NCBI GenBank assembly: GCA_947561715.1
Contig: OX387202.1
Location: forward strand, 5,965,001 to 6,029,000
From: Ascidia mentula
Lineage: Eukaryota > Chordata > Ascidiacea > Phlebobranchia > Ascidiidae
DNA length: 64,000 bases
Direction of reading: 5' to 3'
Position numbers and translations under genes: made by a program. The notes beneath the pieces are model-generated. The model did not search any database. It saw nothing but the letters and a program-made list of their open reading frames with translations, and was not told the DNA's origin. Positions 1-64,000 of the stretch are shown in pieces (the stretch's first letter is position 1; each line of letters begins with the position of its first letter).

Positions 1-1152
1 GCAATTTAGACATTGTCCGAATCATACCGGAAGCAGTTCAACCGCCTTTATCTTTGCAATGGCCGAGATCAAACAAGCTTAGATACACAGTTCGACAACG
101 GCTAGCAACTCGATGGACAAGGGTCAAACCAGGGACATGACTAAAAAAAGTCTCTCTTTCTCTTCGCTCTCCTTCCAGTTCAGGCCCCATATCAGTATTA
201 AATCCCCAAAATCAACTTTTGAAGGTTACCAGCATTATTATCCATACTGAGTGATTTGCGTTTTTGTCCACAACAATTCCTGTGGTCGGTGACCCATGAA
301 GATCTACTGGTACTATTTAAAGAGAAAAATAATTGATTGCAGCTGCATCGGACAAAACACAGCAAGGATCTGAGGAGCCTCCAGGAGGATCTTATGTCCT
401 TTAGGATAGCAAAAACAGTCCCAGGGGGCAACCAAAGCAACTTTCCTGTGACAATTTATTTGCCATTGGGTAGAAAAAGGTTGGAGCCAACATTAAAGTG
501 CAAATTGGATGAGGTTTTTGTGATTCACATTTTCGCAAAACCAACTTACATTTTTTGCAGCATATTTAGCTAAAATAATGTCCGACCAGGGAGTGAAATA
601 CCCCAGGAGCGCTTTAAATAACTATCGCGCAACTAATTTGGACGTGAATGCGTAGATAAGAGGCGGACCTAACATAAAATCACAAATTAAGTTATACTCC
701 TGTAATTCAATTTTGAGCTACATCACTTTGAACATTTCAATGCTTTTTCAACTAAAATTTTCACAGCACCCAGCACCAAATGACTAGCTGACTAAGAAGG
801 GCAAAAAATTGCACAAAACTGCACCAAACACGCTAACAATCCTCTGGCAATAGCACGTGAATCCCTACTCATTCAACCATGAATTTGACCCCAATGCATC
901 ACCGGTTGTCTTGTGACGTAATTAAGTTTCTCTGTGACAGAGCAGTACAAGAGGGGCATTCCCCGCAGACGTAACTTTTTGATAGAAAGTACTTTTTCCG
1001 GTCTCCAAATCTGAAAGAGAATTTTAGAGACATAAAGGAAGTTACTAAGATTCTCTCCTCTGTCACCTATATACTACTCAGGACATTATTTGTTTGTTTC
1101 GTTACTTTATTGGTAATAACACTTCGCTTAACATTGATATTATTTCGTTCAG

Positions 1153-1314
1153 TTGAAGATGCTCGACCTTTCCCACAACATTATAGAAGACCGTGGGGCA
1201 GTTTACGTAGCAAATTGCATCCAAAACATTGAACAAGTGAATCTGCGTGGATGCGACCTGACAAGTGTTGGTGCCAAACATCTATCCGAGAAGATTATAC
1301 TGTTGAAGAAACCG
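1153..1314 (+). CDS. Gene A exon: two leucine-rich repeats
   Basis: A 162-bp phase-0 exon between a TTCAG acceptor and a GTGAGT donor. It codes 54 residues beginning LKMLDLSHNIIED and ending LLKKP, which is two RI-type repeats of 26 and 28 residues. It is the first recognisable gene exon in the window. Confidence 0.75.
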
Positions 1315-4300
1315 GTGAGTGATTTCATGTCTGTCCAAAGGAACAATATTTTTACAATTAATGCGTTACAATGAAAACGCCCAACATGCACTAAACTGTC
1401 AGCGTAAAAAGACTGAGAACTCTTTCGCATTGAAAAAAGTTTTATACGGGGCACAGTGTGACGTTAAACAAAACAAACAATAGAGCAGGGAAGAGAAGGG
1501 GCACATTTTAGGTAATTTTGGCAAATTAAGTTGATTTTCAATGAAAATCATTCTGTCACGATGCAGGATTTAAGCTCTAAAAATTCGCTTTTTCTGAAAT
1601 GTACCAAGGATGCTAAGAAGAAGCTGATGATGAATCTCGCATCGTCATATATGGGGGAACCAACCAACCAAGCGATACTTCGATGTTGCAACTGGGCTCA
1701 TGAAGTAAACGATGAGGAGTTAACTTCAATCGTGTCCTCCTTACTCCCTGATAAATTTGACCTCAGTGGCTCATCACTCCTCCCGACCGACATTTTGAAT
1801 CTCACCTTCGTGATCCAAAGGAGAAACAAACCAGTAAGATGTGGTTTGTGCATTTTTATATCAGTAAGATATTAGTCCTGTTGTGAGATTTTAAACAAAA
1901 ATGAAAAATTTTCGGAAATGACAAATCAGGGATCTGGGAGAAAATGCAAGTGGTTTTAACTACTGGACCGTTGCCGCCAGATGGGTCGCATGTTATTTAT
2001 TTTATGGTGGGGCGGAAATGTGAGAGTGTATTTGGTTTCAAGTTTTGGTTTTGCGACAAACAATTTGTTGTTAACGATTAATTTAATAATCAACAAAATA
2101 ATCATATACAGAGCATTTACTTAGAACGTATGTATTATTTAGTTCGCTATTACAGTTGGAACAGAAAGTGACGAAGTTAGTGGAACCGATTTTTTTTTCA
2201 AAAATTAATTAACGCCAGCTAATTTTCGCCATTGCGAACAATGATAATCCATCAATTAATTTGTGATAACTTATCACCAAACAACTTATAAATTAATGTA
2301 GTTAACAACACCTTAGATTATTCATAACAAGTCGAACGAAAACAAGCTTCGAATATCCTTTCACGGCGCTTTTGTGTGCTGTTGTACCTTGGCTCGCTAG
2401 CATAAGAGACGCTGTCTCGCACTTAGACCTACTTGCTTGCGCAATCCATGCCTATCAAACTTGGAGGTAATAGGCTGGTTAGTGATGCGGATAGATGGGT
2501 GAGAAAGCCCATGGACAACGTCAACGCAGTTGCCAAAGCTTCAAAGTTAAAATCCAAGGGTGATATTTGTGAAGTAGACATGGCAGCACGCAAAAGGGCA
2601 TCGGCTACTTTGTTACTTTTCCCGTTGTTATGCTGCACATCAGTGTTGTACTCCGATATCGCCGAAAGATATCGCTGTTGACGTGCAGTCTAAGGCTCTG
2701 TGTTTTTTGCGAAACCAAAAATGAGATGTTTATGGTCTGTGAAGGCAGTAAAATTGCACCCAACAATAAAGCATTTGAAATGTCTGATTGCTAAGTTAAG
2801 TGCCAACAGTTCATGGTCAAATGCGCTGTACTTGATTTCAGGCTTCCTCAGCTGACGGCTGAAGAATGCTAGTGGCTGCCAGTTGCCGTACATAAACTTA
2901 TATGGTAAGAAATCGGTTTACCTCCTTCATTCATTCTGATACAAACCTCCTAACTACTTCATCGGGTGTTCCACACGGATTGAGATAATTGCTTCTTAAT
3001 GTTTTTCTTCCTTTTTCTCATTTTATGGAGCTACAGGATTACCTCAACTCCACATTGGGTCGATTTTTAGATCCAATCTTGTCCTCAACGTTTCTGTTAC
3101 TTCAATCGTGAAAATTGTTAAGCAGACACCAACCTCTGCAGCTCCAGTAAAGTAGTGTCCAAATATATTTTAATCAAGCGACTTGAAATTTGACACACTA
3201 ATATGACAGTCAAGCAAAAAACTATCATTGAAAACCGATTTCGGTCGTAATATGACTTCACAGTCGTCAATTATTGTGGCGCAAACAACCGATTAATGCC
3301 ACTGTTTGTGCGCTTAGTTTAAGCTGGAGATCTATGTTATATCGTTTTATTCATTTTGTGATAACAGGAACTACGGTATAAAAGATAAGAAAAGTTTAAT
3401 AAATTTTTTTTTAATGAAATCTTCTGAATAACCTCCACGATAATAACACGCACGACCACGACGGAGTAAAGTTATAAACTCGTGGATTAACCAATTGGTT
3501 GCAAAGTCAGTTTTTATATATGTATTCATCAACAAACATTAGGTTGTTTGTGTTTGTGACGTAACACACTTTCCCGTATGTCTTTATATCGTAACAAATT
3601 TTAAACATGGATTGTTGGCCTAATTGTGGTGGCTCGATTTTTTTTCCGAAGCCTGTTTTCTTATATTTATGGATGTCTTGGTCTTAACAATGAGGCATGT
3701 TGCATTTTTTGAATGGGTGGCCAGCTACTTACACGTTGCTGACACTACCAGTCATAATGTTAAACTCAATCAAAACAGATTTCTTGTCCTTTGTGTGCAA
3801 TGCATTGTTTTGACGATATTAGTCGTCAGTATCATATTATTGGCGGTGATAATAGGACAGAGTCAGATATAACCAACACATAATATTTTGAATTTACTGT
3901 CTTAAACACGTCAAGCATAAGTGAATTTAAATGGAGTTGGAGCCCATTCTCGCACACAAACATGTATTCACGAGTGATTTTGTACTTAGAAACGTAATGG
4001 TGCGACATGGGTAAATGTTATGGTGAACGTAATAACCCTCTTTGGTCCACTTTATTTGGATGCTTCAATTGTGCTGGCAAATCCCGATGTGTCCCAAAAA
4101 ACAATTTGTGCTGACGTCGGTTGGAATGGCTGATACATTACCTAACTGTCGTTTTATCTAAAACAATATTCGGAAAATCGATTTAAAGTTTATATGCAAG
4201 GGCGGGTGATAAGTTCACGTGGTGAACGCTCTTGGTTCACTGAATGGAACTTAGGTTTGTTAAACCCTGTGTTTCAACCAAAACACGCAATCATATTTGT

Positions 4301-7300
4301 ATGAAGCAAAATCTACGGAACGCCATCCATATAAGCCATTATTTGTTTGATTCATTGGGTTACTGTTATTCACACTTTGTTTAACTAGGATATTACTTCG
4401 TTCAGCTGAAGCTGCTCAACCTCTCGGGCAAAAGTATAGAATTCCGTGGCGTGGTTTACATCGCAAACTGCATCCTAAACATTGAAGAATTGGATCTGCG
4501 TGGATGTGACCTGACAGGCGTTGGAGTCAAACATATATTCGAGAAGATTAAACTGTTGAATAAACCGGTGAGTAATTTTATGTCTGTCCAAATGAAGAAT
4601 ATTTATATTTGCATTGTAATGAAAACGTCCAACATGCACAAAAAATGTCAGCGTACTAGGGGTGTTGCGCGTTAGGTTCATTTGTTTTATAAGAGGGGCC
4701 GAATAACGCAAAACAACACAACCACTAAAGCTTAGGCACGTTTCAGGCTATTTTGGCAAATTAGTTGATTTTCAATGAAAAACATTCTGTCATGATGCAG
4801 GATTTAAGCTCTACTAATTCGCTTTGTCTGAAATATACCAAGGATGCTAAGAAGAAGCTGCTGAAGAATCTCGCATCGCCGTATATGGGGGAACCAATCA
4901 ACAAAGCGATACTTCGATGTTGCAGCTGGGCTCATGAAGCGAACGATGAGGAGATGACATCATCCGTGGCCTCCGCACTCCCTTATGAGCTCGACTTCAG
5001 TCGTTCAACGATCCTCCCGAACGAACTCGAGTATCTCACCTTCGTGATTCAAAGGAGAAACAAACCGGTGAGATGTGGTTTGTGCATTTTTATATCAGTA
5101 AGATTTTAGACCAGATGTGAGTCTTTTAAACGTAAAGAAAAAAAAAGATGAAGTTGGGCGAATGGCGTGACACTTAACGCAACAACACCGCAGCATGAAC
5201 GTACGACATAAAAACAACACAGAACGTGATAAACGGAATGATAAAAACCAATGAACAGAATTAGGTTGCAACCGAAGGACACATCAACAAAACGCCAAGA
5301 TATTATTTCGCGATTCTGGGAGTGATCATTTTTGGACTTGCTCTAAGGTTTGACCATTTGGCTTCGCTAACATCCAGTCAGTTGACCATCGATTTTTCCA
5401 CAAATGTCACTTAAAACAGCTGCCAATGGTCTGGTGTTCACCTGACGAAGAGAGCGCGCCTGTAAATAGTGGTGGCACAGGGCCGTCAGATCGGTACTCC
5501 CCGTATTGCCTATTGTCACGTTCCACTCTGACCTATGTGTCCTACGTTTTGAGCATTTATTTTTAGGCTGTCCAACGTACTGCTCATAACAGATTTGGCA
5601 CGTTGCAACGTGAATGCCATAACTTGCACAGGTTAGGCGTTGCGTTAGTTTGTATACTTTACCTGTTTTCGTCGTTAATTAGTCGTTTAATAACCATAGA
5701 TTTATGGTTGCCATGGTGTCCGCACATCAAGCGTAACTCCCCGCGGGGCTGCTGCAGTCTGTTTGCAATGCCAGTTGATCGTAATTGGTCACAATATTTC
5801 CCAAAGACGGCGGTCGTTTGTAAACAATTCTTGCTTGTTTTTTTCAATTGTTTCACCTTAGAAAAAGGCGGTGCCCCATGCAATCATTGAGATTTTGCCC
5901 TTTACGGTGGCATCACGAAAGCGTTGTGTCCAAGTTCGTGCCTCCGCAATATTTGCATTGATAACCTTCTTCGAGAAGCCCGATTTTATACACTTGTCCT
6001 GAAGTTGATCCAGGTTTTGTAGGCAGTGGTCTTGTCTTTAATTCAGGCGACGCAAACGACATGCTTCACATAGAATAATAGACTTGTAAATGTGTTCAGG
6101 GTGATAAGATGTTCTATGAAGGAAATTGCGCTCTTTTGCTCCTTCCGTAACAAAATTTTTGGTGACAAAGCTCAAAGCTAGATTCGCAATCCGGCACATG
6201 CCGCACATCCAGAAACGGAAGTTTTCACCATCCTTCATGCGCTTTTTGATGGAACACAATTCTCATTCCTACAGATGAAAATGTTTCCGGTCGTTACGCG
6301 TAACTTCTTACGCATTTATTTGAAAAGATTCGATGCGCATACGATTACACCTGTCGTTTTCTTTGCCCAGATTTGTCTGTTTCAAATCTAATTTTTGCCC
6401 CGCACTTTGTGCATGCAGCGAAAGCGTTGTTTCCATGGGTATTAGGCAGTTAATAAGCAACAAAGCTTCGCTCGTAACTTGAATAATGCTGGAACGGTTC
6501 AGATCAAATGTCGGAGGTCAGTGGGTGTCGCATCGAACAAACACGTATTTACTCGTCTTGCTGCTTTTCATAACGCTAATGCGAACCTAGTTTGTTTTCG
6601 ATGTGCTGTTTGGCATTGACTCGCTAGCATAAGAGTCACCGCCTCGTCCATGGACCCACTTGCTTGCGCTGTCCAAGCCAAACAAACTGGGCGGTAATAG
6701 GCTGCTTGATGATGCGGATAGATGGGTGAGAAAATTCATGAAGAACGTCAAACACCAAGTTATGGGTACCATAAGTCGTGCGGTGACGACCAAGAGGAGA
6801 TGATCGACGAACAATTTTTAAATCCATTATTGCTTGGAATTCGGCTTTGCCAATGGACAACTTTTCAGGTGGAAGACATGTTCGCGCAATCATGTACGGG
6901 AGGACCAGTGGTTTGAATGTGATGTTTTACTCCACTTTAGAGCATTGAGCCGGAAAACTGATGCCTGGATAAACGAAGAAAGGACGCCAATATTTGTTCG
7001 CATGGAGAAGAAATGGGAAACGTCGACCAAGATGGTGGTCAGCATTGCCGTGCTTTGCCAAATGCGCATGCCAACAGCGTCGCGCTTGTGAAATGTTTGC
7101 AGAGTTGCGCGATTCTTTTCTCTGCTGGCAGAAAACTTGGACGTTGTGATTCGTGCCTGCCATAATAAATCTGCGCAATATCCTCACTTGCAATAACAAT
7201 AGGAATGTCTTCGGGCACGTGTTGCAAAAACAAGTGTTTAAAAAGGAAACACGTGTAATGATCACCTAACAAAGCAAACACCACATCCAATAACGCCAAT

Positions 7301-10300
7301 GGCAATCGGTCGCCTAAGGAAGACAAGGTGAATAAGCGTGATGCGCGCTCTTGGCGAAAATGGTCTTAAATTTTCAACAACCGTGTCTTGATGGCTGCAT
7401 ACTCGTCCCTATCAGGCGGTGGTTCCAAAATATCAATCAGTTGACGAGCTGTCGAACTGTTGCGGACACAGCGTCAAAGAACTTTGTTTCATCTGCCTTG
7501 ATGTACCAAACTGTAAACTGTGCTTTCACTTACTGCAGCCATACACGCGGTTGTGAAAGCAAGGATGTCGTTAGCATGACGGTATCAGCATTTTTATATT
7601 CCATCTTATTTGTTATATTCCAATAAAACTTTGTTGGAATTAGGGTTCACCAGTTAAAATGGTTGCAACTTTTATTTAGAGCGCCTCAAATCGAGTCAGT
7701 TAAAATGCATGCGAAAAGAGGATTTGAAGAGCGAAAAACACATGGTTAATGGTACACAGTTTGTGGCACGTTTAATGCGATACCTACAATGCAATGGGCC
7801 TTTATTTTATCACAAATAACAAGAAGGCGAATGTTTGCACGCAATCCTACGGGGATTGTGATGTTTTAACTTGAATCGCTGAGTCTTATTATCAAGCTAG
7901 TTCCACACTAGATAGTCGTAAGAAGTTTTATTATCAGGAATTGGTTTACCTCCGTCATTCATTCCGATACAAATCTCACAATTACTTCGCCTGTTCCAGT
8001 GTATTTCCATTTAAACAAACGGATATATTTAAATCGGGATAAGAAATATTCGCACTTGATTAAAAGTAATTAAGACTCGTTTGATTCTTTCAACTTTTTG
8101 TGTTTTGATATCACTTATGTGTGTTTTTATTCACACTTTGTTTAACATTCAGCTGAAGTTGCTTAACCTCTACAAGAACAATATACAGGACCTTGGTGTG
8201 GTTTACGTGGCCGACTGCATCCAAAACATTGAAAAAGTCAATCTGGGTGGATGCGGCCTAACAAGTGTTGGTGCCAAACATCTATTCGAGAAGATTATAC
8301 TGTTGAAGGAACCGGTAAGTGATTTCATGTCTTAGTCGGAATTCGTCCAACACACACGAACTTTTGTGTCGCGAGCAAAATTCCAACTCACGAAAAGAAA
8401 GAAAGTTACAGGCTTACTCATTTAAACGTCGACTGTTGCCATATCGATATGAAATGCTTAACCGTTGTATTTCGACTATATATCCCAACTACAATTTGGT
8501 GACATTCTGAAGATCATGACATTTTTAAACATAACGTTTTTGACTGCTAACTTGTTGTAAAGTTCTGGAAATTAATTACTTCACGCTGATGTTTCTCAAG
8601 TCGTATTCCTTATGCGCGTTCAGTCTCACCAGAGACTACTAAGTGGAGACTGAACACTGCGCACGTACCAACGACACAAATAATCTTATTGCTCTGTCAA
8701 TACACAACGTATGAAGTTATAACTTTACAAAATTGTTAAACATAATAAACTTGATTTTTTTTTAAATTTAAATCAGATATAAAATCAATCTTATTCTTTT
8801 TTAAATGATAAAGGTTTTTGCGAAAACATTCAGATAAGTTCCATTTGCAATGAAATTTACACTTCAGACAAACTCATTCGAAACAAAAATGTATTTCACC
8901 ACCCACAGATGAGTAAATAAATATAAAACAATGCAAAATTTAAATATAAAAATATAACTTCTTCATCTTCTAAGTTTTCAACTGGTCTACGAGGGTAATT
9001 AAAAAAAATTTAGGGTTAACAAAAAAATGTTTGTGCGTGTGTATTATTGTGTTTCTGTGATGTTGTAGTGATATATTTTTGTTAAGTGTGTGTATGTATT
9101 ATTTATTTACTTAGCTTGTGAATTGGTTCATGGCAAACTTTGGTCCATGCATGTTTTACCCCATACGTTGTATTTCCATCATGAACTCTTTTTATGGCTT
9201 TTCTTTGTGTTATGGTGGTTATGCCAAATGCAGCTTGATGGATGTCTGGGTTCATATTCCTGTGCATCAAAGCTCTCTGAAAAATATATGTATTATATAC
9301 TGCTTGTTTGTTTTGCAACAAGAAATTACAAATTAAATTTGCCAAGATGCCAAACACTGCCTCCAATACATCTTGTGTCAGCATTCCCAGACACACATAG
9401 TTGAGATCATTGTCCAGAAGTCTTCTGCACAATGAAACCATATTTATGCTTGTATATATCAGTCCACCAAATGTGCTTCAATTCTATATAATATCTTACG
9501 TTTCCTTGTCTAACAGTTCTTTAATTCTGTCACCCTGTGTGCTGTCACGCAATGAGAGGACAAACTTTGTCAACTTTGTTCTGTGGAGCTTCTCTTCACA
9601 TGTCTTCGAAAATTCTGGGCGTTTAATTTTGAATAATGAACAGGGATTTTTCTTCTTGTAAACATAGTGACACCCAGACATACAACAGTGGCTCAATAGG
9701 TACATAAGGTTACTTCAGTTCCAGCAAAAACCAAAAAGTAAAAACATTTTTTTAAACAATAACAATGCCAAAGAGCATTACATTGAATCACTAAGCAGGC
9801 TTGTATGCTTACCAGTCACTACAGTAAAAAAGTATAGACCATTTGCCTGGTTCGTCCCTGTGCAGTAAACTGTAATAATATGTATACTGGTATATATATT
9901 TTTGGCTTAAAACTTGATTTGGGCATCAGTAAGTTTTGCGCTAAAAGTGTCGCATGCAATCGCTGCCTCTGCCCTGTATATCTGCCTGACGACTGATGTT
10001 TTGTCTTAATAAGTTAGCAGAAGTATTCTAGTAGTTGCACCAAAGCCCAAAACTAAATCAAAAGGCCTACAAATCACGCAAATGCGAAAAACCATGCGAG
10101 TACCCCACTTTCTCCCATGCATTTTCATTGAAACTACCGCGAAGTTACCAGGTGCATTCAAGCGAAAAAAAACGCAGTGTTCAGCCTCTACTTAGTCTCT
10201 GGTCTCACCAATATCGACCACGTCGTAGTTGCCACAGTGTGTTTAGTACTACAGACCTCACACATCGGGCATATCTTCCACCTGCGCAGTTCGAAGAACG

Positions 10301-13300
10301 TAGTATGTGAAAATTTGTAAGAGGACGCATCAAGGTGTCAGGTAGCTCTCCAAAATAAGGCAACATAATCAAACTCATGGGGGATATCTTCGTCACATCT
10401 GACTTTTGTCGCAACATTGGAGCAAGTGATTGTGACAAAATTTTAAGTGAATTTGGAACAACATCCATGGATGCAAATCACTACGATTATTTTTGTTGTT
10501 GTTGTTTTTAGAATACTGAGGATGTCGCATAGGCGAAAAATATATATTCAAAAAAACATCTTGCTTGGCTGATTAAGTAGAAATCTAGGCCAGTCCTAGT
10601 TATCACTATTAATATAATGTTTGTTTCTTGAAAACAATGCATTATGACAGTCACATAAACAGAAATGGGTGATAAAAGTAATTCGAAAAATATTTCGGCA
10701 CTAACCAAATCTAACCATATCCGCCTATCATTGCTTTACTTTAAAGTCAGCCGATTTTTCTTCGAAATATTAGAGCCAATTACACAACGAGCAGAGAAAA
10801 CCGAATCCGCGTATATGTTCATAAGATTTTTTTTTCTGGGCAAAAACGAATGTTCGAAACTAGTTTGGCTGAGGTTCGGCGAATTTGACTAATATTGACA
10901 GTTGTTTGGCTTTGAACATTTCTAAGTCAAGCGACTTGAAATTTGACACACAATCACTAGAGCCAACTGGAAAACGAGCAGTAAAATTACACTTTGTGTA
11001 TGTCTTTTGCTTTTCATACTTGTTCGAAAATGCATGTTTGAAACTAGTGTGGCTAAGGACTAAAAAAGGAAAAAATTGACTAATTTTTTTGCGATTTGAA
11101 AATTTATAAATCAATCGAATTGAAATTTTACACTCAAATATTAGAGCCAAGTGGAAAGCAAGCAGTGAAGTTCGACATTGCGTAATATTTTGGATTTTTA
11201 TTCTTGTGCGAAAATCCACATTTCAATTTATGGTGGTTAAGCTTTAAACTTCGGCGGTATTGATTAATTTTCAAAGTTGTCTGTTTGCGATTTGAACATT
11301 TTCAAATCAAGCAACTTGAAATTTTACACACAAACACTAGAGCCAAGAAGAAAACGACTAGTGAAAATCGAATTCGCGTATGTCCATTAGTATTTACATT
11401 TGACACAAAGTGTTTTTTAAAACATTTCTTCCGTTCCTAAGTGTAAACTGTGCTTTCATTTTTTTTATTATTATCAATCGGTTTACCTCTGTCATTCATT
11501 CTGATACAAACCTCACAATTACTTCGTCTGTTCCGGTTTCTATTCACTTACTTAAACAAACCGGATTTATTTAAATCGAGATAAGAATTATTCGCGCTTG
11601 ACTAAAAATAACTATTAATTGTTTGATTTGCGCTTTCAACTTACTGTTTTTTAATATTACTTATCTGTGTTGTAATTCACACTTTGTTCAAGATTGATAT
11701 TATTTCGTTCAGCTGAAGATGCTCTTCCTTTGGGGCAACAATATAAAAGACCTTGGTGCGGTTTACCTAGCGGAATGCATCCACAACATTGAACGAGTGT
11801 ATCTGAATGGATGCGGCCTGACTAAAGTTGGTGTCAAACAACTATCCGAGAACATTAAACTGTTGAAGAAACCGGTATGTTATTTGATTTCTTAGTCGGA
11901 ATTCGTCCAACACACACGAACTTTTGTGTCGCGAGCAAATCCAAAGCGCGAAAAGAAAGACTGTTACAGGGTTAGTTATTTAAATGCCTACTGTGGCCAT
12001 ATCGCTCTGTAATGCTTAACCATTGTATTCGCACTATATACCCCAACTATAATTTTGTGACATTCTTAGGATCGTGCTATTTTTAGACATAACGTATGTA
12101 CCAAACCAGCTATAGGCTGCTAACTCGTTGTTCCCGTAGAGTTCCGTCAGTTAATTACGTCACGCTGATGTTGCTTAAGATGTATTCGTTATGCGCAGTT
12201 AGTTTCACCAATATCGACTACGTCGCAGTTGCCACAGTGTGTTTAGTACTACACACCTCACACTTCGGGCATATCTTCTGTGTTGTCCGAAGAACGTAAT
12301 GTTGCAGGCGGGCGTTCAAACATTTGAATGTGAAAATCTATAAGAGGCATCAAGGTGTCAGACGGTACTACAAAACAAGGCAACATAATCACACCCAAGG
12401 GGATATCTTTGTCAAATCTAGGCGTCAAAAGGCACTTGAATTTTGTCGCAAAATAGGAGCGGGATTATGACAAATTTTAAATGGATTTTTAATAATTAAA
12501 GGATTTCTTTACAGCGTCAAGTAACTACACCATACGAAATTTGTATGTTATAAGCTATATTATTATACCAGAATTGTTTCTCAAAAACAATGCATTATTA
12601 CAGCATACAAAAATGAGTGACAAAAAGAATACTACAAATATTTCGGTAATAACTAAATGTGAGAATTGTCCGCCTATCATTGCTTTATTTTAAGGTCAGT
12701 TGAAATGAAATTTTTCTCACAAATACTAGAGCGAAGTAGAAAACGAGCAGTTAAAACCGACTTCGTGTATATTTTTAGTATTTTGTTTCCTGTTCGAAAA
12801 CCCTTGTTTAAAACTAAGGTGGCCAAGGTTCGGCGGATTTGATTAATTTTGTTAGTTGTCTGCCTACGATTTGAAATTTTACCCACAAACACTAGAGTCA
12901 AGTTGAAAACGAACTGTGAAAATTGACTTGGTGTATGTCTTTTAGTTTTTTATTTCTGCGCGAAAAAATATGTATGAAACCAGGGTGGTTAATGTTCGGC
13001 GTAAATAACCTATTTAACAGTTATTTGCCTGCAATTTAAGCATTTTTGAATCAAGCGACTTAAAATTTTGAACGCGAACACTGAAGACATATAGAAAACA
13101 AGCTGTAAAAATCGACTTTCCGTATGTCTTTCAGTTTTTTACTCCTGCTCGTTTTCCCATGTTTGAAACTAGGGTGTTAACGTTTGGTGCGAAAAAATGT
13201 TTCTGCGAAAAAGGCACACTGCACGCTTTGGTGCACACTTTTTGTGACACTTTCAATTAGGTCGTCACAGGACCAGTAACGGACAGTCGTCACGACTGGT

Positions 13301-15014
13301 AATGTTGTAGTGGGCGTACGTGATGTCGAGTTCTTTCCGGCGGCCTGGGGCTCCCTTCCTGTATTTGTACGGACAAGTCCACTTGCGCTTGCTTCACCCG
13401 ATTGATGGATTCTTTTTGGTCGCGACCGCCAATATCAAGTTTAAACCTCTTGCCAGCTCGCTGCAACACCTTGAAAGGACCGTAAGGAGCCGTTGAAGGA
13501 CGTCGGTGGGTGTCGCATCAAGCAGTCTTTTTGTATTTTGGAACACTTAGGCGAACCTTGTTATGTCTCAACATGAAGGTCGGAAGCAGCTATTTAAGAG
13601 CATTTCGGAGTGCAGGCAAAAACGTTGTGGGTTCTTTTTGAATTAATGAAATGAACTGCTCAGGCACTACCAATGTTGTGTAGGGTTGAATCACACAAGT
13701 CCTAACGAAGACGTCAAAACGTCTGCACAAAATATTAACACTGCCGTATATCTGACTCCTGATAAAAAGGCTACTATCTAAACCAAAGTTAATCTGTCAG
13801 TTCAATGCATAAATAAAAGTCGCACAAGTATTACAATAAAACGTTACAAAACACGCGTAATAAGGTCTCAGTCTGTGAGTCTATAAAGAAATCATGGAAT
13901 AGAGTTATAGACTGAAATATAGCCCTCTTCAAAGACTGAATTATATATATCTTTTACCCAAGATGTGTGGCTTATGTAGAAAAATGCATACAGGGTCGTT
14001 TGGGTTCGGCCCGATCCGTGACTCATTTGAAAAGACAGCTTGTTGCTCGAAGTATCACGAAATAGGCTGACCGGATATTGGGCTGTCTTCCGTGCATACA
14101 ATTAACAGCGCGTTATTCGCCGTATGTTGAAATGGGTTCGTGGCGTATTACTCGACGTTAATAAAAATACAGATGCCACGTAAACACAACTTAACATACG
14201 AAAAATGTGACGTCAGATACAGTTGTACCATAAACCATCTCCGCGTAAGACGTCTGCAAATCATATTTGGGGGTAGTTTGTATTCCCAACAGTACCCACG
14301 CTAGACAAGTGGTCTGGTATACCGAAACGGGAAATCCAACGGTAGATGAAAGCGCAGGCGCACGTCATCCTGCATGGGAATTGCTTCTGGCCAGCGAGTG
14401 AAACGGTCTACCACCGTTAGTAAATACATCTTGCCCTTACATTATGGTAATGGCTCAACTATGCTAATGTTGACATGACTGGAACGATATGATGAAGGCC
14501 TGTCAAAGTTGTACGATACCTCTGTACCTCGTCGATTTGTTGCGCAGTTGCCAAAGCATCAAAACCGAAATCCAAGGGTGTTTTTCCAATTTAGACATGA
14601 TAGCACTCGAAAGGGCGTTGGCAGAGTTTCTTCATGAGAAATTTTTGAACAAAATGTTGTAAACAACCATGAGTTCACTGACGTAATAATCTGATAAGGG
14701 AACTTGCTGTGTTTATTTTTGACTTTTAAGGTTATGTTATTGCAAATCCACTATGATCATTTTACAACAACATAAATAAACATTTACGACCGTAACATGA
14801 TCCTAACCTCTAAACTTGAAGTTATTTTGTTGTTTAGATGGAGTTTCTTAATGTGTCCGACAACCATTTGACGGATGAAAGTGCTGAGTCATTGGCTGCA
14901 TGTATTTACAACATTGAGGAGTTGTTTGCTTTGGATTGTGGCTTCACACAAGCAGGGAAGGAGCTTATCAGATCAAAATCGAGAGGAAATGTTATTTTTG
15001 ACTTTCAATTCTAG
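1153..15014 (+). CDS. NLR-like leucine-rich-repeat gene A, 3' part (spliced span)
   Basis: Seven exons can be placed on the plus strand: 1153-1314, 1567-1833, 4406-4567, 4801-5067, 8153-8314, 11713-11874 and 14838-15014. Each internal exon follows an AG acceptor and ends at a GT donor, and all are in phase 0 (162 or 267 bp), so any subset can be joined without breaking frame. The 162-bp exons code two ribonuclease-inhibitor-type repeats (LxxLDLSxNxIxDxGAVYxAxC followed by xLRGCxLTxVGxKHLxEKI). The 267-bp exons resemble the end of the NLR helical region that caps the repeats (ILRCCNWAHE, then DLSGSSLLPTD). NLR proteins are cytoplasmic pattern receptors in other animals. That role is inferred here, because no NACHT nucleotide-binding domain is visible and the 5' end must lie upstream or be absent. 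Whether one transcript uses all exons is unknown. Confidence 0.62.
1567..1833 (+). CDS. Gene A exon: NLR pre-repeat (HD2-like) segment
   Basis: A 267-bp phase-0 exon after ATGCAG and before GTAAGA. Its 89 residues contain KDAKKKLMMNLASSYMGEP, ILRCCNWAHEVNDEEL and FDLSGSSLLPTDILNL. In NLR proteins a LhClyExqdee motif and a DLSGxxLxpxD motif directly precede the repeats, and the match in order and spacing supports this call. Here it follows, rather than precedes, a repeat exon. Confidence 0.68.
2429..2893 (-). mobile_element. Ty3/gypsy pol fossil: RNase H part
   Basis: Minus-strand translation shows a Ty3/gypsy RNase H signature (PLAFFSRQL, YSAFDHELLAL, FTDHKHL) and the VADALLRA end of that domain. 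It is a fragment without recognisable ends, broken and old, lying in an intron of gene A. Confidence 0.7.
4406..4567 (+). CDS. Gene A exon: two leucine-rich repeats
   Basis: A 162-bp phase-0 exon (LKLLNLSGKSIEFRG to KLLNKP) flanked by TTCAG and GTGAGT. Together with the next exon it repeats the exon pair at 1.15-1.83 kb, including the introns nearby, so this is a local duplication about 3.25 kb apart. Confidence 0.72.
4801..5067 (+). CDS. Gene A exon: second HD2-like segment
   Basis: A 267-bp phase-0 exon after ATGCAG and before GTGAGA, a paralogue of 1567-1833. It keeps ILRCCSWAHEANDEEM and LDFSRSTILPNELEYL. The open frame and intact splice sites argue that both copies are under, or were recently under, selection. 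Confidence 0.68.
5440..6260 (-). mobile_element. Penelope-like retroelement fragment with GIY-YIG-like end
   Basis: The minus strand between about 5620 and 5440 translates to a pattern of the GIY-YIG type seen at the C-terminus of Penelope-like elements: CQICYEQYVGQP followed by an RRTHRSEW motif. Upstream, 5660-6260 carries further short open pieces in the same direction. No intact frame spans it. The family assignment rests on the YVGQ...HRS spacing only. Confidence 0.4.
6440..7350 (-). mobile_element. Ty3/gypsy fossil: gag and pol parts
   Basis: Minus-strand pieces match the Ty3/gypsy gag (GDRLPLALLD, FALLGDH, FLFKHLFL, VPEDIP at about 7326-7150) and the start of reverse transcriptase (PPEKLSIGKAEFQA, KIVRRSS near 6890-6780). 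Fragmentary and broken, with no ends seen. Related gag pieces lie at about 41.2 and 48.9 kb in the other orientation. Confidence 0.65.
8153..8314 (+). CDS. Gene A exon: two leucine-rich repeats
   Basis: A 162-bp phase-0 exon (LKLLNLYKNNIQDLG to IILLKEP) between TTCAG and GTAAGT. The 200 bases upstream (GGTTTACCTCCGTCATTC, from about 7944) recur before other repeat exons, so the duplicated unit is larger than the exon. Confidence 0.72.
9103..9705 (-). mobile_element. Possible DNA-transposon transposase remnant (two exons)
   Basis: Two minus-strand open pieces look coding. One, 9705 to about 9496, is rich in K and R and ends at a GTAAG donor. The second starts after TGTGCAG near 9427 and reads LLDNDLNYVCLGMLTQDVLEAVFG. 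A TQDxLE..FG segment is a feature of P-element/THAP9-type transposases, but the rest is not recognisable to me. It could equally be an unknown host gene. No terminal repeats were identified. Confidence 0.3.
10150..10470 (-). mobile_element. Penelope-like GIY-YIG fragment
   Basis: Minus-strand frames contain LPYFGELPDTLMRPL and, in another frame, CGNYDVVDIGET, which matches the YxGET core of a GIY-YIG nuclease domain. The same sequence recurs at about 12.2, 39.3, 42.2, 43.9, 45.8 and 47.6 kb. Confidence 0.45.
10690..11420. repeat. Diverged tandem repeat, about 185-bp period, block 1
   Basis: Roughly four copies of a unit containing CACTAGAGCCAA, then AAAACGAGCAGT, GTTTGAAACTAG and TCAAGCGACTTGAAATT. 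The TAGAGCCAA landmark falls at about 10,772, 10,959, 11,143 and 11,339, a spacing of 184-196 bases. Copies differ considerably, so the array is old. Confidence 0.7.
11713..11874 (+). CDS. Gene A exon: two leucine-rich repeats, diverged
   Basis: A 162-bp phase-0 exon (LKMLFLWGNNIKDLG to IKLLKKP) after TTCAG and before GTATGT. It lies between two blocks of the old 185-bp tandem repeat. The frame is fully open although the DNA differs from the other copies. Confidence 0.7.
12190..12480 (-). mobile_element. Penelope-like GIY-YIG fragment, second copy
   Basis: Shares with 10.2 kb the stretch CACCAATATCGACTACGTCG and the following bases (minus-strand GxCDVVDIGET) and about 250 further bases. Flanks differ, so it looks like an independent or duplicated insertion remnant. 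Confidence 0.45.
12660..13200. repeat. Diverged tandem repeat, about 185-bp period, block 2
   Basis: Three more copies of the unit seen at 10.7-11.4 kb, with landmarks at about 12,729, 12,894 and 13,081. The block is separated from block 1 by the exon at 11,713 and a Penelope-like fragment, as if an original array had been split or duplicated together with the exon. Confidence 0.65.
13250..14640 (-). mobile_element. Ty3/gypsy pol fossil: RNase H end and integrase
   Basis: The minus strand carries the integrase core (YLLTVVDRFTRWPEAIP near 14.43 kb) and the integrase C-terminal region (GPFKVLQRAGKRFKLDIGGR near 13.45 kb). Sequence at 14.54-14.62 kb matches the RNase H end at 2.5 kb. Broken, no long terminal repeats identified, moderately old. 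Confidence 0.7.
14838..15014 (+). CDS. Gene A last exon: leucine-rich repeat and stop
   Basis: After a TTTAG acceptor, an open frame in phase 0 codes MEFLNVSDNHLTDESAESL, then CGFTQAGKEL and ends FDFQF and TAG. It fits the repeat pattern but has its own C-terminal tail instead of a donor site, so it is taken as the terminal exon. The minus-strand exon at 33165-33329 is its paralogue. Confidence 0.72.
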   Translation: MEFLNVSDNHLTDESAESLAACIYNIEELFALDCGFTQAGKELIRSKSRGNVIFDFQF

Positions 15015-15209
15015 CTTGCACTTGTTATTTCTGATGAAACATTTGATGTACATTCAACTAAGTATCACCGCACTACGCTAATTCAATGACGTGACACGTG
15101 ATGCAATATTAACCAGGATTTACTGTGTGTTACAATTTGTATATTCGTCATTTTCCTTTCGTTTTTAATCTGTCCGTGACTTTGTCTGTGATTTTGTTCA
15201 ACTTCGTCA

Positions 15210-15310
15210 CGCACTGGATGACTTCCTTATTGTTTGACCACACCGGGATTTGAACCCCGGATACCCTGGTCACCTATCCCGATTAGGTTTGCTGTAAATT
15301 TCTCATTTCG
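15210..15310 (-). repeat. tRNA-derived SINE-like piece, second family
   Basis: The minus strand contains CCGGGGTTCAAATCCCGG, a T-arm with a good B box, after a degenerate D-arm-like part. The related region downstream of gene B (about 32.9 kb) lacks it, so it probably arrived after the two genes separated. Confidence 0.5.
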
Positions 15311-15429
15311 CAACACCCACTAATTCTCATTGACTCCGTTACTCCACCACGTGTAAAACTGTTTCCCAAATTTCTTTCCGTATTCTTTACCTCATTATAT
15401 AACCTGGTCTTAATCTTGACCACATGCAA

Positions 15430-15600
15430 TTATTCTCCTGGCAAGTTGTGCGCTTAAGCATCAGTGTGTCTCGACCATAATACACCTAACCGCTGCGTTC
15501 AAGTAGATAGCGTCCAAACCTCACCGAGAGCTTGATTTTAAAGACCTCGCTTCCATGCATGGAGAAAAATGGCTGATTCAGCTTGCTTGTAATACCAGAA
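15430..15600. repeat. Degenerate tRNA-derived SINE downstream of gene A
   Basis: Contains GGCAAGTTGTGCGCTTAAGC and CTCACCGAGAGCTTGATTTT, the two arms of the SINE family seen intact at 20.8 and 43 kb. The homologous copy lies at 32.64-32.85 kb in the opposite orientation, at a similar distance from the last exon of gene B. Confidence 0.6.
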
Positions 15601-16970
15601 CCTACTATACCCGTATTACAATGATTTTAATCAGAACCTGCATAATATTTGTGGATATTTCGGTAACCCTGTTCATTCTTGACTTGTGCTCGATTGAAAT
15701 TTAGATTCTGTTTTTCTTGGTTGGTTTGTGAATTAATCGTGAATTAAATCGTGAAGACACGCTGTTGTTAATTTTCGTTATTCAGCCGTGCTGCAAGTTA
15801 GTTCATTGTGACGTCATTCTCAGATCTGGATGAATAATTACACGTATTAAAATAAACAGAAACAAAATAAATTTTCGATCGAACCCAGGTTAAGAACTAC
15901 TGCCTTAGGGTTAAAGCGTCCTCCAAAACTACTTCGTGGACTCTAGGGGCCGCCTATACAAGCCTCAAGCTACATCAGCTACTAAACTTTTCCATTATTA
16001 TCAACCGTGACATTAGCTGTTTGTCAGCGTGTATAGAGGCATAACATTTAGAGTTTTTTCTTCAAGGGATAAAAAGGCTTAGGTAAACGCAAATAATAAA
16101 TAGTCTTCATAGGTTTTACCGTACGTAGTTTTGGGAACGACTTTGCGTTTCCTAACTTCGCTTCGTTTATGTTTCACGTCTATGGCTGTTGCGGAAACTG
16201 AGAATATCTTCTCAAGCAAAATATATTTTACTTTAAAAGATTAAACATCAGCTGAGCTGTCTGTATGATTGTTGTTTAGACTGCACATAGTAACAGATCT
16301 ATAGTCTCATTAAATATTTGTAATTTCGTTTTGCATAAAAAAAATGTAATCTTGAATATAACTACAGGTATTCGCAGACAAGATGCGAAACTCAAAAAGT
16401 CATGAAAGAAATGCAGAACTCAAAAGGATATATTTGCATGACATGAAATGAGTGCTTCGCGTCTTTAACATAATTTTTTTGAAAGTACAATCTCAGGCAA
16501 ATTTATGTCAACAGCCTTGACAATTTTAAGACAAAACTTTTAAAACACTTCTAACGCCGTCTCGTCGAGTCGCGGGTATCACAATTACGAAATGCTAATT
16601 TTAAGCTGAATTTTCGTTTATAAACAGGTTTACGCAATTGCCCCGAACGCGCATTTGAACACCGAAAAAACCAACGTTGTAGAACAATTCTGAATATTCC
16701 AGAGTTAAACTCTTTGTCGGCTTTGTTGAAGCAATGACGTCATCAGACAAATTAACAGAGCTGTAAATCTCGTTGATGACGTCACTTGAAGAAGGTGAAC
16801 TGTGAATGCATGATGTACATTTTATGCTAAACTGTTTTTTGTATACAAGTCACAAACCATTTAAGTTTGTTCAGTCCAGTAATATTTGTTTGGGTTTTGC
16901 AACATTCAACACTTTGTGCAAAAAAGCTTATTTCGCAGTCACTGAGTTTACTAAGGTATATAATCACTAT
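15600..16970. other. No recognisable gene
   Basis: Searched on both strands, especially the minus strand for the missing phosphatase P-loop exon (HCxAGxGRTG). Nothing convincing was found. The region is AT-rich with only short frames. Confidence 0.5.
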
Positions 16971-16976
16971 TTTTAC

Positions 16977-17962
16977 CAACAATGGACCACAGTGGGAACC
17001 TGAGTTCGCAAAGTACGCTTTACCCGATCCATTTCCTTTTGAACTTGGTTTGTGAATGTGATAAAGTCAGTTTTTATTTGTGGAACTCCACAACCGGGCC
17101 AAGCAATAAATTGGTAGTGAGTCACAACTCGCTGTTCCTGTATTCAAAGCGATATGACTAAAACAACAACGAAAAGCTTTTATTTAAGGCAAGTATACCG
17201 AAACATATACGGTGTTTGCTTCTTCGATTGCCATTTTCCTGATAATGAAACCATGTTTGTTCAGGACTTTGAGCAGTTTCACGTTAATATGACCGTACAA
17301 CTGAAAGGGGGCAAAACTTTGAGGCCAGTAAAGAGCACACCTTGACTAACAATTAAATAAATGTTTAAAGACACAGGGATCAATATTACTTGAGCACTAA
17401 CTTTATTATTTTCGGTAAGCTTTGTGAGCATAACAATAACTCTGACGTTTTGTTCCCAAATCATCGTCCAAAAGTCACCGACTGTTTTGTAAATTGGAGC
17501 TTGGGTTGCAATCCACTTGTTTGGTTGCTTTAAACCCTAACCAATATTGTCATCAATTAAAATCGCAAAAGTATTGCATAGGTAACAAACCTCAACATAT
17601 GATGCGTTAATGTAATCATTATCGGCATCCTCCAATCCACGAAGGACCACTCTGTTGTGATCGTCTATGTATAAGGTAGAAGTGTTTGAAAAAGTAAAAT
17701 ATACCTAATGAACAGCTTGGAAACCAAAAATGCCATTCGTTCAATACTTTTCGCTATTGTAATTTATTGTAAAGGGAATGTGGTACGTAAGCATTTCATT
17801 GCTACAACCGATAGGTAGCCCCAAACGGTTTTCATTGTGTAAACAAACTGTTCGTTTGCATTGAACAATAACTTACATGGAAAAATGTTCTTGTAACGAT
17901 TTCGACTTGGATTTACGATAGCTGTTTCCACACTGAAGACTTTTTGATTCTCTCTTGATTTT
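16977..17962 (-). CDS. Receptor tyrosine phosphatase-like gene: PTP-domain exons
   Basis: Five exons join in order: about 17962-17877, 17664-17591, 17536-17402, 17345-17211 and 17137-16977. They carry the classical PTP motifs in order: [67 protein letters not shown] and PTVVHC. The usual TQGP is TQAP, and the WPD loop reads WPG, so the general-acid aspartate is missing and the domain is probably inactive. The last visible exon stops just after the catalytic HC at TG before GTAAAA. Read through without splicing it would end Cys-Trp-stop. The rest of the P-loop was not found down to gene A. The acceptor of the first exon fits the PTP frame poorly and is unresolved. Confidence 0.75.
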
Positions 17963-18117
17963 CTGGAAAGTATGCATCGCGTAACTATTCTGTATGTATG
18001 TGAAATAATCCTATGAGTAAACAACCACATCATTATCCATATTGTAACTAAATTTTTTTCAAAAATTATTTAGTGTGCAAATAATATTGGTTCAAATCAA
18101 AAAATACAATTTCGTAC

Positions 18118-18516
18118 CTGATACTGTGATCTCGAGGCTTTGTGTGAATGCTTGAGGCTTTTCGTATAAAATTCACACATGTAAAGCTTAGGTATAAGTG
18201 TGTCACAAGTGTCTTCATGTCGATCCTCTACTATGGATGTGATATAGAAAAACTGATAGCATTAGCAACCTTTTTATTTACCATAGTGGCTTTTCTTCCT
18301 TTGTACCTGGTGAATTATTCCGATTGAGTTCAAGCAAAATTTGTGGTGCGTTACTTTTCGGTTTGCGAATTGTTGGACATAACCTTCCTCTGAACGAACG
18401 TTTTTTATCCAACTTTATGAATATTCCAATTGGTATGAGCAAAATAATCAAACCAGACAATACAGCAACAGCTGCAAGTATCCATTGCGATGTAGACCAT
18501 CCGAGAAAATTGGCAC
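18118..18516 (-). CDS. Receptor phosphatase-like gene: membrane and juxtamembrane exons
   Basis: Exon 18516-18307 (phase 1 to 1) codes a single membrane segment, WILAAVAVLSGLIILLIPIG, followed by a basic stop-transfer run (KLDKKRSFRGR). This places the Ig part outside and the phosphatase part inside. Exon 18230-18118 (phase 1 to 0) codes a juxtamembrane piece with LIPKLYMCEFYTKSL, the position where PTP receptors carry their wedge region. Splice signals are canonical. Confidence 0.7.
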
Positions 18517-18592
18517 CTATATGCGATCAAAATAGATTATAAGTTTTATTTAACCGTAAGTTTGGACTTTCTCACAGGCTGATTATACTCAC

Positions 18593-20708
18593 CAGCCGCA
18601 AATGTAACGTTTTGCCGGGTGGTTGTAACAACAACTCTCAAATATTTGTAACTTGCTGTGGTTCGGCAAATAAAAATACCAGAGTCGTTGACAGTAGATC
18701 TTTTAATACTCAATGTACTTATGGTCTTAAATTTGCTGATTGTAAAACTTTTGTAATATATTCGGTTCGACAAGTTATTCGATACATCCTCAGTAAATCT
18801 GGCAAGTTTTTCGCCACTTCTCGTTCCTGTTTTAAAAACTGATGTCAATGCTTACTCACCTGGTCCAGTACACCTTAGGTGCGTAATATCCGAAGGAAGT
18901 ACAAGTTACTTTAAGAGATTCTCCCTCTGACAATCTGACGTAATTTGAAGTGAGAGATATGTTTGCCTTAACTAAAAACGATATAGAGATACCAAAGTTA
19001 ATGATATCGTAATTATAATCATTGATTGCTCACCAAGAAGTGTTAAACTTTCTGTGACCGTATTCAGACCCGGGATATTATTGGCTTTGCAATAATAAAT
19101 TCCAACATCTTCTATACGAATCACGTTCAAGTTCAACCAAGATACGGATTTGTATTTACCGAAAATTGTACGGTTTTGGAAATAGGTGGTGTGAGTGGCA
19201 TTGCGTTTTATACTGTTTTCTCTATGTGCACGCAAAAGTTAAAGTTTTAAATTAGCTCTATCATTTTTTGTACTGTTTCCTTTGCTAACTCTAACATACC
19301 TTATCCAGTAAGTGTTTGGTAATGGGAAACCATAAGATTCACAACCAACTACAAATTTTTCGGGAACATTAACAACTTTTCTGGTTTGGGTAACCGATAT
19401 ATTTGCTCCCACTGCAGATGTATTAGTTACAGATAAAAACATGCATCATTTTTACGCAGTTGCATTACCATTTATTTTTAACTGCATTTCCTTCTGGTTG
19501 ATTGGATCGTTTCGTGATTGGCAAATGTAAGTTCCTGATTTCGTTACATCGTCGATGACAAAATACAATCGAAGTGTATGCGAATATATGTCTGTACTGA
19601 CAGAACCAGTGAATATTCCAGTTGATGCGTTTTTCATGATTATGGAACTATTTCTAAAACAACAAACGTGATAGTCTTCTCATAACTCAAAATATCAGTA
19701 TTCACCTTATCCATGCAACTTCTGGTCTCGGAAAACCGTAGGAGATGCAATCAACGTGGCGTAACTCCAACTTTTCCCCAATTACGTTTTGTGCAGAGAG
19801 TGTAATGTTTGGACGAACTGCATCAATACTAATTCTATCTTTTAAAAGTGATTTTAAGTAATTATAACTATACCGTTTACAATAACTTCTTTTTTAGCTT
19901 CAGATAGCGTTTGTGAACCATTGTGGTTTTTTGTCCGACATTCGTACAATCCCCCGGAAGTTACATCAATGTTTGTTAAATGAAGCCGTTTGATCACGTA
20001 ATGCCGATGTTGTGTTAAGCTTTGCTGATATACCGATAAGGAATTTGAGAGACCAGAAATAACTTTTCCCCTTCACATTTCAAAACATAGCTTTTATCAT
20101 AAATTTTTACCAAATCTTTGTCGATTGTAAAAAATGACGGGCAATTTGTAAAATCGTACCTGTACCAGTTGACCACAGGTTTGGGATTTCCATATGAAGT
20201 GCAGTCAACACTAACATTTCCCCATTGCTCTGTCTCTAAACTCCTTTGCGATACAGTGATATTTACGTGGACTGTAAAGAAGAATCGCTTTCAATTGACC
20301 TTGTTATATCGTGTTAGAAATACGTAATCTCACCATTTATTGTTAACTGCATCGTAGCGCTCCCATAAGAATTCCCAGCCAAGCATTTATATATTTCTGA
20401 TTGCATGACGTCCCTCAAAGAAAACATCAAACGAGATTGACACTTACATTTTGTACAATTCTTAGCAATTTTGAAAAAGATGGATGACATAAAAATGTCT
20501 CCGCTTCTACAAACGGTAGCAAGTTTTATGGCAAACCCAACAAATTCAGTTAATAAACTAGAAAATTTAGATCGACATAAAAGCAAATCAATTCACCTCT
20601 TCCACGATACAGTTGGTTTGGGAAATCCGAACGAAACACAATCAACGTGGGTTGGCTGTCCATATTCAGCTACAATGTTTGTGTGACTCAAAGAAATGTT
20701 TGGAACAA
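18593..20708 (-). CDS. Receptor phosphatase-like gene: five Ig domains
   Basis: Ten exons form five Ig domains, each split in two after the conserved Trp. The front halves are 20708-20597, 20271-20160, 19817-19706, 19411-19300 and 18971-18860, all exactly 112 bp. The back halves are 20557-20334, 20070-19874, 19653-19469, 19221-19034 and 18819-18593. Every module starts and ends in phase 1 with the inner intron in phase 2. Front halves show Cys then FGFPKPxVxW (for example HVDCVSFGFPKPTVSWKR). Back halves show the DxGxYxC motif. N-glycosylation sites are frequent. The domains look like I-set or C2-set adhesion or receptor Ig modules. The signal peptide and first exon were not found; the SINE at 20.8 kb lies just upstream. 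Confidence 0.78.
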
Positions 20709-20769
20709 CTGAAAGAACTTTGTGATAACTATGTGCAAATTGAGGTTTTCGGGTTTGGCAGCCCAGGCA

Positions 20770-21010
20770 ATGCAGCCTAGCTGGATCAGCCATTTTTTCC
20801 TGACAAGTCGAAGCGAGATTTGAACAATCAAGCTCCCGGTGAGGTTTTTATTCACGACCCTGGGCTAACCAGGCCCAACGCTCTACCAACCGAGCTACAG
20901 GAGCTCAGAGGTTTCACCCTACGCATATGTAAAGGTTGCCTGGCAAGTTGTGCGCTTGCGCACCAGTGTACCTTGGCCACAATATACCCCGTGAAACCAC
21001 TGAGATAAAA
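20770..21010 (-). repeat. tRNA-derived SINE
   Basis: A full-looking copy whose minus strand carries a 73-nt tRNA-like head at 20904-20832 (acceptor GCTCCTG pairing with CGGGAGC, TAGCTCGGTTGGTAGAGC D arm) and a tail with GACAAGTCGAAGCGAG. The tRNA-like part has one unusual extra base near the anticodon stem, so it is a SINE head, not a tRNA gene. Confidence 0.65.
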
Positions 21011-21281
21011 GGAGATGCATTTCGCGCATGTCATGTATATTTAAGTGGAAGAAGAGCAATCGCAACGATTTTTACGTAGCGAGAAACTAATAAAAACGTG
21101 TACAAATTCCTCTCAGCTGTAACATCAACATGAGGTGTATGGAGGTTCTGTGCCTAAGTGCATTTAATTGTCCTGAAAGTTTGATTTAGTTGCACTTTCG
21201 GTGCGACATTTGTGAAAAAATCTTTAAATAGATTACTAGGTTGTTCGTTTTAATAAACACTCCAAAGCAATTATTAGATTC

Positions 21282-21410
21282 TTACGTTTTTAAGTTTAAA
21301 GCCCCTTTTACAATTTCTGGCAGTGACTCGCCCTTTGTTTCTGGCAGAACTAAAAATGTTAACAATCCAGAAAACATTACAGCAGCAACAAAAAGCAGGT
21401 AAGGTTTTAC
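21282..21410 (-). CDS. Orphan last exon of an SLC22-like transporter
   Basis: The minus strand reads KPYLLFVAAVMFSGLLTFLV, then LPETKGESLPEIVKGA, and ends with a stop at 21282-21284. This is the last membrane helix and the LPETKGxxLPE tail typical of SLC22 organic ion transporters (sugar transporters have a similar PETKG). No other exon of such a gene was found up to 27 kb, and no AG acceptor lies close to the start of the open part. It may be a remnant left after loss of the rest, or upstream exons may be far away. Confidence 0.5.
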   Translation of the reverse strand, partial: VKPYLLFVAAVMFSGLLTFLVLPETKGESLPEIVKGALNLKT

Positions 21411-22404
21411 CAAATATAGTTAAAAGTAGTCTAGAAAATAGATGTCTTGATCTGCATAATTTTTTTTGTCAAAACACTAATTGTTTCAAATTTGTACACA
21501 AGCATGTCGTAGTATATTCTGTCACAGTTCATCATTGAAGTAATAAAAACCAGGAGCTACATTTTGTTTCATAAAATCATTTTCATGAAATAAAGCATTT
21601 CATAATAATAAACAAAAATGAATCTTCGCCAGTCAGATTTCCGATACAATAAGTTTTTTTTTCAAGTTCCAATGTATTGTAGTTATGTTAGTTATAAAAA
21701 TAATTGATATGCAAATGAAAGTTTGGATTTATGCATCCGCCCATTATATGCAGCAGCCATTATTATAAAGTCATGATGAAACGATGCTAGCTGCTCTCTG
21801 ATTGATAAGAATTGTTCTTCTGGCATTTAAGTTTCTAAAGTTTTATTCCAAACCAACGTTTCGTCTGCCATCCGGCGAGACTTCTTCAGGGTTATGTCAA
21901 CAGTGAAGCATCACGCGCATAAAACACTAAAAACGCAAGAAAAACACAAGGAAAAAGGAATGGATAATATTAGCACGGCTTGCAGCGTCAAGGTGGCTGT
22001 ACACAGGATGCGTTTCGGTCCGTTTTCGTCCGTAAGCGCATACGCGCGTAAAAATTCGGTCCGTCGCCTTCCGACGGGGTCTTTACACAGAATGCGTAAC
22101 GTCCGAAACTTGCGAACCATGCGTTAACGCAAGGCCATTAGACGCGATCAAACATGTTTGATTTTTACGCACGTACGCATGCGATTTTGTTGCTGTGAAA
22201 ATATACCCATCTTTAATAAAGTGGGTTTTTGTAATATTTATGCATACTTGAAAGGTTAAAATGGTACTTTTAAGATCAACAGTTGATTTTTTACCCTTGT
22301 TTGGGATAAATATCTTTTTGAGGCAGTGATTATCAGTAATAATAGCTGTTACAATGGCATAACAACTGGTAGGCCCCTAAAATGGAATATAGTAAAGAAA
22401 AAAA

Positions 22405-22686
22405 CTGATTGAACTTGTCCGTGAAAGACCAGCTTTATATGATATAAAAAATACAAAACATTGCGTCAAAATATATTTTCAAAAATGCATGGGATGCTGT
22501 TGGCAAAGCGTGTGGTATAACAGGTAACAAAAATTATAAAACTTCGAAATTTTATTGTTGTACAATTTGTCCAAGCAAAGATAATGTTTTCGCCTGCCTT
22601 TGAAAGATAAAAGTGCCAAAGAAAAATGGAGAAACCTAAGAGATACGTATGTACGCAAAAAGAAAGAAGCAGAGAGACCAAGTTGA
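22405..22686 (+). pseudogene. MADF-domain gene of the Harbinger element
   Basis: Translation gives LIELVRERPALYD, then in another frame NAWDAVGKACGITG and, after a possible intron (GTAACA donor, GAAAG acceptor), KWRNLRDTYVRKKKEAERPS. These are the N-terminal, middle and C-terminal blocks of a MADF DNA-binding domain, which in Harbinger elements helps bring the nuclease to DNA. A frame change between the first and second blocks suggests the gene no longer works. Confidence 0.68.
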
Positions 22687-23789
22687 TCTGGTTACATACC
22701 TACACCAACCTGGCCATACTTTTCATCAATGATGTTTTTGGACAATTATACAAAGCATCGCATGCAATATTGTTATTAAACTTATTTGGTTGTATCTGAA
22801 CTTACTACATGTTTAGGACTGAGTCTCACATTTTGCAAGAGGACCCAACTTTGATAGCAGAACAACAAGTTTACTCAGCTTTTTGTAAGGCAGCAGACAT
22901 TGGTAATACAATCAACAGCATGTTAATAAACTGTTAGGACAAGGTCCTGTATTTTTTAGGCATAAGTCCTGATACTTCAGGTAAACAGCCCGAAGTACAT
23001 GAAATTTGTACACCTGAAAGTTTAGAAACCCCCAAAAAACGAAATCCACAAGCATTAACTGGTCGTTCACCCAGTTCAGTTGGTAAAAAGAGAAGGAGGA
23101 AGGCAGCGGGTGTGGATCTATCGGTAATATTATTTAAACCTAGCAAGAGGATATGTAAAATAATTTATATCATTTAATTGCAATGATTTTGCATGGGAAC
23201 AATTGGGTGAAACTTTGCACACAACCAATGCTTTGATTTCTGAACAACTAAAAAAACCTCAGCATTCCATTATGCCAAAATTATTGAACAAAGATTAGAT
23301 GCATTGCCAAACAACATGCATAAAGCTTTTGTAGCCATTACTGTAATACTGGCAGATTATGACAAAGTTGAGATGCAGGAAACTGCGGAGATTGTATAGC
23401 TTTATATTCATTGTATATATGCAAATATCAAACTGCTTTTAGTTCTTTTTCACATGTTTGACTGCAATTTACTTGAAACACAAGTATTGGTACTGCTCTT
23501 TTCATTTCACTGTTCACTTTCTTTAGTATTTTACTGCCAGTGTTCTGTTCTATTCATCTGTAGTGTTTTTTATTTCCTTCAAATATCTCTTCAATTTGCA
23601 TTGTTATATATGCCAACATTCAGTATGCATTAACTGTTATTTTATTACAAAAAAAGACAATAAACATAAAAAAGAAAAGCAGTCGGTCTTACTCAAGGGT
23701 TGTTCCCTGTGAAACAGGGGAAAAAATGTTGTAATGCCAAGCAACTTCCCCCTGGCTGCTGCTAAGGTAGTCCTTCAGCAAGTCTCTTA

Positions 23790-24090
23790 TTTGCCTTGCA
23801 TACAATGAATGGTGGTGAAATGTTTGATGTTGGGAAGACATACAGTTTCCTCTTGTCGTCAAGCTCCCTCAACAAGTTCAACAGTTACTTCATAGGCACC
23901 AATGCACTGTATTCCCTAGTTTCCAAAGACTTCTTCAAATTTTTGCTCTGCAACCAGTTATGTAAAACCACAGTAGCCTTAACAACTTGAGTTGCAGTTT
24001 CAACGTTTGCCATTATTGTTGATCTAAGTATCCGCCATCTTTGAGCAAGGATACCAAAGGAAAATCACTGATCTGCAATTGTATTGTACA
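23790..24090 (-). pseudogene. C-terminal part of Harbinger DDE transposase
   Basis: The minus strand reads [20 protein letters not shown], then [16 protein letters not shown] and EYSALVPM. FGxLxxRWRIL and VxAxVVLHNxL are conserved near the end of DDE_Tnp_4 nucleases. The preceding catalytic part was not found, so this is a truncated gene. Confidence 0.72.
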
Positions 24091-24294
24091 TGTGCGCAGC
24101 AGCAGCAGTCATCGGTCCTTTGTTGACATGCGCAACCAAGCGTAAATTCGTACGATAACGGATTCTGTGTACAGTGCCTTTTAACGGATGGTTCGGAACG
24201 AAAATTCATTCCGTTTACGTGCGTAATCTGTCGGTCCGTTTTCGGATGCGATTTACGTACGTTCACGCATTACGCATTCTGTGTACAGCCACCT

Positions 24295-27100
24295 TCACGT
24301 GTAACAGGTGTGTAGCGGGGTGTAACATTTACAACAAGTTGTTGTAAACAGCTGGAAAATACACACATTGCTCCTTATCGTTTACCCAATGGTCGTTTTT
24401 GGACCTTTTTGTTCTTTTGGGAAAAGTTGTTATCATTTTTGAAGTTTCGTTCGTGCCTCACTTTATCGGTTATCATGTTTATAAACGATATTTGCGTTTA
24501 TGCAAAAGCGACAGCTGGCAGTAAAACAATCTGCAACACTCCAACCACTTTGAATTGAAAATGGGTCCAAGAACATGATTGGGGGTCATTAACACAGCCT
24601 GCATAAAATTAGTACGCTTCATTTACTGGAAAACTCACAGTTTGCCCACCGCGTACTACGCTGAATAATCTTCTTAATAAAGCACTGATACGCAGTTTGA
24701 CAAATAATAACTTTGCACTCACTAAATATCCCTAAAATTGCGAGGCGTTCAAGCATTAATATTCATGAAAACATTAAAAGATAACAGTTTAATTGACTTT
24801 GATACCACATCGTTCCTGCTATTATTTAAGATTTGTTTCTGTATGTCAATACCGTGCAGCTTCAATGACCACAACGTGTTTAATAATAAAAAAACGCGGT
24901 TCCACCATAGGTTCAATGATACTATCTGTATCAATCTGTCCACTACCAAACCAAATACACTCTAGTTATTAACACATGCCGGTGACAAGTGCCGTAATAA
25001 CGTACAAAGCTCCGCGTTCCTAAATATTACATAACGAATGCATCACAACTTTGTGTGAGATTAGTAGAAAGGTTTTGTAAATCCTTTCATAATTATACAC
25101 ACACGTGATAGTGTACAACAACTTCTTGTAATTGTTTCTCCACACCACCGTTTGTCACATCGCGGGATGATGCAAGCGGTGATAGCTTGTCTTCTCTACG
25201 TGTTTTTTTGGTGTTGTTATGGTACATGTTTGCATCGATGCGCCATAACCCTGACTAGGTTTCGCCGTATAGCAGCCAAGACATTGATTAAATACAATTT
25301 ACGTTAATTTTGTATGCCAGCATGAATATAATCTTAGCTACTGTCACAAATGTGTTATAGATCGACCTAATGCGATAGTCTATGGCCTAATTCCCATGCG
25401 ACGATATCTCGCAACCACCGGACGTTTACTGTGCGTATCAAATCTTTTGTTTCGAACGGCCGCTTCGCACCCTCATTTCTTTTGTTTTCGTCCCGAATGT
25501 GCCAGTTTTATCGCGTCGCCCGTTACTTGCTGCAGCCACCATTGTTGATACTGCTGGGAAAAAAAGTTAACGCTTTTGACCCCAGTCATTGTTACCCAAA
25601 CGATATAAGTAGCACTCTGTTTTCTAAAACAATTCATTTTAGTACAAACCCGCGCTGGTAAAAGTTTACACGTAAAAGCATTTAGCGTATGTGTAGTTAC
25701 AAAAGTGTAGTTCAGTGTATTGGTTAAATTTATAACCGTGTTACTACGTCTGTAAGTAATCGTATTTTGTGTGTTGCAATTCTGTTTGAATAAGACAATA
25801 AAGGTGTAGGAAAAGGTTTATTGCTGATCAGGGTACAAGTGCGTTGCTGTTAAGGAACTTCCAACAGTCAGACCCATCTTTTGCGTAACCGTTAAAACGG
25901 AACGTGACAGCTACGATTGCTGTGTTGTGTAAATATTCAATATCTGTATGCTTTGAGCAAACTGGCAAACCCAGTTCTTTTTAGGGAACTTAAATGCCAG
26001 TCCATGTTAATGAGGGAATTGTTTCCTCTGCCTTGCGATTCCAGTGTTTGTGAACAATCATAGCCGTTGTAAACATTTCCTGTACTTCGTTCGCATTGCC
26101 ACTGACCCTAGTCTGACAATAGGGCAAACGCTAACTTCAAAATCGCACAGCGTTCTCCACTTCATTCTGTGTTTCAAACTCTGTTTCACACGCATGTCCG
26201 GCTCCGTTATTTCCTCTTTCTCATCAATGTTTGCTCTTGCAAGCGTTGTGCCTCGCATTCTGCTTTCTAAGTTATTGTGGCCTGCGCAAACAGTTTGATT
26301 GAGATATTTCACTAACAGAAAAAAGTTCATGTTGGTAACACACGTCAAAATTATAAAGCATGTTCATGGAGTAGATCACGACTGACAATTATAGGAAAAC
26401 GAAAGACCAGCTTACCACTGTACAGTTTGTTGCAAAATAATGTTAATATTGTTAAAGGAACAGTTTGCATTGATGTTCTTGATTTATCCATGTAACTTGT
26501 TTTATAACTCACGCGACTACATAGCTTGTTAACAGTAGGAATTTAGGTTGTGAAAGTTAAAACGTATAATGTAAATTAAATGTAAACTCTTTGTAAACTC
26601 CACAAGATACTTTCAGTATGGTGCAAGAAAGGTTTTTGATTATTTTTGTGATTGGATAGCAATTTGTTGTGCTTACATAAATGTTTCGAGGGGATTTATT
26701 TTTGTGTTTGATTCACGAATCCGTGATGTTCTTGTTAGATTTTTTTGCTTTTGTTTGCTAAGATTATTCCATGTTGTGTTATACATAATCAAAGGTCTTG
26801 AGGCGAGTGGAGCCGTATGTTGTTAATGTGACACTTATGCCTGTGTTAGGTAGCTGCTGACCTTATTTGTTCTGCTGAGTGAGATGCTTACATCAGTTGA
26901 AATGATGAAAACCATTTTTTACATTAGCATGCACTTTTCCAGAAAAATATACATATGAGTGGTTTAGATTGCTTTATGTTTGGATTGTTTCCTGAAAATA
27001 TTATATTTTACACAGACAGGTTGTATTCAAATAATAAACAACGACGAATAAAGCACCAAAGATATTAAAAAACATTTAATTGTTTTACAGGTGGGAATCA
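24295..27100. other. No recognisable gene
   Basis: Only short frames of unlike composition. No domain, repeat exon or transposon end could be supported. It may contain the promoter and 5' exons of the zinc-finger gene; a possible acceptor (TGTTTTACAG) lies near 27,090. Confidence 0.4.
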
Positions 27101-27181
27101 AATAGGTAATTTTCGAAATATTTTTCTTGAAAAAACTAAAAAACAACAAACACCTACTCACGTTTACATTCTTCCTTAAAA

Positions 27182-27907
27182 ATGCAACCCAAAAACTACA
27201 CGATGATACAAACCAGAGAAGGACAAAAGAAATTCACTTGCAATATATGTGAAAAACAAATTACTTTGAGAAATTTAAAACCTCACAGTTGGATACACAC
27301 AGGGGAAAAACCTTACAAATGTAAAATTTGCGGAAAGCCATTTCGACAAAATGCACAGCTCAGAGATCACATCAGGATTCACACCGGCGAAAGACCTTTT
27401 AAATGTAAAGTATGTGAAAAAACTTTTAATGTTGCTAGTCATGTAAAGCAGCACCTTCGGATACACACTGGAGAAAAACCTTATCAATGTGATATTTGTA
27501 AAAAAAAATTATCTTCAAAAGGCAGTTTGAAGCTACACTTTCGTACGCATACTGGAGAGAAACGTTATAAATGTGATGTTTGCGAAAAGCAATTCACATA
27601 CTCTTGGAATTTAAAGGAGCATATTGCAACACACGCAAGGGAGAAAAGGCACAAGTGTGATGTATGTGAGAAAAATTTTCGGCGCAGAAATACTCTAAAT
27701 CTACATCTCCGTACACATACAGGAGAAAAACCTTACAAATGTGAGATTTGCAAAAAGCAATTTACGCAAAGTGGAACATTAAAGACTCACGTGAGAATAC
27801 ACTATGGGGAACGACCTTACAAATGCAAAGTTTGTGAAAAACGTTTTACCACTGGAGGACAGTTAAAGGTTCATACCCGGACTCACACTGGAGAAAAGCC
27901 TGTGTGA
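27182..27907 (+). CDS. C2H2 zinc-finger protein, eight fingers
   Basis: A single open frame of 241 residues starts [18 protein letters not shown] and runs as eight tandem C2H2 fingers joined by HTGEKP-type linkers. Finger 1 is one residue short between its Cys and His pairs. The fifth linker is HAREKR instead of TGEKP. Such arrays bind DNA in the nucleus, usually as transcription regulators; the target cannot be told. There is no KRAB, BTB or ZAD domain, so the frame is almost all fingers. The chosen ATG follows an AT-rich 5' leader with a possible upstream acceptor near 27,090. The frame stops right after the last EKP, and finger-like sequence continues beyond it in another frame. Confidence 0.88.
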
Positions 27908-28130
27908 ATGTATAGTTTTCCAAAAATCATTTCCACAAAGTTCAATCCTAAAGCAACACCCACTCACTGATTCTAATGAAATACATGATAAATGATTGTT
28001 TTTGATACCATATGTTGGAGCTATTACCGGGGAAATGCCTATGAAAACGAGTTTGTTAGATAAAGAGCCCTGCTTTTGCCCACAAGAAGTGCCAACAATT
28101 TAAATACAACACAGTCTTTAGAGCATTGGA
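27904..28130 (+). pseudogene. Eroded further zinc fingers after the stop
   Basis: One base out of frame from the gene, the sequence reads [19 protein letters not shown], a finger with the right spacing up to the first His. Farther on, ITGEMP resembles a linker. The array was probably longer once and has been trimmed by a frameshift after finger eight. Confidence 0.55.
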
Positions 28131-28139
28131 GAAAACTCT

Positions 28140-30100
28140 TATCAATGTATTCATGAACAATTACACTTTTCGTTCGTGTTTTTTGGTGATTCATTACTTA
28201 ATTCTTCATTAAACTTGCATGTTGCTGCAACTTTCTTTAAACCATGTATAATTCTGTTCGAGAGGACAAAAGCCAGTTTCCACGTGATATTTGGGTTCTC
28301 ACGCGATAATATTGGTCAAAGTAATTGTTGATATAGGAATGTTCTTGTCGCACATATAAACTAATATAAAGGCTGGAAACATAGATATAAAGCATCTATG
28401 TTTCATATGTGTTTGTGAGCTTCTGTAAAGAAATTACGTGTATAGGAATTTGCTTCCACTGATCGAAGTTTTATGACGAAAGTATTGTTATTGGATAGGT
28501 TGAGTAAATTTGCTAAACTATTTATTTAGCAAATTTTTACTGTTTATCTGTGTGTTAATCTGGAAGTATAATATTGTGCAGAAAGTGAAAAATTGCAGCA
28601 AAAGAATGTTTATGTTATTTGCTAATTAAACAAACACGTCTTATCTTTTTTGGAAGACATGTGTAAGTGCAAAATGTGGGGATATGTTAGAAAGACAGCG
28701 ATCAAATGATCAAACAACAACGATCGAAGGCAACATAACTTTTGGTAGAAGGCCTATGTTGTGGTACGCAACAGAATACTCATTTCGCACTCTGTGTTTA
28801 CTTCGTACCCAACGTCGTTTTGCATACGCAGAATTTCTGTGCCGGAATGTTAATTGAATTTCCTGCTATAAAGGCAGGTCTCCCTGTACTTACCTTCATT
28901 CTATTATTTTGTGCTATACGAAAATACATCGGCCCACATGAAAAAAGTTAAAAAAAAACAATGTTTCCCGAAAGAATCGAAGACAATAGTTTGCAAAACA
29001 AAGTTTTCATAAACCAAAAATACTTAATTTTATGTGATTTTAAAATGGCGTGTAGATTTGTAGATTTCACACGTGTAGATTCTCAAGGACACGTGCAGAT
29101 TCTCAACAGAAGTTTAAAAATATACTTTTGTGTATCTAGAACCACACTTGTGGTAACATATTAGATTTAATACTGTTTCTCAATCGCTTGTGTGTGGTCC
29201 CGAAGCTGTCTTACGGCGGTTAATATTTCTAGTTTAGAACCGTAAGGTTTATGTAGACAGTCGCTGGATTGAAATCATATATTTTAACAACGTTTGATTC
29301 GGTTCATGCGGGGTGGTTCCCTCCGGTTTACTGAAACGTTGGAACAAGAATAAACTTATCTGAATATAGTTTGTAAACGCTGCGTATGTTCCGAATGAAG
29401 AGACATTTTCAAACAAATACAAAATACTCCTTTATATCACAAAATTTACGTAACTTTACATGAACAAGAAAATACGGGAAGTAAATCACTTAAAGAAATA
29501 AAACAAACTATATAGGTGAAATAATTGCGGCAGATAACCAGCATGTAAAGCAGTGATGCATTTTAGCCCAGTGATCTAAAGGTAAACGAAAGGTGAGTGG
29601 TAAATATCGTGTTGCGCATTGAAGTGAAATCAATTTTCCGATTATTTTGGAGGATGGGCGGAAAACCTACTGTTTACTGTGGATGACCTGTGTTACATGT
29701 TAAATTGGTGGCATGTTGAGTTCACTTTATAAAATGCCAATGCCTTGGATAGATAATAAACCACCTTCAAACAGACAAACACGAACCAAATACAATTCAC
29801 GTATTGCAACGACTCGATTTATGGTACTGAATAAATCGGAAAAACCATTCATGTACCAAATCGATAAATTACACAAAAATCTGATTTTTCTCAGAAGATT
29901 CTTACATTATACATTGCTTTTGTTAGTTTTGGATATTCACTGGAGACACAAAAACGTTTTTGGATGGAAGTCAAAGTCGCACAGTTTTTGGATAAAAGTT
30001 AAACGTACGTGAAGGAACACTTTTCAGCTTTGCTTTTAATACATTACAGATTATACAACATTTAGAGTTTTTTTTATAGGCTATCGAAACTATTTTAACA
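28140..30100. other. No recognisable gene
   Basis: Short frames only, including one of 99 residues at 29713-30012 without recognisable motifs. A small inverted repeat occurs near 29.21-29.25 kb (CTTACGGCGGTTAA against GAACCGTAAG). Confidence 0.4.
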
Positions 30101-30127
30101 ATTGCGATGCACGCAGGAATTTTGATC

Positions 30128-32055
30128 TCAAAATTTACTGGTGCAGCCATTGGTCCGTTTATCTGTGGTTGCACCTGGTTGTTCGCTTTCATTATTCCCT
30201 CGTAGTTCCAAACCATCCCCTTTTTTCGTACACGGAATTATAATATGTTTGATGACGTCATCCATGACGCAATAAAGCAGGAAAACAATAACCCCCTGGG
30301 CTCCGTTAACTAACGCGTGGATGTACATGAAAATTTGGTTTGTGATCATGTTTCCAACACCTGTAGGAACAAAATCAAAGATAATGTGTAGAAATACAAG
30401 CAAATTACGTCACACAACGACGCTTTAAGCACCTGTAAAAAACGCTAATGCCCAGGTTCCTCCAAGCATCACAAAAAGAAATAGAAAAGATATCATCGCT
30501 CTCAGTGCGTCATGTAAACCGGAATTTTCCCCTCTGTTTAACATCTTTCTAGCGTTGAATGTCACGTATGTCGTCTTTCCGATGATGACCAGGTTAATGC
30601 AAAGAATGACAGCCAGTGGAGCGAGGACAGAGGCGAAAAACACTGGAGTGTTGGAAGCCAACCAGCATCTGTCGTATTTATGAATGGGCAAATTAAGTTC
30701 ATTAGATTGGTGACACAACTCGTAAAAAGGTCGAGGTTTCATGTAGAGATCGAATATAAACCCCATGCTTGCAGATGTGGTGACTATGATGATTGGAAGA
30801 AGCCAACCGGTAGCGAAGAAAATCTTGAGGCGCTTTGAAGCATCTTGAAGTTGAAACTTAAAAGGGTCAGAAGTTGCCTGGTAAAGTCGGATTCCTTCCA
30901 CAAGGAACCACATTCCTGAAAAAATCAATAAAATAGCAATCACCGATGCTGATTCTGTAACGTAGGTCAGAATCTAAAAACATAAAAATGTTTGCAAGAA
31001 TCTACTAAAAAATAAAATTCAAACAAAATGTGGCTTTCCTATATAATTTGTGTTTTTATAATTATTGTGTAGTATGTTTGTGACGTATATTTCCATTTGG
31101 TTAAAATAAATAGGGATAGGACGTCATAATGTGTATGAAACTATTTCCAACTGCCGAAGTAAACACAATTTACAGATATAAACCTTTCTGCTTCTTCTCT
31201 ACCGCGTAATGTTACCTTAATATCAATTGGAATAGAGATGGTTTTGACGGCCAGCAACACGGTGAAAATGGAAAGATGATTGCATTGGCATTTGATTTCA
31301 TTTTGGCAAAGGCAAGTCATTAAAAGTAAGGCAGCCTCTGTCTGAAAATACCCGATTTGTTTTATCCCAAAATAGACATATTGGTTCCAGTTCTTCAATC
31401 AGCTTTTCCTTGGTGATATTTTCGTTGATAGATTCGTTGCAAAGGACTTGTGGAGGTGGAGTGGGAACGGTGAAGGTTGTGTTGCCCTCTAGTTGTGGTC
31501 TGTTTTCCGCGATGCTGTTTGCAAAGAAACGAAAAACAACAACGAAAGTTGTGTTTTCTGTGGCCAAGTAGCGGGTTTTCACAAGGGAACGAAGAGCAGT
31601 ATTTGTTGGTCCTTTAACGAATAATGTCAAATCGGTTTTAATGACGAACGTTGCTGACACGAATGGTCCTACACCTTTAGTTTGCAGTGTAAAGCTTATT
31701 ATAGCTGAATTAATGTTAATGTTTTTAGTGTGGTGATCTTAATCGATTCTCAATTGAACAAGTTTAAGATGGCGAAAGATTTTCGATAAAGTTTTCAAGA
31801 CTTTCTAACTCCTCACAGGTAGAAAAATACTTAAAAGTTAACTTGGAAAATCTAACAGGTAATATTTATCATTTCTACGCTTAGTTTGGGTTATTGTTTC
31901 CTGACATTCTTAAATTTTCACTAACGCAGCATGTTCTGAAAAAAATAAGTAATCCTTACCAACAAAATCGTTATATTGCGTAACCAGTGACGTCGGCAAT
32001 GTATTGTTTGAAAACATTTCTTTTACATAGGCTGGATTTGTTCCTGTAACCATTG
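30128..32055 (-). CDS. Adhesion-GPCR-like gene, possibly decayed
   Basis: Exons 32055-31960, 31704-31216, 30973-30433 and 30360-30128 follow good splice signals with matching phases. The second exon codes a GAIN-like region (SFTLQTKGVGPFVSATFVIK) and a GPS-like motif: CLFWDKTNRVFSDRGC, then CQCNHLSIFTVLL. The third has MWFLVEGIRLY (end of helix 3), helix 4, the CWL loop, helix 5, and helix 6 with GGTWALAF. The last has helix 7 (QIFMYIHALVNGAQGVIVFL) and ends TSKF and stop. Such receptors sit in the plasma membrane and are cleaved at the GPS. Two oddities: the two halves of the GPS are in different frames of an otherwise open exon (about 31.30-31.33 kb), and helix 2 with part of helix 1 is missing. 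It may be a pseudogene, or the assembly may have an error. Confidence 0.72.
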
Positions 32056-32639
32056 CTGTAGTCTATCTATGAATTGTAACGTTATTCGTTTCGAGCAGTA
32101 GATTGATCCCAGCCAACAAGTTCTGATTTGTCAAGTTAAGCAAAAATATCTTTGGCATAAATTCCGTAAATTTCTTACCTTGTAGTTGCTTTAATCATAG
32201 TTGTCACTTACACTGATCACAGCAAACAACTATAAGGAAAGTTTAAACAAAACGAGTCGGAGCCGAAAATATTTGCGGAGTCGAAGTTGGTTTTACTCAA
32301 CGCGAAAAAATCATAATTAGAAGTTTCTAGTGGTCAACACAGATTATTTTCGTCCCTTCTGCGGCTACTTTATATCTTGTTCACTCATGTATGTCTTTAT
32401 CTGGATTTATTTAACACGTGAAGTTAATCCTGCAGAACATAGTATGACGTCACAATCAACTGACTTATATCGCTGCTAAAAAACGCAAATTAAGAATACA
32501 CAAATACTTCACAAACCAATAAAAACAAATCTAAATTTCTATCGCGCACAAGTTGACAATAAAAAGAGTCACGAAATATACACGAATAAGTTTATTATGT
32601 GGGTACTGATGGTTGCTTAAAATCATTGCAATGTAGGCA

Positions 32640-32850
32640 ATAGGTTCACTGGTATTACAGCCAAGTTGGATAAGTCATTTTTTCTCGATATGTTAAAGAT
32701 AAGTCATAATCAAGCTCTCGATGAGGTTTGAACTTACGATCCCAGGGGTAACCAGACCCTGGTAGCTACTCGGTCGAGACACACTGGTGTTCAAGCGCAC
32801 AAATTGACAGGAGAATAATTGCATGTTGTCAAGGTTGAGACCAGATAATA
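32640..32850. repeat. Degenerate tRNA-derived SINE downstream of gene B
   Basis: Contains CAAGCTCTCGATGAGGTTTG, ACCAGACCCTGG and TTCAAGCGCACAAATTGACAGG, a worn copy of the SINE at 20.8 and 43 kb. Its order and its distance from the last exon of gene B mirror the copy at 15.43-15.60 kb. Confidence 0.6.
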
Positions 32851-33164
32851 TAATGAGGTTAAGAATGTGGGAAAAAAGTCGGAAATAAAATTGATACAGG
32901 AACGTGATGGCGTAACAGAGTCATTGAGAACAAAAGAAAAAAATGCGTTGTGATTTTACCCAAAGCTTGACATAGTTGAACAAAATCACATACAATGTTA
33001 CGGGCGGATGGAAAACGAAAAATAAATGACATTTTATGAGGAACATACAGAAAATCCTTGTTTATGTTTCGTCATTGAATCAGCGTAGCGTGGTAATATT
33101 CATTTGAATGAACAACAAATATTTCATCGGATATAAATTAAGGAACTGCAAGCTAATTGGAAAG

Positions 33165-33329
33165 TTAAAAGTATACTTTTCCTCGCGACTTTGATCTGAT
33201 GAGATCCTCCCCTGCTTGTGTGAAGCCACAATTACCAGCACGCAACCTTTTAATGTTGTGAACACATGCAGCCAATGACTCAGCACTTTCATCACACAAA
33301 TGATTGAAGGACAGATGTAGTGCCACAAT
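33165..33329 (-). CDS. Gene B last exon: leucine-rich repeat and stop
   Basis: After TTTAG the frame reads IVALHLSFNHLCDESAESLA, then CGFTQAGEDLIRSKSRG, and ends VYF and TAA. It differs from the gene A last exon mainly by a shorter tail. The DNA similarity continues past the stop for several hundred bases. Confidence 0.7.
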   Translation of the reverse strand: MVALHLSFNHLCDESAESLAACVHNIKRLRAGNCGFTQAGEDLIRSKSRGKVYF

Positions 33330-36300
33330 CTAAACAACAAAAAAACTTGAGCTTGGAGGCTAGGATCATATTATGGTCGTAAATATCAAATTTTGCTGTT
33401 AAAAAATAGGATTTCACAAATGTCGATTCGCCAAGTTTTACAGCAAGTTTCTTCTCATCAGATTATTACTCATCGTTGTTTACAACATTTTGACCGAAAA
33501 TTTGTCATGAAGAAACACAGAATGATTTTGGAAATAGCGCTCATTGTTTCAAAATACCCGTCATTGTTTGCAAATAATCAATGGTTGGTTAATATTTCTT
33601 TCAAACGTTTTACAACAAAATTACAGCACAAATTTTGCTGTAATTCTTTAGTGTGATCGGTGTGACGTCACTCGACTTATAGTTGGAAATAGCGAACTGG
33701 GGTCAACTGAACATCGGATTTCGCAAATGTCGATACGTCATCGCTGCGTCGTTTCAGAAAAGAATAATCTTGCCCCACTCGGCTTTTCCAAATATTTCTT
33801 CCACCTTTAATCAGTGGGCATCAGGCTTTACCCAAAAATACACAAAGACGTTGCTCAGGAATGGGTTAATTTACTAGAGGTAATAATACGCTATTGTCGG
33901 ACAAGTGATAATTTAAATGTTCTCAATTTGTGTGGCCAGTATTATGTAAAATTGTAAATGAGATGTTGTCGTCCTCAGAGATAAAACATTCACTTTTGGA
34001 CGAAATCTTTGTGGAGGACGTGCGGCAGCTAAGAAATAAGTGGGGTTTTCCAAAATAGGTAATGAAAAATCTGTACATATGTCGGTAAACGTATTTAGAC
34101 ACTACTTTACAGCAGCTAAAGAGGTTTTGTGTCTGCTTGACAATTTGTTTCAACTCATGGCTAAAGTAACAGAAACGTTTAGAAATAGATGAGATCTGAA
34201 AAAACGACCCATTGTGGGGTTAAGGTAATCCTGTCACTTAAAAAATCAGGAAAACAAGACAAGAAATAGGAAGCAATCATTTTTTTGTACGCATATGAAA
34301 ATACCACACTAACTACATCAGCCATCAAGCCCGGTTGCTTGACACTTTTGACCTTTCTCGGCGAGACCTTGAAGAGAAGCTCCCAATTAAGAAATGCTTA
34401 TATTTGCCTCCACAGCTGAATACTGTTGTCAACAGTTCTTCTCCATACGAACAATCATTGGTGTCCTTTTCCTCGTTTGAAGCGTGGAGAAGAATATTAC
34501 ATACAAACCACTGGTCCATACAGCTCGCGCAAGATGTCTTCACCCTACAAAAAGTTGACCACTGCCAAAGCCAAATATCAGCCCCTTGGTTGTTACCGCT
34601 CCACATGGTACTCAAGTCTTCTGGCGGTTGGAGACCCTGTGGAGATTATCGCCGCATCAACGCAGCGACTCAACCTGATCGGTAGTTCCATCAAAAAATT
34701 CCACCGCTCGATTAACGGGATGTCGACTTTTTTCTCAAAGATAGATCTCGTCAGAGGATGCCATCAAGTTCTTGCCTTTCATCTGATATTCCCAACGCGG
34801 CTGCTATCACATCATTCAGACTTTTTAAATTTTTGCGCAGGACTTGGGGTTTTAATTTTGCGCAGAACTTGGGGTTTTATTTCACCATTTAAAATTTGTG
34901 TACATTAACCTTGATCGTATATTAGTTGCAAATCCAACACACCAAGAACATTATGACCATCTAAAATATCTCCAGCATGGACTCAACGATATTTGTTCCA
35001 TCTCAAAAAATTACTGCAAAGACTCCCCGACTACCGCTTGGTTCACAACCTACAAAAATGTCAATTTAGCAACGTCTTGTATATACGCGTTTGCAGATCG
35101 AGAAGCTGCCCAATGAAGTAATGTATTTATTTGGCTCAACAGCTAAGTAATGTTGCGGAAATGTCAATTATTGGCATCCATTCCTTATATATGCACGCCT
35201 CAGTTTTCCGGCTCCATGCCGAAGCCTGGAGTAAATCTGAAAATTTGTCCATTGCTAAAGCCGAATTACAAAAATGATGAATTTAGCAATTTTTTACCAA
35301 TACGCACCATGTGATTGGTATTGCTCTACTTCAAAGATTCTACCGCTTGATTAGCGGATGTCGTCTTTTCTCAAAGATTGATCTCGTCTGACGATACCAT
35401 TTAAGTTCCTGCAACTTACTCTGACATTCCCAAATTGGCTGTTATCACACCACTTAGACAATTTGAATTTTTGCGTTTCGAACATGTGGCACGTAAAAAT
35501 AAAACATGTTAATAATTAAACTAAGAGATGTTCATAACTTTAAAACTTTTCGGCAAAAAAGTAGCTTAGTTATGAGATACAGCTGATCAAAGTCGCATTT
35601 TTACCGCTGCGAACGAATTCGTGCAAAAGCGAGATTATTGTTGCGTGACGTCATAGAAGGCGTTTTGGTCGTGCGAGTGCTGGCAGCAAGCCTTATGCGT
35701 AGGAATGGAAAACATTGTAAAACTGGTTTAGCATAGTATTGCATTAAAACAGGGGACAAGAAGTGAACGATTTTGATGCTAATTTGAGCTGCAGACAGAT
35801 GGCCGCTGTTTTGACCTATTATGTGTTATTTAGTTGTGTGATAAAACGATTACTGGGGCAGGGTGTTCTTGTTGTTACAGGATTTATGATCGCTAACGTG
35901 ATACACAAACGTGTTGGTTTGTGACGTCAAGGTGACATATTTTTTTGTGATGTAAAACCTTGTCCTGACCTTCGAGGCAACGTAATCTGTAGATTCTCCT
36001 ATGTTTGAAACTATTTGATACCTGCAATATAAGGCGACTTCTCCTATGTAAACAATGTACTTTTTGGACATTTTTCGCCACAGAGAAAAAGGCTCAAGAT
36101 TTTTGGTCGCCGCTACTTTTCGGGCAGTTTTCTACATTTTTTAGTTGACATAGAACCGACAAGCTTTGGATATATGTTTGTTGTAGATGTACCTTTAATT
36201 TTACGCAAAGTTGACAAAATCGTGCCATATGCACTTAAAAGAACGCAGCAAAAGCATTTCGAGACGGACTTAAAAATGTTCACTTTGGTGAAGTTACTTT

Positions 36301-39300
36301 ACTTGAGCCGTGTTTTCGGTGTACGCAATTCACTCAGTGCAGTGACTGCACTCGGCGCAGTGACTTCATTAGGCGCAATGACTTTTCTCGATGCAGTGAC
36401 TTCACTCGGGGCAGTGACCTCACTCGGCGCAGTGACTTCGCTCGGCGCAGTGACCTTACTCGGTGCAGCAGTAACTGCACTCTGTTCAGTGACCTCACTG
36501 AAATGTGCTTCCCCCTATAATTCATGCACGTCACCAATTGACATCACTTAACTGTACTCTGATTTGATTGCGAAATACTTTAAACCATATCGCTTATTTA
36601 ATACAAATTTCCAAGAAGCCAACGTAACAACATCAAATGCAAACCAAGTTTATTTAAATTACTTGCATGGAATGCAACAGAAACTCCTTTTTTGGGCGTT
36701 TGTAGCACATTTCATGTGTGTCCATCTCTTGCTAAAATCACATGAAATCTATGAACACAAAAACAGCATGTGACCCCTTAAAGTTAAAGGCCTGGTCATG
36801 GTTGCATCACAATTTGGGCATTGGAGATGCCCTCCTTTTTTGTTGGGTTTCCATTTTTTGGCATGGAAGTATGCAAGGCAAACAATAACCTATAAAGTAA
36901 CATATTCAAATTCACCTTACTGTCATCTACCTTTTGATATATTGGGCTGTTACTTCCTTTTGCCATGTGTACGAACCCCGGTTATAATGTGTTGATTAAA
37001 GACCTCAGTGGTAATTTAGAGTAGACCACATTTCAAAAAGCGAATGACAACAAATAAAGTTGAATTAATTATTACATAATGTTTAATATTATGTTCAACC
37101 TCAGCATCAACATTAACATGTTCTATTAAATATTTTAACATACCTTCCAGCCCTATATATACTAAGTGGTATGCCTTCAGTTAAAATGCTGTGTGATTCC
37201 ATGATATTCTATATCAGTAAAAATTTCATTACGCAGCACACATCGTGCAGATAATGTCAATGTTTGCTTGTAAGCATGGACGTCAGGAAAAAAAATATTC
37301 ATTTTGATGCTATTATTAAGGACACGTAAATTCAGGTATGACTCTTAAAGAACACAGCATAAGAAGGTATAAATAACAAGAAATGCTCGCAGGCTACACC
37401 AGGAACTTTGAGTGAAGTAGCTTTACCGAGTAAGGTTGGAAGTCCCTTCACCGAGTACGGTGATCGATGAAGTTACTTCACCGAAGCACACATTTTTACG
37501 CACAACCCCTGTTGAACATTTCAGCGCCTAATGGACACGGTATGTCTGTATTTTAAATATTTTGACGTTTACCTTGATGACATCTTAATACCAAGTTTAA
37601 CTGAAGATTTCTTAAACAGTTGCTTCCGACGCCCATGTCGAGACACAACAATTCTCCCAAGAGTGTTGAAAAGCACCAAGACGAGTAAATACGTGTTTGA
37701 TCAATGCGACACCCACAGAACACCCTAAAGGTCCCTTTAAATTGATACAGCGAGCGATCAAGACGTTTTTACATGATCTGGCGGTCGCGACCAACACGTA
37801 TCCATCAATTGGTTGAAGCCAGAGCACGTTGTCTTGTCCGTGCCCGTTAAGGTAGCGCGCCTCAGGCCGCCGGGAAGAACGGGACTCGACGTCACGTACG
37901 CTCAGCTTTGCCATGCGTGACGATTGCCCGCTGCTGAAGGGTGTTCTGTGGCGCCCACATTGAACTTGTCACAAACTGTGTGCAGCGAAACGTGTAATGT
38001 GCCTTTTTCGCATACACATTTTTTAACCACTGTACACATTTTTTAACCACTTTAACAGACACGTTCTGTGGCGTATAAACTAAAGTTGCAACCGCATTAG
38101 TCTGGTGAAAAAACAAATGATGCATTTACCAATGCAGATGAATTTAATGTAACAATACATGACAAGGTACTTTCACGAGATGTTGGAGGAAGATATAATG
38201 CATTCAGCGTCTTCGCTATCACAGGAATGACCACGAGGACTTGTAAGGACTGAAAAACCTAATTTAGGAACCACTTCTCCAGACGATTGGTCAACTGTGA
38301 TTGCGTTTCAGTACGGAACAAAAGCATTTCCTTGCTTTTGTTTCGCAAGAATCGGCCGTGTTTCCTCCCAATTTGCTAAATGGAAGAGCTGTGCACCAAC
38401 AGTTAAATGGATTTGCACTGAACATGGCGTATGTAAAAATACCAACGACATTAACTGATATAAGCTACTTTTACACGACTCGATTTGTGTTACACGATTA
38501 AACTTTGTGACTTTGCTTGGGATGCCAATGCGAACGAGCAGACATATCATGGGAACATGTTGGATTAGTTCGCGAGAAACCTGCGAAAAACCTTTGGACG
38601 AACAGAGGACCGTTGTTCCCAGGCAAGTGTTATGGTCGACGACAGTGATACCAACAATGCGTGACGATGAGGAGTTACTGGAAATCAAATTGGACCGAAA
38701 CCCGTCGACCTAACAAATGTCACAAGTGGTTGTGCAAACAATTCTTCCTTCTTTTTCAACATCTCTATTGATTCGTTTGTTTTAACACCACTTAATTTAT
38801 TCACTGATTTTTCTTTGTTGATTTGATATTGTTATTTTGCACACGCGCGGGTGTAGATTATTATTTATTTAATTTGGCATTATCAACACATACTTTGTAA
38901 ACACATTCCTTCTTTTTTTGAATTTACTTATATTTACGAAAATTTAGACACAAAGATAGCCTCAGTTTTCTTATGGCTTTTGGCCTTTTTTGGCGGTGAT
39001 TAATTGCTGCCGTGTAACTATAAGCTGGTTGGACACCAAGTTGTGTCGAAGTTTGGTTTGAGGCAGAGGAGCAGGTGGTGTGTAATGCGAAGAGGGCGGG
39101 CGAACAGTTGCCACCCTTCCTTTGTGCGGCGCAAGCAGGCTTTACGGCCTAGATGCAACGAAAGACTTGGGTGTGATTGTGTTGCCTTATTTTGGAGAGC
39201 AATCTAACACATTGATGTGACCTCCTGCAGATTTTCAAATCAAATTGTTTGTACGCCCACATGTTACACTACTTTATTCGGACGGCGCAGGAGATATGCC

Positions 39301-42300
39301 CGATGTGTGAGGTGCGGTGTACAAAACATACTGTGGCAACCATGACGTGGTCGATATTGGTGAGATTGGCCGCGCATTACGAACACGACTAAAGAAACAT
39401 CAGGGTTACGAAATTAAAAGACAGAAGTCTACGGAAGCATCGATTTAGCAGCATGTAGCGAGTTTCATGCGTAGGTAAGATAAAAAATTGCCACGATCTT
39501 CAGAATGTCGCTAAATTATAGTTAAGGTATGGGGGAATAAAATATTACATAACGATATGCAACATTAGGCATTTAAATAGCTAAGCCTGTAACATTCGTT
39601 CTTTCGCCCGTTGGTTTTTTGTTCGCGACACTCACAAAAGTTCGTATGTGTTGAACGAAGTCATGAACTCACTCACCGGTTTCATCAACAGTTTAGTCTT
39701 CTCGGATAGATATTTGGCACCAAGGCGTGTCAGGCCGCATCTACTCAGATCCACTTCTTGAATGTTTTGGATGCAGTCGGCCACGTAAACCGCACCAAGG
39801 TCTTCTATATTGTTGTGGGTGAGGTCGAGCATCTTCAACTGAATGTAGTAATATCCAAGTAAAACAAATTGTGTGAATAAAAACAATACCAATAAATGAT
39901 ACCAAAACAATCATTTGAAAACAAAAAACATCGATGTGCTTTTCTTTTAAAATGTTTTTAATTTTGCCGGATAATGCACCGAAAAGTTAATAAACAACAT
40001 TATTTTCAGCTGGCGCAGAAGTATTGCCATGCTTACGCATAGCAAGGCGGGATAGCCCCACTGCGCAGGCCCTTTATATTTGGCGATCACAGCTCTAATA
40101 TTCTGATCATAAGGTTCACAGGCTTCGCAGTCAAGGCATTTTCAGCTGTTTTCTCCAAGGAAGAACAGTTGCAAAATTTGCGTCGCTTGATTCAGGTGTT
40201 TGATGAAAACGATCTAAGTTGCCGGATGGAGATCAACTAATTCGTGCGACAAATATCTCAGGATTTACTCACGAGAAAGTTGCATATGCTCACAGCAAAT
40301 TGTTTGGCTAGATGGGGGCTAATCTTACCCCAGTTCACCTAGGAGGTAAAACTATTTCAACGTGTACCACCTAGTTGAGTGTTACAAACTAGATCAATTA
40401 CGATTTTTTAAATTCGAACTATTACCGATAATTACGGAAAGGTACTCTTGTCCAACCTGGAATGCCGTCGCGTACCACTAGTTGGGAAACACTGACCTAT
40501 GATATTGAGTACAGACTTAGAGCTAGTAAACGATCTCACAATTATGAGGAGAAAGCAACCGTGGATTCCGGTGCAAACTTTTAAAAATTTTCTTTACATA
40601 TGATTTGTTAACGCAGTGCTAACATAACATGGGAAATGGTGCCCTGGGGTCAACTCAGCATGGGATTTCACAAATGTCGATACGTCATCCCTGCCTCGAT
40701 TCAGAGAAGAGTAATCTTGCGCCACGCGGGTTTTCCATATATTTCTCGAATCGTTAATCAGTGGGCATCACAATGTTCAAGAATACTCATTGACATTGCT
40801 CAGGATTGGGTAAAAGTGCCAGAGGTATAACAACTGGTTTTTATGGCATACGTGATACATTGAATAAACTTAAATTTTTGTGGAAAATATTATGTAAAAT
40901 CATAAATTGTTGATAATTGTAAAAGAGAAAATTGTGAGTAAGATGTTGTCGTCGTCAGAGATACAACATTTACTTTTGGACGATATTGTGGAGAAACAGC
41001 AGCTAACAAATATGTTGGAGTGTCCAAAATTTGTAATGGACAAATTGTGCATATGTCGTCAAATACATTGAGACAAAACTTGACTGGAGCTGCACAGGTT
41101 TTACGTCCGCTTAACAATTTCAGTTATTAAAGTAACAGAAACCCTGAGGAATATAGGGGTTCTAAAAAAACACCAAGAAAAAAATTGGGAAGCAATTGTC
41201 TCCGTATGCGTTTCACCTTTCTCGCCAAGAGCGCCCATCACGCTTATTCAAATTGCCTTCCTTAAGCGACGGAAAGCTATCGGCGTAGGTGATCATCACA
41301 CGTGCTTCCGGTTTATACTTGTTGGAGTTGGAAATCAAGTTAGGCAATATTTCGGGTCCCGGTCAAGTACGTACAATGCATCCAAGAGCGGAGACCTTGA
41401 GTTCTGGGGAGGAGGCACAGGAGCAGGAGATAGGAAACGTGGAGAAGGCGAGCGAACGGTTGCCACCCTTCCTTTATGCGGCATAACCAGGATTTGCACT
41501 GAACATGGCGTATGTAAAAATACCAACGACATTAACTGATATCAGCTACTTTTACACGACTCGATTTGTGTTACACGATTAAACTTTGTGACTTTGCTTG
41601 GGACGTCAATGCGAACGAAGAGACATATCATAGAAACATGTTGGATTAGTTCGCGAGAAACCTTTGGACGAACAGAGGAGCGTTGTTCCCAGGCAAGTGT
41701 TATGGTCGACGACAGTGATACCAACAATGCGTGACGATGAGGAGTTACTGGGAATCAAGTTGGACCGAAACCCGTCGACAGAACAGGTGTCACAAGTGGT
41801 TGTGCAAACAATTCTTCCTTCTTTTTCAACATCTTTATTGATTCATTTGTTTTAACACCACTTAATTTATTCACTGATTTTGCTCTGTTTGTTTCATATT
41901 GTTTATTTTGCATACACGTGTGCATGTATCATTATTTACTTAATTTGGCGTCATCAACACTTAACTTTTCTTTCTAAACACATTCCTTCTTTTGTAATTT
42001 TACTTCTATGTATAAAACTTTCGACACAAAGATAGCCTCAGTTTTCTTGTGGCTTTTGGCCTTGTTTTTGGCGGTGATTTGTTGCTGCCAGTTAATCAAA
42101 AGCATAGGCTATTTAAAATCTCATCAAAAATTCTCATCAAATTGTTTGAACGCCCCCCTGTTACACTACGTTATTCGGACGGCGCAGGAGATATGCCCGA
42201 TGTGTAAGGTGTGGTGTACTATACACACTGTGGCAACAGCGACTTGGTCGATATTAGTAAGCCTGGACGCGCATTACGAACACGACTGAAGAAACATCAG

Positions 42301-45300
42301 GGTTACGTAATTACCTGCCAGAAGTCTACGGAAACGTCGATTTAGCAGCATTTAGCATGTTTGCCGCATAAGTAAGATAAAAAATTGCCATGATATTCAG
42401 AATGTTACTAAATTATAGTTAAGGTATAGGGGAATAAAACATTTAAAACATAACATAGCGATATGGCAACAGTAGGTATTTAAATAACTAAGCCTGTAAC
42501 TTTCCTTCTTTCGTGCGTTGGATTTCTGTTTTCTCGACACTCACAAAAGTTCGTGTGTGTTGAACGAATTCCGACCAAATCATAAAATCACTCACCGGTT
42601 TCATCAACAGTTTAGTCTTCTCGGATAGATGTTTGGCACCAACGCATGTCAGACCGCATCTACTCAGATCCACTTCTTCAATGTTTTCGATGCAGTCGGC
42701 CACGTAAACCGCACCAAGGTCTTCTATATTGTTGTGGGAGAGGTCGAGCGTCTTCAACTGAATGTAGTAATATCCAAGTAAAACAAATTGTGTGAATAAA
42801 AACAATACCAATAAATGATATTAAAACAATCATTTGAAAACAAAAAATATCGATGTGCTTTTCTTTAAAATGTTTTTAAATTTTGTCGGATAATGCACCG
42901 AAAATTTAATATACGACATTTTTTTCAGTTGATTTCTCCAAGGAAGTACAATTGCGAAATTTGCGTCGCTTGTTTCAGGTGTAAGGTTCACAGGCTTCGC
43001 AGCCAAGGCATTGCAGCCAAGCTGGATCTGCCACTTTTCCCGACAAGTCGGAGCGAGATCTGAAAAATCAAGCTCCCGGTGAGGTTTGAACTCACGACCC
43101 TGGGCTAACCAGGCCCAACGCTCTACCAACTGAGCTACAGGAGCTCAGTGGCTTCACGGGGTATATTGTGGCCAAGGTACACTGGTGCGCAAGCGCACAA
43201 CTTGTCGGGCGACCTACACATGCGTAGAGGATCTCCACCACCGACTCACCGGGAGCTTGATTTTTCAGATCTCGCTCCGACTTGTCGGGAAAAGTGGCAG
43301 ATCCAGCTTGGCTGCAATGCCTTGGCTGCGAAGCCTGTGAACCTTATGATCAGAATATTAGAGCTGTGTATATCGCCAAATATAAAAGGGCCTGCGCAGT
43401 AGGGCGATCCCGCCTTGCTATGCGTAAGCATGGCGTTACTTCTGCGTTGTTTCAGGTGTTTGATGAAAACGATCTAAGTTGCCGGATGGAGATAAACTAA
43501 TTCGTGCGACAAATATCTCAGGATTTACTCAAGAGAAAGTTGCATATGCTCACAGCAAATTGTTTGGCTAGATTGGGGCTAATCTTACCCCAGTTCACCT
43601 AGGAGGTAAAACTATTTCAACGTGTACCACCTAGTTGAGCGTTACAAATTAGATTACTTACGATTTTTTAAATTCGAACTATTACCGATAATTACGGAAA
43701 GGTACTCTTGTCCAAACTGGAATACCGTCGCGTACCACCGGTTGGGAAACACTGATCTATGATATTGATTTATGCATAGATGCGATGAAGTAACTCCCAT
43801 GGGTGTGATTGTGTCCTCATTTTGGAGAGCTATCTGGCAATTTGGTGCGTCGTCTTACAGATGTTACACTACGTTCTTCTGAATGCACAGGAGATATGCC
43901 CGAAGTGTGTGGTGTGTTTGTGGTTTGTGTGGTGTGTGCGGTGTGTGTGGTGTGCGTGTGGTGTGTGTGGTGTGTATGGTGTGTGTGGTGTGTGTGGTGT
44001 GTGTGGTGTGTGTGGTGTGTGTGGTGTGTGTGGTGTGTGTGGTGTGTGTGGTGTGTGTGGTGTGTGTGGTGTGTCTGGTGTGTGTGGCGAATCACACCGT
44101 GGCAACTGCGACGTAGTCGATCTTGGTGAGACTGACCGCGCATTACGAACACGACTGAAGAAACATCAGGGTTACGTAATTACCTGCCAGAAGTCTACGG
44201 AAACGTCGATTTAGCAGCATTTAGCATGTTTGCCGCATAAGTAAGATAAAAAATTGCCATGATATTCAGAATGTTACTAAATTATAGTTAAGGTATAGGG
44301 GAATAAAACATTTAAAACATAACATAGCGATATGGCAACAGTAGGTATTTAAATAACTAAGCCTGTAACTTTCCTTCTTTCGTGCGTTGGATTTCTGTTT
44401 TCTCGACACTCACAAAAGTTCGTGTGTGTTGAACGAATTCCGACCAAGTCATAAAATCACTCACCGGTTTCATCAACAGTTTAGTCTTCTCGGATAGATG
44501 TTTGGCACCAACGCATGTCAGACCGCATCTACTCAGATCCACTTCTTCAATGTTTTCGATGCAGTCGGCCACGTAAACCGCACCAAGGTCTTCTATATTG
44601 TTGTGGGAGAGGTCGAGCGTCTTCAACTGAATGTAGTAATATCCAAGTAAAACAAATTGTGTGAATAAAAACAATACCAATAAATGATATTAAAACAATC
44701 ATTTGAAAACAAAAAATATCGATGTGCTTTTCTTTAAAATGTTTTTAAATTTTGTCGGATAATGCACCGAAAATTTAATATACGACATTTTTTTCAGTTG
44801 ATTTCTCCAAGGAAGTACAATTGCGAAATTTGCGTCGCTTGTTTCAGGTGTAAGGTTCACAGGCTTCGCAGCCAAGGCATTGCAGCCAAGCTGGATCTGC
44901 CACTTTTCCCGACAAGTCGGAGCGAGATCTGAAAAATCAAGCTCCCGGTGAGGTTTGAACTCACGACCCTGGGCTAACCAGGCCCAACGCTCTACCAACT
45001 GAGCTACAGGAGCTCAGTGGCTTCACGGGGTATATTGTGGCCAAGGTACACTGGTGCGCAAGCGCACAACTTGTCGGGCGACCTACACATGCGTAGAGGA
45101 TCTCCACCACCGACTCACCGGGAGCTTGATTTTTCAGATCTCGCTCCGACTTGTCGGGAAAAGTGGCAGATCCAGCTTGGCTGCAATGCCTTGGCTGCGA
45201 AGCCTGTGAACCTTATGATCAGAATATTAGAGCTGTGTATATCGCCAAATATAAAAGGGCCTGCGCAGTAGGGCGATCCCGCCTTGCTATGCGTAAGCAT

Positions 45301-48300
45301 GGCGTTACTTCTGCGTTGTTTCAGGTGTTTGATGAAAACGATCTAAGTTGCCGGATGGAGATAAACTAATTCGTGCGACAAATATCTCAGGATTTACTCA
45401 AGAGAAAGTTGCATATGCTCACAGCAAATTGTTTGGCTAGATTGGGGCTAATCTTACCCCAGTTCACCTAGGAGGTAAAACTATTTCAACGTGTACCACC
45501 TAGTTGAGCGTTACAAATTAGATTACTTACGATTTTTTAAATTCGAACTATTACCGATAATTACGGAAAGGTACTCTTGTCCAAACTGGAATACCGTCGC
45601 GTACCACCGGTTGGGAAACACTGATCTATGATATTGATTTATGCATAGATGCGATGAAGTAACTCCCATGGGTGTGATTGTGTCCTCATTTTGGAGAGCT
45701 TTCTGGCAATTTGGTGCGTCGTCTTACAGATGTTACACTACGTTCTTCTGAATGCACAGGAGATATGCCCGAAGTGTGTGGTGTGTTTGTGGTTTGTGTG
45801 GTGTGTGCGGTGTGTGTGGTGTGTGTGTGGTGTGTGTGGTGTGTATGGTGTGTGTGGTGTGTGTGGTGTGTGTGGTGTGTGTGGTGTGTGTGGTGTGTGT
45901 GGTGTGTGTGGTGTGTGTGGTGTGTGTGGTGTGTGTGGTGTGTTTGGTGTGTGTGGCGAATCACACCGTGGCAACTGCGACGTAGTCGATCTTGGTGAGA
46001 CTGACCGCGCATTACGAACACGACTGAAGAAACATCAGGGTTACGTAATTACCTGCCAGAAGTCTACGGAAACGTCGATTTAGCAGCATTTAGCATGTTT
46101 GCCGCATAAGTAAGATAAAAAATTGCCATGATATTCAGAATGTTACTAAATTATAGTTAAGGTATAGGGGAATAAAACATTTAAAACATAACATAGCGAT
46201 ATGGCAACAGTAGGTATTTAAATAACTAAGCCTGTAACTTTCCTTCTTTCGTGCGTTGGATTTCTGTTTTCTCGACACTCACAAAAGTTCGTGTGTGTTG
46301 AACGAATTCCGACCAAGTCATAAAATCACTCACCGGTTTCATCAACAGTTTAGTCTTCTCGGATAGATGTTTGGCACCAACGCATGTCAGACCGCATCTA
46401 CTCAGATCCACTTCTTCAATGTTTTCGATGCAGTCGGCCACGTAAACCGCACCAAGGTCTTCTATATTGTTGTGGGAGAGGTCGAGCGTCTTCAACTGAA
46501 TGTAGTAATATCCAAGTAAAACAAATTGTGTGAATAAAAACAATACCAATAAATGATATTAAAACAATCATTTGAAAACAAAAAATATCGATGTGCTTTT
46601 CTTTAAAATGTTTTTAAATTTTGTCGGATAATGCACCGAAAATTTAATATACGACATTTTTTTCAGTTGATTTCTCCAAGGAAGTACAATTGCGAAATTT
46701 GCGTCGCTTGTTTCAGGTGTAAGGTTCACAGGCTTCGCAGCCAAGGCATTGCAGCCAAGCTGGATCTGCCACTTTTCCCGACAAGTCGGAGCGAGATCTG
46801 AAAAATCAAGCTCCAGGTGAGGTTTGAACTCACGACCCTGGGCTAACCAGGCCCAACGCTCTACCAACTGAGCTACAGGAGCTCAGTGGCTTCACGGGGT
46901 ATATTGTGGCCAAGGTACACTGGTGCGCAAGCGCACAACTTGTCGGGCGACCTACACATGCGTAGAGGATCTCCACCACCGACTCACCGGGAGCTTGATT
47001 TTTCAGATCTCGCTCCGACTTGTCGGGAAAAGTGGCAGATCCAGCTTGGCTGCAATGCCTTGGCTGCGAAGCCTGTGAACCTTATGATCAGAATATTAAA
47101 GCTGTGTATATCGCCAAATATAAAAGGGCCTGCGCAGTAGGGCGATCCCGCCTTGCTATGCGTAAGCATGGCGTTACTTCTGCGTTGTTTCAGGTGTTTG
47201 ATGAAAACGATCTAAGTTGCCGGATGGAGATAAACTAATTCGTGCGACAAATATCTCAGGATTTACTCAAGAGAAAGTTGCATATGCTCACAGCAAATTG
47301 TTTGGCTAGATTGGGGCTAATCTTACCCCAGTTCACCTAGGAGGTAAAACTATTTCAACGTGTACCACCTAGTTGAGCGTTACAAATTAGATTACTTACG
47401 ATTTTTTAAATTCGAACTATTACCGATAATTACGGAAAGGTACTCTTGTCCAAACTGGAATACCGTCGCGTACCACCGGTTGGGAAACACTGATCTATGA
47501 TATTGATTTATGCATAGATGCGATGAAGTAACTCCCATGGGTGTGATTGTGTCCTCATTTTGGAGAGCTATCTGGCAATTTGGTGCGTCGTCTTACAGAT
47601 GTTACACTACGTTCTTCTGAATGCACAGGAGATATGCCCGAAGTGTGTGGTGTGTGTGTGGTGTGTGTGGTGTGTGTGGTGTGTGTGGTGTGTGTGGTGT
47701 GTGTGGTGTGTGTGGTGTGTGTGGTGTGTGTGGTGTGTGTGGTGTGTGTGGTGTGTCTGGTGTGTGTGGCGAATCACACCGTGGCAACTGCGAGGTAGTC
47801 GATCTTGGTGAGACTGACCGCGCATTACGAACACGACTGAAGAAACATTAGGGTGACGTAATTAACTGCCAGGAGTCCACAGAAACAACGATTTTGCAGC
47901 ATGTAGCGAGTTTGGTGCATTTGGATAGATCTTAAAATGGCATGATCTTCAGAATGTCATTAAGTTATATTTGGGGTATATAGTGGAAATACAATTGTTA
48001 AGCTTTATATAGCCATTGGGCGACAGTAGACATTTAAATAACTAAGCCTGTAACTTTCGAATTGCGACTACGACATCAAATAACTCACCGGTTTTTTCAA
48101 CAGCCTAATCATATCCGATAGATATTTGGCACCAACACTTGTGAGGCCGCATCCACTCAGATTCACTTGTTCAATGTTTTGGATGCATCCCCCCACGCGA
48201 ACTGCACCAAGGTCTTTTATATTGCTGCGATAGATGTTGAGCAACCTCAGCTTAACGAAATAATATCGATGTTAATCAAATTGCGAATAACAATAACCAC

Positions 48301-50593
48301 AATAAAATACTTGGGTGCAAAGTATCTGGAGTTAAGTAGTCTAAATAAAAACGCCAAAGCTAGAATGCTGTTCATTATAATGCTGGTAAACGTTTCGAAC
48401 TCATACAGGGTTCATCATCAGTACTCATTTTGAGTTTTGACAACAATAAAATAAATGCGCACATAAGTGATATCAAAAAACAAAAGTTGAAAGCACGAAT
48501 CAAACAAATAATAATTATTTTTAATCGAACGCGAATAATTTTTGCGCCAATTTAAATAAACCCGATTTCGTTTAAATAGATAGTAACTGGGTCAGATGAC
48601 ATAATTGTGATGTTTGTATCAGAATGAATGACGCAGGTAAACCAATTCCTGATAACAAAACCTTCTAAGACCACCCAGTGTAGAACTAGCTTGCTGGTAA
48701 GTCTCGGCGACCCAATTCAAAAGATTACAATCCAGGGATTATTCACCTTCTTGTTATTTATGATAAAGTATTTGGCCATTAAATTGTAGGCATCGCATTA
48801 AACGTACCACAAACTGTGTGCCTTTTATCCATGTGTTTTTGCCACCACATGATAGAGACAAAAATGCAGCCATCGGGGCACGGTTGCTTGACACTTTTCA
48901 CCTTTTTTGACAAGAGCGCGCATCACGCTTATTCAAATTGCCTTCCTAGGAGATCATAAGCTATTGGCGTTAATTGAGGACGTTGTTGCTTAGTTAGGTG
49001 ATCATCACACGTGCTTCCTGTTTAAACATTTGTTTTTATTGTACATGCCGGAGGTCCTTCGCTTGGTTATTGCAAGTGAGGATGTTCCTTCGGTTTTGGC
49101 AAAGCGTGCAGATTTATTCTGACAGGCACGAACCAAAACGCCCGAGTTTTCTGTAAGCAGGGAGAAGAGTCGCGCAACTCGGCAAATATTTGGCAAGCCC
49201 GACGCTGCTGGCATGTGCTTTTACTATAAACGTTTTGTGCAAAAAAACACGGCAATGCTGTTCACCACCTACATGCAAAATTCCAAGGCATGTTTTCAGT
49301 AATGAATTGGACAATCGGATAACGAATAAAGAAAAACGTCTTTTTCTTTGTATGCAATTCCAGTCGCCATTTTCTTGTTGATAAAGGCGCGAAATCAGTG
49401 TCATGCCTCCTAATGGATTTGAACGACGAACAAACGCATAAGATATTGCATTAAAATGAGTTAATAGAAGTTCGATTGACCCCACGGCCACAAGACGATA
49501 ACCCATCACATTGCACAAGGCCTTCATCTCAAAATGTTTTTTTTTATTTCAAATTTTTTTTATATAAAAACTTGTCTGACAAAAACAATTATATTACGTC
49601 ACAAACACGAACAACAAAGCCTTTGCAAACTCCAGTTAATTTAATTTTATTGTTTAAGTACATTACTTGCAACAACTGGGTTTAATCGATGTTATTTAAA
49701 ATTAAATGAAACAAAAATTTGAAACGAAATACACCTACACATTTCCATCCTCTAAAAAATCAATGTGACCCATAAGGGGTATCGGTCCACTAGTTGGAAA
49801 CCACTTGCATTTTTGCCCAGATCCCTGACAGTCAAGTATTTTACGATTTTTACCTTTAGAAAATGTTTAATTTTCGATTTGAAGTCTCACAACTTGAATA
49901 ACATCCTACTGGTATAAAAATGAGCAAACAACATCTTACCGGTTTGCTTCTCCTTTGAATCACTAAGGTGAGATTGTTGAGGTCGGTCGACAGGAGCGAT
50001 AAGCCCCTGAGGTTGATCACATCAGGAAGTACGGATGCCACGGATGAAGTTAACTCCTCATCGTTCGCTTCATGAGCCCAGTTGCAACATCGAAGTATCG
50101 CTTGGTTGGTTGGTTCCCCCATATACGACGATGCGAGACTCTTCAGCAGCTTTTTTCTGGTTTCCTTGGTACATTTCAGACAAATAAAATTAGTAGAGCA
50201 TGAATCCTGCATCGTGATAGAATGTATTTCATTGAAAATAAAAAAAAAGCCAAAATTTCCTGGAACGTTTGCTTTATTATTTGTGTTGTTTTGCATCACT
50301 AGGCTCCTGTTATAAAAAAAATGAACCTAACCCGCAACACCTCTAGTACGCTGACATTTTCTTGCATGTTGGACGCATTAATTGCAAGAAAACATAATAT
50401 TGTTCCTTTGGACAGACATGAAATCACTCACCGGCTTCATTAACAGTTTAATCTTCTCGTACAGATGTTCGACCGCGACTCTTGTAAGGCCGCATTTACT
50501 CATATCCACTCGTTCAATGTTTCGGATGCAGTCTTCTACATAAACCACCCCACTGTCTTTTATATCGTTGAAGGAGAGGTCGAGCATCTTCAG
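33165..50593 (-). CDS. NLR-like leucine-rich-repeat gene B, 3' part (spliced span)
   Basis: Eight minus-strand exons: 50593-50432, 50206-49940, 48250-48089, 46495-46334, 44626-44465, 42757-42596, 39838-39677 and the last, 33329-33165. Exon types, sizes (162 and 267 bp) and phase 0 are the same as in gene A, and the first two again are repeat exon then HD2-like exon. If all are used, the protein ends with a run of six repeat exons. Three of these come from nearly identical 1.87-kb tandem units. No NACHT domain is seen; it would lie beyond 50.6 kb or in another transcript. Gene B points toward gene A, and the two last exons are close paralogues. A receptor role is inferred from the family only. 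Confidence 0.62.
33680..35480 (+). mobile_element. Ty3/gypsy fossil: leader-like repeat and reverse transcriptase
   Basis: The stretch 34325-35116 shows Ty3/gypsy reverse transcriptase blocks (SGGWRPCGDYRRINAATQPD, FFSKIDLVRGCHQV, and the region of the active-site loop). A second, worn reverse-transcriptase piece lies at about 35.22-35.47 kb. The part 33.68-34.16 kb recurs at 40.62-41.14 kb and may belong to the same family. Broken, with several breaks; no terminal repeats were defined. Confidence 0.62.
35490..37520. other. No recognisable gene
   Basis: Only short frames, apart from the minisatellite at 36.33-36.52 kb. The sequence may be interior or flank of the Ty3-type fossil, since integrase-like pieces follow at 37.5-37.96 kb. 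Confidence 0.35.
36330..36520. repeat. 18-bp minisatellite
   Basis: About nine imperfect copies of CTCGGCGCAGTGACTTCA. The period is a multiple of three, so a frame through it reads a repeated AVTSLG, but the surrounding frame has no gene-like features. Confidence 0.7.
37530..37960 (+). mobile_element. Ty3/gypsy pol fossil: RT scrap and integrase C-terminal region
   Basis: A scrap with VYLDDILIPSLTED resembles the reverse-transcriptase active-site region. The stretch 37.72-37.95 kb matches the integrase C-terminal fossil at 13.25-13.5 kb in the opposite orientation (GGTCGCGACC and CAGGCCGCCGG landmarks). Broken and old. Confidence 0.55.
38412..38990. repeat. Direct repeat, first copy (pair with 41.5 kb)
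   Basis: GCACTGAACATGGCGTATGT and the next 550 or so bases recur at 41,495-42,090 with a few differences and one small deletion. The distance of about 3.08 kb shows an older tandem duplication that included the exon at 39.68-39.84 kb. Confidence 0.7.
39280..39470 (+). mobile_element. Penelope-like GIY-YIG fragment (oldest of this cluster)
   Basis: The frame gives GNHDVVDIGEIGRALRTRL and a following KKHQGY. It matches the GIY-YIG core (YxGETxRxLxxRLKxH). In this copy the stretch before it (GTGTGAGGTGCGGTGTAC) is unique sequence; in the later copies the same place holds a 9-bp satellite. Confidence 0.5.
39677..39838 (-). CDS. Gene B exon: two leucine-rich repeats
   Basis: A 162-bp phase-0 exon (LKMLDLTHNNIEDLG to KLLMKP) between TTCAG and GTGAGT. 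It is the diverged relative of the exon in the three tandem units, so it marks the ancestral unit before the recent expansion. Confidence 0.74.
40620..41490 (+). mobile_element. Ty3/gypsy-type fossil: leader-like repeat and gag scrap
   Basis: The first 520 bases repeat 33.68-34.16 kb. A frame there reads KCRYVIPASIQRRVILRHAG, of unknown identity. About 41.21-41.29 kb matches the gag region at 7.3 and 48.9 kb (TCACGCTTATTCAAATTGCC). Broken. Confidence 0.45.
41495..42090. repeat. Direct repeat, second copy (pair with 38.4 kb)
   Basis: Second copy of the sequence at 38,412-38,990. It directly precedes the first 1.87-kb tandem unit, as in the older unit at 39.3 kb. Confidence 0.7.
42596..42757 (-). 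CDS. Gene B exon: two leucine-rich repeats (unit 1)
   Basis: A 162-bp phase-0 exon (LKTLDLSHNNIEDLG to KLLMKP) with TTCAG acceptor and GTGAGT donor. The protein is identical in units 1-3. Confidence 0.74.
42983..43345. repeat. SINE with perfect 101-bp inverted arms (unit 1)
   Basis: Bases 42983-43083 and 43245-43345 are, by eye, perfect reverse complements of 101 bp around a 161-bp centre. The left arm ends in a tRNA-like sequence at 43144-43072 on the minus strand (73 nt, 7-bp acceptor stem, good D and T arms). The same structure occurs in units 2 and 3; unit 3 has one change in the arm. Confidence 0.8.
43860..44215 (+). mobile_element. Penelope-like GIY-YIG fragment with inserted satellite (units 1/2)
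   Basis: The frame VVDLGETDRALRTRLKKHQG is the GIY-YIG core, better kept than in the 39.3-kb copy. Just before it the sequence has grown into a 9-bp satellite (about 43,905-44,090). It is split over the boundary of tandem units 1 and 2. Confidence 0.5.
43905..44090. repeat. 9-bp satellite GGTGTGTGT (units 1/2)
   Basis: About twenty copies of GGTGTGTGT with a few variants (GCG, TAT, TCT). Period nine leaves all frames open in both directions, which explains the several long low-complexity reading frames here. Confidence 0.9.
44465..44626 (-). CDS. Gene B exon: two leucine-rich repeats (unit 2)
   Basis: Same 162-bp phase-0 exon as in unit 1, with the same splice signals and protein. Confidence 0.72.
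45774..45958. repeat. 9-bp satellite GGTGTGTGT (units 2/3)
   Basis: Same satellite as at 43.9 kb with slightly different variant positions; the adjoining Penelope-like GIY-YIG frame runs on to about 46,084. Confidence 0.9.
46334..46495 (-). CDS. Gene B exon: two leucine-rich repeats (unit 3)
   Basis: Same 162-bp phase-0 exon as in units 1 and 2. Confidence 0.72.
47643..47770. repeat. 9-bp satellite GGTGTGTGT (end of unit 3)
   Basis: Shorter array of the same satellite, about thirteen copies, followed by the GIY-YIG-like frame to about 47,905 in an older, more diverged flank. Confidence 0.88.
48089..48250 (-). CDS. Gene B exon: two leucine-rich repeats, diverged
   Basis: A 162-bp phase-0 exon (LRLLNIYRSNIKDLG to RLLKKP) after TTAAG and before GTGAGT. 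The first repeat has a GG in place of the usual D or N before the C (VGGCIQNIEQ). Upstream (48.6-48.67 kb) is the same conserved intron block seen before gene A exons. Confidence 0.68.
48860..49310 (+). mobile_element. Ty3/gypsy fossil: gag
   Basis: Plus-strand frames contain PEVLRLVIASEDVPSVLAKR and, farther on, the gag tail pattern with CFYYKRF. Broken, no ends found. It is related to the gag piece at 7.0-7.35 kb. Confidence 0.58.
49940..50206 (-). CDS. Gene B exon: HD2-like segment
   Basis: A 267-bp phase-0 exon after ATGCAG and before GTAAGA. It codes KETRKKLLKSLASSYMGEP, ILRCCNWAHEANDEEL and INLRGLSLLSTDLNNL, the third copy of the pre-repeat NLR exon in the window. It lies downstream of a repeat exon, as in gene A. 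Confidence 0.68.
50432..50593 (-). CDS. Gene B exon: two leucine-rich repeats
   Basis: A 162-bp phase-0 exon (LKMLDLSFNDIKDSG to KLLMKP) between TTCAG and GTGAGT. It is the most upstream gene B exon recognised. Confidence 0.73.
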
Positions 50594-50599
50594 CTGAAT

Positions 50600-53220
50600 G
50601 AAGTAATATCCAAGTTAGACATAGTGTGGGTGTTTCTTTGTGTTTGTTCGAATCATTGCAAAACCATAGAATGATGAACAAGGCAAGCACACACGCATTT
50701 ATTGGGAAGTAAATTGCACTTAAAACACCACGAACACAGGCAAGAATCACGCAGAAAGGACTGCGGCATATTCTACGTATTTCTCGGCTGTGGCATGCAA
50801 ACGCACTGTTGCTGCCGTATATATGTAATGACGCGTGGCCGCAATAAGGTCTTCGCCAGTGCTTTTCAACTTGTGGGACCATCTGGTGCGGATATGAAAA
50901 TTTGTTGTGCAGATGGGCAACATGGTGCGGATGAGTGCGGATGACAATTGCCCGATAAGTAGGCTTTTTAGTCTAAGAATTTTTGATATTTGGTTACGTA
51001 CACTCGCTTCAAGAAGCAACGCTAAACCTTCCCCTTGAATCGTCGGTAGGTTTCCAATCGTTTAAATTTCGAAATAGCCAAAGCAAACAGACAAATAACG
51101 CCAGGAACGCAATTAACTCTTACTGAGGTGCGCAGTAATTCCACAGGCGCAAGTCACATTGCAACACATGTTGATTACACGATGAATCTAAAACGCCCTT
51201 AGGTCAACTGTAGGATACAAAACGATAAAATTACACAACAGAAACGTTCAAGAGAGGGTAATTTATCATGCCGCCTGGAGGTTAGTATAAGTTACATGCA
51301 GGGTGTCGATTTATGCCTTTTTCACCATTCTAAGTATTCGACACGCGACGCCACTGATATACACGGGCGGCGTGAAAAAATGTTGAGTTACTGGTATGCA
51401 GTACCACGAACAGATCAATCTTATTTTTATCTGCTAAAGTCCATAAATTCAATTACTATAATCTCTTAATTAAGCCTAATGTATCGGTCACGCCAATCTT
51501 GCAACATTTATTTGGAGAGAATTTTTTTTTCGAGTCTTTATTAAACAACAGTATTTAACTGGAACGGTTACGTAGTGTTAAAAACTTAATGGCATCATCG
51601 TTCGGGATCCCCACCCCAAATAAATTTGTCGGTTTAAACAACTGAATAAACGCAACTACAATAAATTATAGGACAAAATCCATGCAAAAACCACCCAACA
51701 CTTGCTCTAACTTTCGGCCAATAAGCGCGTTATACTTACCATTGTTTCCAAACATGGAGTATTGTTACCGAACACATGTCATTGTTACGAAACAAGTACC
51801 ATTTTTCGTTCAATCCGACGTGAAAAGAGACATAGCACCCAACAGCATGCAAGATTTTAATTGTTTTGTCGTTATTTCAACTTGCATTCTAAACTTATGT
51901 AAGTACAAGAATCCTGTAATCGAAATAAGCCTGGTCTTTCTCATGCGTTAGTTGCCAGATACGACATTTTTGCGACAAGCACGACAATTTTTCTCAAGAT
52001 GTTCGGCACGCAATAAACAATCGACGCCCTGGTTACATTTTATGCGTTTGGCCGCATTGCGCGGATGAAAATTTTGTGCCATAGAAAAGTGCGGAGTGTC
52101 TTTGGAAGGGTCGAAAAGCACTGGTCTACGCTATCGGTTTGCCTATGCCGGTTCTTCGTCAGGTACGATGAGTCAGAAATTTGCAACGGCTCTCCAGTCT
52201 CTTGGTTTTCAGTGAATATATTGTGCAGTGAAAGAACAACGAATCAGTACGCTAAATCGTTCACTGATTCGGGATGATAGCAATGTATAATGGGTTTCTA
52301 TCCGGATACAAATAAAGGTCAAAAAGTGACTACAGGAATCAGCCTGCGCAAGTCGGTGACCGACGGATTTGTCTTCACAAATCAATATTATATTTCTCAG
52401 CGCTAATAGAACGATCAGCGCAAACAGAATTTGAACAAGACAGAAACTGAGGATGCCAATAGGCAAAATTAATATTTTTGTAAACAAATAAAGAAATTAT
52501 ACTGGCGCTGATCGTATTTTACTTGTTTCGGAGTTCTAGGAATATGAGAAAAAATATTAAAAAAACAAGAAAAAAAACAAAAACAACAAGCAATCAACAA
52601 TTAGAGCGTAGAAAGAGCCACAGTGAAAATGGTGAAGTAATTTCACCAAGTTTGTGGAAGAAGAAGAAGAAGATGGACATATAGAATACATCTTCAGACC
52701 AAATACACCGAGTGGATGAGGCAGTGACGCAAGAACTGGTAAAAATATCATGAAATTTAACATGTCGGGAAATCAATGAAGAAGTTCCTATAGAATGTAT
52801 ATATACATCACCCGTTGTTGTTGACTAATTGTAAAGAGTAATGGGGGGCAGAATTGAATGCGCTTTACGATTTGCTTTTGCATCGCAGAAATCGATGGGG
52901 TTTTCTCTATTCCAATTCCTAATGACGAAACATCGGTGCGCAAACATTTGATTGAATCCAGTTACGCAAGTTGGAGTTAGACACCAAGTTGGATCGAAGT
53001 TCGGGTACGGATAAAGAGATGGTTTGGAACTTTGGTTTCCTTTTTTGTTTGCGCTTATATAATTACATTCAATTTGATTAGCAAACCGCTTTCATAAGTG
53101 CAACATATTTAATGTTTCGACAAAAATATTTGTAGATATATGAAATAAAACAAGAATTATCCACCACCCAGGTTACATAAATGTTAGGTAAGCAATATAT
53201 GTAAATTATTTTTACGTCAA
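50600..53220. other. No recognisable gene
   Basis: Only short frames. One minus-strand frame at 52487-52209 has a hydrophobic stretch (ILPIGILSFCLVQILFALIV) that could be a membrane exon, but no neighbours support it. A start-like ATGCCGCCTGGAG followed by GTTAG occurs near 51,266. Confidence 0.35.
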
Positions 53221-53226
53221 ACAGAT

Positions 53227-53571
53227 GTGCGTAAGCGATTGTTACGAAATATCGATTTTTTGTTGCAGCGCTTTAAGCTGGTTTTGAATCGCATAGTTCA
53301 GCGGCCATGGAGGTTTCCTCGGTGCAATCATATAAGCCTGGAATATAAGCTAATTGAAAATAATTTAGAAAGAATTGAGACGCAAAAGAAACGGCTGAAG
53401 AATCAACAGCCACTGTCGGACGATGCAGGCCGAAATCAACGAACTGAAACGAACGAATCTATGCAACCGAGCCAGTTATCCAGAATCCTTTCCACGGTTG
53501 TGCACCTAATGATCGACAGGGAATTATTGCGCGTCCAAACAGACACTCAGACATGTCTGAGACGCGTCTGA
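53227..53571 (+). CDS. Unknown open frame, helical and charged
   Basis: An open stretch of 114 residues, MRKRLLRNIDFLLQRFKLVL and then LERIETQKKRLKNQ, with a heptad-like, coiled-coil character in the middle. No domain recognised and no splice partners defined. It may be an exon or part of a mobile element. Confidence 0.2.
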   Translation: MRKRLLRNIDFLLQRFKLVLNRIVQRPWRFPRCNHISLEYKLIENNLERIETQKKRLKNQQPLSDDAGRNQRTETNESMQPSQLSRILSTVVHLMIDRELLRVQTDTQTCLRRV

Positions 53572-53579
53572 GTCGTAGA

Positions 53580-55800
53580 ATGGTAAAATCTTCACCTAGA
53601 TGAAAAAGACATGAAGTGGACACTAGATCACAGGGCGTTAACGGTGTCGAACACCAAGTGATGTCGAACACCATAACAATCAAAGACAGCATCAGACCAT
53701 ACCCAATTGCCAGTAAACGTTTGTCTTGAGGAAAAGTTTAAAATTTTATCGTGCAGTACTTCAAACACGATGGAATGGATCGCTTTTGTTAAAAATACGA
53801 ATTTGTCAATTCTACGATCGTATGTTCTTCACAATGTGATACAGTTAATGGTTCCACCGCCAATGTTAGTGACAAACAAATAGACCTGCCGGAGGGTATC
53901 ACGAATTGCAAATTGTATTTGTCCGGTATCTGGCGATGCAACTTGCCGCTACCACCGGATTCAGCCATCTGGAGCAGAACGTAAGCGCGGCCAACAAAAC
54001 AGTGGTTACTGCTGATGTTCGCGACTTCCTTCAACAGATGCGACTCGGTGAGGAACTCACGACGTACAAACAAGACGCGTTACACTCACAAACATTCGTG
54101 TGATGGAGGAATTCCGTGAATAACAATCACACAAGCAATCAAACAAATAATGGCGTGTAACAACGTATATGGAGGTCGTGCCGTTTTGTTTAGAGTTTGC
54201 TTCAGAGAAATATAACTGCGTGTTTTGTTTAAAATACAAAGTTTAAACAAACTTAAGTTTCATTCAGTGACGCGAGAACGTGCATCACGTGCACTTATTA
54301 CACGCATTTGTACTTGAAATTAAAATCGATTTTCCTAATATTGTTTTGGATAAATCTCCAATTCGCTACCTAATGTGTTAAATTGTAATGATGGAAAAGT
54401 AATTTCACCAGTGTTCCGCAATTTCGCCCGTAACCATTCTTGACGTTTGTTTCCCATGTTTGGCCGTTTGACCCGTGATTGATGGTGTCCATTGATTTAT
54501 GTCCTGCTGTGTTTTATCTGTTGCGCTCTTTTGTACTTTTTCATCGCTTAATTTCTTTGCCCGTGGGTTCGCTACTGTGTTTGTTGTATTCTCTGAAGAA
54601 GCCTAATCGTACGTACAGGCGAAACGTCAGAAAATACCATCTTTTTTATACAAAAGGTGTATATTTGTTGTTTTTCAACAGAAGAACGTCAGATTCATAT
54701 TTCATTAAGGTATAAATAGCTGGCTAACAACAATGGTTCCGAACCGTTCGATTAGCGACCGCAAAAAAGCAGCATGTTTCATTGTTCAGACAAAACATCC
54801 ATAAATATGAGACAACTGGCTTCGAAAATAATCCAGCCACAAATATTCGGTCAAGAATCTATAACGAACAATATTACGTCACACAAATATTTTAAAGGCC
54901 GTTACCATATAAAGATATGTGGGAAAGTGTGTCACAAACACGAACATCTTTGATCCGACTTTGCACCAACTTGGTTAAATCGACCAAAAATTCAAAACTT
55001 CTCTTCGTCGTGGTCGCGCGTGTTAACCAATTTTGTCGTGATCGCTTTCCAGAAGCTTTCTTTTAAAACATAATATTATTAAACTTTTCTTATGTTTTGC
55101 CGTACTTTCTGCTTTCACAAAATGACCAAACATCGAAATAACACAGATTTCCCGCTAAAACTAAACGCACAAACAATGGAATTATTCAGTTTTTGTGCTA
55201 CAATAATTAACGGCTGTGAGGTCATATTACGACCGAAATGACGAATTGTGCCGTAAGGTGCAATACTTGAACTCTTACAAATTGCCAAAAGATGAACCTT
55301 TGGACGCGCTTCTTTCAAATAATTCATTTATCCGACGAAGGAGAATTTATATTGGAGGGAGTTAAACACCAAACATCAAAAACCGTAAAATTTATGATGA
55401 TTAATGTAACGGACAGAACAGGGTATGATTTCTGTTTGGTGCATTCATGCGTGAAAACTTGTCTCGTGTTTGGTTTGTGCGAGCTTATAATGTTGTGTGG
55501 GTATATCCATTGGAATGTGGTTAGTCTTGCGTTGTTTTAATGCCTTTTTGGTTGATTCTATTTGAATAAGGTGGAGCCGTGCAGGCATTTAGTTTTGAAT
55601 CGTATCTATTCTAATTTATTATATGTCTGCTGTGAAACTGTTACAAACTGCAAATGGAATAAAAGGTAGAATTGAACGCATACAAAAAATTACACGGCAA
55701 TCGAGGATCTCTATCCTACATTGAATTCAAAACTAAAGTCAAAACTGTGTTGTTTTGAGTTACGTCTGTAATCTGTTCACATTGTGACGTAATACGCAAC
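53580..55800. other. No recognisable gene
   Basis: Several short frames. Near 54.6 kb, CTGAAGAAGCC followed by GGCGAAACGTC resembles the conserved repeat tail also seen at 21.86 kb (GGCGAGACTTCTTCAGG, inverted). No gene can be supported. Confidence 0.35.
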
Positions 55801-55808
55801 TTGCATAG

Positions 55809-55983
55809 TTGCTTGGGATGGATGAATCAGGCGAGGAGCCCAATGTTTCTAAGGAACTGTTTAAAATACTGGACGTTGTGCGCTCGGGAAATGGTTCTGT
55901 AAGGAGATCAAACGCTTCAACAAACTGTGGTTCCCTTGGCAAAAGTTTGCGTTCAAACAGCTCGCGTGCACGTAGACTTGTCG
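55809..55983 (+). mobile_element. Coding-like stretch left of the foldback element (gag-like?)
   Basis: An open plus-strand stretch rich in Ser, Arg and Glu, ending exactly where the foldback element begins. With the stretch at 63.09-64.0 kb it may be the 5' part of a BEL/Pao-like retroelement or of a host gene. The identity is not established. Confidence 0.25.
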
Positions 55984-55992
55984 ATGAAAATC
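55984..55992. repeat. Target-site duplication, left (ATGAAAATC)
   Basis: Nine bases repeated exactly at 63084-63092, directly outside the inverted ends of the foldback-like element. Confidence 0.85.
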
Positions 55993-56516
55993 GGTAAATG
56001 CTACTACACCAGAACACAGCCAGGTCACAAACCCTCAATGGGGATTACCCCATGTATACCAGTGAAAACTGTAGGATACTCAGTGGGAATTTCCCTTATT
56101 CGATACTTGCCGTTCTGAGTTGAACACGTGTTGATAGCATACCTAAACTGGCGTGCGAACTGCAAGTTCAATCTGCGAGGTGACATCTTTCGCAGATAGT
56201 TCAATGTACATAGGTTCTACTCTTAACGAACAATTTCAAGGACCTTTTCTTGTTTGCCACAAAATGCATGCGCCACGTGTGCGTGCCAAACAGTTACCAG
56301 TTCTGTGGATTAGGCCAAAGATATTGTTCTTCGGCTATAAACCATGGGAAATGACAAAAACATGCAACTTCAACCAAAATAAACTTATATCATTGGCCCT
56401 ACACATCTATTACACAACAGCAACTGACATACAAATATCTTCCACCAGCGCATGCATTGATTTTCTACAAGATAATGAAACAATATGGACTGTTACGTCA
56501 TACAAGCTATGTGACG
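55993..56516 (+). repeat. Outer inverted arm, left
   Basis: Matches the reverse complement of 62,557-63,083 with few changes. An open frame (CHKMHAPRVRAKQLPVLWIR, with FFGYKPWE later) is present in both arms, but the arms are terminal repeats and gene function is doubtful. Confidence 0.85.
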
Positions 56517-59500
56517 TGTTAATAGCTTCTTTGGGTGTGACACCGGAACACAGCCAGGTTGGAAAACCTGACGTGAACTGCAGCTTGTTGGTTTAACTAT
56601 GTTTGCTAAAAGTCTTGCTGTGGCTGTGACAGTTTTTAAAGCGGCGAGTTGTGCGGTGATTGTGGAAAGTATTTGAGCTGTTAATAGCTTCTTTAGGTGT
56701 GACACCGGAACACAGCCAGGTTGGAAAACCTGACGTGAACTGCAGCTTGTTGGTTTAATTATATTTGCTAAAAGTCTTGCTGTTGCAGTGACAGCTTTTA
56801 AAGCGGCGAGTTGTGCGGTGATTGTGGAAAGTATTTGAGCTGTTAATAGCTTCTTTAGGTGTGACACCGGAACACAGCCAGGTTGGAAAACCTGACGTGA
56901 ACTGCAGCTTGTTAGTTTAACTATGTTTGTCAAAAGTCTTGCTGTGGCTGTGACAGCTCTTAAAGCGGCGAGTTGTGCGGTGATTGTGGAAAGTATTTGA
57001 GCTGTTAATAGCTTCTTTAGGTGTGACACCGGAACACAGCCAGGTTGGAAAACCTGACGTGAACTGCAGCTTGTTAGTTTAACTATGTTTGTCAAAAGTC
57101 TTGCTGTTGCAGTGACAGCTTTTAAAGCGGCGAGTTGTGCGGTGATTGTGGAAAGTATTTGAGCTGTTAATAGCTTCTTTAGGTGTGACACCGGAACACA
57201 GCCAGGTTGGAAAACCTGACGTGAACTGCAGCTTGTTAGTTTAACTATGTTTGTCAAAAGTCTTGCTGTGGCTGTGACAGCTCTTAAAGCGGCGAGTTGT
57301 GCGGTGATTGTGGAAAGTATGTGAGCTGTTAATAGCTTCTTTAGGTGTGACACCGGAACACAGCCAGGTTGGAAAACCTGACGTGAACTGCAGCTTGTTG
57401 GTTTAATTATATTTGCTAAAAGTCTTGCTGTTGCAGTGACAGCTTTTAAAGCGGCGAGTTGTGCGGTGATTGTGGAAAGTATTTGAGCTGTTAATAGCTT
57501 CTTTAGGTGTGACACCGGAACACAGCCAGGTTGGAAAACCTGACGTGAACTGCAGCTTGTTAGTTTAACTATGTTTGTCAAAAGTCTTGCTGTGGCTGTG
57601 ACAGCTCTTAAAGCGGCGAGTTGTGCGGTGATTGTGGAAAGTATGTGAGCTGTTAATAGCTTCTTTAGGTGTGACACCGGAACACAGCCAGGTTGGAAAA
57701 CCTGACGTGAACTGCAGCTTGTTAGTTTAACTATGTTTGTCAAAAGTCTTGCTGTGGCTGTGGCAGCTCTTAAAGCGGCGAGTTGTGCGGTGATTGTGGA
57801 AAGTATGTGAGCTGTTAATAGCTTCTTTAGGTGTGACACCGGAACACAGCCAGGTTGGAAAACCTGACGTGAACTGCAGCTTGTTGGTTTAATTATATTT
57901 GCTAAAAGTGTTGCTGTTGCAGTGACAGCTTTTAAAGCGGCGAGTTGTGCGGTGATTGTGGAAAGTATTTGAGCTGTTAATAGCTTCTTTAGGTGTGACA
58001 CCGGAACACAGCCAGGTTGGAAAACCTGACGTGAACTGCAGCTTGTTAGTTTAACTATGTTTGTCAAAAGTCTTGCTGTGGCTGTGACAGCTCTTAAAGC
58101 GGCGAGTTGTGCGGTGATTGTGGAAAGTATGTGAGCTGTTAATAGCTTCTTTAGGTGTGACACCGGAACACAGCCAGGTTGGAAAACCTGACGTGAACTG
58201 CAGCTTGTTGGTTTAATTATATTTGCTAAAAGTCTTGCTGTTGCAGTGACAGCTTTTAAAGCGGCGAGTTGTGCGGTGATTGTGGAAAGTATTTGAGCTG
58301 TTAATAGCTTCTTTAGGTGTGACACCGGAACACAGCCAGGTTGGAAAACCTGACGTGAACTGCAGCTTGTTAGTTTAACTATGTTTGTCAAAAGTCTTGC
58401 TGTTGCAGTGACAGCTTTTAAAGCGGCGAGTTGTGCGGTGATTGTGGAAAGTATTTGAGCTGTTAATAGCTTCTTTAGGTGTGACACCGGAACACAGCCA
58501 GGTTGGAAAACCTGACGTGAACTGCAGCTTGTTGGTTTAATTATATTTGCTAAAAGTCTTGCTGTTGCAGTGACAGCTTTTAAAGCGGCGAGTTGTGCGG
58601 TGATTGTGGAAAGTATTTGAGCTGTTAATAGCTTCTTTAGGTGCGACACCGGAACACAGCCAGGTTGGAAAACCTGACGTGAACTGCAGCTTGTTAGTTT
58701 AACTATGTTTGTCAAAAGTCTTGCTGTGGCTGTGACAGCTCTTAAAGCGGCGAGTTGTGCGGTGATTGTGGAAAATATATGTGAGCTGTTAATAATAGCT
58801 TCTTTAGGTGTGACACCGGAACACAGCCAGGTTGGAAAACCTGACGTGAACTGCAGCTTGTTGGTTTAATTATATTTGCTAAAAGTCTTGCTGTTGCAGT
58901 GACAGCTTTTAAAGCGGCGAGTTGTGCGGTGATTGTGGAAAGTATTTGAGCTGTTAATAGCTTCTTTAGGTGCGACACCGGAACACAGCCAGGTTGGAAA
59001 ACCTGACGTGAACTGCAGCTTGTTAGTTTAACTATGTTTGTCAAAAGTCTTGCTGTGGCTGTGACAGCTCTTAAAGCGGCGAGTTGTGCGGTGATTGTGG
59101 AAAATATATGTGAGCTGTTAATAATAGCTTCTTTAGGTGTGACACCGGAACACAGCCAGGTTGGAAAACCTGACGTGAACTGCAGCTTGTTAATTTAATT
59201 ATATTTGCTGAAAGTCTTGCTGTTGCAGTGACAGCTTTTAAAGCGGCTAGTTATGCGGTGATTGTGTAAAGTATGTCAACTGTTAATAGCTTCTTTAGGT
59301 GTTACACCGGAACACAGCCAGGTTGGAAAACCTGACGTGAACTGCAGCTTGTTGGTTTAACTATGTTTGCTAAAAGTCTTGCTGTTGCAGTGACAGCTTT
59401 CAAAGCGGCGAGTTATGCGGTGGTTGTGGATAGTATATGACGTGTTAACAGCTTCTTTAGGTATGAAGCAAGATTAAAGAACACAGCCAGCCAGGTCAGA

Positions 59501-59520
59501 AAACCCGACGTAGACTGCTA
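56517..59520. repeat. 162-bp satellite array inside the foldback element
   Basis: About eighteen head-to-tail monomers of 162 bp (landmark GCTGTTAATAGC at 56,677, 56,839, 57,001 and so on). Two main monomer types alternate over much of the array: one with GCTGTGGCTGTGACAGCTCT, one with GCTGTTGCAGTGACAGCTTT, giving a 324-bp higher-order period. Outer copies near 59.2-59.5 kb are more diverged than the inner ones. Because 162 is divisible by three, a 740-residue frame stays open on the minus strand. Confidence 0.92.
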
Positions 59521-59543
59521 CTTGTTTTGGAGGCTATTTATAG

Positions 59544-59551
59544 GTTTTAAA
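59544..59551. repeat. 8-bp target duplication of nested hAT element, left (GTTTTAAA)
   Basis: Exact copy of 60573-60580 on the other side of the nested element. Confidence 0.85.
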
Positions 59552-60572
59552 TAGGGATGCACCGAAAGTTAGGTTTGCCGAATTTATTCGGCCAAAACCA
59601 AGGTTTTTAATTATTCGGTTTCGGCCGAATTTTGCAAAATTTTTTTACTGCACGCAACACTGATACGCAAAGTTTAGAATCTTTGTTGAATCTGTACTAG
59701 TGTGTTTTATTTGGTAATTGTCATTGAAATCAACTTTAAGAAGTTGGTATAGCATTCTTTAAGTGCCAATAAAAGGTTGTATGATAGAATCAGAATAGGG
59801 ATGTACCAAATGGACAAAGATTCGGGTTCGTGCGAATCCAAATATATTCCTATGTAAGTGTGACGTCAATAATAGTTGGTCGTTTGCATCACGTGCGCAA
59901 GTATGTTGCTTCACCAACTATTGTTTTGATGTCATACGACAAATAAATTGCAAACAGTTATTTTCTGCAAAGTTTAATAAACTTTTGGAAACCAACAACC
60001 GAGTCTATACTATATCTCAGACGAACAGTGGCCTTTACCGCTAGTGTTTAGGAAATACGATACTTTGATTGACATAACGTGATAAAGCCGATATGTCATG
60101 GTTGACCAAATATAATGTTGAACAACACAGGACTTCCGTTCTTTTGTTTTCAAATGCGCTTCTGTATTTTGGTGACGATAACCCGTGCTATACGAGCAGC
60201 GCCCAGAACTGCAATACGATGTTAGACCAGGATTTTGCTACAATCGCAACGGCATTTTCGTCACGTTTTGTTCAATCGTTGTGACAAACCAATAGCAAAA
60301 ACGACTACACCAATTCTAGTAGCATTATAAGCGGTGTGATACCGTTATTGGTCATGCGAAAAAGACAAAAACTTTGGCGGTTGTATCACACAACCATATT
60401 ATGCTTTAATAAATATTCGCATACGAATCTTGCGCAACATTCGGGTTCGTACGAATCTGAAATCTGTGCTCATATTCGGCGAATCTATTCGGGTTAGAGT
60501 TCGCCTTCGGCAACTTTTAACGAATATTCGGTTTCGGCAGAATAAAAAAAATGCTGTTTCGGTGCATCACTA
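59552..60572. mobile_element. Nested non-autonomous hAT-like element
   Basis: Inverted ends TAGGGATGCACCGAAA (left) and TAGTGATGCACCGAAA (right, reverse strand), with the 8-bp duplication GTTTTAAA. Both features are typical of hAT transposons. The subterminal parts are full of ATTCGG and CCGAAT motifs on both strands. At 1.02 kb without a transposase frame it is non-autonomous. It has landed in a diverged 162-bp monomer, whose sequence resumes at 60,573 (AAAGCAGTAAGTTATGCGGT). A further TAGGGATGTACC at about 59,797 hints at a second insertion inside. Confidence 0.85.
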
Positions 60573-60580
60573 GTTTTAAA

Positions 60581-62020
60581 GCAGTAAGTTATGCGGTGAT
60601 AACATCGGCCCAGCAATAACTTCACACATCGTGATGTCATGCCTTTTGCAGCGTTACATAAGTACCTTGCAGCCTCTTGGGCAACATAACGTGCAATTGC
60701 AACCTCTTGCGCAACATAACCTGCAATTGCAGCCTGTTGCGCAACATAACGCAATATCGCCTTCGTGAACCATTTGTCTTCAGTTAAAGTGATTCATTCA
60801 ACCACATAAAATGTTCGCCCATGCATGTCACACTGCACATTTGTTCTTGTATTATAATAACCGAAGTGATGTATAGCGGCACATGACTAAACCAACCAAT
60901 AAGCCTTCGATAGTAATTGGGCTCGATTCTATTCTTTTCGGAACCATCGTCTATCTTTGATCTTCTATTGTTGACAAGACATTGTAATAATTATTAGGAC
61001 TCTACAAGTTATTCTCCGCCTTGGGATTTATTCCTACAGCCGGATAGTAAACTGATTATTCGGATTCAACTGTTTTCTGGTAAAATCGACAGAATTACAG
61101 TTTGACAGATTTTGGATCAACAAATATAGAAAATTCACGCGTTTGCGCATTCGAAGCACAGTTTAGAGTTAGTCGATCGCAATCGTGTGACATGTGAAAA
61201 GCTTCTTTGTGAAACTGGGACACAACCAGGTTGGAAAACCTGACGTGAACTGCAGCTTGTTAGTTTAATTATGTTTGCTATTAGTCTTGCTGTTGCAGTG
61301 ACGGCTGTTTAAGCGGCGAGTCATGCGGTGATTGTGGAACGTATGTGACGTGTAATAATTCTTTGGTTGTGAAACCGCGACACTAACAGGTCAGAAAACC
61401 TGCCGTGAACTGCAGCTTGTTGTTTAATTATCTTTGCTAATAGTGTTGTTGTGGCTGTGACAACTTATCAAGTGAGTTATGCGGTGATTGTGGAACGCAT
61501 GTGACATATGTTAATAGCTTCAGGAGTGAAACCGGGACACAGCTTGATCAGAAAATCTGACGGCCAACACAATTTGTTAGTGTAGTTGTCTTTTTTGTGT
61601 AACAATGTTAACTGTTACGTCATGGAAGAAATGGCGGGATAAACACGGTTTCTGTGCAGCGTGCGAATGCGTTCGGATGTTTTTTTTTTGCAGTGCATCT
61701 GTTTGTATTTCATATCATGCACCTAAACTTGCACTTTTGTGGTTGTGGCTAACTGTTGATTGTATATTGATTTATTCTCATCATTGGTGGGTTGTGAGTA
61801 TTAATTTTGTTTAATCATGCAGGGAAAATGGAAATAAAAATTCAAAAAAATAATGTAAACACAATTGTGGTTTAAAAAATGAAAAATTTTGAAAACGTAA
61901 GTGCTATGTAACTATATTATGCAAATGCATCAAAACAATATGTGTAACAAAGGTCTTTTTAACAGATTCAAAGAAACAGGCGAGAAAAGAGGTAATACTA
62001 ATGGCCTACCGTTTTGTATG
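60581..62020. other. Central part of the foldback element
   Basis: Holds a worn monomer remnant, three 30-bp repeats at about 60,660-60,755 (GCAACATAACGTGCAATTGC), unique sequence, and two or three worn 162-bp monomers at 61.19-61.57 kb in the same orientation as the left array. No transposase or other gene was recognised. Confidence 0.55.
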
Positions 62021-62024
62021 GTGG

Positions 62025-62556
62025 CTGTGTTCCGGTGTCAAACCTAAAGAAGCTATTTTTAACAGCTCACATATACTTTCCACAATCACCGCACAACTCG
62101 CCGCTTTAAGAGCTGTCACAGCCTCAGCAAGACTTTTAGCAAACATAGTTAAACTAACAAGCTGCAGTTCACGTCAGGTTTTCCAATCTGGCTGTGTTCC
62201 GGTGTCACACCTAAAGAAGCTATTAACAGCTCACATACTTTCCACAACCACCGCATAACTAGACGCTTTAAAAGCTGTCACAACCACAGCAAGACTTTTT
62301 GCAAACATAGTTAAACTAACAAGCTGCAGTTCACGTCAGGTTTTCCAATCTGGCTGTGATCCAGTGTCACACCTAAAGAAGCTATTAACAGCTCACATAC
62401 TTTCCACAATCACCGCATAACTCGCCGCTTTAAAAGCTGTCACTGCGACAGCAAGACTTTTAGCAAACACAGTTAAACCAACAAGCTGCAGTTCATGTCA
62501 GGTTTTCCAACCTGGCTGTGTTCTGGTGTCACACCTAAAGAAGCTATTAACACGTC
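62025..62556. repeat. Inverted 162-bp monomers, right side
   Basis: About 3.4 monomers in the opposite orientation to the left array (GCTATTAACAGCTCACATAC landmark repeated at about 162 bases). This is the inner end of the right arm. Confidence 0.85.
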
Positions 62557-63083
62557 ACATAGCTTGTATGACGTAACAGTCCATATTGTTTCATTATCTT
62601 GTAGAAAATCAATGCATTCGCTGGTGGAATCTATTTGTATGTCAGTTGCTGTTGTGTAATATATGTGTAGGGCCAATGAGATAAGTTTATTTTGGTTGAA
62701 GTTGCATGTGTTTGTCTTTTCCCATGGTTTATAGCCGAAGAACAATATCTTTCGCCTAATCCACAGAACTAGTAACTGTTTGGCACGCACACGCGGCGCA
62801 TGCATTTTGTGGCAAACAAGAAAAGGTGTAGGATCCTTAAAATTGTTCGTTAAGAGTAGAACCGAAGTGCATTGAACTATCTGCGAAAGTTTTCACCTCG
62901 CAGATTGAACTTACAGTTCGCACGCCAGTTTAGGTATGCTATCAACACGTGTTCAACTCCGAACGGCAAGTATCGAATAAGGGAAATTCCCACTGAGTAT
63001 CTTACAGTTTTCAGTGGTATACATGGGGTAATCCCCAATGAGGGTTTGGGACCTGGCTGTGTTCTGGTGTAGTAGCATTTACC
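62557..63083 (-). repeat. Outer inverted arm, right
   Basis: Reverse complement of the left outer arm, ending GGTGTAGTAGCATTTACC at 63,083 directly before the second ATGAAAATC. Confidence 0.85.
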
Positions 63084-63092
63084 ATGAAAATC

Positions 63093-64000
63093 ACTGGCCC
63101 TAAAGTATGCTCAGGAACAAGTTGCCATTAAGGAAGAAAAACTGCTTGTTGAAACTGAACAACGTCGTTTAACGTTGGAATCTGAGCGGCGACGTATACA
63201 ACTTGAAGGGAAAATAAAGAGCTTTGAATTGAAAAAGCAAATGGCTAAAGCCAGGGAAGAGGTGGCACAGGCCACACTCGCTGCTGAAAATGTCAGTTAC
63301 ACTATTGGTTGAGCTTTGCTTGTCCGTAGTGTTTCCACCTTGTTTTCTCCGTAGGTTGCACCTAGTTTGGTGCCCAACGGATGACGGTGATTGCATATAG
63401 TCAAGTCTTTGCTTGGCCGTTGGTCAGCAAAGTCGTCTGAAAGTCACACCAGCTGCACGGATGCAACCTTTTAGGTCGAAACAGTGGCCATCTGTCTGCA
63501 GCTTACTCAATGTCAGTTACAGTTGCTCTTCATCAGAATCTTTGTCTGATATTGTGTTAGATGGTACACCAGCTAAAAGGTTACCAATGAAACGTTTCAC
63601 GTGCTTGACTAAGGCTTTAGATGAGCGGCGTAGCAGAAAAGTTTCAGTTCATGATGTTTCACCAACGTCACTTTCTCTACTAGAAAGATCACATGTTAAT
63701 GCTGCATCTATAAATGTTCGTGCTGATCATGAATCACCGCTTGTCGCATCAAACTCGTTGGGTCCACTGTTAGAATTGGACGAGGCGCATAAAGATTTGC
63801 CGCCGTCCTGGTAGGAAACTGGTATTTTGCCTCCAACCGAAGCTAATATTTCAGGCAAAGGGAGAAATGCTGACATGGAATATGGGACTCTTGATCAAAG
63901 CCCTATGAACCAAACTCCTGGCCCTGCAGTAGGCCTATCAGGTACCCGACCGACTTCAGATATGGTGTTTTTTGCTGAAATGATTAAACAAAGTTTTAAT
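63093..64000 (+). mobile_element. Coding-like stretch right of the foldback element (gag-like?)
   Basis: Plus-strand frames look coding: first a strongly charged, coiled-coil-like part (YAQEQVAIKEEKLLVETEQR and on to about 63.31 kb), then a Ser-rich part at 63.41-63.81 kb, then more to the window edge (FFAEMIKQSF). The order of coiled coil then unstructured part resembles the N-terminal region of BEL/Pao gag proteins, but a host gene is not excluded. It is disturbed by the foldback insertion and runs off the window. Confidence 0.3.

Follow-up and report, generated by a model that had tools for sequence, protein, structure and literature searches.

A 7,091-bp element at positions 55993-63083 of the window, the 64-kb stretch of Ascidia mentula DNA analysed here, is a single insertion that interrupts one copy of a different repeated sequence and is flanked by a 9-bp duplication of the target. 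It is very probably a Foldback-shaped, non-autonomous DNA transposon of the cut-and-paste kind, most likely belonging to the Mutator-like (MULE) superfamily and moved in trans. The element is read as non-autonomous because tblastn with MULE peptides found nothing in the window, and it is linked to the MULEs through its 18-bp terminus, which resembles that of MULE-bearing elements. A MULE transposase from another locus would recognise the tip of the element, GGTAAATGCTACTACACC..., which in the window goes with a ACACAGCCAGGTC extension and the arm, and would mobilise it in trans.

Structure and insertion site

The element is bounded on both sides by the same 9-bp sequence, ATGAAAATC, which elsewhere in the window has one plus-strand copy, at 1541, and none on the minus strand. 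The features of the element and its surroundings are:

55743-55992, plus strand: host repeat, left part (the searched part alone)
55984-55992, plus strand: left target site duplication (TSD) ATGAAAATC, a single target copy at empty sites
55993-56516, plus strand: left unique arm, first bases GGTAAATGCTACTACACCAGAACACAGCCAGGTC
55993-57042, plus strand: left side of the unbroken inverted match (94% by alignment of the ends)
56006-56025, plus strand: 20-bp tip motif ACACCAGAACACAGCCAGGT at the left end, with one fixed change in its repeats in the 18 left units
56517-59466, plus strand: left array, 18.1 copies of a 162-bp unit (TRF)
59467-62021, no strand: core between the arrays, with no transposase detected
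59552-60572, no strand: nested hAT-like non-autonomous element, TAGGGATGCACCGAAA..TTTCGGTGCATCACTA, 1,021 bp
61207-61505, plus strand: degenerate array in the left-hand orientation, 1.9 copies of 160 bp, ~80% like the main unit (TRF)
62022-62561, minus strand: right array, 3.3 copies of the 162-bp unit, opposite in orientation to the left array (TRF)
62022-63083, minus strand: right side of the unbroken inverted match (94% by alignment of the ends)
62562-63083, minus strand: right unique arm, the inverted version of the left arm
63051-63070, minus strand: 20-bp tip motif at the right end
63084-63092, plus strand: right target site duplication ATGAAAATC
63084-63297, plus strand: right part of the host repeat, which resembles the long matches as far as about 63297

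Alignment of the ends paired 1,050 left with 1,062 right bases, with 999 of 1,062 columns identical and 12 gaps, and this inverted match of ~1,050 bp consists of the ~525-bp unique arm plus outer repeat units. An earlier note, made from the letters of this stretch, had read the element as a complete Foldback-like transposon flanked by 9-bp target duplications, a reading which the perfect ATGAAAATC TSD and the inverted ends bear out, as TRF does its inner arrays of opposite orientation, one of them of 18 copies. Its estimate of ~525 bp for the inverted ends holds for the unique arm but falls short of the full inverted match (~1.05 kb), because outer array units form part of that match. The element thus displays the long inverted ends holding internal tandem repeats by which Foldback structure is recognised.

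When the two flanks were joined as a 500-base query, they matched 13 places that lack the element, in one alignment each, spanning at least bases 1-455 or 2-453, with 81-94% identity, small indels and target lengths of 453-537. Junctions were read at three places (one of the 13 and two shorter matches), each of which has the target once and a one-base length difference in an A-run. Because the joined flanks match element-free sequence elsewhere, empty ATGAAAATC sites, for which the earlier note had proposed a search, exist; repeated ends with TSDs, together with such sites, mark the element as mobile. Tandem arrays, strong inverted symmetry and the tipless array fragments on C71 might suggest instead a locally rearranged satellite, that is, an inverted duplication of the 162-bp array that is not mobile, but the perfect TSD and the further two-ended copies in different flanks make this scarcely credible, and the empty sites refute it.

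Within the core lies the nested element, which is hAT-like as judged from its end sequence and 8-bp TSD, and which is bordered by the 8-bp GTTTTAAA at 59544-59551 and 60573-60580. The core with this nested element recurs as a fragment at C52:14.6 Mb with identical GTTTTAAA junctions, and its presence in this second core-bearing fragment refines the earlier description; the hAT-like element would have inserted into the core first, and the core, carrying it, would later have been duplicated to one or more further loci. A MULE remnant in the core was considered and rejected, as a tblastn search of the whole window with four peptides, drawn from two MULE loci, returned nothing at E <= 1; accordingly, no MULE transposase was found within the element.

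Tandem arrays and the tip motif

The 20-bp tip motif recurs at 19 of its 20 positions in all 18 units of the left array, where it sits within a run of 50 columns that show zero variation among these units. An invariant run of this length was reached in 8 of 100,000 column shuffles, a procedure that takes no account of concerted evolution, which alone might leave an invariant block in an array. The three right-hand units vary at five columns of the block, four of which fall in the 20-bp motif. At the right end of locus L005 and the left end of locus L003, the tip is joined to array sequence at or near the motif.

At least 52 matches to the 162-bp unit were counted in the genome (among 17 scored candidates, a lower bound), mostly inside family copies, and the idea that the array is a large dispersed genomic satellite was rejected on these grounds. 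Array fragments without tips in the sequence examined are present on C71. That the array is a coding repeat is highly improbable: one minus-strand frame of the unit (54 codons) is open, and a 790-aa ORF occupies 56493-58865 on the minus strand, but at least one open circular frame arose in 1140 of 5000 shuffled units, and the coding reading was rejected because such frames are this common. Furthermore, a Pfam scan that covered a 150-aa frame, taken from a part of the array other than the 790-aa ORF, yielded no family at its cut-off.

The presence of the motif in every left unit offers a direct and testable answer to the question of why elements of this type acquire long repetitive arms. The 162-bp units may represent an amplified inner part of the tip, providing putative extra transposase-binding sites, and unequal exchange between tip and units might continually rewrite the arms. 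A broader proposal, which is possible although we regard it as doubtful, is that the arrays, amplified and maintained by selection, are candidate platforms to which transposases of a MULE lineage bind, one marked by SWIM, Ulp1-like and PHD domains, and that exchange of the tip with the almost identical motif of the units rebuilds the ends, converting long Foldback arms to short MITE ends and the reverse. If true, no earlier MULE family of Foldback type would have been characterised in a chordate.

Related copies and MULE-coding elements

Sequence matching the 24-bp terminus with no more than 3 mismatches occurs 40 times in the genome, beyond chance, since the reversed control has 0 such matches. 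Two further loci, of 455 bp and 836 bp, possess both tips in different flanks, with TSDs of CTCTGTATT (9/9) and AAGGTRGTT (8/9), respectively; these shorter relatives with the same tips were also inserted as units with target duplication elsewhere. The earlier note had held that a lack of other copies with these ends, or flanks alike beyond the ends, would speak against a transposon; neither was encountered. Among the nine tested loci with two proposed ends, window included, the TSD is 9/9 in four, 8/9 in three, a perfect 8 bp in one (L026) and absent in one (L089), whose second end is doubtful. In eight of the nine the TSD is therefore 8 or 9 bp long and its two copies differ at no more than one base, and the 9/9 TSD of the window element is of the length typical of MULEs (8-11, mostly 9 bp). 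Loci L015-L018 (C2, 12.08-12.29 Mb) were rejected as separate near-identical copies, since they belong to one duplicated segment, with a single end each in the sequence examined.

A related terminus, GGWARATRCTAMTACACC, has 419 matches at no more than 1 mismatch, versus 2 for the reversed control, and the terminal 18 bp of the element grade into a large terminus group, through intermediates, toward the type that bounds MULE-coding elements. One such element, L092 (C52:9406905-9412845, 5.9 kb), has GGAAGATACTACTACACC at each end and a perfect 9-bp TSD, and has an internal homologue of its own insertion site. It encodes the C-terminal portion of a MULE protein with SWIM, Ulp1-like and PHD domains (a 612-aa ORF with Peptidase_C48, SWIM and PHD), and its DNA is alignable with many of 30 fetched PF10551 loci, while its own MULE domain is incomplete, being absent from the PF10551 matches of the genome and without a tblastn match to an L055 peptide. 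L092 and the window element have 15 of 18 terminal bases in common and no further alignable sequence. At C2:18410963, an L092-type terminus has a PF10551 domain 3.8 kb inside, and three of the four exact genomic matches to GGAARATACTAMTACACCGGGGCC are at L092 and this locus.

The genome contains 49 PF10551 matches, 48 of them above cut-off. The window tip or arm was found in none of the 30 loci fetched with 1.5-kb flanks, and comparison by eye of the coordinates of all PF10551 matches, the other 19 included, placed none less than 40 kb from the 40 tips, so that the autonomous copy envisaged by the earlier note, with a transposase between these exact ends, was not found among the loci checked. 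On three chromosomes, 2 of 75 termini lay within 6 kb of PF10551 (0.43 expected), a result reached in 142 of 2000 random runs and weak as a test; in one of the two cases the proximity is to a neighbouring copy and does not lie within the element itself.

The element might be moved by a different superfamily (P/Galileo or Merlin type), its tip likeness to MULE-bearing elements being convergent or borrowed, although we consider this unlikely. TSDs of the P superfamily (Galileo) are 7-8 bp, whereas those of the window element and six more loci are 9 bp at 8/9 or better (seven of the nine two-ended loci, L026 having its perfect 8 bp), and the gradation of termini from the window type to the type bounding MULE-coding elements likewise opposes this alternative. 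In its favour, an ORF near C2:18417123, which we take by eye to be P-like, is present in the genome, and the transposase-bearing relative matches the window tip over the outermost 18 bp alone. Moreover, Foldback shape is known from several superfamilies, and Galileo has a P-type transposase (PMC3688188, PMC3169594).

Comparison with known systems

As a probable MULE of Foldback shape, the element represents a new family of an already known kind. The earlier note had suggested that an element built in this way might represent an undescribed family; that the family is undescribed in Ascidia mentula is plausible, and no report of a Foldback transposon from an ascidian was found in the open-licence literature, whereas the architecture is known from Tetris, Tm1 and Foldback. 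Tetris, a Foldback element of Drosophila virilis that its authors placed in Mutator from its TSDs, resembles the present element, as described in PMC4079207, in its long TIR, in which a flanking domain lies outside tandem repeats of ~220 bp, and in a 37-bp stretch ~80% similar between flanking domain and repeat. Its middle likewise has no evident coding capacity, its TSDs measure 8-10 bp, and just three of its copies are complete in structure. It differs in its unrelated host and in the length of its unit, which is 162 bp here. Further differences are that no large dispersed satellite of the unit was seen here (at least 52 matches), that the motif common to tip and unit is confined here to the outermost 33 bp, and that a MULE-type protein is encoded by relatives whose terminal 18 bp are similar.

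Tm1, a Mutator/Foldback element of root-knot nematodes, likewise duplicates 9 bp of target and has composite TIRs that contain tandem repeats; its non-autonomous classes, some of them MITE-like, stand beside a rare MULE-coding member, but its units are 13-15 bp and its transposase falls in Phantom, with FLYWCH (PMC3169594), whereas the related transposase loci here have SWIM, Ulp1-like and PHD domains. Galileo of Drosophila shares the Foldback-shaped long TIRs, and its tandem repeats hold extra, tested transposase-binding sites, but its P-type transposase has a THAP domain (PMC3688188), in contrast to the MULE indicated here. Among MULEs, Rehavkus and Phantom have TSDs of 9 bp and 8-10 bp, respectively, Rehavkus and the aphid Phantoms have minisatellites toward the 3' end, and Rehavkus has a PHD finger, while 'Ulp1', 'ULP' and 'C48' are absent from the main text of that survey (PMC6446971). 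The same 2019 survey lists Phantom for Tunicata and describes MULE evidence in chordates as limited, with the exception of one Ciona savignyi sequence (PMC6446971). Against that limited evidence, Ascidia mentula offers 49 MULE-domain matches, 419 related-terminus matches and a Foldback-shaped family.

Structure and insertion of the element

The window element is a real, two-ended, non-autonomous Foldback-type transposon, most likely of the MULE superfamily. The kind is ordinary, MULE/Foldback-type elements being already known; a search of the open-licence literature found no description of its family in Ascidia mentula.

Window 55993-63083 (7,091 bp): element, bounded by two copies of ATGAAAATC
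Window 59552-60572: nested element within the core, with its own 8-bp duplication GTTTTAAA

The termini read GGTAAATGCTACTACACCAGAACACAGCCAGGTC, and the inverted match extends beyond the unique arm to take in array sequence, with 999 of 1,062 columns identical in the alignment of the ends. Arrays of a 162-bp unit (18.1 copies on the left, 3.3 on the right) flank a core of 2.5 kb. Reading frames of 80 aa or more that overlap the core measure 81, 99 and 121 aa; a Pfam scan of the 99-aa frame, the sole core frame scanned, gave no match, and a search of the window with four MULE peptides was negative. The nested element is taken to be hAT-like from its end sequence and 8-bp duplication. Its inner part (window 59827-60512) has about 30 further genomic matches that lack the outer part, and may be a second module, nested or shared.

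Insertion was examined by joining 250 flank bases from either side, with the element left out; this query gave at least 44 genomic matches with 40 of 389 candidates scored. At least 13 element-free places span at least bases 1-455 or 2-453 of the 500, each in a single alignment (81-94% identity, indels present, target lengths 453-537). At three matching places where the junction was read (one of the 13 and two shorter), the target occurs once, and an A-run there shows one base of length difference. The empty site sought in the earlier note thus exists, in several places. Because the joined flanks match so widely, the host of the element is itself repeated sequence; its likeness to the long matches stops near 63297.

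Elsewhere in the window, a 1,869-bp unit is repeated in tandem about three times at 42224-47769; the copies are some 99% alike, and each holds a GTGTGTG-rich 9-bp array. Other features are:

Window 27140-27904, + strand: C2H2 zinc-finger ORF with 7 finger stretches, upstream of the element
Window 30428-30973, - strand: partial secretin-family 7TM receptor (PF00002), upstream of the element
Window 36329-36468: 18-bp repeat TTCACTCGGCGCAGTGAC, 7.8 copies

Further copies and a wider group of termini

The genome searched holds 195,842,439 bases in 79 contigs. Going by the available part of the assembly report, which lists 196,975,169 bp in 95 scaffolds, we take it to be a slightly reduced copy of the published assembly, with the window on the chromosome listed as 6 (PMC11109543). 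The first 217 bases from the target site duplication (TSD) onward gave 22 matches and 70 tip bases gave 19, the window's own two counted in each case; the 24-bp tip with up to 3 mismatches gave 40, versus 0 for the reversed control. Both tips are present at two loci beyond the window, bearing out the expectation of further copies with the same ends and 9-bp TSDs:

C70:2263317-2263771: two-tipped copy, 455 bp, TSD CTCTGTATT (9/9)
C52:19962077-19962912: two-tipped copy, 836 bp, TSD AAGGTRGTT (8/9)

In the sequence fetched, L004, L006 and L007 each have an exact tip and no partner, and the more divergent tips of L019, L020, L022 and L024 have no good partner; L015-L018, with a related tip, are four copies of one duplicated segment. 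Just outside the tip in L022, at 1621-3058, a tandem repeat of 366 bp switches to an inverted copy of itself. Scoring 40 of 929 candidates for pieces of the core gave at least 92 genomic matches. Another fragment with core sequence, C52:14603606-14605516, shows neither tip in the fetched sequence and carries the nested hAT-like element with identical junctions, which places the copying of the core later than the arrival of the nested element; in L078, array and core sequence occur but the nested element does not.

Related termini are more numerous. GGWARATRCTAMTACACC with up to 1 mismatch matched 419 places, 100 of them listed, versus 2 for the reversed control, and GGAARATACTAMTACACCGGGGCC with up to 2 mismatches matched 143 versus 0. 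Among six fetched loci of this group (L084-L089), three are short elements with a TSD (L085, 9/9; L084 and L088, 8/9), L089 lacks a TSD and its second end is doubtful, L086 has a poor second end (6 mismatches) and no TSD in the printed flanks, and L087 showed no second end. L026, recovered by the window tip, is 228 bp long with a perfect 8-bp TSD. Over nine two-ended loci tested, with L086 left out, TSDs were 9/9 in four, 8/9 in three, a perfect 8 bp in one and absent in one.

Probable connection to MULE transposases

A genome search with the profile of the MULE transposase domain, PF10551, gave 49 matches out of 76 candidates, 48 above the cut-off, and near-identical loci occur among those fetched (L052/L053 of L048-L077, 97% over 3.2 kb). 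The autonomous copy that the earlier note had envisaged, with a transposase between window-type arms, did not emerge from 30 fetched PF10551 loci with 1.5-kb flanks, from which the window tip and arm were likewise absent. Tips in general show a weak tendency to lie near MULE domains: on C1, C2 and C52, 2 of 75 termini lie within 6 kb of a PF10551 match, a count attained in 142 of 2000 randomisations, and one of these two is near a neighbouring copy, not within its own element. Support for the transposase link thus comes from two loci and from the graded series of tips. The first locus is L092:

C52:9406905-9412845: L092, 5,941 bp, GGAAGATACTACTACACC at both ends, perfect 9-bp TSD AGTATGGGG
L092 2899-4734, - strand: single reading frame for part of a MULE-type protein, with SWIM, PHD finger and Ulp1-like protease

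The surroundings of L092 resemble its own interior, which serves as an empty site. Its 612-aa ORF matches Peptidase_C48 (1.9e-13), SWIM (2e-6) and PHD (4.5e-6) in Pfam, and its DNA aligns at 79% with MULE loci, for as much as 1.4 kb, and at 90% with a C2 locus, L051, for 0.7 kb. Because no MULE catalytic domain is detectable in it, L092 itself is probably defective. The second locus, C2:18410963, has an L092-type tip, with end sequence matching by eye over about 110 bp; 3.8 kb further in lies a MULE domain, and the 8.5 kb read did not reveal the opposite end. At L055, the MULE-domain ORF matches PF10551, a ZSWIM RNase H-like domain and ALS2CR8. Open frames at C2:18417123 (L091) and C2:18410900 (L090), presumably P-transposase-like as judged by eye, adjoin the C2 MULE locus. 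The many MULE-domain loci of Ascidia mentula (49 places) contrast with a 2019 survey, the available part of which reports little evidence of MULEs in chordates (PMC6446971).

Array units and known Foldback-type systems

The tip's ACACCAGAACACAGCCAGGT recurs in all 18 left units with one fixed change, and in the right array with 0, 4, 2 and 4 mismatches; at up to 5 mismatches it has one window match beyond the limits of the element, at 5418, and another within a degenerate array of the core, at 61212, and its reversed control has one match. While 31 of 162 columns vary among the left units, columns 23-72, a block opened by the motif, are invariant. A run this long arose in 8 of 100,000 column shuffles, a model that leaves out exchange among array units. 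Because of that omission, and because five block columns vary in three right-hand units, four of them inside the motif, the block is only suggestive of how the arms work. Exchange between tip and array unit may have occurred, since in L005 the right tip joins array-unit sequence directly at the motif, and in L003 the left tip makes the same transition close to it. As far as the available text of the two reports goes, repeats within the long TIRs of Galileo hold tested secondary binding sites (PMC3688188), and those of Tetris have been proposed to originate from a flanking domain (PMC4079207).
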